This document shows positions 1 to 64,000 of a stretch of DNA of 64,000 nucleotides, in pieces. The number at the start of each line of letters is the position of its first letter. Position 1 is the first letter of the stretch. The notes under the pieces are model-generated. The model was given only the letters and a program-made list of their open reading frames with translations, was not told the DNA's origin and did not search any database. Source of the DNA: Meghimatium bilineatum (lineage: Eukaryota > Mollusca > Gastropoda > Stylommatophora > Philomycidae). The translations under genes were made by a program, and so were the position numbers. Where the stretch lies: positions 27,146,093-27,210,092 of the forward strand of contig CM067316.1 in the NCBI GenBank assembly GCA_034231615.1, written 5' to 3'.

Positions 1-2790
1 GTCTGTATAGTAATGTTTTTTTTTTAAGGACACTGTCTGATGGTAGTATGGAAACATGAGAAAACCACTTAATCTGCTGTCTTCTGACGTAATCCAGAAT
101 TATTGACATTGAGTTTCTTAGTCTTCTGATGTTTTCGTTCCTGGTTCTGTCTCTTATTATTACTCCAAGGATTCGACGTGAACAAGTCATTTCTGTTGTA
201 GCAAGTTTTCTTTTAGATTCTGTTGTTAGTGTCCACGTTTGACATTTGTAGCATAGTGATGGTATGATGATCGTTTTAAATAGTGCAGTTTTGTGCTCTT
301 GCTCGCATATTTGTTTTTGAAAATAGGAGACATTTGTTCCAAGATCTGGTTTGCCATGTTTCATCTATGTTGGATTTCTTTGATGTTGTTCCTATTCGAT
401 GATATGATGCTTCCGAGATAAGAGAATTCTTTCACCTGTTAAAGTTGTTAATCATCCAATAGAATAGTCGGTGTTTATTTCTGTTGTGAGATTAACATAA
501 ATTAACCCAGTTTTATTATGTGTTCAATCTTCATGTTAAAGTCCCTACATGTTGTGTGGAGTCTGTTTACATGTTGTTGTAGTTGTTCTTTCGTTGTTGA
601 TATTATTGCTTGATTATCTGCAAACAACAATCTCGCTCACGAGGTTGTTTAGGTTCTCTTCTTCACTAGTGCTGACAACTTTACTTATGCAATCGATATA
701 TATGATAAATAACAAGGGAGATAGAACACATCCTTGCCGCACTCCAGAGTATATATGGAATTTATGTGAAAGCCCAACACTCATTCTAACTGCACATTGA
801 CTGCCTGCCTGTGTAGCTATTTTTACACAAGTTTATTAGATGTTGTGGAACCCCATATTGTAATAGTATTTTCCAAAGTTGTTGTCTGCCTACTCTGTCG
901 AAAACCTTTGTTACGGTCGACAAACACAATATACAATTTTTGGCTGTTTCAGTTGTTTTTTTCTGCCAGTTGTCTGAGTGTAAAAATGACATCTGTACAG
1001 CTATTGTTCTTACGAAATCCCATTTGAGTGCTGCTAAACTGTGGTTCTAAGAAATGCTCGTAATCTTCTTTCTAGAATTCTGTTGAAAATTTTTCCAGTG
1101 TGGATTAGAAGTGAAATATCTCTGTACTTTTGTACAATCTCTTTTGCTGCCTATTTTCTTCCATATAAGTATTATTGCGGAGTTTTCCCAGTGTTCTTGT
1201 GTTTCTCGTGTGTTCCATATTATATTAAATAGCCTAAATAACCATTTTATCCCTTTATCTGACGCTGCTTTGATTAATTCGACGTGTATGTTATCGTTCC
1301 CTGGGGATTTGTTTGATGGAGCTGTTTGCATGGCATTTCTATTTCTGCTAGAAATGTTTTTGGCTCTAACTCGTCCGTTATTTTGTTTAGTATGTTTTCG
1401 TTCCCAACATCTTTTAGATTTAGAAATTCTTTAAAATTCCTTTCCGTGATTCGTTTCTGGTCATTTATTGTCTTTCCATTTGTATCATTTATTATTTCTG
1501 TTGGTTCATATTTATCTTCCCTGTTTCTCATATTCTTAAATTTCGTGTAGAATTTCTTTGATACTTGTATATTATTTGTACTTAATAATTCCCCATATTC
1601 TTGCCAAGCTTTAGTGTTAGCATCTTTAATGATTTTCTTTGTTATTTCTTTCAGCTGTCCCCGTACTCCATATAATCTTTTTGTGCTTTGCTTGGAGTCC
1701 ATTTCTTGAATTTTTGTTTCTTATCTCTTATGGCACCTTTGACTTCTTCATTTCACAATGGTGTTATTTTGGGTTTTTTACCTTTATATTTCATGCATCC
1801 ACAAGTTTCTCCCGCTATTTGCAGTATGGTTTTCTTGAATATTTCTCATTCTTCAATTGAATTTGTAGTTATTGGTAGCAATTCAAATTCTGCTAAGAAT
1901 CTTTGTTAAAATTGTTCTCGTATATTAGTATCCAGGAGGTGTTTTTGTTTAACTTGCATGTTGGTTCTAGCTAGTTTATTTTGTGCTTTTTGTTCCTCTT
2001 CCTTTTTATTTTAACTGATTTGGTGTTGCTCTTGCATCTCTTAGAATTCTTCTGTTATTTCACTTTGCTAGTATAAAGTCTATTTGACTTCTGCAATTAA
2101 GATTGTTCCATTTGTATCAGGTGTATGTCTGGGATTATCTGTGTTTGAAGAAGGTATCTGTAGCGAATAAACTGCATTGGTTGCATGTTTCAAACAGTCT
2201 ATATCCAGTTTCGTTTTTACTGTTTGTTCTATCACCAAATGGTCATAGATATTCTTCTATTCTGTGTCTATCCTTTCCTAAGTGGACGTTGAAGTCTCCC
2301 ATAACATTAAATATTTCTTTTCTCTATTTACGGTGTTCAATGTGTCGTTTAAGCTGTCAAAAAATTCTTCACACTCAACTTCATTGTTTCGAGTCTTACA
2401 TTGTGTGTACACTTGAATATAAATTGTACTTACACCGTTGACTGTTACAACTGTTATTATCCTTTTTGATACATGTTTGATATCCACTATTCTTTTCGAG
2501 GTGACTCTATTATAAATCGTACTTCATGTTTAGCGCGTGTATTGGGGTGAACTGCGGCATATAGTAGTGTGTAATGTAGATGCAGTTGTGCACATCCAAC
2601 CCCTTTAATTATGATGTCTGCCAAGCCTAAAATTGAAATTTTTCGTTTTTTCATTTATTCTATAAGGTCTTCTACTTTATCCAAAGATATTTATTGTTCC
2701 ACATTTGGAGGTTTGTTTACGTTTGAATGTCGTTTTCTGAGAACACTCAACGTTTCATACAAGCGTTTTGGTTCTGCATTGTCGGTTTGC
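1..2790 (-). mobile_element. Decayed non-LTR retrotransposon with endonuclease and RT
   Basis: On the minus strand, reading from about 2650 down to 130, successive frames give the domains of a LINE in the right order. An endonuclease remnant includes GDFNVHLGKD (about 2265-2300), matching the GDFN motif of APE-type endonucleases. Reverse transcriptase pieces follow: KSPGNDNIHVELIKA (near 1300), KVFDRVGRQQLWK (near 900) and GVRQGCVLSPLLF (near 720). A C-terminal piece at 130-330 contains RRILGVIIRDRTRNENIRRL. The catalytic YADD box is damaged and there are many frameshifts and stops, so the copy is dead. It lies upstream of the first exon in the window, in what is probably an intron of the ferlin gene. 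Confidence 0.85.
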
Positions 2791-3629
2791 TAGACATGTT
2801 ACAATGTTGTTTCAGCATCCCCAAACGGTTAAACCGTGTTCTAATATATCCCATGTAGAAAATAAATCACATATTACATTTATACAGCACTGAAACACCG
2901 AACTTTACTTCCATGTGGATGAGCAAGAAACCGCGATTCCCCGCCATTACCCGGAAGTTAATCAATAGATCAAGGTACTCTCATGAAAATCGATTTATTT
3001 TTTAGTTACCCTCAAACTTTTGGATCTATTTCTACATATTCATTTGTTTAAAGTTTTGTTGGTTTGGTTCTTGTTGTATAGCTGGGCATATTGTTTTGGG
3101 CATAATTGTTTCTTTCTGTTTTATATCCCGTTCCCTTTTTTTTAACAACACCAGCTTCCATAACTACATGTTTACACTTACGTCATTATCACTTAGTACT
3201 TTGTATTGTTTACATGTCGGCGTTCTATTATTACTGGTAATATTATTCTTGCTATTTTTATTGGTTTTTTTGTCACTGTTTGTTTTGTATATTCTAGATA
3301 TAGACCTAATGGTTCGAAACGTTTAACATGTCTGGTGTATTGTTATTTGATTTCGTGTTTACTCCCCATAGCCCCATAGTGATAATATGGCAGCTGTCAT
3401 CAAGTGAAACGTCTAAAACCAGTGTTCTACTCAAGTACTATTGGACCTGATTATATTGCACCTGAAAACAGTTCACATGACTACTTGGTTCCAATTAGAA
3501 CAAGGACTTGATATAAACTAATATCCAATGCTGAAATTAATCAACGCATAAAACGTGTTTATCATTACTCAACTAATTAAAAACGCGTTCTCTTAACACA
3601 AAGCCATACTCAGCTATGAATAATTCCTT
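2791..3629. other. Upstream intronic or flanking sequence without recognised genes
   Basis: This stretch is T-rich with no frame resembling a ferlin peptide. The next upstream ferlin exon would carry the proximal half of C2C (the segment ending near DPYVQV in other otoferlins), and no such peptide is readable here on the + strand. Confidence 0.5.
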
Positions 3630-3785
3630 TTTTCTCCATTCGTTCTCAACTCCTGAAGGTAAGAAGGATGTAGTTATGAAAACGGAATAGGCTGTAACAT
3701 AGTTTACAGCTTGACTGCGATATTTTCACATTTCAGCCTGACATATCCAATTTCATTATGACTTCTGTGTCACTGGAAGCCAATG
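3630..3785 (+). repeat. Dispersed repeat family A, copy 1
   Basis: This copy shares blocks with copies near 14055, 29500, 33305 and 53490 and, inverted, near 14270 and 25855. Diagnostic blocks are GTTCTCAA-CTCCTG near the start, GATGTAGT, a block like AACGGAAT, and a later GCGATAT-TT-CACATTTC followed by a CTGACATAT block. The family is unnamed here. It may be a SINE or the non-coding end of a larger element. Confidence 0.55.
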
Positions 3786-3793
3786 GAATGGAA

Positions 3794-3854
3794 TACATAC
3801 ATATATATGTATATATAAATATATATATATGTATGTATATAAATATATATATTT
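3794..3854. repeat. AT-rich microsatellite abutting an exon
   Basis: Repeated ATATGTATAT-like sequence runs up to the TTTGACAG acceptor of the first exon, so this 3' splice site has almost no pyrimidine tract. Confidence 0.85.
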
Positions 3855-3859
3855 GACAG

Positions 3860-4046
3860 GGCAAGACAAGCGTCAAGAAAGGTTGTTACGAACCAGTGTG
3901 GAATGAGCAAGTTGTTTTTACCGAGATGTTTCCACCGCTGTGTCGGAGAATCAGAATCCAACTACGAGATAGCGATAGCGTTAATGATGTTATTATTGGC
4001 ACGCACTTCATTGACATCTCAACTATTTCTAACGAGGGCGAGAAAG
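3860..4046 (+). CDS. OTOF: Otoferlin-like exon 1 in window: distal C2C domain
   Basis: The exon encodes the second half of the C2C calcium/phospholipid-binding domain. It reads [17 protein letters not shown] at its start, then [28 protein letters not shown] and ISNEGEKG. The aspartates of LRDSDSVND match the loop-3 calcium-ligand pattern of C2 domains. It starts in phase 0 after TTTGACAG and ends with one base of a glycine codon before GTGAGC (phase 1). The preceding exon with the rest of C2C is not in the window. Identity rests on near-continuous similarity to vertebrate otoferlin. Confidence 0.93.
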
Positions 4047-4150
4047 GTGAGCAAGGGTTCTGTACCATCTTTGTCATTATTTTCAGTCAGGGTTTGAACG
4101 GGAATCTATAAATTATGCTTCATATCAATCATGACATACTTTAGATTAAT

Positions 4151-4205
4151 TCAGTGGTTCTTATACTGTTGTTGGCCCACGGCCTCATTTTGGGACACAT
4201 TTTCT
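4151..4205 (+). mobile_element. hAT-like transposon end or MITE fragment
   Basis: The sequence CAGTGGTTCTTATACTG followed by GGCCCACGGCC resembles the CAGTGGTTCTCAA-type termini of hAT elements and their non-autonomous relatives. Similar starts occur near 15757, 20636 and 40420. Only one end is visible. Confidence 0.4.
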
Positions 4206-4261
4206 TACATGCCCATTCTTCCTGGTTTCTTTTTAAAAATATGCGATTGACTTTCTTCACA

Positions 4262-4600
4262 AGTCAATAAGGTATTTTAAGTTAAGTTTTATTGCTATAA
4301 TATTCTTTTCACACTTCACCACGGTATTTTAAGTTACGTGTTATTGATATAATACTTTCTTCACAAGTCACGAAGTCACCAAGAAAAAGTTAAGTTTTAT
4401 CGCTATAATGCTTTGTTCAAAAGTTACCAAGTCACCTAGGTATTTTAAGTTACGTTTTATCGCTATAATACATTCTTCACAAGGAACCAAGTCATCTAGG
4501 TATTTTAAGTTAAGTTGTATTGCTATAATACTTTCTTCACAAATCATTAAAGTATTTTAAATAAAGTTAATTGCTATAATACTTTAGTTAAAAAGTAAAA
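4262..4600. repeat. Minisatellite, about 52-60 bp unit, six copies
   Basis: Units begin GTATTTTAAGTTAAGTTTTA and continue through a TGCTATAATACTTTCTTCAC-like block and an AAGTCACCAAG-like block. Copies are diverged and vary in length. Confidence 0.8.
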
Positions 4601-4808
4601 TACACAGCTTTCTTGTTAGGATATTGTCCTTTTCGACGTTTATAACCCTCTTAACACTTCTTGATTTCTCTTTTTACCTGTATATGTAAAAAAGAATTTG
4701 CAGCATCTAATTTCGAAAACATCGATTCTCAAGCATCTATTGTTTTTACTAATGTTTTATTTTATGTCCATGATCGAAAATAGAATTACTATGCACATTA
4801 CTCCTGTA

Positions 4809-4811
<3 letters not shown>

Positions 4812-4869
<58 letters not shown>

Positions 4870-4871
4870 AC
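4812..4871. repeat. Compound (CT)n(CA)n microsatellite
   Basis: An uninterrupted CT run is followed directly by an uninterrupted CA run. The frames through it are repeat artefacts. Confidence 0.95.
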
Positions 4872-5298
4872 GTACAACACAAACTGTTTGTATATTCTCA
4901 CTACATTTGGTATGGAGAACACATTTGAAATACGACGAACATGTGTTATCAACGACATGTGTTCGACAGCTCTTCGTCAGCAATATGCGGTGAATGACTG
5001 TCTTCTGCTGGAGTAATTCTTTGCAATGAAAGAAGCAATCAGAATTACTATTCAAGAAATAACAAAATACACGTTGCAGAAGGTATTTGACAATATATTG
5101 AGATGTGTGCAGTCATGTCTTGGAACCAGTGGTGGACATTACCAACACTTGCTATAATGAAAATTCCATTGGTACTTTCCAGCTTCCCCAAAACATCGCT
5201 GGACACAAAGCAGTAACTATTATATTAATAACTTATTTGTGTTCATTCTCTGGTGACGTTTTTACTACATACAAAGTGTAGTGAGACTTTACAAAACT

Positions 5299-5413
<115 letters not shown>

Positions 5414-5534
5414 CACCACACATTTTTGTCTTCTCAATATGACGTCATCTAAAGCTGTGTATTTCCGTGTTACAGGGTACAGCTCGACTGAGAAAATTGT
5501 TGTTAGCTGTAGAGTTAACTATTCTTGTTTCAAC

Positions 5535-6050
5535 TAGTTAGTTTATTAGCCCTTGGATCATCATCACGGCAAAATGGACAGGTACATAGTTGTTCCGATC
5601 TCTCCCTGAGTGTATCCACCATTACACTGCTGCTGACAGTACCGGTCTGCTAATTGACCATCATTCTTCTGCGCCCTCAAAAATGGTCACTTTTAGCAAA
5701 ACCTCATCCAAACCTTGATCTTTAATCCTGGGCATTGAAAAGGAATCGACACTAGACTCACTCTCGCGTACTGTATCTCTTATGTAGTTCAAAACGTCAG
5801 CGCGTTCAAAATATCTCATTGCACCATCGCCCTGTCCACTGTCGCCAGTTGATCTGCTCTTTCATTGACTCCAACACCCACATGTTCCGGAGCAAAAATA
5901 AATGCAGTTACTTTCAAACTCACCTCTCTAAAGGCCTCAGTCCACTGTTCGCGAACGAGACCCACGTGTACCTTCCTAATAATACTCATAGAGTCATTCA
6001 AGATGCTTACCCGTGTTACCTTCTGTGCCTGCTTACTCAAATGCCCTGGT
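5535..6050 (-). mobile_element. LINE RNase H fragment
   Basis: A minus-strand frame at 5816-6040 reads VSILNDSMSIIRKV, then FIFAPEHVGVGVNERADQLA. This matches the RNase H pattern found after the RT in several LINE clades: a central acidic DS motif and a final H-x-G-V-x-x-NERAD-x-LA motif. Downstream (lower coordinates) the frames break up. Relatives occur at 59170-59830 and 20230-20600. Confidence 0.75.
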
Positions 6051-6483
6051 CACCGACGTAACCTCTATGGTCATTATACTCGTAGTCACATCAAAGATCC
6101 CACTTTCCTCCCTGATCGTTTTAACTGCGCATTGAGCTGTGAAGGGCCTGAGTACTGCTAACATGTCTAATCACAGATTCTTTCAATGGATTAATAATAA
6201 TGCTAAGCACAGAACAAATAGTATTTGTAGTGTTGTGGAACAAGTGTTTTGTAATGGAGGTAAAATAGAAACGACATGAGAAAATGCTTGAACAAATGTC
6301 CTGATGTATAAGTACTGTCTGCTGTAGATATAACTTTATTAAAATCATATCTGTGGCGCTAATGACGTCACACCGAACCACACTAAGCACCCATAATTCA
6401 TGTGACGTAGCGTCATCAACAATGTAAATGAATACACGGTGACTTTATAGACACCCTCCAGCGATATTGTATAAAATATTGTA

Positions 6484-6586
6484 TTAGAAGCACTGTGTAA
6501 GAAGCACTGCGTAAGAAGCACTGTGTAAGAAGCACTGTGTAAGAAGCACTGCGTAAGAAGCACTGTGTAAGAAGCACTGTGTAAGA
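6484..6586. repeat. 14-bp minisatellite next to an exon
   Basis: About eight copies of AAGAAGCACTGTGT, some with GCGT. Each copy contains GTAAGA at the unit junction, a 5' splice-site-like hexamer, and the array ends about 60 bp before the acceptor at 6643-6644. Confidence 0.92.
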
Positions 6587-6644
6587 ATGTTTTCATTTAT
6601 TTTTTTCATGCAAAAACTCATTTATAATTGTTCATCTTTTGCAG

Positions 6645-6859
6645 GTTTCCTTCCAACATACGGCCCTGCCTGGGTCAATTTATATGGCTCAACCAGAGAC
6701 TATCAAATCTTAGCTAGACATGGTCATCTGAACGATGGGCTTGGAGAAGGTGTCTCCTACAGAGGTCGTCTTCTCATTGCTCTCAAGACAGAAATTATCG
6801 ATAGCGAGGATATAGGAACAACACTTGTAGAATTGGAACCAGCTCAACCAATATCTGAT
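6645..6859 (+). CDS. OTOF: Otoferlin-like exon 2: FerI domain
   Basis: The first two bases complete the glycine codon of the previous exon, giving GFLPTYGPAWVNLYGS, then LNDGLGEGVSYRGRLLIAL. This is the hallmark of the FerI domain that follows a C2 domain in ferlins. The C-terminal part (SEDIGTTLVELEPAQPISD) is a variable segment. The exon follows a TTTTGCAG acceptor and ends in phase 0 before GTGAGC. Confidence 0.93.
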
Positions 6860-6989
6860 GTGAGCAAGTATCAATTACTTCATATGTGTGTGTAGATCAA
6901 TTTCTTCATATATGTGTGCATATCAATTACTGTGCATGCCAATTACTTCATATGTGTGTTTATAAATTACTGTGTATATACTGTATTAA

Positions 6990-7298
<309 letters not shown>

Positions 7299-7369
7299 TG
7301 ACACGATTTGACAATATTCTAACAGGAATTTCACAAGCATTTAATATATGTCAAAATAGAAATACTTCA

Positions 7370-7780
7370 AATGTCGTTTTCCAAAATGAAACGTATATGC
7401 TTCAAAATTGTTTTAAATAGAAATACAATATTATGCAGGCATAGATAGAAGACTGAATTGATGATAATGATGGGGATAAATCCATAGATATGCATGGGGT
7501 GAGGAGGGATGGGTGAGGGGGTACGGTTGTAGAGGTCAACATCGGGGGGGGGGGGGGGTAGGGTTGTAGAGTTCAACATGGAAGTAAGGTTGTAGAGTTT
7601 ACAACCACTTTTCTTTTAGTACAATAACAAATAATATTCAGCACAATGAAATATGTAATATAAAACATGACATTCAGCAAAATGTAAGATGTAATGTAAA
7701 ACATCGTGCAACTTCTCCTTATTTCCTTTCTATAAAACTTCAGGATAAAGACATTTTCCCACAAATAGCCACCACTACTA
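7370..7780. other. Intron start with G-run and no gene
   Basis: There is a (G)n run near 7543-7558 between two copies of a GTTGTAGAG-TCAACAT block. Nothing coding was recognised. Confidence 0.5.
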
Positions 7781-8000
7781 TCCACATCAACCACCACAAC
7801 ATTTCACCACATACATCACAACTATCAAACACATCAACCACAACTATCCAACACATCCACCACATCCCACCCACTACAACTATCCAGCACATCCACAACA
7901 CCTATCCACCACAACTATCCACTACAACTATCCACTACATCCAGTAAAACTAACCACCAGAACTATCCAGCAGATCCACCACAATTATCTGAAAATCCTC
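7780..8000. repeat. CCAC-rich imperfect tandem repeat
   Basis: Irregular repeats of CACATCCACCACAACTATCC-like sequence. Unit length is variable. Confidence 0.8.
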
Positions 8001-8055
8001 TTTTTATTGGGTAGCCTCCTTTCCTTCTCCTTGATGAAAGTGTCTGTTCTTATTC

Positions 8056-9030
8056 TGTATGTCTGGAAGTGAAGTGCTCCTTATGTCTGGAAGTGAAGGA
8101 AGTGAAGTGCTCCTTATGTCTGGAAGTGAAGTGCTCCTTATGTCTGGAAGTAAAGTGCTCCTTATGTCTGGAAGTAAAGTGCTCCTTATGTATGGAAGTG
8201 AAGTGCTCCTTATGTCTGGAAGTGAAGTGCTCCTTATGTCTGGAAGTGAAGTGCTCCTTATGTCTGGAAGTGAAGTGCTCCTTATGTCTGGAAGTGAAGT
8301 GCCCCTTATGTCTGGAAGTGAAGTGCTCCTTATGTCTGGAAGTGAAGTGCTCCTTATGTCTGGAAGTGAAGTGCTCCTTATGTCTGGAAGTGAAGTGCTC
8401 CTTATGTCTGGAAGTGAAGTGCTCCTTATGTCTGGAAGCGAAGTGCTCCTAATGTCTGGAAGTGAAGTGCTCCTTATGTCTGGAAGCGAAGTGCTCCTTA
8501 TGTCTGGAAGTGAAGGAAGTGAAGTGCTCCTTACTCTGTATGTTTGGAAGTGAAGTGCTCCTTATTCTGTATGTCTGGAAGTGAAGTGCTCCTTATGTCT
8601 GGAAGTGAAGTGCTCATTATGTCTGGAAGCGAAGTGCTCCTTTTGTCTGGAAGGGAAGTGCTCCTTATGTCTGGAAGTGAAGGAAGTGAAGTGCTCCTTA
8701 TTCTGTATGTTTGGAAGTGAAGTGCTCCTTATTCTGTATGTCTGGAAGTGAAGTGTTCCTTATTCTGTATGTCTGGAAGTGAAGTGCTCCGTATTCTGTA
8801 TGTCTGGAAGTGAAGTGCTCCTTATGTCTGGAAGTGAAGTGCTCCTTATGTCAGAATGTGAACTTTTTTCCTATATCAGGAAGTGAAGTGCTCCTTATGT
8901 CAGAATGTGAAGTGTTTCCCTATATCAGGAAGTGAAGTGCTCCTTATGTCAAAATGTGAAGTGTTTCCCTATATCAGGAAGTGAAGTGCTCCTTATGTCA
9001 GAATGTGAAGTGTTTCCCTATATCAGGAAG
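8056..9030. repeat. 24-bp minisatellite, about 35 units
   Basis: The unit is GAAGTGAAGTGCTCCTTATG plus TCTG. Because 24 is a multiple of three, one frame (8059-8553) stays open as the peptide SGSEVLLM repeated. The end of the array (8860-9030) drifts to a longer unit with GAATGTGAAGTGTTTCCCTA. It lies inside intron 3 and is not part of the spliced frame. Confidence 0.95.
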
Positions 9031-9720
9031 TGAAGGTTTACCTTCAAGACATTTGTTTCGCTTTTTTCATGTATATTCAGGCAATCTCCATCATGAAAGA
9101 GTTTAAGAGCTCAAGTCCCAGAATACTGCTTTAAACCACGGATGTAGAAGACAACATCACTAGCAGGGCAGTCTTCTAGTCTTACGGGAACTTTAAATCT
9201 CGCAATCTCAAAGCATGTTGCTGATAAAAGATCTAGTCGACATTCAGCAGTCGAGGTATAGGTTTTAAGAAGGCTTCATCGTAGCGGAGATCAAACTAAA
9301 CCTTGTTTTGTTGACCAGACACATCTGTTGGAATGTCTATTGATGAAATAAAGTTAATGTCTAATGCCCACTGAAATATGAAGCAGGGCCTCGACTAGTC
9401 CGCTTGCTGACCCTGATGTTTAAAACACAAACGTTGCTCAGATGCGCGTCCCTAAGACTTATAATTATGCAATACTCAATTTGCAACCGGCAAATAAGAA
9501 AGTATATTTACAGTGGAATCTAAACATCAGAATGAACCATAAATATCTAATAACAAATCAACCTGCTAGAGTTTCGGATAAGAAAACTGCATATATCGAT
9601 AAATTACAGTTTATCTTGGATGTCTATATATATGGCACGATGAGAAACACATGTAACACTTCTTGGTGATAATCGTTGTCAGATGTTCAGCCATTTGCTT
9701 GGTGATGTTCATTTGTGTGC
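9031..9720. other. Intronic sequence, nothing recognised
   Basis: No ferlin peptide or clear transposon domain was read. A 75-codon + frame at 9442-9669 has no recognised motif. Confidence 0.45.
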
Positions 9721-9724
9721 ACAT

Positions 9725-10010
9725 TAACTGTAGACTGTGTCCAACGTTAACTTTTGGAGACATTAACTTTACACTGTGTCCAACGTTAACTTTTGGAGAC
9801 ATTAACTTTAGACTGTGTCCAACGTTAACTGTTAGAGGCATTAACTTTAGATTGCTAATGCCCAACGTTAACTTGTGAACACATTAAGTTTAGACAGTGT
9901 CCAACGTTAACTTTTGGAGACATTAGACTGATAATATACAACGTTAACTTTTGGAGACATTAACGTTAGACTGACAATATCCAACAATAAGTGTGGAGAC
10001 ATGAACTTTA
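9725..10010. repeat. 39-bp minisatellite, about seven units
   Basis: The unit begins GACATTAACTTTAGACTGTG and continues with a TCCAACGTTAACTTTTGGA block. The palindromic hexamer AACGTT recurs in each unit. Confidence 0.88.
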
Positions 10011-10499
10011 AAATTGGAATATACATTGCAACATTGTTTATAATGTGCACTAATGTTCTTATTGTGAGTATGATTGTTATAGAAAAAATTGAACGGGTTG
10101 TACAAATGATTGCTCTTGAAAGGTGGTGAGGAAAGCCAACTTAGTGGATTCTCTGTAAGGGTTGGGTTGTTTTTCTGCTGTTTTTCGGGTTAGGTATATT
10201 AGGATTTGGGGCTAGGATTATGCTGTTATGCTATTATTTATAGAATGAACTGTTATAGCACGTTTCACTAGCTTTTCCCGCAAACAAATGCAATTATTTG
10301 AGTAACAGTCTAACGTATAAATGCAATTTTTTGTATACATTGCTATTTTTGGTTAGACCCAACACATTTATAGTTTATATTTGTGTATCATGTTCATTTT
10401 TTGTGCAAGAATTAAGTCCTGTGATTTTTGTCAGCATACTAATTAGTTTGTCTCGGAAAAAGAAGTTTTACCACTTCAGACATTACACGGTATACAACT

Positions 10500-10850
10500 T
10501 TTAGTGACATGTGAGATGAACTGCTTGAGGAAAGATTCAGGGGTCACCAGGCTCGATGGATTACAAAAGGTAGACATCAGGGAAAGAATAGATATAACAC
10601 CTTGCACAGAATACAAAGAAAGGCAGCAGCTCAAGTGGTTTGCCACATTATGAGAATGCATCACAAGTTGCTAATACAGGAATATAACCAAATGAGATCA
10701 GGGTACACAGCCAGCAGAAGACCACAAAAAAGATGAATAGGTTACGTCAGGAACATCTTGAACAAATACGGTCATATCACAGAAAAGGCCAGACATCTGG
10801 TCTTGGAACACTAGCTCAAGCTCCAATCACCCCTGCGCTTAACGGTAAGA
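10500..10850 (+). mobile_element. LINE 3' end fragment
   Basis: Shifting + frames read IRERIDITPCTEYKERQQLKWF, then pieces like YTASRRPQK and GYVRNILNKYGHITEKARHL. This is the usual C-terminal tail after a LINE reverse transcriptase (..QLKWFGH.., ..RPRKRW..). Stops and frameshifts mark it as dead. Confidence 0.65.
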
Positions 10851-10963
10851 GTGAATAGCACATCACCTGGGAAAAGACAATAGACAACAAAGACAACTTT
10901 TAAACACTGTCTGTCTGTTCGTGACGTCACTGAACTCAGATTTTAAAAGTCGCTATGTTTGCT

Positions 10964-11078
10964 TTCGGATACATTGATCTGCACGTTAATCACTGAGAGC
11001 ACCTTCATCGCCCCCCCAGGGTCATCAAAGTGGGTGGGGGAATCTTAGTGCATAGTGTGCAGATCGATGCATCCGGCA
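10964..11078. repeat. Short fold-back repeat
   Basis: CGGATACATTGATCTGCACG at the left is matched in inverse by a GTGCAGATCGATGCATCCG-like block at the right, with a C-run/G-run pair (GCCCCCCCAGG and GGGTGGGGG) between. A single arm of the same family recurs near 44918-44965. It lies about 130 bp before exon 4. Confidence 0.6.
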
Positions 11079-11204
11079 GCAGTACTACTTACTGAAAAAT
11101 GCGTCTTTATGGATATTTCGTTTGTTAAATAATGTAGGAATTTGTTTAGTTAAAATTGTAGGCACGTCTTTTTGTATTGTACCGTTGTTTTTTTTTCTGA
11201 CCAG

Positions 11205-11334
11205 GCAATGCAGGCAACGTCCTCGACGGATACAATGCTCCCTACCGACGGGTTCCAGGTGACAGCTCTGGAGATTCAGATGTTGGCTCATCGCGAGAGG
11301 ATGACAATCTGACCGCCAGTATAGAATCGCCACA
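11205..11334 (+). CDS. OTOF: Otoferlin-like exon 4: acidic linker
   Basis: The exon completes IGN and continues NAGNVLDGYNAPYRR, then a serine/aspartate-rich linker (GDSSGDSDVGSSREDD). In vertebrate otoferlin the equivalent stretch begins IGNYGNEVDG and also leads into an acidic linker before FerA. The acceptor is CTGACCAG; a second CAG nine bases downstream would remove three residues in frame. The exon enters in phase 1 and ends in phase 2 before GTAAGT. Linker sequence is poorly conserved, so the exon call leans on phase and on the first 15 residues. Confidence 0.87.
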
Positions 11335-11389
11335 GTAAGTCACAATGTTGTATTCGTTGATTATTTCGGAACGATCTTTAAGTATTTAT

Positions 11390-12035
11390 TTGCAGCAATG
11401 AATGCCCAACAATAAAATTGTAACAGCAATGAATGCCTAACAATACAAGTTTAATAGCAATAAATGCCTAACAATAAAAGTGTAACAGCAATGAATGCCT
11501 AACAATAAAAGTGTAACAGCAATGAATGCCTAACAATATAAGTTTAACATCTATGAATGCCTAACAATACAAGTTTAATAGCAATAAATGCTCAACAATA
11601 AGGCAAACATATTTAACAGCAATGAATGCCTGATAATAGATGCTTAACAGCAATGATTGTCTAATAATAAGGCATACATATTTAACAGCAATGAATGCCT
11701 AACAATAAATTTTACCAGCAATGAATGCCTAACAATAAATTTTACCAGCAATGAATGCCTAACAATACAAGTTTAACATCTATGAATGCCTAACAATAGA
11801 GGTTTAACATCTATGAATGCCTAACAATAGAGGTTTAACAGCAATGAATGCCTAACAATAGAGGTTTAACAGCAATTAATGCCTAACAATAAGGTATACA
11901 TATTTAACAGCAATGAATGCCTAACAATAAATTTTACCAGCAATGAATGCCTAACAATACAAGTTTAACATCTATGAATGCCTAATACTAGAGGTTTACC
12001 AGCAATGAATACCTAACAATACAGGTTTAGCAGCA
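11390..12035. repeat. About 31-bp minisatellite, about 20 units
   Basis: The core AGCAATGAATGCCTAACAAT is followed by variable 10-20 base tails (AAAAGTGTAAC, ACAAGTTTAAC, AAGGCATACATATTTAAC). Confidence 0.9.
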
Positions 12036-12139
12036 AATGATGTATTTCATATGTTCTTGTTATTTCTAGATCCTTACTGACAATTATCCAATTTTCTTGC
12101 ATATGGATAGCTTCACTAATTGTGTTGTAAACCATTGTC

Positions 12140-12205
12140 TAGTATATGGTTGCTGGTCCAGTGGTCCAAGGGCTCATGACATTTGACCCAATGCTGCTGT
12201 GTGAC
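12140..12205 (-). repeat. GGTTGG-linked dispersed repeat, copy 1
   Basis: GGTTGCTGGTCCAGTGGTCC then AAGGGCTCATGACATTTGACCC is shared with copies at 18685-18735, 33735-33810 and 37193-37250. Other copies carry a (GGTT)n or (CCAA)n tail; here it joins LINE remnant sequence. Confidence 0.7.
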
Positions 12206-13060
12206 TCGTATATGCTTATCTTTGTAAGCTGTTGTTTTATTCCATACGAAAGTGTAGTCTAGAAAAGAAAATATATAGATGTGTTTTTGCTTCTAAAGTC
12301 CTCTTGTTGGCGTTCTTAAGATGTAAATAGCGTTATTGTTATATTTTCCCTCTGCAAATCTACACAGTTGTTAACTAATTTCTTGTCTTATTTTGGTTTC
12401 TTACTCTTCTCATAATAATTCTCAGAAATATGTTTGTCATTTGTCGCATGAGGCTGATTGTTCGGTGTTCTTCACATGATAACGCCTCTGGCTTCCTTGG
12501 TAGAGGTGTAAAATGGATTCGGTTAATTCATCACTAACCCAAAATGTAACTCAAACTTCGAGAGGAAACTCTTAGTTACTTTCGGGGTATCTGTTACCTC
12601 TAATATGGTAGTGGGTCCTGATATAACCTAATTGGATCAAACAAAACCTCCAAACAAAAAGTAAACTCATTAACTACCTACCCACCTACCGTCTGGCATG
12701 TAGCCTCGGTTGTATATATAATTCAATAATTTTGTAATTAGATCTTTTTGAAAGTCACACAAAGCTTCTAATTTACCTAGCGTTATATTATCTGGATCTG
12801 TGGCTTTGTCGTGCTTTATGTGTCTTAAGTCGTCTCTCACTTTTTCTGTGCGTAGTGGTGATCCCTTGACATTATTTTGTATGTTTATCGCTGGTCAGTT
12901 GTCACCATAAAGTTGATTGATGCATTCTGTCAATGAACTAGTTAAGTTACTTCTGCTCTAATCAACTTCCTATTTATCTACCAACTTGGTAGTATTGAAG
13001 CCATTGAATCGCTTGGAATATCTGGTCACAAGTGGGCAACATTTATACCACAAAATGGGT
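12200..13060 (-). mobile_element. Decayed LINE reverse transcriptase
   Basis: Minus-strand frames read VRDDLRHIKHDKATDPDNIT (near 12800), LITKLLNYIYNRGYMPDG (near 12710), and EEHRTISLMRQMTN followed by LRIIMRRVRNQNK (near 12430). These are the N-terminal RT blocks of a LINE. The region that should continue into the catalytic core ends near 12250. Many stops show it is dead. Confidence 0.75.
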
Positions 13061-13079
13061 GCAGACTTTCATATGTTCG

Positions 13080-13490
13080 CATGTCTGCATATTTGATGGT
13101 GGAACATATCTCTTCTACATACATCCCATCTAAGTAGAGTGCATATTCTCATGCCGTCTACATGCACACTCTGAGCAGAGGGCATATTATCATGCCTTCT
13201 ACATGCACACTCTGAGTATAAGGCATATTCTCATGCAGTCTGCATGCACACTTTGAGCAGAAAACATATTCTCATGCCGTCTACATGCACGCTCTGAGCA
13301 GAGGGCATATTCTCATGCCGTCTACATGCACACTCTGAGCAGAGGGCATATTCTTATGCCGTCTACATGCACACTCTGAGCAGAAAACATATTCTCATGC
13401 CGTCTACATGCACACTCTGAGCAGAGGGCATATTCTCATGCCGTCTACATGCACACTCTGAGCAGAGGGCATATTCTCATACCTCTTCTA
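13080..13490. repeat. 41-bp minisatellite, about ten units
   Basis: The unit starts GAGCAGAGGGCATATTCTCA and continues TGCCGTCTACATGCACACTCT. Copies are highly uniform in the second half, which suggests recent expansion. Confidence 0.93.
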
Positions 13491-13653
13491 AAAGTATGAA
13501 AGAAATATCTGAAATGACTCATATTTTGCATATAGAAAACAAGTTTCCTTTCTCGTAATTCATGGGAATTAAAACAAGCAATCAATAAACCAATTAAGTT
13601 ACTAAATATAGAATTAGGTTTCAACTAAGTGATTCTTGATTCTTCTTGATTAG

Positions 13654-13722
13654 AAACTGGCTTCAGAGCACGCGGGACATTCCCATAAGTGCTACGCCCT
13701 CAGCTCCAGCAGCCATCCCAGT
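13654..13722 (+). CDS. OTOF: Otoferlin-like exon 5: linker before FerA
   Basis: The exon encodes NWLQSTRDIPISATPSAPA and AIPV, a low-complexity linker with no domain. It is accepted because it follows a GATTAG acceptor, precedes a GTATGT donor, and its 69 bases keep the phase-2 frame between exons 4 and 6. Sequence similarity to other otoferlins is weak here, so it could be alternatively spliced; skipping it would keep the frame. Confidence 0.75.
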
Positions 13723-13904
13723 GTATGTAGACTCATAGTTCCGGTCAGGTGTTGATTGTGTGATCTTCGGGACTTTCCAAAAAATTTACTTTTCCTCCCC
13801 TCACCTCTGAATACTTCCATATCTAACATATTAGTGATAGAATAATTAACTCTTTAAATAATGCTTTTTAATTCACAATTCTAACTGGAAATTGTTTTAG
13901 CATG

Positions 13905-14036
13905 CCTGTAAGTTGACAAATCAGGTTACAGTCTAGCAGAGTGCACTACCAAGACAAGAGACAGGAGATGTTGGAGATACGTTGCAGCCAACCTTCGTTG
14001 CGGAGACGGCACTTAATGATGATGATGAAGTTGACA
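13905..14036 (+). mobile_element. LINE 3' tail
   Basis: The + frame reads RRCWRYVAANLRCGDGT, then a stop and a GATGATGATGAAG tail. Other LINE ends in the window (34340, 57990) also stop just before TGAT/GATG-type tails. Confidence 0.55.
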
Positions 14037-14054
14037 AATACGTTTCTTTTTTTC

Positions 14055-14210
14055 TTTCTTTTGTTCTCAAATTCCTACAGATTATTATGATGTAGCTGGG
14101 AGACTGGAATGCATTGTGTCTTGTTTTGCAGCTTGCTGCGATATCTTCGCATTTTTACCTGATACATCTGACATCAGTATAATTTTGAGTCACTGAATTA
14201 GAGGATGGAA
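14055..14210 (+). repeat. Dispersed repeat family A, copy 2
   Basis: It shares GTTCTCAAATTCCTACAGAT, ATTATGATGTAG, GGAATGCATTGTGTC and GCGATATCTTCGCATTT with the other copies. A copy in the opposite orientation follows at 14270. Confidence 0.6.
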
Positions 14211-14269
14211 GAATCATTCTCATATTCTAATTCCGTTGTGCCTCTTATGACATACATGGCAGGTGCTTT

Positions 14270-14465
14270 TCATTGTACCCCTTTCAGGTCCTGGAAACAT
14301 ATGGGCCAGTTTATAGATCCAATCTCTCGCTGATGACGGATGTGTCGTACCATTAGTGCAAATAAAACGGCAAATAAACGAATTTCCATTCTCTGCTGGA
14401 AATCTAGTAGGACCATTGTCCTGCTACAAGAGAGATCCAGCAGGAGTTTGAGAATGAACACTGAA
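14270..14465 (-). repeat. Dispersed repeat family A, inverted copy
   Basis: In reverse it reads CATTCTCAAACTCCTGCTGG, a TCTACTAGATTTCC-like block and GAGAATGGAAA, as at 53490-53680. It ends about 100 bp before exon 6. Confidence 0.6.
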
Positions 14466-14560
14466 GAAGTAGAAGATTCAATCGATGGTAATTGTGTTCA
14501 TTTTATACATGTTACATGTTTAAGAATGTCTTGTCTCCAACCGCGCTTTACGTGTTGCAG

Positions 14561-14726
14561 GTGGGTGAGCACAACACCAGGAGTCAAGCCCATGAGTAGA
14601 GACAGAATCTACTACCATCTGCCCTACTACGAGGATAAGCCATGTGTGTATGTGAAGGAGGCATTTGAAGACCACAGGCGACGAATGTATAACTCAAATA
14701 TTAATGACAAGATCTGCGAAAAATTG
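14561..14726 (+). CDS. OTOF: Otoferlin-like exon 6: start of FerA region
   Basis: With the previous exon it reads VWVSTTPGVKPMSRDRIYY, then HLPYYEDKPCVYVKEAFEDH and RRRMYNSNINDKICEKL. This matches the otoferlin stretch leading into FerA (YFHLPYLERKPCIYIK, RRRLYNANIMD). FerA is a four-helix bundle that binds membranes. The acceptor is GTGTTGCAG; the exon enters in phase 2 and ends in phase 0 before GTAACT. Confidence 0.93.
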
Positions 14727-14885
14727 GTAACTCGGTTTATCTAGCACTACAAATGTTCATTAAGATGTTACTTGTTTATCTATATAACTAAGCAACCAAC
14801 CAACCAACCATCTATATAACTATGCATCTAGTCTCTTTTCGTGATTTTTATGTGAGGCTCCGCAGGATTAAGATCGGTTATCGAA

Positions 14886-15350
14886 TATAAATAACCAAAT
14901 AGTCAGAGGGTGTCCGACAAAGTGGATGGTGCAGTAACCTAATGAACAAATAGTAAAGCAAAATGAGTTAAACAGGTTACTAAACACTTACCTTGCCTAT
15001 TAATAAAACATATTAAAAAAATTATATATAAAAAAACATACAATAAAACTAAACAGGACAATTCTCCACGTATCGGCTCAAATTGATCCTTCAAACAACA
15101 GAAAACGACAAAATAAAAAACAAATGCGTTGCCATCCCTGCGCTATGGAGACTGGGCTTGATGAAATATAGTCATTTATTTTGTTTTTTATTTTGTCGTT
15201 TTCTGTTGTTTGTCTCTTGAAAAAGGTTCAATTTGAGCCGATACGTGGAGAATTGTCCTGTATGTTTTTTTATATATAATTTTTTTATATATTTTTATTA
15301 ATAGGCAAGGTAAGTGTTTTAGTAGCATGTTTAACTCATTTTGCTTTACT
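14886..15350. mobile_element. Fold-back element with 13-bp target duplication
   Basis: Two arms of about 173 bases (14951-15124 and 15180-15350) are near-exact reverse complements: GTAAAGCAAAATGAGTTAAA on the left against TTTAACTCATTTTGCTTTAC on the right. They are separated by a 55-base loop. The element is bounded by identical 13-base copies of ATCGGTTATCGAA at 14873-14885 and 15351-15363, as expected for a target-site duplication. About 65 bases (14886-14950, with TCAGAGGGTGTCCGACAAAG) lie outside the left arm. No ORF is present. A related end occurs at 49065-49120. Confidence 0.85.
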
Positions 15351-15359
15351 ATCGGTTAT

Positions 15360-15740
15360 CGAACTATGGTACGTTTGGTCGCTTGATATGCAGTAGTACT
15401 ATGCCGTGTCAGAATGTTGGTAAATCCTTCATTCGCACCTTCTTCTTGGTCTTCCTTTGTATCTTGCTGCTTACATTATCATGTTTTATTCTCTTGCCTT
15501 TTGCCAGTAAGAGTTCATTCTCATTAGGTGGCCGAACCATTTGAGTATCTGTTTTTCAATATATTTGACTACTGTTGTTGTTTCATCAGTTCATGTAATC
15601 CCCTCATTCCTCACATGATCTCATCTTGTTCTGTTTGCTGCTTGTCTTAGAAATATTTTACACGTAGTAAACTTTCTCTCTTGTTCCTTAATTAGTGTAC
15701 ATGTCTTACAGGTTTATGATCGCTTTTAATTATCATTCAG
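15360..15740 (-). mobile_element. LINE 3' end fragment
   Basis: The minus frame reads VVKYIEKQILKWFGHLMRMN, then QKAREQNMI and KIQRKTKKKV. This is the conserved tail after a LINE RT. The fold-back element inserted at its 3' side. A related piece lies at 48100-48320. Confidence 0.65.
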
Positions 15741-15756
15741 AAAAACGTTTAAAGTA

Positions 15757-15900
15757 GAGGTAGGCAACCATTTTGGGTTGATGGGTCAGATTAAGCATTC
15801 CTAGCATCATGGGGCCAGAAAGCTATATTTAGTCAATTGAAGTTTCAAGTTGTGTTTCTTTAGCGGGAGGGGAAGGGGGGCGGGGAATGTATGTCAGACT
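15757..15900 (+). mobile_element. hAT-like end fragment
   Basis: GAGGTAGGCAACCATTTTGG followed by GGGGCCAGAAAG is similar in design to 40420-40460 (GTTGGGCAACCATTTTGTG) and 20636. Such ends are typical of hAT MITEs; the other end is not identified. Confidence 0.4.
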
Positions 15901-15954
15901 CATCAACCTTTCATGCCAGTAGTAATGACAGGATGGATTTGGATAGCGCCGTCT

Positions 15955-16105
15955 TCTTTTGTTTCGTTTGCTCTGTGATAACCAACACAAAAGTTCGTGT
16001 GATTTCCGCCGGGGAACGTGAAGTACGATGTGCTGCCGGATACAAAGGAGAGCTGAGTTATTTTGCGCCATCCAGTACAGCACATCCGTTTTCGGCATGC
16101 TTTTG
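15955..16105 (+). repeat. Dispersed repeat family B, copy 1
   Basis: It shares ATAACCAACACAAAAGTTCG, TGTGATTTCCG, GAGCTG-GTTAT and CAGCACATCCGTTTTCGGCA with a copy at 36485-36610. The family is unnamed. Confidence 0.7.
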
Positions 16106-16955
16106 TTTCATGTGAGCTACCCTTACATGTGACGGCCTTCCTATTTGTCGCCAGGTAAACATGTGAGTATCTGCTCTTTGCTGTGGCGCTTTATCATCAT
16201 TGAACCATTAATAGTATCAGACAAAAACGTGCTCTTGGGTCGCAAGGAGACGGTGAGGAATTTAGAATTGGGTCGACTACGTCTATCTTGTACGAGGTGT
16301 TTTCGCTGTTAGTGAACTTGTCTCTCGTAATTAGAGGTCATTTCCGCTTGTGTTCTCGTGCACTGGCACTTATCTCACCGTGAGCCTATGCCAGTATAAA
16401 TAATTGCTCAAACAGCAGAGTTTAACTAGTATTGGTTCGCCTTCTTGACCGAGGTTTTGTTCACCGACATTGTGCACCAAGTGTGAGCTTCTTCCCACTT
16501 TTTCTTCGTGTCATGCTGTAGGTCGCATGCTGAACAACTTTGACATCGTAGTTGCATTAGATGTCCCCTTGTGAAACGCTGCACATCAGACGCTTTGCTT
16601 TATCTAGAGGCATTATTTATGTACTCTAGGCACCGTTACATCATTGCGATATCTACATAAATCGGGACATGGACATTTTACATCCTGTATAATTCATCTG
16701 TATCCAGCTATCACAGCCGGAATGCCTTGCATTACTGCGGTGCCGTTTGTTGTGCCGATTGAGATGTGTCGGAGATATTGATTGTCTTTGTGCAGTCAGT
16801 TGTCATTCAATAAATAGTTTCCACGATCCCTAAAAGTGTTAGCCAGAAACATCACACGAGCCGCGGTGTGTTTGTTTCCAGGATGCACCACGATGAGGTA
16901 TTTTTAGGATCTTATTTATTTGCACACCCTGCGAATCATACAAGAGCAATTGGAA
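16106..16955. other. Intronic sequence, nothing recognised
   Basis: This stretch looks less AT-rich than its neighbours but holds no ferlin peptide, RT motif or array that was recognised. Confidence 0.45.
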
Positions 16956-17505
16956 ACCTGTTGTACCCCATTGCAGTGTATGCCAACCTGTTGCACCCCA
17001 TAGCAGTTTAAGCCGACCTGTTGCACCCCATGGCAGTTTAAGCCGACCTGTTGCACCCCATGGCAGTTTATGCCAACCTGTTGCACCCCATAGCAGTTTA
17101 AGCGGACCTGTTGCACCCCATGGCAGTTTAAGCCGACCTGTTGCACCCCATGGCAGTTTAAGCCGACCTGTTGCACCCCATGGCAGTTTATGCCAACCTG
17201 TTGCACCCCATAGCAGTTTAAGCCGACCTGTTGCACCCCATGGCAGTTTAAGCCGACCTGTTGCACCCCATGGCAGTGTATGCCAACCTGTTGCACCCCA
17301 TAGCAGTTTAAGCCGACCTGTTGCACCCCATGGCAGTTTATGCCAACCTGTTGCACCCCATGGCAGTGTATGCCAACCTGTTTCACCCCATGGCAGTTTA
17401 TGCCAACCTGTTGCACCCCATGGCAGTGTATGCCAACCTGTTGTCCCCCATGGCAGTGTATGCTAACCTATTGAACCCCATGGCAGAGTATGCCAACCTG
17501 TTAAA
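16956..17505. repeat. 30-bp minisatellite, about 18 units
   Basis: The unit is GTTGCACCCCATGGCAGTTT plus AAGCCGACCT or ATGCCAACCT. Its length is divisible by three, so an open minus frame (QQVGLNCHGV repeats) and open + frames (HPMAVYANLL repeats) are artefacts of the repeat. Confidence 0.94.
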
Positions 17506-18190
17506 TCATCTTTACGTACTAGTAATATTGACAACACAGATTATCCCAGAGTGCCTTATTTTGCATATCCTGCCTAAAGGGCATTCTCCGTACCTCCTTC
17601 TTAGCTTCTATTTCCACATTCCTTCTTTTGCGTACTTTTTCTATTATTTCTCTGCATTTTCTGTCTTCTTTTATTTCTTATGCTTTTTTTTCCTTCTTCC
17701 TCCATTTTCATTATACTTTTCTTTCCAACTTTTCCTTCCTCCTGCATATTCATGAAAAAATTGAACTGCCGAATACAAGAAACATTCTTGTAGCATTACT
17801 CTAACCTCATTTGATTTTTGTCTATTGATGGTGCATTGGGTGCGTACAATTCAAACGAGCTCCGCTATTATAACTAAACAGGATTGTGCTCTTTCTCATC
17901 AAATACAAATGGGATTCGTCGTTAATGTCATCCCATTGTATTTATTGTATTGTTTGTGTATATTTCTAGTTCGGGGTTGTTTCTTGGTAGAGGTCCCTAT
18001 TGGACCATAATGTGGAAAAGTTCTTGTCCCTTTGTTTTGTTCTTGTTTCTTTTTCATCGACATTACTTTACATTTTGTATTTCTGCTATTTTACAGTTAT
18101 ATTATTAATTAATGACAACAATACATTATCATTGCTGTTATCGCATCTTTTTTATTCATGTTATAGTTAATTATTCGTCATATCAGCATG
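17506..18190. other. Intronic sequence, nothing recognised
   Basis: Pyrimidine-rich sequence at 17580-17750, otherwise ordinary intron with no supported gene. Confidence 0.45.
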
Positions 18191-18194
18191 ACAC

Positions 18195-18410
18195 TCTGAA
18201 TACGTCTATAGGTGCTCTGTCTATGGGCGCGCCTATAGGTGCTCTGTCTATGGACGCGCCTATAGGTGCTCTGTCTATGGACGCGCCTATAGGTGCTCTG
18301 TCTATGTCCACCTCTATAGGTGCTCCGTCTATGGACACTTCTACACGTGTTCCGTCTATGTCCACATCTATATCTGTTCTGTCTATAGACACGCCTATAT
18401 TTGCTTCCAT
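18195..18410. repeat. 27-bp minisatellite, eight units
   Basis: The unit is GGTGCTCTGTCTATGGACGC plus GCCTATA. The open frames on both strands follow from the in-phase unit length. Confidence 0.92.
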
Positions 18411-18462
18411 CTCCTATTCGGTATGCACAAAAAATGCACAAGATCTCAAGTAAGAAAGATCT

Positions 18463-18540
18463 CACGACTCGTTATCGAACTCGTCGACTCCTGAACGTAA
18501 GACACATGATTTAACCCTTAGGCCACGAATGAGAAAATAA
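18463..18540 (-). repeat. tRNA-derived SINE fragment
   Basis: On the minus strand TGGCCTAAGGGTTAAAT resembles an RNA polymerase III A box, and GAGTCGACGAGTTCGATAAC contains a B-box-like GTTCGAT about 40 bases on. The flanks do not fold as a full tRNA, so a SINE head is more likely than a tRNA gene. Confidence 0.5.
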
Positions 18541-18684
18541 GGTGTAGCAGGTAAGATACTGGTTGGAGCTCTTTATTTTATGATTTATCATGATATTAAT
18601 TCCCTCCAGGGCCAGATAAATGGAACACATTATATGGAACAAAACAACAGCTCACAAACACATGCATATATCACAAAATGGCAT

Positions 18685-18856
18685 TGGGTCAAAGGGCATG
18701 AGCCCATGGACCGCTGGATCAGCAACCAACCAACCAACCAACCAAGCAACCAACCAACCAACCAACCAACCAACCAACCAACCAACCAAGCAACCAACCA
18801 ACCAACCAACCAACCAAGCAACCAACCAACCAACCAACCAACCAACCAACCAACCA
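18685..18856 (+). repeat. GGTTGG-linked dispersed repeat with (CCAA)n tail
   Basis: GGTCAAAGGGCATGAGCCCA, then TGGACCGCTGGATCAGCAACC, leads straight into about 34 CCAA-type units (18721-18856) broken by a few AAGC. The same unique head occurs at 12140 (inverted), 33735 (inverted) and 37193. Confidence 0.85.
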
Positions 18857-19174
18857 TCATGATATTAAAGGTGGTCAACTATTCATAGTTATGGTAGTTG
18901 TGACTGTAGGTTGTCATCATCATACACCGGTCTAGTCTGTGGGTGTTCTGATCCTTGTCTCAATAACATCATTAGTACGTGGCAGCTGAGAGTTCCAGTT
19001 CGCTGTTGATCCAAGTCTTTTGTCATTGTGTTTCTCTTTGTGTTCCTATATTTACACCAATCTCACGCAGTCAAGCAGAATATTATCATTATAAATATAT
19101 TTTTTAATATCATAAAACATTGTTCGTATTTATATCAAGCATTTTCTCTTGGTTTGTCTTGTCATACCCATGTG

Positions 19175-19400
19175 TGCCGCTAGGTGTCATGGGGAGCCGT
19201 AGTCTTTCTTTTTTCAAACTGTGGGGCCGCTGTCATAGTGGCGACTTGGTGCTCTAGTATTTGTCTGATGTCATCTATCGATCTTCATCTGGGTCTTCCT
19301 CTGTTTTTATTTTCAGATGATCTTCTATTGCTGGAAGACTATCGATGGAATACGATCTGGCTTAATTCTGATTAGATTGCCGAACAATTTGATCTTTTTT
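19175..19400 (-). mobile_element. LINE 3' tail fragment
   Basis: The minus frame includes NRGRPR, RSIDDIRQILEHQVATM and QFEKRKTTAPHDT, resembling the RPRRRW-IDDI tail of LINEs. The best evidence is the RGRP..DDI spacing. Confidence 0.5.
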
Positions 19401-19564
19401 GTGTCTATGTATTCTTGGCGAGATATTTTTGTTTTATCAGTTTTCTTATAAAATCATTCGACCTCTTTTTGTTACCATCAGTGCTGTTCTCAGGCATTTC
19501 ATTTCGTATACAGCGAGTTTTTGTTTATGTATCAAATGTAGTCCACCAATAATGTTTTTGTGCA

Positions 19565-19945
19565 CCTTTCTGTATGTTAGGTTTAATGTTTGAGCATCGT
19601 GTTGTTTGTTAGATTCAATGTTTGAGCATCGCGTTGTTTGTTAGATTCAATGTTTTTGTGCACGTTGTTGTTTGTTAGATTCAAATTTTTCGTGCACCTT
19701 TTTGTATGTTAGGTTTAATCGTTGAGCACCCTGTGGGATGATAGGTTTAATGCTTCAGCATCCTTTTGTATGTTAGGTTTAATGTTTGAGCACCATGTTG
19801 TATGTTAGGTTTAATGTTTGAGCACCATGTTGTATGTTAGGTTTAATGTTTGAGCACCATGTTGTATGTTAGGTTTAATGTTTGAGCACCCTTTTGTATG
19901 ATAGGTTTAATTTTTGAGCATCCTGTGGGATGTTAGGTTTATCAC
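19565..19945. repeat. 32-bp minisatellite ending 30 bp before an exon
   Basis: The unit is GTATGTTAGGTTTAATGTTT plus GAGCACCATGTT. About 11 copies run almost to the acceptor of exon 7. Confidence 0.92.
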
Positions 19946-19978
19946 AGTTCTATTGATAACTGTTTTTTGTATTAACAG

Positions 19979-20176
19979 GAAGAGGGCCTCAGGGAAGTTC
20001 AGCTGATGATTGAAGAAGAGCAACTATTTCCCGAGCAGAGACTGAGGGTGGTGTTTGAGGAACTAGGTCAAGGCTGCGCGAAGTTTGTGACACTTGTGAA
20101 AGGGACCGGTGGTGGTACTGCGGCGGGTAAAACTAAACTGGACAAGGAAAGACACAAATTACTGGTTCGGGAAATG
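19979..20176 (+). CDS. OTOF: Otoferlin-like exon 7: FerA helical region
   Basis: It continues the previous exon as KL-EEGLREVQLMIEEEQLFP, then EQRLRVVFEELGQGCAKFV and TKLDKERHKLLVREM. The charge pattern and the EEGL-DVQ-MI and R-RGVLEEL-CGC positions match otoferlin FerA. The glycine-rich KGTGGGTAAGK loop is variable in the family. Phase 0 at both ends; acceptor TATTAACAG, donor GTGAGA. Confidence 0.93.
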
Positions 20177-20229
20177 GTGAGAACAATATTGATTTATAAA
20201 TTGGACTCCTAGTTAATATGTCCAACTTC

Positions 20230-20600
20230 ATTGAGTGATTATAAGATGAACTGGCATCATGGGAACTCTGGAAACATGTACTAGTTCTTGTTTTCTTTCA
20301 GAACAATAAAAGGTGTTCCATAAATACTCATCTCGCGGGTCCTTCTGCCAACTAGGTATGTTTATTGTAATAAGCTCAGTGTACCAGTCAGTTGTTGGTT
20401 GTATGTTCATCAGATCTTTTCAGCGAGGACTGACGGTTTTTGTGCAGTTATTACCTGAATAATAATCCAGATAGAATTTAGTTTTTCTGCAGTTGCTCCT
20501 TTCTTATGAGTTTTTCTATCATGCACAGTTTCCTCTAATAGTCTGATAGTATCACAAAGTGATACTGTTTTAGTAGACGACGAAGCCACACCCACAAGCT
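20230..20600 (-). mobile_element. LINE C-terminal fragment
   Basis: TAAGCTCAGTGTACCAGTCA then GTTGTTGGTT and TCATCAGATCTTTTC is a diverged copy of 59235-59300. On the minus strand it gives QQLTGTLSLL against QQLTGALSLYTF there. It is the end of an RNase H-bearing LINE. Confidence 0.6.
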
Positions 20601-20635
20601 ATTTTTAAATCTTAATTGAACCAACTGTGTAGATC

Positions 20636-20760
20636 AGGGGTGCTCAACCTTATCAGACGGCAAGTTCCGCCCACTTGTAATACTGAGTGCGCAAGAGACT
20701 TGTATCAATCATATCATCATCAAACTCATAACCCTTCAGGGTCGTAGGCGTGCCACTCTG
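20636..20760. mobile_element. hAT-like end and LINE tail debris
   Basis: CAGGGGTGCTCAACCTTATC resembles a hAT MITE end. The following CATATCATCATCAAACTCAT with CCTTCAGGGTCGTAGGCGTG reads on the minus strand as a LINE-type end with a TGATGA tail. Confidence 0.4.
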
Positions 20761-21089
20761 CAAACACAAACATAAACAACAAATATTTAGCCGTGACTCT
20801 CTGTTATCAGTTCCTTGTTTGAGTGTGGAGAATCTTAATCCTGTCCATTATTTAATATTGTCATTCCTTGCTTTTCTCCGTCCATTATTTAATATTGTCA
20901 TTCCTTGCTTTTCTCTGTTCCATTTTCTTCTTCAACCCTCTACTGTTCCCTGCAACATTTTTTGGAAAAATAATCGTGCCTCATTTACAGAGATGTGCTT
21001 GTTGGCCTGCTGAGTGTGTATTTTGCTTCTCACGTATATGTTGGTTATGCGCTCTGTATAATGATATTTCAAGAACATATATTATGAGA

Positions 21090-21760
21090 ATCAGGTGTCA
21101 CGTGACGTATTCTCTCCATAACGTTGTCTTCTCAATTAACTCCCTGAACCCTTCTCAGACTTAGGCCATGCAGCTTGCATTTTACAAGGACGTATTCATG
21201 TTATCTTTAATGTTAATCCATCGTCTTCTTGATCTGCTCTTTTTCCTCTTCCCATGTGCTCTGCCCTCCATTCTTTGTCTTTCTAAACAGTTATATCTCT
21301 TATATGATCAAACAGGTGTAGTTATAATTATGCTATTGTATTTAGTAACCAACACTCAGGAATATTAAATGTGTTTATAATATCTGAGTTCCCTCGGTCT
21401 TTCTTTTTTCCTTCCGTGATATTCTAAATGTCTTTCTGTAGTATTTCATCTCAAATGTGTTGATCTTCACTGCCACTTATTTACTAAAGGTCCATGTTTC
21501 ACAGCTGTATGTTGCAACCGGAAAAATACAAGTTCTTAACATTAGCAATTTTTTTAATATTTTGTTGTTTTTCCATATGTTTTTCAATTGCTATTTTACA
21601 ATATTCCATACCAGTATCTAATCTCCTGCATTGCTGATGTTTGCTCCTAACTATTTGAACTTATCCACTCACTCGATCTTGAAATTGTCTATTCTGATGT
21701 TTGGGTGTTGTTATATCTGTTGACATGATTGTTTTATTGGCGCGCGTTTAAATATAAGTT
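21090..21760 (-). mobile_element. LINE RT C-terminal fragment
   Basis: Minus-strand frames read LRTCIFPVATYSCETWTFSK, then INTFEMKYYRKTFRIS. The 3' end is GAATACGTCACGTGACAC. The same end (GAATAYGTCAC) closes the pieces at 38300, 42510 and 61700, so these belong to one family. Confidence 0.75.
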
Positions 21761-21799
21761 TTGTGAATTGTTGTATTTCTTTGTGTTCTTGATTAGTTG

Positions 21800-22285
21800 T
21801 TCCAATACCTTTATATCATTTGAAATAAGATTAGTTCTTGCAATACCTTTATATCATTTGAAAGAAGATTAGTTCTTGCAATACCTTTATATCATTTGAA
21901 AGAAGATTAGTTCTTGCAATACCTTTATATGATTTGAAAGAAGATTAGTTCTTGCAATACCTTTATATGATTTGAAAGAAGATTAGTTCTTACAATACCT
22001 TCATATCATTTGAAAGAAAATTAGTTCTTGCAATACCTTTATATCATTTGAAAGAAAATTAGTTCTTGCAATACCTTTATATCATTTGAAAGAAAATTAG
22101 TTCTTGCAATACCTTTATATCATTTTAAAGAAAATTAGTTGTTGCAATACCTTCATATCATTTGAAAGAAAATTAGTTGCTGCAATACCTTTATATCATT
22201 TGAAAGAAAATTAGTTGTTTTAATACCTTTATATCATTTGAAAGAAAATTAGTTCTTGCAATACCTTTATATCATTTGAAAGAAT
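21800..22285. repeat. 38-bp minisatellite, about 12 units
   Basis: The unit is ATTAGTTCTTGCAATACCTT plus TATATCATTTGAAAGAAG. Two subtypes (ending GAAG early, AAAA late) are grouped, indicating local homogenisation. Confidence 0.93.
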
Positions 22286-22564
22286 CCATAATATATAATA
22301 TGATGAAAGAGAACATGAAAGGGAACGTGAGAACTGACCATATAACTTTAATCAATTCACCATTGACACCCCATCCCGGTACCCTTCCTCTATTATCCTG
22401 GATAGTAATATTATTTATTTCAGTTCGTAAAACAAAGTTTGAATTATAAACACAACACACGATCGGGAGAACTTTTAAATTCGCAACGCGAGAGCATCAC
22501 GTGTCCTTATGTGCTCGTGAACAACTGGTGGAGAATGTCTGGTGTAAAAGATATTGTTGTGTGA

Positions 22565-23590
22565 TTTTGGCTACTGCTGTATGAGTTCTTGTATCATTTC
22601 CCTCGGTTCTAGTACCTGTCCGTGACTGTGGCTAATAATGTATGAGTTCTTGTATCGTTCCCTCGGTTCTAGTACATGCCTGTGACTGTGGCTAATAATG
22701 TATGAGTTCTTGTATCGTTCCCTCGGTTCTAGTACCTGCCCGTGACTGTGGCTAATAATGTATGAGTTCTTGTATCGTTCCCTCGGTTCTAGTAACTGCC
22801 CGTGACTGTGGCTAATAATGTATGAGTTCTTGTATCGTTCCCTCGGTTCTAGTACCTGCCTGTGACTGTGGCTAATAATGTATGAGTTCTTGTATCGTTC
22901 CTTCGGTTCTAGTACCTGCCCGTGACTGTGGCTAATAATGTATGAGTTCTTGTATCGTTCCCTCGGTTCTAGTACCTGCCCGTGACTGTGGCTAATAATG
23001 TATGAGTTCTTTTATCATTCCCTCGGTTCTAGTACCTGCCCGTGACTGTGGCTAATAATGTATGAGTTCTTGTATCGTTCCCTCGGTTCTAGTACCTGCC
23101 CGTGACTGTGGCTAATAATGTATGAGTTCTTGTATCTTTCCCTCGGTTCTAGTACCTGCCCGTGACTGTGGCTAATAATGTATTTCTTGTATCTTTCCCT
23201 CGGTTCTAGTATCTGCCCGTGACTGTGGCTAATAATGTATGAGTTCTTGTATCGTTTCCCTCGGTTCTAGTACCTGCCCGTGACTGTGGCTAATAATGTA
23301 TGAGTTCTTGTATCGTTCCCTCGGTTCTAGTACCTGCCTGTGACTGTGGCTAATAATGTATGAGTTCTTGTATCGTTCCCTCGGTTCTAGTACCTGCCTG
23401 TGACTGTGGCTAATAATGTATGAGTTCTTGTATCGTTCCCTCGGTTCTAGTACCTGCCTGTGACTGTGGCTAATAATGTATGAGTTCTTGTATCGTTCCC
23501 TCGGTTCTAGTACCTGCCTGTGACTGTGGCTAATAATGTATGAGTTCTTGTATCGTTCCCTCGGTTCTAGTACCTGCCCGTGACTGTGGC
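22565..23590. repeat. 60-bp minisatellite, 17 units
   Basis: The unit begins TGACTGTGGCTAATAATGTA and runs through TGAGTTCTTGTATCGTTCCC and TCGGTTCTAGTACCTGCCCG. Copies are nearly identical, so the array is young. The minus-strand open frame (SHSHRQVLEPRERYKNSYII) is repeat-driven. Confidence 0.96.
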
Positions 23591-24074
23591 AGCGTCTGAC
23601 TGTGGCTATGATGTATGAGATCGTGTATGACTCCCTCAGCTCTAGAGGCAGCCAGTCACTAGATTTCCTAACTGTATCATAACATTTGCCCAATGTTTTC
23701 TCTCTGTGCTTGCTTCCACCAATTTACTTCCTATTCTTACTTCTTCTAGCTCACAAACTTTGAGAAGGGTATCTTCTAATTCATGCTCTGATTGAACTCC
23801 TTTACAATCCGACTCTCAATCACAATCACCAATCACAGGAGTCACTTCCGACGCTTCAATATTTAATGCAACATTTCTCCATGTTCAAGATTATATCATT
23901 TTGATGGATCGACCATTTTGAGCGAGATGGTGATTATGTTGTAACTTAAGCAACATTATGTTCTTGTGCTACGCTATGAGATTCTGCGGCATTAAATATT
24001 GGCATGGAATATTGGTTGAAGAATTTCAACAAGCAAAGATAGTATGACAACGTGTATATAAAAGCAAATAATAG

Positions 24075-24355
24075 ACAAGGATATTTTACTCTAGTACAAG
24101 GATATATTTAAAAAAACAACTAGTGCAAGGATATATGAATCTAGTATTATGATGTGTGAATCAAGTGCACGAACATGCGAATATAGTGCAAGAATATGTG
24201 AATCTGGTGCAATAATATGTAAATCTAATGCACGGATATGTGAATTTAATGCAAAGATATATAAATCTAGTGCATGGATATGTGAATTTAATGCAAAACT
24301 ATATATAAATCTAGTGCACGGATATGTGAATTTAATGCAAAGATATATAAATCTA
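24075..24355. repeat. About 21-bp diverged minisatellite
   Basis: Repeated GTGCAAGGATATGTGAATCT-like units occur, with alternating GTGCACGGATATG and ATGCAAAGATATATA forms. Confidence 0.85.
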
Positions 24356-24389
24356 AAAGGAATTTTCTTATCAATATCAGAAAGAAATA

Positions 24390-24610
24390 GTCCACATTTA
24401 TTGACAACGTTCTGAGACGGGGAGATTTAGGAATACAACGTAACAGTGAAATTGAGAGAGAAAAAGAGACCAAACAGCAAAGAAAGAAGATACTGAATAC
24501 TTTATCAACATGGCATGGTAGAAAGTCAACAGTAAAGTTGATACACAGTTCCGCAGATAGTGTTATGAAGATTGATGATTGCCTACTATAACCAGCACAA
24601 CACATGATGA
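24390..24610 (+). mobile_element. LINE 3' end fragment
   Basis: The + frame reads KKILNTLSTWHGRKSTVKLI then HSSADSVMK, matching KLLDGLVSWHSRSSPTELI at 57880 and KILDSLTTWHGKETTTTLI at 34420. A CATGATGATAATG tail follows. Confidence 0.65.
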
Positions 24611-24614
24611 TAAT

Positions 24615-25010
24615 GAAGTAATTGCATCTTTTCGATACGTTGGTCTGGATACTTCAAATTATGTATGTCCACAGTACTACGGACAGGTTGAATAAAAAAA
24701 ATTAAGGGAACAGTCATTTGCCTAAAGGCATCGTATCATATGGAAACAGTAACAGCCGAAGTACAATAATTGACACAAGACGAGGAACACAAAAGTGTTG
24801 AGAAACTAAAAACAATAAAAGCATTTTATAACGGATGTCTACATTTCTTCATCCCATCTGCCGCAGTTCTTGTCAGTCCTTCTTGTATACTTTTATTGAA
24901 AATATTTTTTCGTAGAAATGTTCATTCAGTCTGCACGTGTACAAATTTCGCACTTCAGAATGTTAAAATATCACACCAGTATAAAATTAATTATCATTAT
25001 TTGTTCTGTT
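24615..25010. other. Intronic sequence before exon 8
   Basis: No gene or repeat was recognised apart from the adjacent LINE tail. Confidence 0.4.
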
Positions 25011-25018
25011 CTGATCAG

Positions 25019-25135
25019 GACCAGATGTCCACTCTGGCACGAACTATGAAGGCAACAGTGACCAAAAGTAATATGAAAGAGAAACTCAGGGCGGGATCAC
25101 AATACTTGAACAAACTTCGAAATTTGTCTACAGAG
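25019..25135 (+). CDS. OTOF: Otoferlin-like exon 8: FerA C-terminal helix
   Basis: This encodes DQMSTLARTMKATVTKSNMK, then EKLRAGSQYLNKLRNLSTE. In otoferlin the equivalent is the helical segment ending FLQKLRFLADEPQ. A basic amphipathic helix is expected. Acceptor TCTGATCAG, donor GTGATG (weak at its last positions); phase 0 at both ends. Confidence 0.9.
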
Positions 25136-25854
25136 GTGATGTTTATGTTCTCATTTAACATTGTGATGTCATCATTGGCAATAATGTCCTCTATTCGTTG
25201 TGTGTCCTTTTTGTATCATTTATAGAGTCCTTACACATATTTGAAACACACAGAAAAAGCCATCAACACAGAACTCTTCCACCTCCGACGCCTGTTATAA
25301 AAGAAATATAAACGCATTGTTACTTAAAATGGTCGAAATGTGTATGTGTGTCTTGTTCTGAGGATTTCTAAAGCATTCATTATTGTTTTTAATTTGTTTA
25401 CTAGTTATAACTGGGCGATATTTTTATAAACAGTTATTTGTTTTAGGATTCTGAAAAAGAGTTTAACTACATGTGTTATATGCAACCTAGAGTTTAATAT
25501 GGTTTATGATACTGAAATAGAGTTTCACTACATGTTTTATATGACAATCAATACAAGGTAACTGCGTGAAACGTAACAACAATTATACTTACGTAAAACA
25601 CAGGTTTATATTTCGTTTCAATGGGATACGACAGACTATAACTAAAACTAGTAGGTAATGATGGGAAATGATGAGCACACAAGAAATCATAAAAATTACA
25701 ATACACAAATCACATTCAACGTTTCAACCAAATGGCCTTTATCAAAACACAAACAAAACATCAAAAGACGACGAATGGAATAATTTTCACAACATCCTAC
25801 GGAATCCAACATCCAAAAATATATTTTGTCGAAGATGGATTTTTTTGCGAAAAT

Positions 25855-25985
25855 ATAACAGCGACACAACACATTTCCATTCTCTGGACTACATACTACT
25901 GGAAATCTAATAGTACCATGGAACTGATACATGAGATCTACCGGGAGTTTGAGAATGAACGCGGAAGAAGACGAAAATGTGGTCA
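25855..25985 (-). repeat. Dispersed repeat family A, inverted copy
   Basis: The + strand carries CATTTCCATTCTCTGGACTA, CTACTGGAAATCTAATAG and GGGAGTTTGAGAATGAACGC, the complement of the blocks at 53490-53600. Confidence 0.6.
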
Positions 25986-26052
25986 ACAAATCTATAAAAA
26001 TGCAGTTTTTCGCTCTGAAAATATGAAAAGAAAATTAGGAAGTTTGTTTGGG

Positions 26053-26190
26053 TGAAGGGGGGGGGGGAGTTGGGGAGCATGGTTTAGAATTGTACCTAAA
26101 TCCTTGACAATTTGTTGACTCGATGGGGCTACCACGGTGGAAATTTAAAAAAATTGCTCCCTCCCCCCCCCCCCCAAAAAAAAATGTTGA
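26053..26190. repeat. G-run/C-run inverted pair
   Basis: A run of about 12 G (26055-26066) faces a run of about 13 C (26163-26175) roughly 100 bases away. They can pair in RNA or single-stranded DNA; the flanks match poorly. Confidence 0.5.
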
Positions 26191-26387
26191 CGACTAAACT
26201 GGTTTATCAATAGGTTTATCAATATCTACACATTTTGTCATGGATAAAGGATTTAATGAAGCATATTCCGTGTTTAATCAAGACATTCGGTGTAAGTTCC
26301 CAGTCTAGAAAATCAGGTGAGTATAATGTATGACATAACAAGTACATACACAAGTATATTAAACATATATTTATATCACTTGCGCAG

Positions 26388-26540
26388 CCTCAACATGCGC
26401 TTCCTGATGTGTTTATCTGGATGGTGAGCAATAATAAGAGAATTGCCTACCAACGTATCCCTGCCCGACATATTATCTACAGTATTGTCGATGAGGAGAG
26501 AGGTCAAGACTGTGGAAAGCCTCTGACATTGTTGTTGAAG
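26388..26540 (+). CDS. OTOF: Otoferlin-like exon 9: FerB domain, first part
   Basis: It reads PQHALPDVFIWMVSNNKRIA, then YQRIPARHIIYSIVDEERG and QDCGKPLTLLLK. This is the most conserved block of ferlin FerB (PDVFIWM-SNNKRIAY-R-P). Acceptor TTGCGCAG, donor GTATGT; phase 0 on both sides. Confidence 0.95.
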
Positions 26541-27413
26541 GTATGTTGCTGTATATTGTGTTGAATGTAGAAAGTTTCTGAGCATCAGCAACTACTGACA
26601 GATCAGATGAAATACGCAATCTCACAACTATAGCACATTTCACTAACTTTGTCCAACTTTCAAAATTATTTATCTCAGTAAATATATAACGCATATAATT
26701 GAAATTGCGTGCGTGAATGTTAAATGCTATAAAGTTGTATAAACGCTATAAATTACATTTTTCATTAAAAAGCATTCAATAGTTTTATTTTCATTTTTAA
26801 GATATATCAAAAGTTCTCAACCCACATCTAACACACGTTTTAAAAGATGTTTACAGTCATTTATAAAGCCCCATTTATACATGATTGGATTATCTTACAC
26901 TTGGCACGATTTAATCGTGAAATTGCACTGTTTTGTACTCTTTAACACAAAACAGACGGTGTTTAGGGTTGTATCCGTTGTAGCATGTGAAGTGGTAAAC
27001 CTTTTTTCCCCTTGAGATAAAATAATTAGTAGTCCGGCAAAGATTAATCATTTCATTCGTTTATAAATACTCGACGTGATGCAAAACATGCAAAATATAT
27101 GTTTATAACATCATATGCAAAAAGTGGTTATGTATAATGATTATATATGTTAGATGATTAATCAGATAATTGCATGTGTTTAAGGATAAAGCTAGTAAAC
27201 GCGCTATAAGATTAGTCGCAATTTATCTCTTTTAAAACACGTCTTTTGTCTTGGAAAAATTTTATCTTTAAAAATGTATTTTGCTCATCTCTGGAGTTTC
27301 CTTCTAACTTTGTGTTTTATTAGCTAGAATTGTTCAACTTTTCCTTCTAACTTTGTGTGTCGTTTGCTAGAATTGCTCACCTTTTCCTTATATTAATGTC
27401 TTCTTGCCAATTT
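26541..27413. other. Intronic sequence, nothing recognised
   Basis: AT-rich with no array or coding motif that was recognised. Confidence 0.45.
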
Positions 27414-28776
27414 CCAAGACAAAATATCCCCAGACAAAATATACCAAGACAAAATATTTTTAGGACAAAATATTTCAGGACAAAATATTCCCAGACAAAA
27501 TATACCGGACAAAATATTCTCAAGACAAAATATTCTCAGACAAAATATACTAGACAAAATATTCCAGACACAATATCCCCAAGACTAAATACAAAAATAA
27601 TATATATAGTATTTCATATATAAACTGTAATAAACATTAATGAACAATATAACTAGTAAATATTTATAATAAAGTCTTCAAATGATATGAATTGTCTCAT
27701 ACATGATCCACAAAATTAGTGCTCAGAACACGTGCTATGATTTTGAACAAGTTGATAGGTTCTGCTGGATCGTACCGTGCAATCATGTTTTAATAGCATC
27801 ATCGACACGTTGGTAAACTTTTCATTTCTTTGTTGTTGTTTGACCAGTGGCAATCTGATTTCTCAAAAATACAAATGTATGTTGTTGTTACTGTAACATC
27901 CGGGCAAGTCTTGCTGCTGTTGGATGAGATACGTTCACCATTGAATTAAATGCATTGTGCCAACCTTCAACAGCGTTGTTGCTTCTTGGAAGTTTATTCA
28001 TGACACGATTATGTTGATTCCAAAGGCTCATTGGAAATCGAGACTGCGTACGGCGATCACGATGAATCCGTAAAATGAAGAACATGAGGAAATCCAGGTC
28101 TGAGAATAGATCAGTATTGGTGAATTATTCGAAAACAGTAATGACACCAATTTCTGGAATGAATGTCAAAGTCATCAGTTGTTCGACTGAATAATTTTCA
28201 TCAGAGATGTACAATATCGTTGTGCCCCCAGATTGTTGTATTCGCCAAACATTCTGTCCAAAGTGAAAATAACATCATGATTCTTGAGCTCGTAGAAATG
28301 CACATTCAAAAGCTTTAATTTCAGCTAATTAAAAATCAGTAACTATTGATGGAGCTGCATTTCCGTTACTTCCCAGTTCTTTGATATGCTGAAGCATGCG
28401 GCAGTACATTACTTCACTATGACCAGACAAATGTGCACATAAACATGGGATGACTCGGAATGTCCATCAGAAAACTAATGTCTGCTCTGAAAAATAAAAT
28501 CAACATCTTCCTGTGCTGCAAATGAATGAAATCTGGCTCATTCACACACAGAAGAAGACTACAGTGGACTGTATTTATATATTCATCAATGTGTTAATTG
28601 ATCCTATTTCGCAGAACATGTCTGCAAATATCTTGGGAATATTTTTGTCCAGATAATATTTTGTCTTGGGTTATTTAGTCTGGGTATATGTTGTGTTGGG
28701 ATATTTTGTCTTGGGGATATTTTGTCTGATATATTTTGTCCGGTAGATTTTGCCTGGGAATATTTTGTCATGGAGC
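27414..28776 (-). mobile_element. Decayed MULE-type DNA transposon with tandem-repeat ends
   Basis: The left end (27414-27590) is about 12 tandem copies of a GACAAAATATTCC-like unit. The right end (about 28645-28776) is the same unit inverted (TATTTTGTCTTGG), so the ends form repetitive terminal inverted repeats. Between them a minus-strand protein reads EIKAFECAFLRAQE, CYFHFGQNVWRIQ, FIPEIGVITVFE and LPRSNNAVEGWHNAFNSM. CFFHF-Q--W-K and LPRTNN-VEGWH-AF are hallmarks of MULE transposases. Stops near 28340, 28285 and 28115 break the frame and the N-terminal half is missing. Flanking duplications are not clear. Confidence 0.8.
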
Positions 28777-28849
28777 CTATTTTTTTTTTTTATTTCAATT
28801 CGCAGTTCTCTTATGTACCATGGATTGATATATTTTGTTTACTAAGTGC

Positions 28850-28960
28850 ATTTATAGACTTTGTCTATTCCATGCATTGATAAACTGTGTCTATTCCATG
28901 CATTGATAAACTGTGTCTATTCCATGCATTGATAAACTGTATCTATTACGTGCATTGAGA
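28850..28960. repeat. 26-bp minisatellite, four units
   Basis: The unit is CTATTCCATGCATTGATAAA plus CTGTGT. Confidence 0.88.
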
Positions 28961-29250
28961 GATTTTATTAATTATGTCAATTGATATATTTTGTGTGCTA
29001 TAGTTTATTGAGAATAAGCCACGGCATCCTCTTTCAACCAAAGATAAATACCCATCGCGGCTACATGTGAGTATATGACCATCAAAACATATGGCAATTT
29101 AAAGTTTAGGTTATCCTGTCACACGTACCTGCCATAAGATATATGTTTTGTGGTACTTGGGCTGATCGATGTTCAAAGTGTCTGTGATGGAGACGTCTAC
29201 AGAGAGTTCATCTATAAATGTATAATACTTTCTTACAAATTATATTTTAG

Positions 29251-29443
29251 CTGCCTGGAAAAAAAGCCATGGGCTGTGCAGGTTGGACAATCCAGACCAA
29301 GCTACAGGTGTTCCTTTGGCTAGGCCTGTCCAAGCACAAGAAAGATTTTCTTAAGGGATTACCCAAAGGCTACGAAGAAACGAAGATGTTGAAGCTGGCA
29401 AGCAAACCGTCTGGAGTACCACCTCCTTTTGTACATTACAAAG
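29251..29443 (+). CDS. OTOF: Otoferlin-like exon 10: FerB end and pre-C2D linker
   Basis: This encodes [40 protein letters not shown] and YEETKMLK, then [11 protein letters not shown]. It matches otoferlin LPG-RGF-SAGWTVQAKL and LYLWLGLSKQRKDFL-GLP-G-EE. Acceptor TATATTTTAG; enters in phase 0 and ends in phase 1 before GTGAGA. Confidence 0.95.
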
Positions 29444-29499
29444 GTGAGATGTTGACACTACCCCATCTCATAGAAGATGAAAGTAATCCTAACATATCT

Positions 29500-29610
29500 G
29501 CTTCTTTTTGTGCGTTATATCTCAAACTCCTGCTTATTACCAAGATGTAGTGGAGAGAACGAAATGCGTTGTTTCATAGTTTGCAGTGTGTCTGCAATTT
29601 CTCCTCCTGT
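29500..29610 (+). repeat. Dispersed repeat family A, short copy
   Basis: TCTCAAACTCCTGCTTATTA, GATGTAGTGGAGAGAACG and GAAATGCGTTGTTTCATAGT correspond to blocks of the other copies. Confidence 0.55.
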
Positions 29611-30209
29611 GGGCTTAACACATTCAGACACATCACTTTTTTCGTTGACACTTTTATAGGATAACACAGCCAACTTTACTACAAACATAATTAATTGTAG
29701 TTTAAGACATGCACAGTAGATCATAATGTCGCTATGTTTTGATGTTTCCAGCCTTGACGACGTTATTTTGTAAGCTTGTCTGCATGATTGTTGTATTTCA
29801 TTGATTTCATGCGATTCCCAGGGTTAGCAGAGAACCAGGGTATTAGGAGAAAATGTGCATAAAAGATCTTGAGTCTGATACAGAGAGCTGGATGATAACA
29901 GGAGAAAATGTTCAGAGAAGATAGTGAGAAACTATTTCAGCGAATAATAAGAGAACATGTCCATAGAAGATCATCAGAAACTGAGACTCCACACTGACAT
30001 TTGTTATAGCACAATTAAAGAGGCCAGAAAGTTAAGTTCCTGAACGTGTAGATAAGCATGTTATCTACCAGTACATCAGATTATGCTTGTTTAATCGTGT
30101 ATTTGCATGTCATGTACAGAACAACGTGATACGTTCGCCATGAGTTGTATTTCCTCACATACTGACACACGCTTGTCTTATATACTCATGTATTGTTTGT
30201 TCTTCACAG
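29611..30209. other. Intronic sequence, nothing recognised
   Basis: It contains weak GGAGAAAATGT repeats near 29845-29955 and no coding signal. Confidence 0.45.
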
Positions 30210-30334
30210 AACGACAATCATTCCAGCTCAGGGCTCACATGTATCAAGCTAGACAACTCATAGGATCTGATGCGTCTGGACTGTCGGATCCATTCGCTCG
30301 GATCGCTTTCTCTGACCAAAGCATTGCTACGCAG
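30210..30334 (+). CDS. OTOF: Otoferlin-like exon 11: C2D domain, first part
   Basis: It reads [20 protein letters not shown], then [18 protein letters not shown] and IATQ. This matches otoferlin C2D ([22 protein letters not shown]) and includes the loop-1 aspartates SD and SDP that bind calcium in C2 domains. Acceptor TTCTTCACAG; it enters in phase 1 and ends in phase 0 with GCTACGCAG before GTTAGT. The exon-intron junction is the seed of the 28-bp array that follows. Confidence 0.95.
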
Positions 30335-30940
30335 GTTAGTTTGACAAAGCATTTCTACTCAGGTTAGTTTGACAAAGCATTTCTACGAAGGTTAGTTTGA
30401 CAAAACATGGCTACGCGGGTTAGTTTGACAAAGCATTACTACGCAGCTTAGTCTGATTTCATAATACGCAGGTTAGTTTGTTAAAGCATTACTACGCAGG
30501 TTAGTTTGATAAAGCATTACTACGCAGGTTAGTTTGATAAAGCATTACTACGCAGGTTAGTTTGATAAAGCATTGCTACGCAGGTTAGTTTGATAAAGCA
30601 TTACTACGCAGGTTAGTTTGATAAAGCATTACTACACAGGTTAGTTTGATTAAGCATAATACGCAGGTTAGTTTGATAAAGCATTACTACGCAGGTTAGT
30701 TTGATAAAGCATTGCTACGCAGGTTAGTTTGATTAAGCATTACTACGCAGGTTAGTTTGATAAAGCATTACTACGCAGGTTAGTTTGATTAAGCATAATA
30801 CGCAGGTTAGTTTGATAAAGCATAATACGCAGGTTAGTTTGACAAAACATGGCTACGCAGGTTAGTTTGACAAAGCATTGCTTCGCAGGTTAGTTTGACA
30901 AAACATGGCTACGCAGGTTAGTTTGACAATCATTGAAATT
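30318..30940. repeat. 28-bp array made from an exon-intron junction
   Basis: About 22 units of AAAGCATTGCTACGCAG + GTTAGTTTGAT. The first unit contains the last 17 coding bases of exon 11 and its real 5' splice site; later units repeat both in the intron. Most units keep CAG-GTTAGT intact. Some lose three bases (AAGCATAATACGCAG). Confidence 0.95.
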
Positions 30941-31349
30941 AAGTGAGACAATTTTATCATTTTCGCAGTCTACATAAACATTCAGCTATTGTTTCGATGA
31001 TGCATGACCTGCGAAGATAATTAATTAGGACCCCATTGGCTAAATCTCTGTTATTGTTGGGCTTCAGGTGGTCACTATTTGTTTACTTGGAATAGCATGC
31101 CAAAAATAGTCAAGGCGACTTCAAGTATATAAATAGTGACCAACCAAAACCAAACAATAATTAAAAGACTTAACTAATAAAATCCTAATTAATTCTGTTG
31201 GAAGGTCTTCTATACCGTCAACGGTCTCGGGTTATATGTATGCGTGAATGTAACCATTGAGAAGGTGGCTCTATGATAGTTCCTCTTGTGATTGTGCCTA
31301 GGAGATTCAAAGTAGCTAGTCTTGTTACCTATTCTAACGTTGTATTGTT

Positions 31350-31460
31350 ATATCCAATCCATATGGTGGGTAACTATATATCCAATCCATATGGTGGGTA
31401 ACTATATATATCCAATCCATATGGTGGGTAGGCATAGATGCAATCAATATGGTGGGTAAT
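31350..31460. repeat. About 29-bp minisatellite, four units
   Basis: The unit is TCCAATCCATATGGTGGGTA plus ACTATATA. Confidence 0.88.
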
Positions 31461-31594
31461 TATATATGGAATAATTCTATTCTAGTATTCTGTGTATGTG
31501 CATGTGTGATAAGTAGATAGATATCTCTTTTACGGTGTGTGCGTATATTAATATATTTATGTAGGTAAATAATCTCCTTTAATTACAAAGAACA

Positions 31595-31860
31595 TGTCAT
31601 TACTGTAGAAAATACCGTTACTGTAGAACATAACATTACTGTAGAACATGACATTACTGTAGAACATGACATTACTGTAGAACATGCCATTACTGTAGAA
31701 CATGACATTACTGTAGAACATGACATTACTGTAGAACATGACATTACTGTAGAACATGCCATTACTGTAGAACATGACATTACTGTAGAACATGACATTA
31801 CTGTAGAACATGACATTACTTTAGAACATGACATTACTGTAGAACATGCCATTACTGTAC
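31595..31860. repeat. 18-bp minisatellite next to an exon
   Basis: About 14 units of GTAGAACATGACATTACT, with GCCATT variants at regular intervals. It ends about 40 bases before exon 12. The long minus-strand frames are in-phase repeats. Confidence 0.94.
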
Positions 31861-31900
31861 AATTTAATTCTACTGTATATTTTTCCACAATGTGGCCAAG

Positions 31901-32035
31901 GTGATAGAGCAGACCCTGAGTCCAACATGGGACGAGATGCTGATCATGAAAGAAGTAGTTATGTATGGTCTCTTGGAAGAAATAGTGGATGATCCCCCCG
32001 CCATTGTTGTGGAGATCTTTGATCAGGACAAAGTG
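31901..32035 (+). CDS. OTOF: Otoferlin-like exon 12: C2D domain, middle
   Basis: It reads VIEQTLSPTWDEMLIMKEV, then VMYGLLEEIVDDPPAIVVEI and FDQDKV. It matches otoferlin LNETLCPTWDQML, then DDPPIIVIEIYDQDSM. FDQD supplies the loop-3 calcium-ligand aspartates. The acceptor GTGGCCAAG is unusual: A rather than C/T before AG, with a TTTTTCC tract 15 bases upstream. Phase 0 at both ends; donor GTAAGT. Confidence 0.94.
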
Positions 32036-32224
32036 GTAAGTTGTTAGTTCATGTTTCGTGAGGTCTACGTGTAGCTCATCATTCATTACACTTATCATGT
32101 TGTAGATATTTCATGATTCTTATACATGTCATCATTCAGTGGACATACAGATTCTCTTGTAACATCTATAAAGGTACCATTACTTTGTTTCAGTTGTTTT
32201 TTTTTGTTGAATATTCTCGAAAGT

Positions 32225-32605
32225 TTTCTTTCAGACTGAGAACGTAATCGGCATTTGTGCAATACTTTCTTACCGAGAAGGTAATTGGTAGTTGGGCAAT
32301 ACTTGCTTACCAAGAAGGTAGTCATTAGTTGGGCAATACTTGCTTACCAAGAAGGTAGTCATTATTTGGGCAATACTTGCTTACCAAGAAGGTAGTCATT
32401 AGTTGGGCAATACTTGCTTACCAAGAAGGTAATTACTTTTTGCGCAATATTTTCTTACCAAGAAGGTAATCAGTAGTTGGGAAATACGTGCGTACCAAGC
32501 CAAGAAGGTAGTCAGTAGTTGGGCAATACTTGCTTACCAAGAATGTAGTCAGTAGTTGGGCAATACTTGCTTACCAAGAAGGTAGTCAGTAGTTGGGCAA
32601 TATTT
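32225..32605. repeat. 37-bp minisatellite, ten units
   Basis: The unit is AAGAAGGTAGTCAGTAGTTG plus GGCAATACTTGCTTACC. Each unit carries AAG-GTAGTC or AAG-GTAATC, a donor-like sequence. Confidence 0.93.
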
Positions 32606-32699
32606 TGAGATGCAACCACTTACTTACGAGATTTACATTTCAAGATGAAGTTCCTATTATGCATATCCGTAGATAGTGAGGAAGTGAACTCCCTAGACT

Positions 32700-32955
32700 T
32701 TTGAAGTCAAAACATGACATATAGTACTAGGAAACATAAGCTACAGTACTGAGAAACATGACATATAGTACTAGGAAACATGAGCTACAGTACTGAGAAA
32801 CATGACATATAGTACTAGGAAACATGAGCTACAGTACTGAGAAACATGACATATAGTACTAGGAAACATGAGCTACAGTACTGAGAAACATGACATATAG
32901 TACTAGGAAACATGAGCTACAGTACTGAGAAACATGACAAAGAGTACTAGGAAAC
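32700..32955. repeat. 44-bp dimeric minisatellite
   Basis: Two related 22-bp halves, GAAACATGACATATAGTACT-AG and GAAACATGAGCTACAGTACT-GA, alternate strictly, so the dimer is the unit of amplification. Confidence 0.94.
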
Positions 32956-33304
32956 GTAGAAACAGCGAGTAAAATCCCACCGATTCTGTAATGGTTTTCT
33001 TAAAGAAAGGACACACAGAAAATCCGACGCAGATGAAAGTCCTATTTTGTAGGTAAACTTCCACCTCCCTTACAGTAGAAGTATTTACGGCCCAGCTACT
33101 ATGTGTGGTCACCAGACATTGAGACATTTTGTGTGATTGTTCCCAACAAATATAATTTGATACAGTATACCTCAAAATCCCTTATTAACTGCCATCAAGT
33201 ACAAAGTCCGTTCTTTTAATATTAGAGACTATCTGAGTGAGGAGATGGTCATTTCTGTCTTTGGAAGTGAACATAGATTTGTTATTCAAATACCTACATC
33301 TCGA

Positions 33305-33450
33305 TTTGTGTCCTTCTTCTTCTTTGTTTGTTCTCAAACTCCTGCAGATTAATATGCTGTAGTTCTGAGAACGGAATGCTTTGTGTCTTGGTTTATATCT
33401 TTGATGGGATATCTGCGCCTTTCTGCATGATGTATCTATTTTCAGAGTAG
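33305..33450 (+). repeat. Dispersed repeat family A, copy
   Basis: TTGTTCTCAAACTCCTGCAG, ATTAATATGCTGTAGTTC, AGAACGGAATGCTTTGTGTC and GATATCTGCGCCTTTCTGC match the 14055 copy. Confidence 0.62.
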
Positions 33451-33679
33451 CTTCTTTGTTACTTTGACCCTATATGAGATGGGATAGCAAACTCGATCCC
33501 ATAACCTCCTTAGTCGACTCTTACTACTTGCATGAAAGGTAAAGAGTGTTGCTACTCCTTGCTTCCCTCTCAGACTCCAGATATAGACGGGTGTTATATC
33601 CACCAGGCAGTGGGAAGTTTTTCTTGAAGAATGTTCGAGGTAGAGAAAACAAATACCTACATAGTTTATGAATATCATA

Positions 33680-33960
33680 TGTGATCATATATTCACCATC
33701 ATCCAGTGGTAACACATTTACCTACCTCCAGTTTTGTTGGTGGTTGGTTGGTTGGTTGCTGCTCCAGCGGTCCATGGGCTCATGCCCTTTGTCCCAAGTG
33801 TGTTGTTAAATATACAATTTCTCTGTGGTCATAAATGTACCTACCTCCAATTGTGTTGTTAGATATACCATTCTTCAGTGGTTATAAATGTACCTACCTC
33901 CAATTGTGTTGTTAAATATACCATTCTTCAGTGGTCAGACATTTACCTAGTTTCTGTTGT
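33680..33960. repeat. About 55-bp repeat interrupted by a dispersed element
   Basis: Units with AAATGTACCTACCTCCAATT and GTGTTGTTAAATATACCATT surround an inverted GGTTGG-linked copy (33735-33810: GTTGGTTGGTTGCTGCTCCA then GCGGTCCATGGGCTCATGCC). Confidence 0.75.
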
Positions 33961-34339
33961 CAAATACATCCACATTGTCTTTTAGTGCTAGGAAACGTAC
34001 TGCCGTAAACACAATTTAACATGGAATTTTCTGTAATGGCAGTCACTCGTAATTAAATGCGCACGCATATTTTTAGAATGTTCACTCTGCGCTAACCGTA
34101 TCTCAATATTATGTGTCAGATGAAAGAACACTTGTCGTTTGAGAATGTTCTGTATAGAGAATTGTCTCAGAATAAAATGGGAGATAGACCCTGCATTAAA
34201 AAAGGATGCATGCAAGCACAAAATGATTATGAACATGCTTATCTAGAAGCAGATTACTCTAGAAAATGGTGAAGCCAGAATAATGCAACTTGCTGATGAA
34301 AAACATAATGTATGAAGGAATCAGCATATCATATCATCA

Positions 34340-34560
34340 TCATCAGGTGCCATGCCGGGTGGCGTAGGCGGTCATGGCTCTCCACAGCTCTCTGTCCACA
34401 GTATTATGTATCAAAGTCGTTGTTGTTTCTTTGCCGTGCCAGGTTGTCAAACTGTCTAATATTTTCTCACGTTGTCGCCCTCTGTCTCTGGTGCCTTCAA
34501 TCTTGCCTGTTGTAATTATGTTCTCTAAACCTGCCTGTCTCATGAAGTGGCCAAAAAAAA
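34340..34560 (-). mobile_element. LINE 3' end fragment
   Basis: The minus frame reads IITTGKIEGTRDRGRQREKI, LDSLTTWHGKETTTTLIHN and RAMTAYATRHGT, then stops before TGATGATGATGATATG. It is closely similar to the end at 57840-57995. Part of the tail lies next to a second LINE. Confidence 0.8.
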
Positions 34561-34569
34561 GAAGATCAT

Positions 34570-35580
34570 ATAAAACCAGCATATATCTTCTTCTTCTTCA
34601 ATCAGTTTCCTATGTTCGGAATTATATGCAGGAAGATGGGAAGACCCCCATCATGATTTCAATAGTCTGTAGGAGGTCCGCACGGTTGCCCCACAGTTTC
34701 ACCTTCATATCTGTCTCTTGGGGCCATATTTTAATTCGATTAAGTAATAGAAGAGTGAACATGTCTGCAGAATGTGTTCTGGAGTCTAGGGACACTTTTG
34801 ACATGGGCATTGGTCAGTTTGAACAGCCTACATTTTGTGGAGATGTTCTTGTAATCTACAGTGTCATGTGCAGAGCCTAAAAGTTGTGGTTTTCTGTGCT
34901 ATGCTCAGCTTCAGAATGTGGTCCTGTGGAAAGTTGCTGCCTGTTCTCCGATTCCAATATTTTATTTATTTTCTTGTGATAACAGAGTTTTTTTTGTGAT
35001 GGAGTTGTTCTTTGTGCACCTGCTTTTGCTTGTCAGTCAGCTGCCACATTTCCTGCAATTCCACAGTACTCTGTGATTCACAACAGCAAAACTTGATTGT
35101 TAGCAGACAGGTCATTAAAAAATTATACTGTTGTTTTTGTTATGAGATCTTTAGGTTCATTTTGGATGGTCTGAAGTACTGACCTGTAGTCGCACAAGAA
35201 GACTATATTAGCTCCTTTGAGTCTCTGTTCCTCTAGCGCCTTTGATGCTTCTAAGATTGCTTGTAGCTCTGCTCTGTAGTTTGTTGATAATTTGCCAGTA
35301 GTGATTGAGAGTTTTAGTTTTTGGTGTTTTGTACGTGTATTGGTATCCCAACTCCTCTTTGCTTTATTGCATCCTCTGATGATCCATCTGTGATTATATG
35401 GAGCCATTGTGAACTGGGGTATTGGGTGTCCAGGTGGTGGGTGTTTTTGCCTTGAGAGTAGTAGGAGTTTCCATAGTTTTGTACTCAATGCCTGGGATGT
35501 TAAGTTTTGCAATATATAAGTGATGTGTTTGCGATGTTGTAATAGCTGTTCCCATTCACCCAGATTGTTGCTGGTTACTT
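34570..35580 (-). mobile_element. LINE fragment with RNase H domain
   Basis: Minus-strand frames give an RNase H: WIIRGCNKAKRSW, LSTNYRAELQAILEASKALE and ANIVFLCDYRSVLQTIQNE, then the damaged ITEYCGIAGNVAADWQA (usual form W-x-P-x-H-x-G-x-x-GNE-AD-LA). A C-terminal zinc-knuckle-like tail (about 34930-34760) ends in WPQETDMKVKLWGNRADLLQ. This order is typical of I/Jockey-type LINEs. Stops and lost catalytic residues show it is dead. Confidence 0.78.
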
Positions 35581-35826
35581 ATTTATTGATTTTAATAATG
35601 TGTTTTTTTTAATCGCTAAAAGAAGCTTGGTCTTTTCAGTCGGCTTTTGGTAGTTCATCATTTCTCATGCATATGGTGATGTTTCAGATGTCTAAACTTT
35701 TAAGTCATTGTAATTTTCTTATCCCAACACAAACATACATTTAGCAATATTGCCAAGAGCATTATCAAAAACAGGCAGTAAATGTAATCAACAACTGTGA
35801 GGTACTATGGTTTTTATTGCTTGCAG

Positions 35827-35988
35827 GGCAAATCAGAATTCATTGGCCGAGCTTTATGTAAACCAGTTGTCAAACTAACCACAGAAAATTATGGTCCTCC
35901 AAAGTTTCCACCCAAACTGGAGTGGTGGGATATCTACAGAGGGCCAGATCGAGCAGGAGAGCTATTGGCAGCCTTTGAACTCTTGCAG
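35827..35988 (+). CDS. OTOF: Otoferlin-like exon 13: C2D domain, end
   Basis: It reads GKSEFIGRALCKPVVKLTTE, NYGPPKFPPKLEWWDIYRG and PDRAGELLAAFELLQ. It matches otoferlin GKADFMGRTFAKPLVKM and YRGS-AGDLLAAFELLQ. At the position of the last loop-3 ligand it has glutamate (KSEF) where vertebrate otoferlin has aspartate (KADF). Acceptor TTGCTTGCAG, donor GTATCT; phase 0 at both ends. The following intron is 16.8 kb. Confidence 0.95.
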
Positions 35989-36484
35989 GTATCTATGAAT
36001 ATATATATAGTTATTGTATGACTTGTGTATCAAATGTTTGTTATCAATATTTCTTGGTGACAGTGCCAATATTTTTTATCGAAGCCATATCGTACACGTG
36101 TCAGTCAGTGTATGTGTCACAATTAATTATTCCTGTGCTCTTTATGTATGCATTTGCTTCATCCAAAGTTCTAATTATTTAATACAAAATGTTCTGGAAA
36201 TCAGTCCAACCAAAAGTAATTTCTTAACACAAAAAGTGCCAATATAGTCGCAAAAGCAGTATATACATTAGTAGTGTTCGATATATTCAACATCACATTA
36301 CTTTAGCCTTGTTTTGAGTTCATGGGCCAGTACTACGCGTTTCTATGTTTACTTTTGCCAAATAAGCGAGTAGGGTTTACGTCAAGCTGTACTTTTTGAT
36401 CCAAAGGAAATTAGCCTTCCCATGTTTCGTTCTAAATGTTGTGAGTGTTAAGTCAGAACTCTAGCGACTGAGATCTTATTCTGA

Positions 36485-36612
36485 GCTCGCTCTCTTATAA
36501 CCAACACGAAAGTTCGTGTGATTTCCGGGAGCTTTAAGTACATTGCGCTGTTTCACATCAGAGCTGCGTTATGTGCCGCCTTCCCGCCCAGCACATCCGT
36601 TTTTGGCATAGT
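36485..36612 (+). repeat. Dispersed repeat family B, copy 2
   Basis: ATAACCAACACGAAAGTTCG, TGTGATTTCCGGGAG and CAGCACATCCGTTTTTGGCA match 15955-16105. Confidence 0.7.
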
Positions 36613-36964
36613 AACTGAGATAATCGCACATTCATTCAAATACATGCAGTGCTTCTGGCGTAACAGTGAACCTGCGACTGTTTAATCTGATGAGTTTTCA
36701 TTGATATCATCCACTTTTCTTACTTTCTTTTTTTTCTTACTTTCTTCCACTTTTCTTACTTTTTTACTTACTCGATTAAAACTAATTCTGTTCCATGTCA
36801 TCTAATAATATCGTTAATTTCTGTTGTTTCGTGTAGATATTGTTTTTTTTATAATCCATGTCTTTTGTAACTGATTTTCTACCTATTTCATATTACAAAC
36901 TGTGAGTAGAGTGTAGTCTACTTTATTGTTTAAAGTTGGTGCGCATAGCAAAAATATCGTTTTG

Positions 36965-37192
36965 CTGAATGTTCAACCATATATACTATTCTTAAATGTT
37001 CAACCATATATACTATTCTTAAATGTTCAACCATATATACTATTCTTAAATGTTCAACCATATATACTATTCTTAAATGTTCAACCATATATACTATTCT
37101 TAAATGTTCAACCATATATACTATTCTTAAATGTTCAACCATATATACTATTCTTAAATGTTCAACCATATATACTATTCTTAAATGTTCAA
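36965..37192. repeat. 27-bp minisatellite, left part
   Basis: Nine nearly perfect units of AAATGTTCAACCATATATAC plus TATTCTT. The same array resumes at 38320 after 1.1 kb of transposon sequence. Confidence 0.95.
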
Positions 37193-37252
37193 TGGCCAAA
37201 GGGCATAAGCCCATGGACCGCTGGATCAGCAGCCAACCCACCAAATGTGTAA
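37193..37252 (+). repeat. GGTTGG-linked dispersed repeat, copy 4
   Basis: GGCCAAAGGGCATAAGCCCA then TGGACCGCTGGATCAGCAGCC starts exactly where the 27-bp array breaks off. Confidence 0.75.
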
Positions 37253-37254
37253 CC

Positions 37255-38318
37255 ATATACACTATCCAAGATATAACATCACAACAACAAAAAATCAGAA
37301 TAAACAATACCGAGATAAAGTGTGTGTATAAATTAGAATACTTAGAAGCAAACATCAATGGTGCAGGAGACTGCATGGCATAGATAAGGAAGAGATTGGC
37401 AATAGCATTGGAAAATAGCACTCTTGAAAAACAACAAAATAAAAATGAAACTGCTAATGCTAATATCTTTTTCTTATTCTTCCGGTTGCAACATACGGCT
37501 GTGAAACATGGATCCTAAGTAAATCAGCGGGAAAGAAGATCAACGCCTTTGAGATGAAATGCTACAGAAAGATGCTAAGAATATCATGGAAGGCATTAGG
37601 TATTAGATATGTTGATTATACTCCACGCACTCTGGCCACGTCCAATGGTAATCTCCACTTCAGAAAATCTTTCAGGGTATAACGGCTGATTTACCGATTC
37701 TATGTTGGTTCACTGCTCTTTATGAAATCTTTGTCAGGTGTTCTCTATGTGTCACGCTCATCCTTACTCCAATTTCGCGCATTCTCGATATTGACTCATG
37801 CACATTTCTCTCAAAATCGTCTGATCGTGCAGAATCACGAAAAACAATGAGTATGTCTGCTTGGTCCATATGATGACCTATGTTATGGTGCCGACATTCT
37901 CTAAATGGTCTGCTCGTTCGTTTTCCTACACACCCGCGTGTCCGGGAACAAAGATAAGCGTGAATTTTCGTAATAATGCCCGTATTTTAGCTCGGGCATG
38001 GAGGGTAAAAAAATAGAAACTCAGATATTATAAACACATTGAAGATTCCAAGAGGGTTGATTACTAAACACAATAGCAAAAAGAAAACCATTCCTGTTTA
38101 ATGATATAAGAAACACAACTGTTTAGAAAAACAAATAATGGAGGACAGATTACCTGGACGGAGAGGACAGGGCAGACCAAGAAGACGATGGATTGATGAC
38201 ATTAAATATAATACGAATACAACGTTGGAAAATTCAAACCGCATGATTTAAGACAGAAAGGTTAAGGGAGTTCATTGGGAAGACAACGTTCTTGGAGAGA
38301 ATACGTCACATGACACAC
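37255..38318 (+). mobile_element. LINE fragments splitting a minisatellite
   Basis: At 37480-37590 the + frame reads TYGCETWILSKSAGKKINAF then EMKCYRKMLRISW, an RT C-terminal motif. At 38130-38300 it reads MEDRLPGRRGQGRPRRRWID then DIKYNTNTTLENS and ends GAGAATACGTCACATGACAC. The 37620-37990 block between them is in neither frame; its minus strand reads ECRHHNIGHHMDQADILIVF, possibly a piece of another element. Confidence 0.7.
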
Positions 38319-38319
38319 A

Positions 38320-38760
38320 TATTCAACCATATATACTATTATTAAATGTTCAACCAAATATACTATTATTAAATGTTCAACCAAATATACTATTATTAAA
38401 TGTTCAACCAAATATACTATTATTAAATGTTCAACCAAGTATACTATTCTTAAATGTTTAACCAAATATACTATTCTTAAATGTTCAACCAAATATACTA
38501 TTATTAAATGTTCAACCAAATATACTATTATTAAATGTTCAACCAAATATACTATTATTAAATGTTCAACCATATATACTATTATTAAATGTTCAACCAT
38601 ATATACTATTATTAAATGTTCAACCAAATATACTATTATTAAATGTTCAACCAAATATACTATTATTAAATGTTCAACCAAGTATACTATTCTTAAATGT
38701 TTAACCAAATATACTATTCCTGAATGTTTAACCAAATATACTATTCCTGAATGTTTAACT
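38320..38760. repeat. 27-bp minisatellite, right part
   Basis: About 16 units of AAATGTTCAACCAAATATAC plus TATTATT, mixed with a few of the ATATAC and TATTCTT types found on the left side. Confidence 0.95.
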
Positions 38761-40880
38761 ATTGTTCAATGTTCAATTATAAAATCATAAAATAATTGAA
38801 GTAATCGTGCAAAGAAAGTTTACTAATCATCGATTATTGAATGTGTAGACACCCACTGATATATCCCATCACAGTGTTAGTACAATATGAACGGCTGGTT
38901 TCTAACCACGAGATGAGTTGGTGAGGCAGTCTCAGTAGCCACTCTTCCAACTTACAGATTTTATATGTTTACTTTCACCAAATTGTACTTGTTTTAAACA
39001 CAATTATGTTACTAAATAGTAAATATTTTAGATTGTCAGATTGTATTTAAAAATATGTACTTAGACTTTTTGAGTCATGAACTTTTTGAGTGTTTGACGA
39101 GGACACATTTATAGCTCAAATGAATGGAACGTTTCGTATCCCCACTTCCTCTTGATCGAATGCTGTGACATCGCTTATAAACTGTTCAGTAGATGCTAAA
39201 TACAGAATATAATATATTATTGATTCCAGTTTGTGCTAACACATACGTTCAGTTGTTTTTACACTAATTCTTATATATTAATGTTGGGATTTTTCAATGT
39301 TATGAGTTTGTTGACCTTGTTATTTTGTTTCATTTTAATTTCATCAGTTTTTAATTCATCATACTGTCATAAGCCATTGCTTCTGTCTTTATATTCCTAT
39401 TAACCACCAAGTAAATTTGCTTTATGAGTTCAGTTTGTGTACCTCTGTATTGTATGCTTTTCTTGATTAAGCTCTTTTAATAAAAATGCTGATTCAATCT
39501 GTTTCGTGTCCGTCAATAACATTACTTATCTGCTTTGTGAAATTCAAACATTACTTAGATGGACTTATCTGCTTTATAAAATTTAAGATTCATCTACTTA
39601 AGTTATTTTCATCTCGAAGGGCTCAACAGATTTAAAAGATTGACTTTCCTGTACTCGGGTTTCTCCACGTATACTTCACCCCTCTCAATGAAGCGGCATG
39701 CAGCTGTCGAGAGTACCACTCATATACGTAACTGCTTAGCTTCCAACGATAATTTCCAGGGATCTGGAAAAACATTCACTTTGTATACAAGCTGTCACAA
39801 GTTCTGATTTGAATTCGTGACTTCTTGAGCACAAAGTGAGCAGCTTAACCACTGCAATACAACGATCGCCTTTTTCACCTATTGGTCTTAACAACAATTT
39901 TCTAATTTACACTTGAGTGGGATCCGTTCTAAGTGGGAGCAATCTGACATAACATATATATATGTATAATCTCTTCTCTGCTCCTGTTTATATTGTATTT
40001 CTAATAGTGATATTATTTCTGATTATTTTAAATAGAAACCCTTCCAGGAAACAGATTTGAATGCTGCGTATAGGACGCCACCCTACGCTCGAAAGTCAAT
40101 ATTACCGGTATCCTCAATAACATTTCGTTTCTATCTTTTAGTCTTGTTTATATTTTTCTCACTGCGATTGAAATAAATGGTACTTTTTTTTTCTTCACTT
40201 CATTTCAGAACACATTATTTTATTATACTGTTTTTTATTTTAATTTATCAGTTATGATCTGTTTACTCATTTATTTTAGTCCAAGTAAAGATCGAAAGTA
40301 ACACATAAACAGCATTACGCGTAAATGTTCGTGTTTCAGCTATCAGTTCGCTTACGACGTCCTAAAACGTAGCACGTCCTTTCTTATAAGATTAAAAAAT
40401 CAAAGATTTGATAGAACAGTGTTGGGCAACCATTTTGTGTCGGCCAGTCGGCGTCTAAATCCTTTTTTTTAGTCCTTTGAATCTCAAAATAGTGTTTTCG
40501 TAGCTCTGGTGCCAATGCAAATTGTAGTTTTAGATCAGTCTAGAGGGCAATAAAAATGTACACAGAGTTGGACTTTGCCCGTAGATCCCATATTTTACCC
40601 ACCACTGTGATACAACAATAAAGCAAGTGACATTGCATTGATACTGACATGGATCTAAATTAAAGTGCTTATACTCTGGTATACGTAATTTAAAGACGAG
40701 TTTCTTTAAAATAAGAGGAGTAATTTCAAGCAAAATAGACGATAACTTAGATACCATAGGATTCATAGCACGAAAACTATTCTAATAAAGATAATATTAT
40801 AGTAGAAAAACAATACTAGAAGGGAAATTTTAAAAACAAGTAGACAAAAATTGAACAACGTCCGTTCAGCTGGCAAAGCT
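38761..40880. other. Intron interior without recognised genes
   Basis: AT-rich sequence. A tRNA-like SINE relic lies at about 39785-39870 and a hAT-like end at 40420-40460 (GTTGGGCAACCATTTTGTG). No ferlin peptide occurs here, and exons 13 and 14 join directly in otoferlin. Confidence 0.5.
39785..39870 (-). repeat. tRNA-like SINE relic
   Basis: On the minus strand TTGCAGTGGTTAAGCTGCTC resembles an A-box region and GAATTCAAATCAG a B box about 30 bases later. The arms do not pair well enough for a functional tRNA. Confidence 0.4.
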
Positions 40881-40884
40881 TAAA

Positions 40885-41100
40885 GATTATAGTAGGTAAG
40901 CTTTTATAGTGGGGAAGATATTCTCATATGTAAGCTATTCTAGTGTAGACGATATTCTGATAGGTAAACTTTTCCAGTACCTTTCTGTACTTCTGATAGG
41001 GGAAGCTATGCTAGTAGGTAAGCTATTCTAGTAGGGAAGCCAGGCAGGCAGGCAGGCTATTCTAATAGGTAAGGTATTCTAGCAGTTAATCTATTCTAGT
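40885..41100. repeat. 17-bp minisatellite, left part
   Basis: Diverged units of AGTAGGTAAGCTATTCT, with a short CAGG run near 41041-41056. The array continues at 42525 beyond a LINE. Confidence 0.85.
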
Positions 41101-42524
41101 TTCGGAGAAGAAAGTCTCCTTTATGTTGCAAGATCTGGAAAACTGTATATCGCCAAAGGACTGTAAAAGATCAGTTCATATTCCGTTACCAAAAAATTAC
41201 AACCAACAATTATACACTAATTACACAACCATCGCTTTGACAAGTCAAGCTAGCAAAATGCTATTACGATTTAATGAAGAGATTGCAAAATAAGATAGAA
41301 ACAGAAGTTCATGAGACACAGACAGGTTTTAGATTCAGCACAGGCACCATAGACCATATCTTCAACTTGAGAATCATTATATAAAATGCAGGGAATTCAA
41401 TATAGACCTACACGCATGTTTCATCGATTACACCAAGGCTTTCGATTGTGTACGACATCACCAATTATGGAAAATTGTGATTTGGGAAATTGTGGGGGAA
41501 AATGTAAATTGTGACATGGGATTTTCAAAACATCTCACATATTTAATCGTAATGCTGTACCATGAGACATCAGTAAAAATGGACGGAACAATATCAGAAT
41601 GGTTTAATGTACAGAAAGGAGTTAGAAAAGGATGCACACTATCACCCTACCTGTTTAATATTTACGCTTAAAACATATTGAGAAACGTAAAAGACGACAT
41701 GACATTATCCTGACTTCAGCCTCTTACCATCGGCTGTTAGCTGATCCCAGAAATAATATATGATGACGACACAGTTCTCTTAACAACAAACGGAAATGGT
41801 CTAATGCAAATGTTACTATCAACAAAAGAACACAGTCAAGCACAAAACCTGTACTTAAATATGAGGAAAACAAAATTATGACAACAGATAATTGAAAGTA
41901 CAACAACAGATAATAAATGATAATTACGAACTAGAGGACGTAACAAATTTCCACATATTTGGGCAGAAACAAAAATAACTCGGGAGACTACGCTATCGAA
42001 ATCTTGAAGAATTGCAATGGCGACACTGAAACTTGAGCAAATGAAAAATCTTGGGCCAGGTACCAGTAACAAAGTCAAACTATGTATGATCAGAACATGC
42101 ATATTTCCAGTGGTTTTGAAGCATGGACATTAAATACAACAATATCAAAGAGAATCGCTGCTTTCGAAATGAGATTCTGCAAAAGAATTTTACGTGAACA
42201 GCTAAAGAGACACATCAAGAAGTGTTAAGTACAATACACATTGAAGAGGCTGGCTCCATAACAACATAACAAGAAAGCTTTGTTGTTGTTGTTTTTTTGT
42301 AATATAAAGAGACATAACAGAATGGAAATATTAATAGCTGAATGCAGAATTAACGGTAACAGGGGAAGAGGGCTTCCAAGACGACGATGGTGCAGTGACA
42401 TATCAGATTGCTTAAACATGTCTCTAGTTGCGACAGATCAACTGGCCCCGAATCGCGGAATTTTCAGAAAATCCATAAGGAAGATCACGTCCTGGAAAGA
42501 ATATGTCACATGTGAGAGATATAT
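41101..42524 (+). mobile_element. LINE reverse transcriptase inside a minisatellite
   Basis: In order the + strand reads FIDYTKAFDCVRHHQLWKIV (41425-41480), GVRKGCTLSPYLFNIYA (41620-41670), YDDDTVLLTTNGN (41755-41800, the RT catalytic box with D-D), LRTCIFP-type CMIRTCIFPVV (42080), and the tail RGLPRRRWCSDISDCLN to SWKEYVT (42370-42515). The order is right for one element, but many stops and shifts interrupt it. The 5' part is missing. It is inserted between two parts of the 17-bp array. Confidence 0.85.
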
Positions 42525-44300
42525 TATAGTATGTAAGCTAATCTGGTAGGTGAGCTATTTTTGTAGGTAAACTATTTTAGTGTGGAAGCTATTCTAGTAG
42601 GTAAGCTATTCTGTTAGGTAAGCTATTCTGTTAGGTAAGCTATTCTATTAGGTAAGCTTTTCTAGTAGGTAAACTTTTCTAGTAGGTAAGCTATTCTATT
42701 AGGTAAACTATTCTAGTAGGTAAACTATTTTAGTATGTAAGTTATTCTAGTAGGTAAACTATTTTAGTAGGTAAACTATTTTAGTAGGTAAGCTATTCTA
42801 TTAGGTAAACTATTCTAGTAGGTAAGCTATTCTATTAGGTAAACTATTCTAGTAGGTAAGCTATTCTATTAGGTAAACTATTCTAGTAGGTAAGCTATTC
42901 TATTAGGTAAACTATTCTAGTAGGTAAGCTATTCTATTAGGTAAACTATTCTATTAGGTAAGCTATTCTATTAGGTAAGCTTTTTTAGTAGGTAAACTCT
43001 TCTATTAGGTACACTATTCTATTAGGTAAACTATTCTAGTAGGTAAACTATTTTAGTAGGTAAGCTATTCTATTAGGTAAACTATTCTAGTAGGTAAGCT
43101 ATTCTATTAGGTAAACTATTCTAGTAGGTAAGCTATTCTATTAGGTAAACTATTCTAGTAGGTAAGCTATTCTATTAGGTAAACTATTCTAGTAGGTAAG
43201 CTATTCTATTAGGTAAACTATTCTAGTAGGTAAGCTATTCTATTAGGTAAACTATTCTAGTAGGTAAACTATTTTAGTATGTAAGTTATTCTAGTAGGTA
43301 AACTATTTTAGTAGGTAAGCTATTCTATTAGGTAAACTATTCTAGTAGGTAAACTATTCTATTAGGTAAACTATTCTAGTAGGTAAACTATTTTAGTATG
43401 TAAGTTATTCTAGTAGGTAAACTATTTTAGTAGGTAAGCTATTCTATTAGGTAAACTATTTTAGTAGGTAAGCTATTCTATTAGGTAAGCTTTTTTAGTA
43501 GGTGAACTTTTCTAGTAGGTAAGCTATTCTATTAGGTAAGCTTTTCTAGTAGGTAAACTATTCTATTAGGTAAACTATTCTAGTAGGTAAACTATTTTAG
43601 TATGTAAGTTATTCTAGTAGGTAAACTATTTTAGTAGGTAAGCTATTCTATTAGGTAAACTATTTTAGTAGGTAAGCTATTCTATTAGGTAAGCTTTTTT
43701 AGTAGGTAAACTCTTCTATTAGGTAAACTATTCTATTAGGTAAACTATTCTATTAGGTAAGCTATTCTATTAGGTAAGCTATTTTAGTAAGTAAACTATT
43801 CTAGGAGGTAAGCTATTCTAGTAGGTAAACTATACTAATAGGGAAGCTATCCTGTTAAGTAAACTATTCTTGTAGGTACGCTATGCTGGTAGGTAAGCTT
43901 TCCTGGTAGGTAAACTATTCTGGTAGTTAGGCTATTCTGGTAGGGACGCTATCATGATAGGTTGGCAATCCTGGTAGGTAAGCTATCATAGAAGCTAAGT
44001 ATCATGGTAGTTAAGTATCATGGTAAGTAAGCTATCATGGTAGGTAAGCTATCCTGGTAGATAAGATATCATGGTAGGTAAGCTAGATAAGGTAAGTTAG
44101 ATAAGCTATTCTGATACGGAAGCAATGCTGGTAGGTAAGATATTATGGTTAGATAAGCTATTCTGATAGAGAAGATATTCTGGTACGTAAGCTGTCCTGG
44201 TAAGATATCATGGTTAGTACGCTATTCTGATAGAGAAGCTATCCTGGTACGTAAGATATCATCGTAGCTAAACTATTATGGTAAATACGCTATTTTAGTA
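42525..44300. repeat. 17-bp minisatellite, right part, about 100 units
   Basis: Units alternate between TAGGTAAGCTATTCTAT and TAGGTAAACTATTCTAG, forming 34-bp dimers. Longer blocks recur, such as the one with TAGTATGTAAGTTATTCTAG near 42735, 43275, 43395 and 43605. The right end (43860-44300) decays into GGTAGGTAAGCTATCATGG forms. Most units contain TAG-GTAAGC or TAG-GTAAAC. Confidence 0.95.
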
Positions 44301-44339
44301 GGAATTACTGGTAGGAAAGTACGCTGTTAATATTATACC

Positions 44340-44408
44340 ATAACTAAATCGATATTCAACTAAATCGATATTCAACTAAATCGATATTCAACTAAATCGA
44401 TATTCAAC
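44340..44408. repeat. 16-bp minisatellite, four units
   Basis: ACTAAATCGATATTCA is repeated perfectly. Confidence 0.93.
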
Positions 44409-45720
44409 TAATAATTGATCTCATTTGGACAAAAGATATAGAGTGTCGTAGAGAGTTTCACCATCAGATAAAATCTAAACCCGCTTCCGAATTGAACGGT
44501 CAATTGACTGTCTAGCACCATGTTTTCACCCTTATACGACATACATATGTTAATCTCTGTGTGTTTCACTGCCATTTATTATATCGTATGACTGTAGTCA
44601 CCTTTAATATTTCCTTCTAGTTATGTATTTATCAAGGTGACATTGTTTTATTCTCAATATTGCTATGTGACTTGTCATTTATTATTTTTATTAATTTTAA
44701 TTTTTTTTAAGTTTTCAGTTCTCTTTTACGAGTGTCTAAAAAGAAACCAAGGTACGATACGGGGAGAGGTGCCTACCTTTTTTTTTAGCGAACACGGAAT
44801 ATTAATATGATATTAAAATGTTGAAATGTTGCGAAAAACGAAATAGAGGCAGATAAGCAGTGTTAGAAAAAATATCTATAAATATTCAGCACACATTTCA
44901 TAGTCGCTAGGACTGCTGACGGATACATCGATCTGCACACTACGCACTTAGAGTGCCCCTTCCCCGTGTTCCCCAATGGATGAGCCTTTTTATTTTGTTT
45001 CATCTTTTCATCTCCACGAGTTTGCAACAAACGTATATATAGCCGGCATGCTCAGTACACAGACTTATCCGATAAAATTAGCCATTTTGTTTTTGTGGCA
45101 ACAAGGCGTGATAGTGAAGTGATTGCAGTGACGTCACGAAAGTTGCGTATACTATAACAAAGTTGGAATGAAACTGCGCATAATATTAAAAAGTTGGAAT
45201 ATAGGCACATCTCCCCGTATTGAACCGAAACCAATGTTTTCATATATATTCACACAACATAGGCATGTTTAGAATCCATATTTTGAAACCATAAATTAGT
45301 GCAGAATGTGTGTAACCCCTTATAACTATTTTTAGCCGATTTGCAATTTTTCTGAATGTTAGTATATTTCCTTTTTTTAATGTACAGTTTATATCATCTT
45401 CTATTATACTTTCATGCATAGTTTTGGCTTTAATCACGCGTCTCAGATATGTCAACAAATTTTTGATTTTTCGCACAATCGATTTGTTTGCGTAGAATGT
45501 GCTCATCATTCATTTTATTGATTACCGTATTCTATGTTGATAAATATTTATATCAAATCTGTATTCATTTATATAATTTGGCATGACTATAATTTTGTTA
45601 GTAAATATTGTATTGTATACTGTACATATCTAAATCGAAAAATGATATCTAAATTTTAACACTTCTAAAAGAATTATATTTCATTAATTCTGGAAATAAT
45701 TCTAATTTGGTTAAGTTTAT
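44409..45720. other. Intron interior without recognised genes
   Basis: It includes one arm of the short fold-back family (GGATACATCGATCTGCACAC, 44920-44960). At 45240-45500 the minus strand reads LLTYLRRVIKAKTMHESIIE then IYGFKIWI, which may be a LINE relic but is too decayed to assign. Confidence 0.4.
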
Positions 45721-45724
45721 TAAG

Positions 45725-46210
45725 TGATTCTAACTGATTAACTGTTGCGCTATACAAGAATGACTGATTAACTGTTGCGCTATACAATAATGACTGATTA
45801 ACTGTTGCGCTATACAAGAATGACTGATTAACTGTTGCGCTATACAAGAATGACTGATTAACTGTTGCGCTATACAAGAATGACTGATTAACTGTTGCGC
45901 TATACAAAAATGACTGATGAGCTGTAGCGCTTTACAAGAATGACTGATGAGCTGTAGCGCTATAAATGAATGACTGGTGAACTGTTGCACTATACAAGAA
46001 TGACTGATGAACTGTTGCGCTATACAAGAATGACTGATGATCTGTTGCGCTATAGGCCTACAAGAATGACTGATGAACTGTTGCACTGTACAAACAATAT
46101 ATACGGGTAATATTAAAAACATTAACTGATGAACTGTTGCGCTATACAAGAATTACTGATGAACTGTTGCGCTATACAAGAATTACTGATGAACTGTTGC
46201 GCTATACAAT
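45725..46210. repeat. 30-bp minisatellite, about 14 units
   Basis: The unit is GACTGATTAACTGTTGCGCT plus ATACAAGAAT. The last two units are separated by about 40 bases of other sequence. Open frames are repeat-driven. Confidence 0.94.
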
Positions 46211-46725
46211 TGTCCAAGCGGGATTGCCTCCCGGTACTTTGTCCGTCACAGACGCGCGTTGTGACTTGCTGCAATGGAGCCGGACATGTATATATATATA
46301 TAAATATTTATCTTATATCGTTTTCGCTATTGGACCATCCGTGGTTTTATTTAATCTGAGGATTAGAAACTATTGATCGAGTAATCATCACATAATACAC
46401 CATTGGGATTTTTATACCTAGCTATTTACTGGTTGGATAGTCATCAATGTTTTACTCTGTACATCAATAGATATTCTGATCTGGTGATTTACTGTGTCCT
46501 ACAGCAAACAGTCACACATCTTCTATTTATATATTGGTCGTCGCCTGTGTGGCAGCCGGGACCTGGACTTCTAGTTTTGGGCGCAAAGAAAAAGGCCACT
46601 GACTTATTTTTCAGACGTAGGCGTTCTCATGATTGGTGACTATTACGACCTACACATTGATTCCTTAGTCAGGAAAGACTGTAAGAAAACATAGTCTTCG
46701 AAGACATGGCAATTCCACAAAGGAA
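46211..46725. other. Intron interior without recognised genes
   Basis: No array or coding motif was recognised. Confidence 0.4.
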
Positions 46726-46729
46726 AGTT

Positions 46730-47160
46730 GGGGGTAGGCTGACAACCTATCATGGAGCTAGGTTGACAACCTATCATGGGGATAGGCTGACAACCTATCA
46801 TGGGGGTAGGCTGACATATTATCATGGGGGTAGGCTGACAACCTATCATGGGGAGACACTGACAACCTATCATGGGGGTAGGCTGACAACCTATCATGGG
46901 GATAGGCTTACAACCTATCATGGGGAGAGGCTGACACCCTATCATGGGGGTAGGCTCACAATCTATAATGGGGGAGGCTGACAAGCTATCATTGGGAGAG
47001 ACTGACAACCTATCATGGGGAGAGACTGACAACCTATCATGGGGAGAGACTGACAACCTATCATGGGGAGAGACTGACAACCTATCATGGGGGTAGGCTG
47101 ACAACCTATCATTGGGAGAGACTGACATCCTATCATGGGGGTAGGCTGACAACCTATTAT
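46730..47160. repeat. 24-bp minisatellite, about 18 units
   Basis: The unit is GGCTGACAACCTATCATGGG plus GGTA or GAGA. The two subtypes are clustered (GGTA left, GAGA right). Confidence 0.94.
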
Positions 47161-47654
47161 CTGTGAAATAATCATCATTATTACTGCATGTCTTGTCTCA
47201 ATATCTTACGTTTGCCTTCTATCAAATGATCCTCATAGATGACGAACGCAGAACAGCGGACATTGCACCTTTGTCCTCTTGTGATAGACTCATATTTGGC
47301 TGGGTGTGCTAGATGTAGAGGAGCCAACAGATCTAACAGAAGAATGATGAGATAATTGACTCAGATTACTGTCATTCTTGCATAGCGCTAGATGTTGCCC
47401 TCCTGGTAGTACATGATAATCTTGAGATATTGCCGCACTATACTTCTTAAAATATGACATACCTCTCAGAATTGAAGTCTTCTGAATAGGAAGATTCTTA
47501 AAACATGACATACCTTTCAGAATCGAAGTTTTCTGCGTATAAAAGAAGCTATGAACTCTCTTCTCGCCAAATTGAACTAAATGATACAAGAGCAAGTGGT
47601 GATATACAACACGTCTAGAGATTTATAAAAATAGTCCATGCGTTTACAGTTACA

Positions 47655-47785
47655 ACATCCAAACGTGAAACACTCATCATGTCAATGGCAAACGTGATTT
47701 ACGTCAAACGTGAAACACTGATCATGTCAATGGCAAACGTGATTTACGTCAAACGTGAAACACTGATCATGTCAATGGCAAAAAT
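47655..47785. repeat. 44-bp minisatellite, three units
   Basis: The unit begins CAAACGTGAAACACTGATCA and continues TGTCAATGGCAAACGTGATTTACG. Confidence 0.9.
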
Positions 47786-48099
47786 CCGCAACATTGAATA
47801 GTTAATATTTGCTGTTATTGATTAATATCTTATATGCCTATATAGGACATTGATTTTCAACTTTTTTGAAATCTTAGAAGGCATTAATAGATCTAATCGG
47901 ATTGCCAATACACTGTTGAAGATCGGCTTTCGTGCCACGAGCAAATTCAACGGAATTGTGTTTGTGAGACGCGCCCACTAAACACTCTACTCTACCTCGC
48001 CAACAACAATACGTATATTCTCCTATCGGTATTAGGTCTATGCTTTATATACAGTAATATTATAATATTATCAGGATGCCAGTAACTACTTAAATCGAC

Positions 48100-48320
48100 C
48101 TTCTTCTTGGTCTCCCGTGCCTCTTCGTGTTTCCATTCTCTTGTTTTAGACTTTTGCTACTGGCCAACTTGGAGTCATTCTCATTAAGTGACCGAAGCAT
48201 TTAAGTTTATATTTGTTTTACTATATTTAATAGCAGACCAACAACTCTTGTAATCTAGTTATTTCTCACACGATTCGATTTATTTTTGATATTTTTGCTG
48301 ATTTTCTTGGACATCTGACT
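48100..48320 (-). mobile_element. LINE 3' end fragment
   Basis: CTTCTTCTTGGTCTCCCGTG, GAGTCATTCTCATTAAGTGA and CCGAAGCATTTAAGT parallel the piece at 15450-15560. On the minus strand they give the usual LKCFGHLMRM-type tail. Confidence 0.6.
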
Positions 48321-48544
48321 GCACATCTAGTGAGTGAGATCTTGTTAAGAGAGAAATTTAATTGAATCTATGTCAAACATTGCCAATACAATGTTGGTAT
48401 GAAGATTGAATTTATTGTCTAAAATATATACACCGCGTACATTACGACATGCAACATAAATGTTGGTTCACACAAATCAATCGCGGCAGTTGTGAACATT
48501 TACAACATAATAGTTAGTATGGCTTGACGAAATCGCATCTTTTT

Positions 48545-48660
48545 TTGGAGATGCGGTTAGTCAAGTACGGAAGAACGCGTGTGCAATTGTTGCTAGGCGA
48601 TTTGGTGCCGTTGAACGGACTGGTTCAATTCCCGTTAGTCTCATGAATGTTTTTCTAACT
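48545..48660 (+). repeat. tRNA-like SINE fragment
   Basis: GACTGGTTCAATTCCCGTTA is a good RNA polymerase III B-box match (GGTTCAATTCC), with GATGCGGTTAGTCAAGTACG upstream as a possible A-box region. The spacing (about 70 bases) is long for a tRNA gene. Confidence 0.45.
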
Positions 48661-48739
48661 GATGCAAATTCAGTTTTGCAAGCACTAAAAGATCTGAAGA
48701 ACACGAGCATGAATGAGATCATGTCCTGCTTACTACACC

Positions 48740-49065
48740 TCATCACTACCACCAAATAAACAGTACTACCACCAAATAAACAGTACTACCACCAAATAAA
48801 CAGTACTACCACCAAATAAACAGTACTACCACCAAATAAACAGCACTACCACCAAATAAACAGTACTACCACCAAATAAACAGCACTACCACCAAATAAA
48901 CAGTACTACCACCAAATAAACAGTACTACCACCAAATAAACAGCACTACCACCAAATAAACAGCACTACCACCAAATAAACAGTACTACCACCAAATAAA
49001 CAGTACTACCACCAAATAAACAGTACTACCACCAAATAAACAGCACTACCACCAAATAAACAGTA
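48740..49065. repeat. 20-bp minisatellite, 16 units
   Basis: AAACAGTACTACCACCAAAT is nearly perfect, the only common variant being CAGCACT. Confidence 0.96.
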
Positions 49066-49120
49066 CCAATAACCGAAATGTCAGAGGATATCTGACAAAG
49101 TGGGAGTGCCGCATTAACAA
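49065..49120 (+). mobile_element. Relative of the fold-back element end
   Basis: AACCGAAATGTCAGAGGATA then TCTGACAAAGTGG matches the 14896-14930 end (CCAAATAGTCAGAGGGTGTC then CGACAAAGTGG). The inverted arms are not recognised here. Confidence 0.5.
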
Positions 49121-49469
49121 AACAAAAACGCGATATCAGACTTATAAAGTTAATAATGTTAATATAATACTAACTATAAAAAATAAACAAAACAACGCAG
49201 AAACTAAATAACAATAGACACAATAACAAGGCCTGTTTCCAAGCTGCGGTCCCAGCGGGACCTTTCTCGAGAAACGAAAACACACGAAAATGACAAAAAA
49301 AATATTTTATTTATAACGATATTTATACCAAGACATCTTTGTACATAAACAGAAAGGAAGTTAATAAATAGTAGGGGAAACACATTCAATTATGTTTATA
49401 ACGGTGCGCTAAACTCTACACACTATTGAACAAGTCATAAATGTCACTTTAGATAAACACTCCAAACAG

Positions 49470-50030
49470 TACTGCAGTGGTTCCCTATCATTGTTACGTA
49501 CTTGGAAATGAAAAGGCAAGGGAATGGGGATCACTAAGACATGTAGAAAGTAATATTACATACTATGAATGTAAAACTATGATGAACGATGAATTTAAGA
49601 AAACGTGGAAGCAGATGTACCCAGCTGCAGAACCTAATGACCTCTACCACCAAATCTCACGCAAAGAAAAAACCATTATCTTGAGACTACGAACTGACCA
49701 CAACAGACTGATAAATCACATATTCAGAAAGCTAAAAATTGGCGAACTACAGCTGTACAAATGCGGACTGAGCCCACAGACTACAGAACACATTATGCAT
49801 GCATGTCTATAAAGACGATAGGGAGAAAATAGACCCTATTTCCAAACCTTAGTGGTTCCATCGATGACTTGGCGAGAATTACATAGTTCATTTAAGCTAT
49901 TGACACTCTAACCTGCTAACAGACTGAAGAACTATTGATAATAAGAATATCATACTGTGTAAAAGGTCGAGCTAGCTTAAAGAAATGGCTGCCTTGCTTA
50001 AGGAGTGACACGCGGAGATATAAAATCTAT
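49470..50030 (+). mobile_element. LINE RNase H end and C-terminal domain
   Basis: The + frame 49477-49812 reads VPYHCYVLGNEKAREW, a mutated W-VPSHCG--GNEKAD RNase H motif. Then come KKTWKQMYPAAEPNDLYHQI, IILRLRTDHNRLINHIFRKL and CGLSPQTTEHIMHACL, which is the cysteine/histidine-rich tail common after RNase H in such LINEs. KKWLPCLRSDTRRYKIY follows in another frame. Confidence 0.72.
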
Positions 50031-50224
50031 TAGCTAATGGGGAATCACGGCTTCTAAAATTTTTAATTTTACTATTCCCTTGATTTGAATTGGCGTCCAC
50101 ATAGATTATAATCATATTGAACAATGAAAATCGCGATAATAGATAAATGAATCATTACGAATATTTTATTTTCTAATAGCCAATAGGTTGTATATTGTAG
50201 ACATATTATATTGTACAAGCTTAA

Positions 50225-52575
50225 GGTCAGCAAAGACAGCAAGGTACATCCTTACGTATGTCTTAGTGAATGAAAAACACCGACCTAACACAGTGCTCCT
50301 TACATATGTTGTAGTGAATGAAAAACACCGACCTAACATAGTGCTCCTTACATATGTCGTAGTGAATGAAAAACACCGACCTAACACAGTGCTCCTTACA
50401 TATGTCGTAGTGAAAACACCGACCTAACACAGTGCTCCTTACGTATGTCGTAGTGAAAACACCGACCTAACAGAGTGCTCCTTACGTATGTCGTAGTGAA
50501 AACACGACCTAACACAGTGCTCCTTACGTATGTCGTAGTGAAAACACCGACCTAACACAGTGCTCCTTACATATGTCGTAGTGAAAACACCGACCTAACA
50601 GAGTGCTCCTTACATATGTCGTAGTGAAAACACGACCTAACACAGTGCTCCTTACGTATGTCGTAGTGAAAACACCGACCTAACACAGTGCTCCTTACGT
50701 ATGTCGTAGTGAAAACACCGACCTAACACAGTGCTCCTTACGTATGTCGTAGTGAAAACACCGACCTAACACAGTGCTCCTTTCGTATGATGTAGTGAAA
50801 ACACCGACCTAACACAGTGCTCCTTACGTATGTCGTAGTGAAAACATCGACCTAACACAGTGCTCCTTACTTATGTTATAGTGAAAACACCGACCTAACA
50901 CAGTGCTCCTTACTTATGTTATAGTGAAAACACCGACCTAACACAGTGCTCCTTACGTATGTTATAGTGAAAACACCGACCTAACACAGTGCTCCTTACT
51001 TATGTTATAGTGAAAACACCGACCTAACACAGTGCTCCTTACGTATGTCGTAGTGAAAACACCGACCTAACACAGTGCTCCTTACGTATGTTATAGTGAA
51101 AACACCGACCTAACACAGTGCTCCTTACGTTTGTCGTAGTGAAAACACCGACCTAACACAGTGCTCCTTACGTATGTTATAGTGAAAACACCGACCTAAC
51201 ACAGTGCTCCTTACTTATGTTATAGTGAAAACACCGACCTAACACAGTGCTCCTTACGTATGTTATAGTGAAAACACCGACCTAACACAGTGCTCCTTAC
51301 GTATGATGTAGTGAAAACACCGACCTAACACAGTGCTCCTTACGTATGTCGTAGTGAAAACACCGACCTAACACAGTGCTCCTTACGTATGATGTAGTGA
51401 AAACACCGACCTAACACAGTGCTTCTTACGTATGTTATAGTGAAAACACCGACCTAACACAGTGCTCCTTACGTATGTCGTAGTGAAAACACCGACCTAA
51501 CACAGTGCTCCTTACGTATGTCGTAGTGAAAACACCGACCTAACACAGTGCTCCTTACGTATGATGTAGTGAAAACACCGACCTAACACAGTGCTCTTTA
51601 CGTATGTCGTAGTGAAAACACCGACCTAACACAGTGCTCTTTACGTATGTCGTAGTGAATGAAAAACACCGACCTAACACAGTGCTCCTTAAGTATGTCG
51701 TAGTGAATGAAAAACACCGACCTAACACAGTGCTCCTTACGTATGATGTAGTGAAAACACCGACCTAACACAGTGCTCCTTACGTATGTCGTAGTGAAAA
51801 CACCGACCTAACACAGTGCTCCTTACGTATGTCGTAGTGAAAACACCGACCTAACACAGTGCTCCTTACGTATGATGTAGTGAAAACACCGACCTAACAC
51901 AGTGCTTCTTACGTATGTTATAGTGAAAACACCGACCTAACACAGTGCTCCTTACGTATGTCGTAGTGAAAACACCGACCTAACATAGTGCTCCTTACGT
52001 ATGTCGTAGTGAAAACACCGACCTAACACAGTGCTCCTTACGTATGATGTAGTGAAAACACCGACCTAACACAGTGCTCTTTACGTATGTCGTAGTGAAA
52101 ACACCGACCTAACACAGTGCTCTTTACGTATGTCGTAGTGAATGAAAAACACCGACCTAACACAGTGCTCCTTACGTATGTCGTAGTGAATGAAAAACAC
52201 CGACCTAACACAGTGCTCCTTACGTATGATGTAGTGAAAACACCGACCTAACACAGTGCTCCTTACGTATGTCGTAGTGAAAACACCGACCTAACACAGT
52301 GCTCCTTACGTATGTCGTAGTGAAAACACCGACCTAACACAGTGCTCCTTACGTATGTCGTAGTGAAAACACCGACCTAACACAGTGCTTCTTACGTATG
52401 TTATAGTGAAAACACCGACCTAACACAGTGCTCCTTACGTATGTCGTAGTGAAAACACCGACCTAACACAGTGCTCTTTACGTATGTCGTAGTGAATGAA
52501 AAACACCGACCTATTATGTGCTCCTTACGTATGTCGTAGTGAAAACACCGACCTAACACAGTGCTCTTTAATACG
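50225..52575. repeat. 43-bp satellite-like array with 483-bp higher-order repeat
   Basis: About 54 monomers begin GTGAAAACACCGACCTAACA and continue CAGTGCTCCTTACGTATGTCGTA. Variants at the last positions (GTCGTA, GATGTA, GTTATA), a 5-bp longer form (GTGAATGAAAAACACC) and CTTCTTA or CTCTTTA forms mark each monomer. The marker GCTTCTTACG falls at 51421, 51904 and 52387, exactly 483 bases apart each time, which equals 11 monomers with two long forms. Confidence 0.96.
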
Positions 52576-52825
52576 TCAACATGATAAGGTAAAGGAGTAT
52601 TTGACTTAACATTTGTCCTTTAATAATCAGATACATGTTTCTGGAAAATGTGGTTTGTTAACTAATGTGACGTCACCTTTATGTGCGTAATCTGATAACT
52701 TCCCTTTCTTTCTCCTAGCCTTCAAAACAAAGTTGGCTTGTAATGTAGCGTATTATGTTATGTTTATTGTATGTCTTAAATTTCATAATTGTTTATTTGA
52801 AAGTTGTATAATATCTTATCTACAG

Positions 52826-52954
52826 TTGGCTCCATTTGGTGATTTGTCTGGCCAGGATTTGCCACCGCTTGAGCTGCCATCCATGGACGACAGAGGTCCT
52901 ATAGCACCAGTGCCGAAAGGAATACGCCCTATTCTCAGCAAACACAGAATTGAG
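52826..52954 (+). CDS. OTOF: Otoferlin-like exon 14: linker after C2D
   Basis: It reads LAPFGDLSGQDLPPLELPSM, DDRGPIAPVPKGIRPIL and SKHRIE. It matches the otoferlin stretch DLPPINGPVDMDRGPIMP then GIRPVLSKYRVE. Acceptor TTATCTACAG, donor GTAACG; phase 0 at both ends. It is the first exon after the 16.8-kb intron. Confidence 0.95.
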
Positions 52955-53372
52955 GTAACGTTCGCAGTACCCGAACCAATAGTTGATATCTTTTACGTTT
53001 ATAGAATATATCGAACAAGAGACATATAAGATGGCATTCGCGTCCAACACTGCATATCATGTAGATCAAGGGTTTGGAACCACTGAGCCGCTGGCCATAC
53101 ATGGCCCTCAGAATCATTTTGTATGATACGAATAAGGAAACCGAGCGTGGACTAAATATTCAACAAATATATGGTCGTGTTCCATAGCACCATACGTTTA
53201 TATGAAGGGAATCAATAATAAAGTACATACACACATCCCCAACGAGGAGCATCATATTAGGGGCGAGTTACTTGACATGTTTCAGCAAATATTTCAGTGT
53301 TAATTTTTAAGCTAATACTTTTGAATGATATTATAAATTTACAAATGGTCTGCGAATAATATAAATTTACAG

Positions 53373-53458
53373 ATGACGTTTGACATAGAAAAGAATGCCA
53401 GCATCAGATCTAGAGCTGCCCTGTACAAGGAGACTCCCAGGGAGTATCATGATGTTTG
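53373..53458 (+). other. Orphan open segment resembling an exon
   Basis: Between AAATTTACAG and GTATAT lies an 86-base open stretch: MTFDIEKNASIRSRAALYKE then TPREYHDVW. It reads like real protein, but no otoferlin has it here. Its 86 bases would shift the frame between exons 14 and 15, which join directly in phase 0. It could be a dead exon, a retrocopy scrap or a frame-disrupting cassette exon. Confidence 0.35.
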
Positions 53459-53489
53459 GTATATACGAGAGCTGTTGAAAACGTATCTT

Positions 53490-53700
53490 CTCCTTCTTCA
53501 GCGGTCATTCTCAAACTCCCGCTGGATCTCCCCTGTAGCATGATCATGGTTCTACTAGATTTCCAGCAGGATGTAGTCCAGAGAATGGAAATGCGTGTGT
53601 CGCCGTTTTATTTGCACCAATGGCCCGATAAATTCGTCTTCGGTAGGAAAATGTATCTAATAGTGTGGTTCCCAAATTGAAGCTGTTTATCTGTAAGTCT
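53490..53700 (+). repeat. Dispersed repeat family A, longest copy
   Basis: GGTCATTCTCAAACTCCCGC, GATCATGGTTCTACTAGATT, GATGTAGTCCAGAGAATGGA and GCCGTTTTATTTGCACCAAT all recur in the inverted copy at 14270-14465. The two make the best pair for defining the family. Confidence 0.7.
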
Positions 53701-54383
53701 GAAAATAAATTCCCATCAATTGAGTTTCATAGGAGCCGCATACACATCTTCCAGGGTCTTTCATTGCCGGAAGTATTGCCGAAGACTGATTTGGAACTGA
53801 ATATTGTTGGATAGTTGCGTTTCTCATAATGTCATCTCCTGACTTAAATCTGATCTTTTTAATATTTTACTTCGGTTTAGAAACAACCAAATTTCACAAG
53901 CCATATCCACGCCCAAATGGATCCTTGGGGAACCACATGGATGTTGTGCTTGGCCAAGAGTGTCGGAATCTGCAAGATTTCTTTTTTCCACTCGAAGTTC
54001 CTTTTGTTTCATAATTTATCAGTTGTGGTACGAATTTGGCAGGTACGCGCCGCATGTAATGTGCCCAACCGTTGCTTATCCCATTTCGTCCACGTATCCT
54101 TGGATAGGAGACTTTTCTGCATGATCAAATTTCAAATGTCTATAACTTCCTTGTTATTTCAGTTAACTGAAGGCTAGTTGAGGGCTCACTAGAACCTGCA
54201 AAACTCTGCGATGATGTCTTATATCTTTACAGGAATTGTGCAGTCCTTAACTTGCGTGGTTGTCATGAAACAGTATATCTGTAGAATTTTCCGAATGATT
54301 TACATTTGTGCATCACCGAGCCGTCGACATAATCTGATGAAATACAGATATTACAATTTTGTAGTAATTCTTCCACCAAAAAC
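53701..54383. other. Intronic sequence, nothing firmly recognised
   Basis: A minus-strand frame near 54040-54110 (DKQRLGTLHAARTC) may be a LINE relic. There is no ferlin exon. Confidence 0.4.
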
Positions 54384-54404
54384 ATGAAATCTCCACGGCT
54401 GGTG

Positions 54405-54775
54405 ACACGTGTCATTCTAATGGAATTGACTGAAAATGCAACATTTCATCACTACACAAGCATCACTCTAATGGAATTGACTGAAAATACAACATTTCAT
54501 CACTACACAAGCATCACTCTAATGGAATTGACTGAAAATACAACATTTCATCACTACACAAGCATCACTCTAATGGAATTGACTGAAAATACAACATTTC
54601 ATCACTACACAAGCATCACTCTAATGGAATTGACTGAAAATACAACATTTCATCACTACACAAGCATCACTCTAATGGAATTGACTGAAAATGCAACATC
54701 TCATCACTACACAAGCATCACTCTAATGTAATTGACTGAAAATGCAACATCTCATCACTACACAAGCCTCACTCT
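54405..54775. repeat. 51-bp minisatellite, seven units
   Basis: The unit begins TCTAATGGAATTGACTGAAA and continues ATACAACATTTCATCACTAC and ACAAGCATCAC. It is in phase with codons, giving the open peptide LMELTENTTFHHYTSIT repeated. Confidence 0.94.
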
Positions 54776-55590
54776 AATGATGATTGTCAGCTTTTGACAC
54801 TATCTATGAGCGACTAATAATACATAATTGCCTCATTAATGCCGCACATTAATACGCGCCCCCAGCAGAAGACGATAGCTGCATAGCATGTGTGTTCTTC
54901 ACACAAAGAAAATACTGTCAGATACTTCTCGAATATCCCTCGCACTTTCCTGCTGGTTGTAAATGTGTGAATAGTAGAATATTCGGTTTTTCCGCATCAC
55001 TTCTGGAACACTATATTCTCCTTTGGGGAGTGCTATGAGTGGTACTCCCGGCAGGAGGCGTGCCGCTTCGTTGAGAGTGACGGAGTACATATGGGAAACA
55101 GTACAGTGAAGTAAATCTTCTACAATTTTTAAAACCTTTAAACCTATTCTTCTTTTTTTAAATCATGTTTTCTTTTGTTCCCCTTTTTCCACCTAACAAC
55201 ACATTCATTTTTTCACCTAAATGGATTGTTTTCAAACACTGAGATAGTATTTCACAATTCATTTTAATCAGTGCCTTGACAGACATCACACGTACGCCTC
55301 ATATTTATCTTGTTTTGTAGCATATCCTATTTGTGGATACCACAACAAACAAATACATTGGATCAGACATACAACATGCCAATTATAATAAATATGACGT
55401 GTATCTATAATTAAAACACTTACAAAATAACATTATTGTACATCACGTGACTCTTTTTTTAGTGACGTTTTCTTTTTTTTTTTTTAAACCTTTTCTTCAA
55501 TATTTGGTCCTCTATTTGTAAAAATAAGATTTCTGTCTCCTTTTTAGCAATTTATACTAATTTAATTTTAGCAGCAAGAAAACTAAATCA
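54776..55590. other. Intronic sequence with one orphan minus frame
   Basis: The minus frame at 54899-55090 (63 codons, starting MYSVTLNEAARLLPGVPLIA) has protein-like composition and no internal repeat, but its family was not recognised. It could be a piece of a transposon. Confidence 0.35.
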
Positions 55591-55850
55591 TTTTCATTTC
55601 TCAGCTAAAAAAAATTCATAATTCAAGTGATGTAAATGTAGTTAATACTTTAGTTTCTTGTAACATTTTCTTGTAATAAAAACATTATTCAAGTGGTTAT
55701 ATATAGCTAGTACTTTAGTTTCTTGTCAAAGTTTCTTGTAAAAAAATATTATTCTAATGATGTAAATGTAGTTAATACTTTAGTTTCTTGTAAAAAACAT
55801 TATTCATGTGGTATTATTCAAGTGGTAGCTAGTACTTTAGATTCTTGTCA
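55590..55850. repeat. About 60-bp diverged tandem repeat
   Basis: Units share ATTCAAGTGATGTAAATGTA, GTTAATACTTTAGTTTCTTG and TAAAAACATT, with length changes between copies. Confidence 0.82.
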
Positions 55851-56204
55851 AGGAACGAGAAATAATAGTTTTTATCTGAATTCAAAAGTGTATGTAATTA
55901 AAGGGACTAACTTTTTCTTTTAGAAATCTTTTTGTAGCTCAATCAGCTCTTGCAGAAGTTGACGAACATCTGAAACAGTGACGGTATGAACACACATACC
56001 ATTATTTGTAAATTCATGCAAGTCTGTAAATCTAATCACTCATCTTTCTAATCTTTATTAAATCTCCAAATTTAATTAGATTTTGCTTACATCTATCGGG
56101 ATGTCATTGTTTAGCTCTCGCAATGACCGATGTTATTAGTAACAATATACTGCTAATTTGCTGATAAATATCATAATAAACAAAACATACTATCCGATAC
56201 GTGG

Positions 56205-56350
56205 ACTAAACAACATAAATAATAACATGAACAGCCATCCACTCTGTGCACTATCCGGTACCTCTACTAGACACACAAATAACAACATGAACAGCCATCC
56301 ACTCTGTGCACTATCCGGTACCTCGACTAGACAACACAAATAACATGCGA
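56205..56350. repeat. Tandem duplication, two copies
   Basis: AATAACATGAACAGCCATCC, ACTCTGTGCACTATCCGGTA and CCTCTACTAGACACAC occur twice in a row. Confidence 0.88.
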
Positions 56351-56443
56351 TACATAGATGACACACAACTACTAATCATCATCTTGTATATAATCGTAAA
56401 CTGTAGAACTTTCTTACTGGTAAACAATCTGCTCATTATCTAG

Positions 56444-56605
56444 GTCCTGTTCTGGGGAGTACGAGACTTAAAACGTGTACAATTGCAATCTGTGGATCAT
56501 CCTCGCATCGATATAGAGTGCTCAGGTCATGTACTCTCTTCTTCTGTCGTTGTCAACTGCAAGAAAAATCCCAATTTTGGCGTCCCTGTCAAATATTTTG
56601 ATGTG
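56444..56605 (+). CDS. OTOF: Otoferlin-like exon 15: C2-like region before C2E
   Basis: It reads [39 protein letters not shown] and [15 protein letters not shown]. It matches otoferlin [20 protein letters not shown] and KKNPNFNTLVKWFEVDL. This belongs to the C2-like fold between C2D and C2E. Acceptor CATTATCTAG, donor GTAAGT; phase 0 at both ends. Confidence 0.96.
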
Positions 56606-56829
56606 GTAAGTTGTCTACTCATTTATATAGTATTACGCCACTACAACAACAACTCTAAGTACTTTTATATGATTTAATTTATTGTGTATTTCTATTTGAA
56701 TTATACCGTACATAAAACATTACTTTTGCTAACTATTGAGAAACTTTTAGGCCCAAGAATGAGTTCAGTTGAACGACTATCTTGATTCTAGCTAGATATT
56801 ACTAAGTGTTCAGCGCAACGACTATCTTG

Positions 56830-57193
56830 ATTCTAGCTATATTTGATTAAGTGTACAACTGTTACTCTTCCTCTAATCTAATTATTTTGTAATGAGAAAT
56901 AGTCTATCATGAGTCCTGTTCTGACTCTCTGACTCCTATGATATCACAACGATATTCCTGATATCCTCTGATATCCATGATATCACAACCGGTAGACTAA
57001 CCCTCCTCCTCCTCTCCTACTAGTACATACGAGTACAATATTCCTACCCGGAACACTCCGTGAACATATTATTTACATCTTATGTAAATATTTTATTTGT
57101 GTAATTGTCAATTCAATTTTGAAAGAACAGAATCATTCTTCTATGCAGACAATATACAATTTACTGTAATTCATACAGGTAACTTAAACGAAG

Positions 57194-57239
<46 letters not shown>

Positions 57240-57434
57240 AAAATATGTTCACGGAGTGTTCCGGGTAGGAATATTGGATGTACTAGTGGGAGATGAGGAG
57301 GGATAGTCTACCCGTTGTTGTATCATGGGAGTCAGAGAGTCAGAGCAGGAATCATGGTAGACTATTTCTCATTACAAAATAATTAGATTAGAGGAATAGT
57401 AACTGTTGTGCACTTAGTTAAATATAGCTAGAAT
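56830..57434. mobile_element. Large fold-back (inverted repeat) element
   Basis: The left arm 56830-57070 and right arm 57241-57434 are reverse complements over almost their whole length. ATTCTAGCTATATTTGATTA on the left answers ATATAGCTAGAAT on the right, and TACCCGGAACACTCCGTGAA answers TTCACGGAGTGTTCCGGGTA near the loop. The left arm has an extra block of about 35 bases of GATATC repeats (56940-56990). The loop holds a (TA)n run (57196-57234) and no gene. A (TA)n run follows the right end at once. No target duplication was seen. Confidence 0.85.
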
Positions 57435-57435
57435 A

Positions 57436-57540
<105 letters not shown>

Positions 57541-57589
57541 ATCAATGCAGATCCGAATTCGAGTGCTGAATTATTATATCGAACAAATT

Positions 57590-58010
57590 CTTTTTTTTTA
57601 TGGATGTGAAGCATGGACTGTAAACAAGATACTTAAAATCAAATTAGAGGCTACAGAAATGTGGTTTCTGAGAAGAATGATGAAAATACCATGGACAGCC
57701 AAGAAAAGTAATGCAGAGGTTCTCATTGATGCTGGCGTAAAAAGATCAATCATATCAAACATTAGGGGCAGACAGTCAATGTTTCTAGGGCATGTGCTGA
57801 GAACACAGCTTGAACACTTAATAACCACTGGAAAGATCAAGGGGAGAAGAGATAGAGGTCGACAAAGAGAAAAGTTACTAGATGGGCTTGTATCGTGGCA
57901 CAGTAGAAGCTCACCAACCGAGCTTATTGACAACACAAGAGACAGAGAGTCGTGGAGAAACATGATCGCCTACGCCAGTCGGCATGTCACTTGATTGATT
58001 GATATATATA
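57590..58010 (+). mobile_element. LINE 3' end, best preserved
   Basis: One open + frame from about 57580 to 57994 reads YGCEAWTVNKILKIKLEATE, MWFLRRMMKIPWTAKKSNAE, FLGHVLRTQLEHLITTGKIK, GRRDRGRQREKLLDGLVSWH and NMIAYASRHVT, then stops before TTGATTGATTGATATATATA. This is a full RT C-terminal tail without a break, so it inserted more recently than the others here. Truncated copies lie at 24390 and 34340. Confidence 0.85.
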
Positions 58011-58374
58011 AGATTGGAATGGTCTTGTGTGGCATGTAGCAGCTTTCATACTGTAGACTGTGAATGTTTAAAGCCACATACACCCTTGAGCTTTATCAGA
58101 CCAATGTGTTCTTGTGTGCTGGTTTATAGGATGAAAACGTTAGGCAAGGGAATTGGACTTGGGTCATCTATATCTCTCTTGGACGAGACCTCAGCTGTAT
58201 GTGAACAATCTCGCGTAACTAGCTGATCAATTGCTTACTGTGCTCACTGGTTCCGTAAGAGTTCTTATATTAGAACCTGGTTCCGGTTGAAGAAACTTTT
58301 GAAAACGAATTAGAATTAGTTTTGCTTTGGACTTTCAGATTTGATATTTTCCACCAGCAACATGATCATCTAAG

Positions 58375-58805
58375 TGCGATTCTTAACTCTCTTTCAACTC
58401 TCTCTTAACTCTTCTTAACTCTCTCTTAACTCTCTTTCAACTCTCTCTTAACTCTTCTCAACTCTCTCTTAACTCTCTTTCAACTCTCTCTTAACTCTCT
58501 TTCAACTCTCTCTTCTCTTCTCAACTCTCTCTGAACTCTCTTTCAACTCTCTCTTAACTCTTCTCAACTCTCTCTTAACTCTCTTTCAACACTCTCTTAA
58601 CTCTTCTGAACTCTCTCTTAACTCTTCTCAACTCTATTGTAACTCTCTTTCAACTCTCTCTTAACTCTTCTCAACTCTTATCTTAACTATCTTTCAACTC
58701 TCAACTCTCTCTTAACTCTTCTCAACTCTATCTTAATTCTCTTACTCTCGTTCATGTCTCAACTCTCTTTTAACTCTCTCAACTCTCTCTTAACTCTCTT
58801 TCATC
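58375..58805. repeat. CT-rich short tandem repeat
   Basis: Mixed units of AACTCTCTCTT, AACTCTTCTC and AACTCTCTTTC form an almost pure pyrimidine strand of about 430 bases. Confidence 0.93.
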
Positions 58806-59169
58806 TCTGGATTTGGCCATCGTGACTTCTTGCTATAACCTATATTTTTTCTCCAATTGGCTTTTCATACTGTAGTGATGCTCGCTACCAGACACAATAT
58901 CCTCAACACCCACATGGCCAAGGGCGAGTGCGAAGAGAATCATTCTTGTTGCACATTGCGTCAATAACTCCACCCATTGACAACGGATAAATTCAACTTT
59001 GTTCATTTAGTCGCTTAAGATACAAGATATTCCAAGATATACAAAATATATATAAAAGATATATATCCTATATAAGGGTATTCATGAGAACAGTCACATG
59101 ACAACAGTCATAACAGCGTATCCGTTACAGTTTTTGCCTCTAACATAGACTGTGATTCTTTATTAGGAA

Positions 59170-59830
59170 CAAGCGTCACATCACTAGAGGAATTCCAATA
59201 TATGTTCTGCTTGCCGTTCCGTCAGCCATCTAAAAGTGTATAAGCTCAGTGCCCCAGTCAGTTGCTGATTGCGCGTTCTTCTGATCTTTCCGGAGAGGGA
59301 GCACTTTCTCCCATCACATCTAGTCACTCTCACTTCTACCATTCTCTGAATATCTACATACTCACGTTCGACTTCCTCCTCGTCTTCACGTGGGGTATCC
59401 ATGGTTATAAGGTTATAATCAATTCAATCCTGTCTCTTCTCATCTCGGTGCCGTTCACCAAAGCTTTACCAACCAACAGATCGACTCTTTCGTTTCCCCT
59501 GGCTCCATCATGACCAGGACAGTAAATCCATGTAATGCTCTGCGCATTATCGAGAAGAGTGACCCATTAATTTCTGATCATACACTTTATCTATCTTGCG
59601 CAGCATACTTTGAGAGTCCGATAGAATCACTGAGTCTGTTGGTGGTTGCGTCGCCAGACAAGTGAGAGCTGCTGTCACCGCTTCTATTTCCATTCTCATA
59701 CTCGATGTTGTAGTGGGGTAGGATGCTGACTTCTCAGCTAAATTCTTGCCATTATGGTAGGTCACGAAACCGCAACCACAACCTAAGACTGTTTGTGGTT
59801 GTGATTTTGCGCCGCTCGATTCCTTGACAG
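59170..59830 (-). mobile_element. LINE RNase H fragment
   Basis: The minus frame reads IEAVTAALTCLATQ, SVILSDSQSMLRKIDK, then (after shifts) YVDIQRMVEVRVTRCDGRKC and NQQLTGALSLYTFRWLTERQ. The first part is an RNase H core and the last part the downstream tail. It is a relative of 5535-6050 and 20230-20600. Confidence 0.72.
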
Positions 59831-59844
59831 TTTATTCCGTCAAA

Positions 59845-60785
59845 TTTCGCGCTCATTGTGTCGATGTTAGTCTTCATGTCATCATTGTGTCGATGTTAGT
59901 CTTCATGTCATCATTGTGTCGATGTTAGTCTTCATGTCATCATTGTGTCGATGTTAGTCTTCATGTCATCATTGTGTCGATGTTAGTCTTCATGTCATCA
60001 TTGTGCCGATGTTAGTCTTCATGTCATCATTGTGTCGATGTCAATCTTCATGTCATCATTGTGTCGATGTTAGTCTTCGTGTCATCATTGTGCCGATGTT
60101 ATTCTTCATGTCATCATTGTGTCGATGTTAGTCTTCATGTCATCATTGTGCCGATGTTAGTCTTCATGTCATCATTGTGCCGATGTTAATCTTCATGTCA
60201 TCATTGTGCCGATGTTAGTCTTCATGTCATCATTGTGCCGATGTTAATCTTCATGTCATCATTGTGTCGATGTTAGTCTTCATGTCATCATTGTGTCGAT
60301 GTTAGTCTTCATGTCATCATTGTGTCGATGTTAATCTTCAGATCATCATTGTGTCGATGTTAGTCTTCATGTCATCATTGTGTCGATGTTAATCTTCAGA
60401 TCATCATTGTGTCGATGTTAGTCTTCATGTCATCATTGTGCCGATGTTAATCTTCATGTCATCATTGTACCGATGTTAATCTTCATGTCATCATTGTGTC
60501 GATGTTAGTCTTCATGTCATCATTGTGCCGATGTTAATCTTCATGTCATCATTGTGCCGATGTTAATCTTCATGTCATCATTGTGTCGATGTTAGTCTTC
60601 ATGTCATCATTGTGCCGATGTTAATCTTCATGTCATCATTGTGCCGATGTTAATCTTCATGTCATCATTGTGTCGATGTTAGTCTTCATGTCATCATTGT
60701 GCCGATGTTAATCTTCATGTCATCATTGTGTCGATGTTAGTCTTCATGTCATCATTGTGTCGATGTTAATCTTCAGATCATCATC
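59845..60785. repeat. 29-bp minisatellite, about 32 units
   Basis: The unit is GTCGATGTTAGTCTTCATGT plus CATCATTGT. GTC/GCC and TTAG/TTAA variants are mixed in blocks; runs of the GCC-TTAA type cluster in the right half. Confidence 0.96.
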
Positions 60786-60814
60786 ATTTTAATTCAGACA
60801 GAAACAAAGGTGTC

Positions 60815-61110
60815 TTGTATACGACATGGTGTTTTGTATGCTACGTGACGTTTTCCATGCAGCGTGAAGTTTTGCACCCTACGTGGTGTTGTGTACACTA
60901 CGTGGTGTTGTGTACACTACTCGGTGTTTTGTATCCGTGTACACTATGTGGTGTTTTATACATCACATGGTGTTTTATATATTGCGTAGTGTGTTATATA
61001 TTGTGTGGTGTTTTATACAGTACGTGGCGTTTTATATACTATGTATTATTGTGTACACTATGTGCTGTTTTGCACACTACGTGGTGTTTTTCCCAGTGCA
61101 TGGTGTTTTG
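60815..61110. repeat. About 18-bp diverged tandem repeat
   Basis: Repeated TACACTACGTGGTGTTTT-like units, strongly diverged. Confidence 0.85.
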
Positions 61111-61197
61111 TGTGTCGATATTTTCAGCTTTAATTTTATAAACTCAATTATAGTGTCGTTTAATCAAATCTCTAAATCTTATCTTGTCATTGTTCAG

Positions 61198-61369
61198 GAA
61201 CTCCCAGAAAACAAATTATACTGCCCACCAATCGCAATTCGTTGTGTAGATTGTCGCAGCTTTGGTCGATTCACTCTGGTTGGGACACATGTCATCAGTA
61301 ACCTTCACAAGTTCATGTACATACCAACTACTAAACACGCCAAGAACGCCATACAGAAACTATTTCCAA
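61198..61369 (+). CDS. OTOF: Otoferlin-like exon 16: C2-like region, second part
   Basis: It reads ELPENKLYCPPIAIRCVDCR, SFGRFTLVGTHVISNLHKFM and YIPTTKHAKNAIQKLFP. It matches otoferlin [20 protein letters not shown], then AFGRYTLVGSHAVSSL. Acceptor TTGTTCAG; phase 0 in, phase 1 out before GTAAGT. The stretch after YIP is variable among ferlins. Confidence 0.96.
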
Positions 61370-61699
61370 GTAAGTAGAAGAAATATGTTTAATTCTATTA
61401 CAAAAACACATTACCTCTCATTCATTTAATCTACACACATTTCTTAAAGTTATAACAGTTGCTCTAATGTATGAAGTTACTTTGATTTATGCAATTACTT
61501 TTTATATTTTAAAATAACTTATAAAAATTGTTATAAAGAGTTATACAAATTGCGTTCATTTATAAATATTGTCACTTCCATTATTGTTATTCATAAAAAT
61601 GTTTTCCTCCACCACTGTTTTGTCATATCACTTTTATCGCTTCTACAAATAACAATAATTCACAAAATTCACTATTTAGCCATCGAACGATTTTTTTTG

Positions 61700-61875
61700 T
61701 CAGGTGACGTATTCCTTCCAGAACGTTGTCTTCACAATCAACTTTCTGAACCTCTCTCTGTCTTGGGCGTTGTGGCTTGCATTTTCTATCGATGCATTCA
61801 TGTTATCTTTAATGTCGTCCGTCCATCGTCTTCTTGGTCTGCCCTGTCTCCTAAATTTCCATTGAACCATACATT
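61700..61875 (-). mobile_element. LINE 3' end fragment beside an exon
   Basis: The minus frame reads KFRRQGRPRRRWTDDIKDNM, NASIENASHNAQDRERFRKL and IVKTTFWKEYVT, a clean copy of the tail seen at 42370-42515. Its ending GAATACGTCACCTG is the same. It lies only about 50 bases before exon 17. Confidence 0.82.
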
Positions 61876-61925
61876 TTGAATATTGTATATATCCAAACAA
61901 AAAATTACATATTTCCCTTTTGCAG

Positions 61926-62056
61926 CAAAAGCCATCAATGATGTGCGAGTGATAGGAACAGGATCCCCAGTGTCTTTCAGATCTGAAGACGTCACCATCA
62001 ACGTGGATGAGCACCTTCCACTGATCGGCAGAGAGCAGTATATCACCATTGACACT
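61926..62056 (+). CDS. OTOF: Otoferlin-like exon 17: linker before lysine-rich region
   Basis: The joined codon gives T, then KAINDVRVIGTGSPVSFRSE, DVTINVDEHLPLIGREQYIT and IDT. The region corresponds to the poorly conserved linker between the C2-like domain and the lysine-rich stretch of otoferlin. It follows TTTTGCAG, enters in phase 1 and ends in phase 0 before GTAAGC. Phase agreement with both neighbours supports it. Confidence 0.88.
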
Positions 62057-62124
62057 GTAAGCAGTTTCAAGTTTATATTAAGAAAATATAAAGTAGATAT
62101 AGTGGTTTTTTTCAACAACTATTA

Positions 62125-63130
62125 ATTCAACGTATTCAATGAGAGAAAAGAACTATAATCCCCCAACAATCATCAATAACAAAAGTGGCAAACACTTAGT
62201 GAACAGCATAAATAGGAACGCAAGATGGAAATAATTTTTCCAGGAATCATACAACCAAAGTATCACAACAGAATATAGACCCATCGAAAATCTATTTAAA
62301 AAACCCACAGAAACCACAGAACCAGATAAACTAAATAAAAAAATAAGAAGTATTAAAACATAGCCCGAGTAATAAATCTTCTGGAATGTGGTGGCATATC
62401 CATCGAAGCAATAAAAGCATATAGACACACATGGATTCAGTGGTTAGCTAGATTATTCAAAATAGCCTGGACAGATGACAAGGAGCAGACGGCAGACACA
62501 AATCAGTAATTGTATCGTTGTGGAAACACAAAGAGAGAACGTGAATCATATAGAGTAATCTCATTAAATCATACAGGTAAAATCTACTCAAAAATAATAG
62601 AACAGAGAATAAGATACGCTCCTACATTGTAGAACAATAGCTAAGTCTGGCTAAATTTTGCATCAGAAGAGGGCCAGCTGTACAAACACACTATTGACAC
62701 TGAAACATCTAAGTGAAAAACAATCGAAAACAATCAAGATCTAAACACATTATTTGTAGACAAGGAAAATACATTCGACAGAGTAGATAGAAACATTCTC
62801 TGGGAAATCATTGAATATTATAACATCACAGAACTGCTATTCGATAATATACGTTTACCAAAAAATGCTAAAGTTCACTAAGAACAGATGGAATGACTAT
62901 ACCTTTCGAAACAAGATCTGGAGTAAGACAAGACTCTACATCAAAGCTCTATGGGACACTGTATGAACTACAAAAGACAGTGAGTTTTATTAAGGAGACA
63001 GAATTACAGATATAGACATGTTTCAAGTGAACGAAAGAAGAAGAACAAGACTCTATGCTTTCATCTCTTATTTTCAACATATACAGGGACAAGATAATAA
63101 ATGATACTCTTATTAACAAATAGAAAAACA
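62125..63130 (+). mobile_element. Decayed LINE reverse transcriptase, first part
   Basis: Scattered + frames read YRVISLNHTGKIYSKIIEQR (62550-62610) and LNTLFVDKENTFDRVDRNIL then WEIIEYYNITELLFDNI (62735-62850). These are RT blocks of the same general type as 1-2790. The catalytic core is lost. It continues after an array at 63545. Confidence 0.72.
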
Positions 63131-63224
63131 ATACAAATAAACAGGGTCGTAGATATGTTATCCTTAAGAGGTGTGTGGAGGGGGGCCTTAAATAAAAAGT
63201 CATTCGTGTGTTTTCGTGTCTCAG

Positions 63225-63405
63225 ATTAATTTTTGTATGCACAATAATTTGATGACATTTTTGTATGCACAATAATGTGATGACATTTTTGTATGCACAA
63301 TAATTTGATGACATTTTTGTATGCACAATAATTTGATGACATTTTTGTATGCACAATAATTTGATGACATTTTTGTATGCACAATAATTTGATGACATTT
63401 TTGTG
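63225..63405. repeat. 28-bp minisatellite inside a LINE remnant
   Basis: Six to seven units of GACATTTTTGTATGCACAAT plus AATTTGAT separate the two LINE parts. Confidence 0.93.
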
Positions 63406-63544
63406 AGAAAAGCTGTGGAGGTAACTTTTTGCCCGTATTTTGGCAAATTTTCTCAAATACTACAAGTAATGTTCCGATTCGCTAACGGGGGACTGGGGGG
63501 GAATTCCCAAACATCCCTTCCCCCTTATCGCCTGCAAATAAACC

Positions 63545-63790
63545 TGATGAGGAATTTAAATAATGAAATCTAAGAACAACTATCGTCGACCATCAAGGTC
63601 TAATATACGAAAATTAGGAATATTTGAAAACCATATTAATGCATTGCTATTAGCATGTAAAAAGTACAACATGGAAATTAACATACAAAAAAAAACATAA
63701 CTTATGAAAATTAGCACGTCTGTAACAACAATGAATATAACAACACATAGCATCAAGGTGAAACAAGTCAAATAATTAAAGATCTAGTCA
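63545..63790 (+). mobile_element. Decayed LINE, second part
   Basis: The + frames read LLACKKYNMEINIQKKT then LMKISTSVTTMNITTH and KVKQVK, matching the post-catalytic RT segment (KYNMEIN--KTK-M-IS) of LINEs. It is in the expected order after 62125-63130. Confidence 0.7.
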
Positions 63791-63794
63791 GCAT

Positions 63795-63955
63795 TTTTTA
63801 TGTTATCTTTTTTTATGGTTCAGTGTTGATCTATAACATATGTTATCTTTTTTATGGTTCAGTGTTCATCTATAACATATGTTATCTTTTTTATGGTTCA
63901 GTGTTAATCTATAACATATATTGTCTTTTTTATGGCTCAGTGTTCATCTATAAAA
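63795..63955. repeat. About 39-bp minisatellite running into an exon
   Basis: Four units of GTTATCTTTTTTATGGTTCA plus GTGTTCATCTATAACATAT. The last unit is truncated and its TTCATCTATAAAAGAACAG forms the acceptor of exon 18. Confidence 0.9.
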
Positions 63956-63961
63956 GAACAG

Positions 63962-64000
63962 AAAACATCCGATAACAAGAAAAAGAAGAAAGGCTCAGTG
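63962..64000 (+). CDS. OTOF: Otoferlin-like exon 18, partial: lysine-rich linker
   Basis: After AAGAACAG the phase-0 frame reads KTSDNKKKKGSV to the window end. Otoferlin has a lysine-rich stretch (KKKKKKG) at this point before C2E, so both place and composition fit. The sequence is short and low in complexity, so the call rests on phase, the acceptor and position. Confidence 0.75.

Follow-up and report, generated by a model that had tools for sequence, protein, structure and literature searches.

An otoferlin-type gene in the window

The window, by which we mean the whole stretch of 64,000 bases that was analysed (36.6% GC by base counts), carries an otoferlin-type gene on the plus strand, of which 15 exons are recognisable (Table 1). 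These exons were located with a human otoferlin query. When spliced in silico they yield 785 residues with no stop, and this product aligns over residues 1-778 as a single stretch to solved otoferlin (9qe2), with an E value of 3.5e-297, and contains the Pfam domains FerB and C2. Confidence is lower for the start of exon 1 and the end of exon 15 than for the inner junctions: the coordinate given for the former is where the alignment starts, with the acceptor probably lying three bases further on (CAG/GGC), and the latter has no following exon to serve as a check. All 15 exons are richer in GC than their flanks to some degree, as is evident for exon 10 (49.6% versus 37.0% and 36.7%).

Exon 10 is flanked by introns of 766 and 1566 nt, and the tandem array that is the subject of this report is situated at its donor. 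Its join to the next exon is in phase 0 and yields ...SIATQ/VIEQT..., which aligns with SQCTE/VLNET in otoferlin without a gap. Because adjacent otoferlin residues are encoded on the two sides of this join, the exon should end at the first copy of the array (30334/30335), and the array itself should be intronic. From this protein alignment we infer that copy 1 is the donor in use.

The acceptor of intron 10 (TTTTCCACAATGTGGCCAAG, positions 31881-31900) is the only one of 14 acceptors that ends in AAG, and it ties for the fewest pyrimidines among them (11 of 20).

Table 1. Coordinates of the gene, the junction array and other features of the window (slashes mark splice junctions; TRF, Tandem Repeats Finder)
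Feature	Position	Strand	Basis or remarks
15 recognised otoferlin-like exons, span	3857..61369	+	alignment, in silico splicing
Tenth recognised exon, 125 nt	30210..30334	+	ends ...SIATQ, phase-0 donor CAG/GTTAGT
28-bp junction minisatellite, 22 copies	30318..30944	+	consensus AAAGCATTACTACGCAG/GTTAGTTTGAT; copy 1 taken as the true junction
Intron 10, 1566 nt, carries the array	30335..31900	+	junction assignment
Next exon (exon 11 of the recognised set), VIEQTLSPTWDEM...	31901..32035	+	acceptor GGCCAAG/GTG
Second, weaker junction array with 2.8 copies of a 26-bp unit	6858..6931 (or to 6947)	+	TRF score 79 (random maximum 70)
Intron 12 comparison array, 17-bp unit, AG/GTAARC-like sites, away from junctions	42522..44283	+	TRF, U1 pairing
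Likely retrotransposon remnant	41333-41671	+	Pfam RVT_1 just under cut-off (29.3 versus 29.6 bits); matches solved reverse transcriptase
Likely retrotransposon remnant	35123-35578	-	no Pfam family matched
Likely retrotransposon remnant	about 57430-57990	+	judged by eye

A minisatellite built from an exon-intron junction

Tandem Repeats Finder reports 22.0 copies of a 28-bp unit at positions 30318-30926 (period 28, 89% matches, score 903), and direct reading carries the array on to 30944 through a final unit that is partly diverged. Each unit combines 17 exonic bases with 11 intronic bases. Direct reading also yields 22 donor positions, running from 30335 to 30917, that are separated by 17 steps of 28 bp, three of 27 bp and one of 25 bp. 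The nine-mer CAGGTTAGT (CAG/GTTAGT) is exact in 19 of the 22 copies, with deviations in copy 3 (AAG/GTTAGT), copy 4 (CGG/GTTAGT) and copy 5 (CAG/CTTAGT). GTTAGT is intact in 21 copies and AG/GT is carried by 20, the exceptions being copies 4 and 5.

A first-pass annotation of this DNA had proposed a 28-bp unit repeated about 22 times, with the junction itself as the first unit and with CAG-GTTAGT retained in nearly all copies, and it had remarked that the spliceosome is thus presented with a ladder of near-identical donors. The present data agree with this description: the repeat contains a genuine donor, as far as the gapless protein join shows, and most of its copies resemble functional donors. 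That annotation had placed the array at 30318..30940, which gives the correct start but falls slightly short of the end of the last, partly diverged unit. It had also identified the correct exon as the one with the repeated donor, but had called it exon 11, whereas it is the tenth recognised in the window and not certainly exon 11.

Variation among the copies gives some indication of how the array may have grown. In a 22-copy alignment, the edge copies (1-4 and 19-22) carry C at the last column of the unit and copies 5-18 carry T, whereas another column is mixed, with G in copies 1, 4, 10, 15 and 20-22. Judged from that single clean column, both edges seem to retain the base of copy 1, and the central copies resemble a more recent block that has been homogenised. 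When compared with all 15 exons and their 40-base flanks, the unit aligns with the end of exon 10 for 55 bases, and its only other match is 11 bases long, in exon 12. Copy 1 is most likely the founder of the array because it is the only copy under coding constraint.

Recursive splice sites consist of a pyrimidine-rich acceptor directly before a donor. The five of 22 copies examined do not fit this description, as the 20 bases before their donors hold 8-10 pyrimidines, compared with 11-15 in the 14 real acceptors of the gene.

Only the first donor preserves the protein

Use of copy 2 as the donor would shift the reading frame and lead to a stop 117 nt beyond the true junction. Use of any of copies 3-22 would place a TAG in frame 30 nt beyond the junction, and this also applies to copies that lengthen the exon by a multiple of three. 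An early stop is therefore encoded downstream of 21 of the 21 additional donors, and only copy 1 keeps the protein. The earlier expectation that a downstream copy would break the frame unless the number of added units is a multiple of three is thus incorrect. The accompanying suggestion, that accurate choice of the first copy must matter, points to a real puzzle, but the architecture of the locus fits a published exon-definition rule.

In 19 of the 22 copies, pairing with the 5′ end of U1 has an identical energy of -8.2 kcal/mol, and donor strength therefore gives copy 1 no advantage. We also considered whether the decoys might be masked by RNA structure, but this idea was rejected, as the exon and array together are predicted to fold less stably than 20 of 20 shuffled sequences (z +3.9). 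PMC6002489 cites a U1 footprint of 35 nt, of which 23 nt lie upstream and 12 nt lie downstream. Given the 28-nt spacing of the array, neighbouring copies should not be bindable together, and a computation from this spacing and footprint allows at most 11 footprints at once, with copy 5 left out.

Selection of copy 1 would agree with a rule of proximity across the exon (exon definition), which PMC9225289 describes for human genes and for minigenes that carry two donors, as compared with 22 copies here. Five of five minigenes of that study, which combine long introns with a pair of identical donors (CAG/guaagu), used the upstream donor exclusively, and the upstream site is also preferred in human events whose donors are nearly equal and whose introns are long. 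The minigenes resemble the present locus in having donors of the same strength after one exon with long flanking introns, and differ from it in carrying two designed sites in transfected cells, versus 22 natural copies that are mostly CAG/guuagu. The genome-wide counts of the same study are less one-sided than its minigenes: before donor strength is equalised, the downstream donor is preferred in ~60% of the 4,171 human events and in each of the four intron-size classes, and once it is equalised the upstream donor leads in only 60% over all classes. PMC9225289 further reports that the larger exons are skipped when both donors are weakened. For two comparable donors, PMC6002489 states that the intron-proximal one is favoured, for a reason that is not known.

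Other tandem repeats and mobile elements

Tandem repeats with a period of 10 or more form 52 merged arrays that cover 17,540 of the window's 64,000 bases (27%), and an array as such is therefore ordinary at this locus. A second, weak array contains the donor of exon 2 (GAT/GTGAGC, 6859/6860) and begins 2 bases upstream of it; it is possible that this 26-bp array is another, weaker example of the same kind in the same gene. In total, two of the 15 donors lie inside arrays (those of exons 10 and 2), compared with none of the 14 acceptors of exons 2-15. Considering 14 donors and the 48 arrays of the gene span, two arrays start between -30 and +5 of a donor, versus 0.31 expected by random placement (P 0.035). 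We do not claim on this basis that junctions are a hot spot for arrays, because the interval was set post hoc and one of these arrays is weak, with 2.8 copies.

When array units were compared with the exons and their 40-base flanks, long matches were found only for the exon 10 array, the exon 2 array and an AT-rich array at 3793-3852, which ends a few bases before exon 1 and so falls within its flank. The other matches between units and exons span 8-20 bases and were taken as chance.

Intron 12 (16.8 kb) provides a useful comparison. Its 17-bp array (Table 1) comprises about 84-103 copies by TRF with donors resembling AG/GTAAGC or AG/GTAAAC, and at 46 of its GT sites the pairing with U1 is as strong as at the exon 10 donor or stronger. 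As this ladder is situated at no recognised junction, donor-like ladders evidently arise and persist in the gene without one. The same intron holds two arrays with nearly the same 27-bp unit, at 36968-37192 and 38322-38759, or ~1.1 kb apart, and perhaps one unit seeded both. Table 1 also lists three likely retrotransposon remnants. A search of the window gave no Rfam matches at the gathering score and no ARAGORN matches. An exact 26-base pattern had 0 matches in viral_contigs, and a protein pattern had 8 in genome_contigs with no relative among them, although animals are outside the intended scope of both collections.

Resemblance to amphioxus mirages

Arrays that straddle an exon-intron junction were reportedly first described by Canestro and others in 2002. 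In amphioxus they are termed ‘mirages’ and are reported for Adh3, the globin genes BflGb6 and BflGb9 and troponin C, with similar repeats in PGBD5 (PMC3087553; PMC3902484). The units measure 10-72 bp in Adh3 and 150-160 bp in BflGb6, two haplotypes of which carry 3 and 6 units (PMC3087553; PMC3902484). As presented in these papers, the data on Adh3 and the globins suggest that regular splicing is undisturbed by the mirages, and the boundary copies of the BflGb6 mirage are described as excluded from homogenisation (PMC3087553).

The array of exon 10 shows all four structural features of mirages that can be tested with sequence. The unit extends across an exon-intron boundary, with copy 1 at the junction; its length of 25-28 bp is within the 10-160 bp range reported in PMC3087553; many but not all copies carry AG/GT (20 of 22); and the centre looks homogenised with the boundary copies left out, a pattern that is clean in one column only. 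Like the amphioxus arrays, it is minisatellite-like, and use of the authentic junction would keep the protein. The host gene differs, as do the 28-bp unit and the 22 copies, and the likeness is one of structure only. Among the literature matches listed, mirages are treated only in PMC3087553 and PMC3902484, both of which concern amphioxus.

A further parallel comes from human segmental-duplication genes, for which PMC2812944 reports internal tandem repeats with units of ~30 bp on average, some at exon-intron boundaries. Those repeats are likewise minisatellites, but they average ~4 units, half lie in coding exons, and the boundary repeats can form novel introns and alternative transcripts, whereas the array described here is intronic and any exon extension into it leads to a stop. 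The repeat type is already known from amphioxus, and the present case is a clean and extreme one rather than a new phenomenon.

Origin of the array and alternative explanations

We consider it likely that the array is a mirage that arose by duplication of the junction, with copy 1 selected through exon definition and the other copies tolerated as decoys. Under this model, a tandem duplication of the exon-intron junction would have seeded a minisatellite that grew into the intron. Copy 1, as the putative founder, would have been held in place by coding and splicing constraint while slippage or unequal exchange multiplied its unit, and the middle of the array would subsequently have been homogenised, with the edge copies retaining the founder's base at one column. 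Because exon 10 (125 nt) lies between long introns, its acceptor would be expected to pair across the exon with the nearest donor, which is copy 1. Use of any of the other 21 copies would produce a premature stop, and such transcripts would probably be cleared by nonsense-mediated decay. The array is most likely a tolerated by-product.

Alternatively, the ladder might be selected for, either as a U1 snRNP platform that aids recognition of a donor whose T at +3 is unusual or as a guard against premature polyadenylation in the intron. The exon 10 donor is indeed alone among 15 in having T at +3, its nine-mer is exact in most copies, and the nine donor columns average 0.33 minority letters per column versus 2.26 elsewhere (3 of 198 variant cells, compared with 43 of 418 in the remaining 19 columns), although column constancy is a description and not a test, given that the copies are non-independent. 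However, the constant block reaches into the intron: of the 28 nine-column windows, three that lie two to four columns further into the intron vary less than the donor, and one varies equally little. Nor is pairing of the +3T donor weak, since its -8.2 kcal/mol falls within the range of -4.4 to -9.6 across the donors of the gene, and donor-like ladders are also present away from junctions in intron 12. The enhancement by extra donors that is cited in PMC6002489 concerns the effect of upstream sites on a downstream one, which is the reverse of the layout here. Selection for the ladder is not supported by any clear sign, and we regard a function of this kind as quite unlikely. A similarly small probability is assigned to the idea that downstream copies are used at times, forming a valve for unproductive splicing whose length varies between individuals and which tunes the amount of ferlin. 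Such a valve would need the stop that follows each of the 21 downstream copies, and amphioxus mirages are reported to be unstable in length (PMC3087553), but most random intron extensions soon meet a stop and exon definition predicts little use of the downstream copies (PMC9225289). It is very unlikely that the array operates as a length-polymorphic splicing dial, wherein the register of U1 occupancy and the copy number would set the use of stop-bearing donors and hence the amount of ferlin.

Highly improbable, in our view, is the possibility that the intron itself goes back to an AGGT proto-splice site that was duplicated in tandem, with the array as its remnant. The unit does contain AG/GT in a duplicated stretch, as the proto-splice model described in PMC2891723 needs, and an origin of introns from mirages is proposed in PMC3087553. 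However, that model also calls for a common origin of the two ends of the intron, and none was found: the acceptor GGCCAAG/GTG is unlike the unit, and comparing the unit with exon 11 plus 40 bases on either side produced no match at E <=1. The low pyrimidine counts before the donors of the five copies examined point in the same direction. Because the acceptor is unrelated to the unit, the array should not have made the intron by proto-splice duplication. An assembly artefact or chance similarity is the least credible account. Although assemblies can misstate the copy number of an array, the copies in the 22-copy alignment differ among themselves by substitutions and small indels, and in 20 first-order Markov sequences of 64 kb each, with the neighbour frequencies of the window, TRF reported 7 rows in all and a top score of 70. 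Chance is thereby excluded as the origin of the similarity among copies.

Implications

The locus constitutes a natural extreme of a designed experiment, in which 22 near-identical donors are spaced ~28 nt apart and the first alone keeps the protein. It offers a natural test of whether proximity across the exon suffices for the first donor to be chosen when many equal ones follow. Variants of array length between individuals, if they exist, would provide a dose series for this purpose. Moreover, a host other than a cephalochordate, if true, would mean that the mirage phenomenon reaches another lineage.
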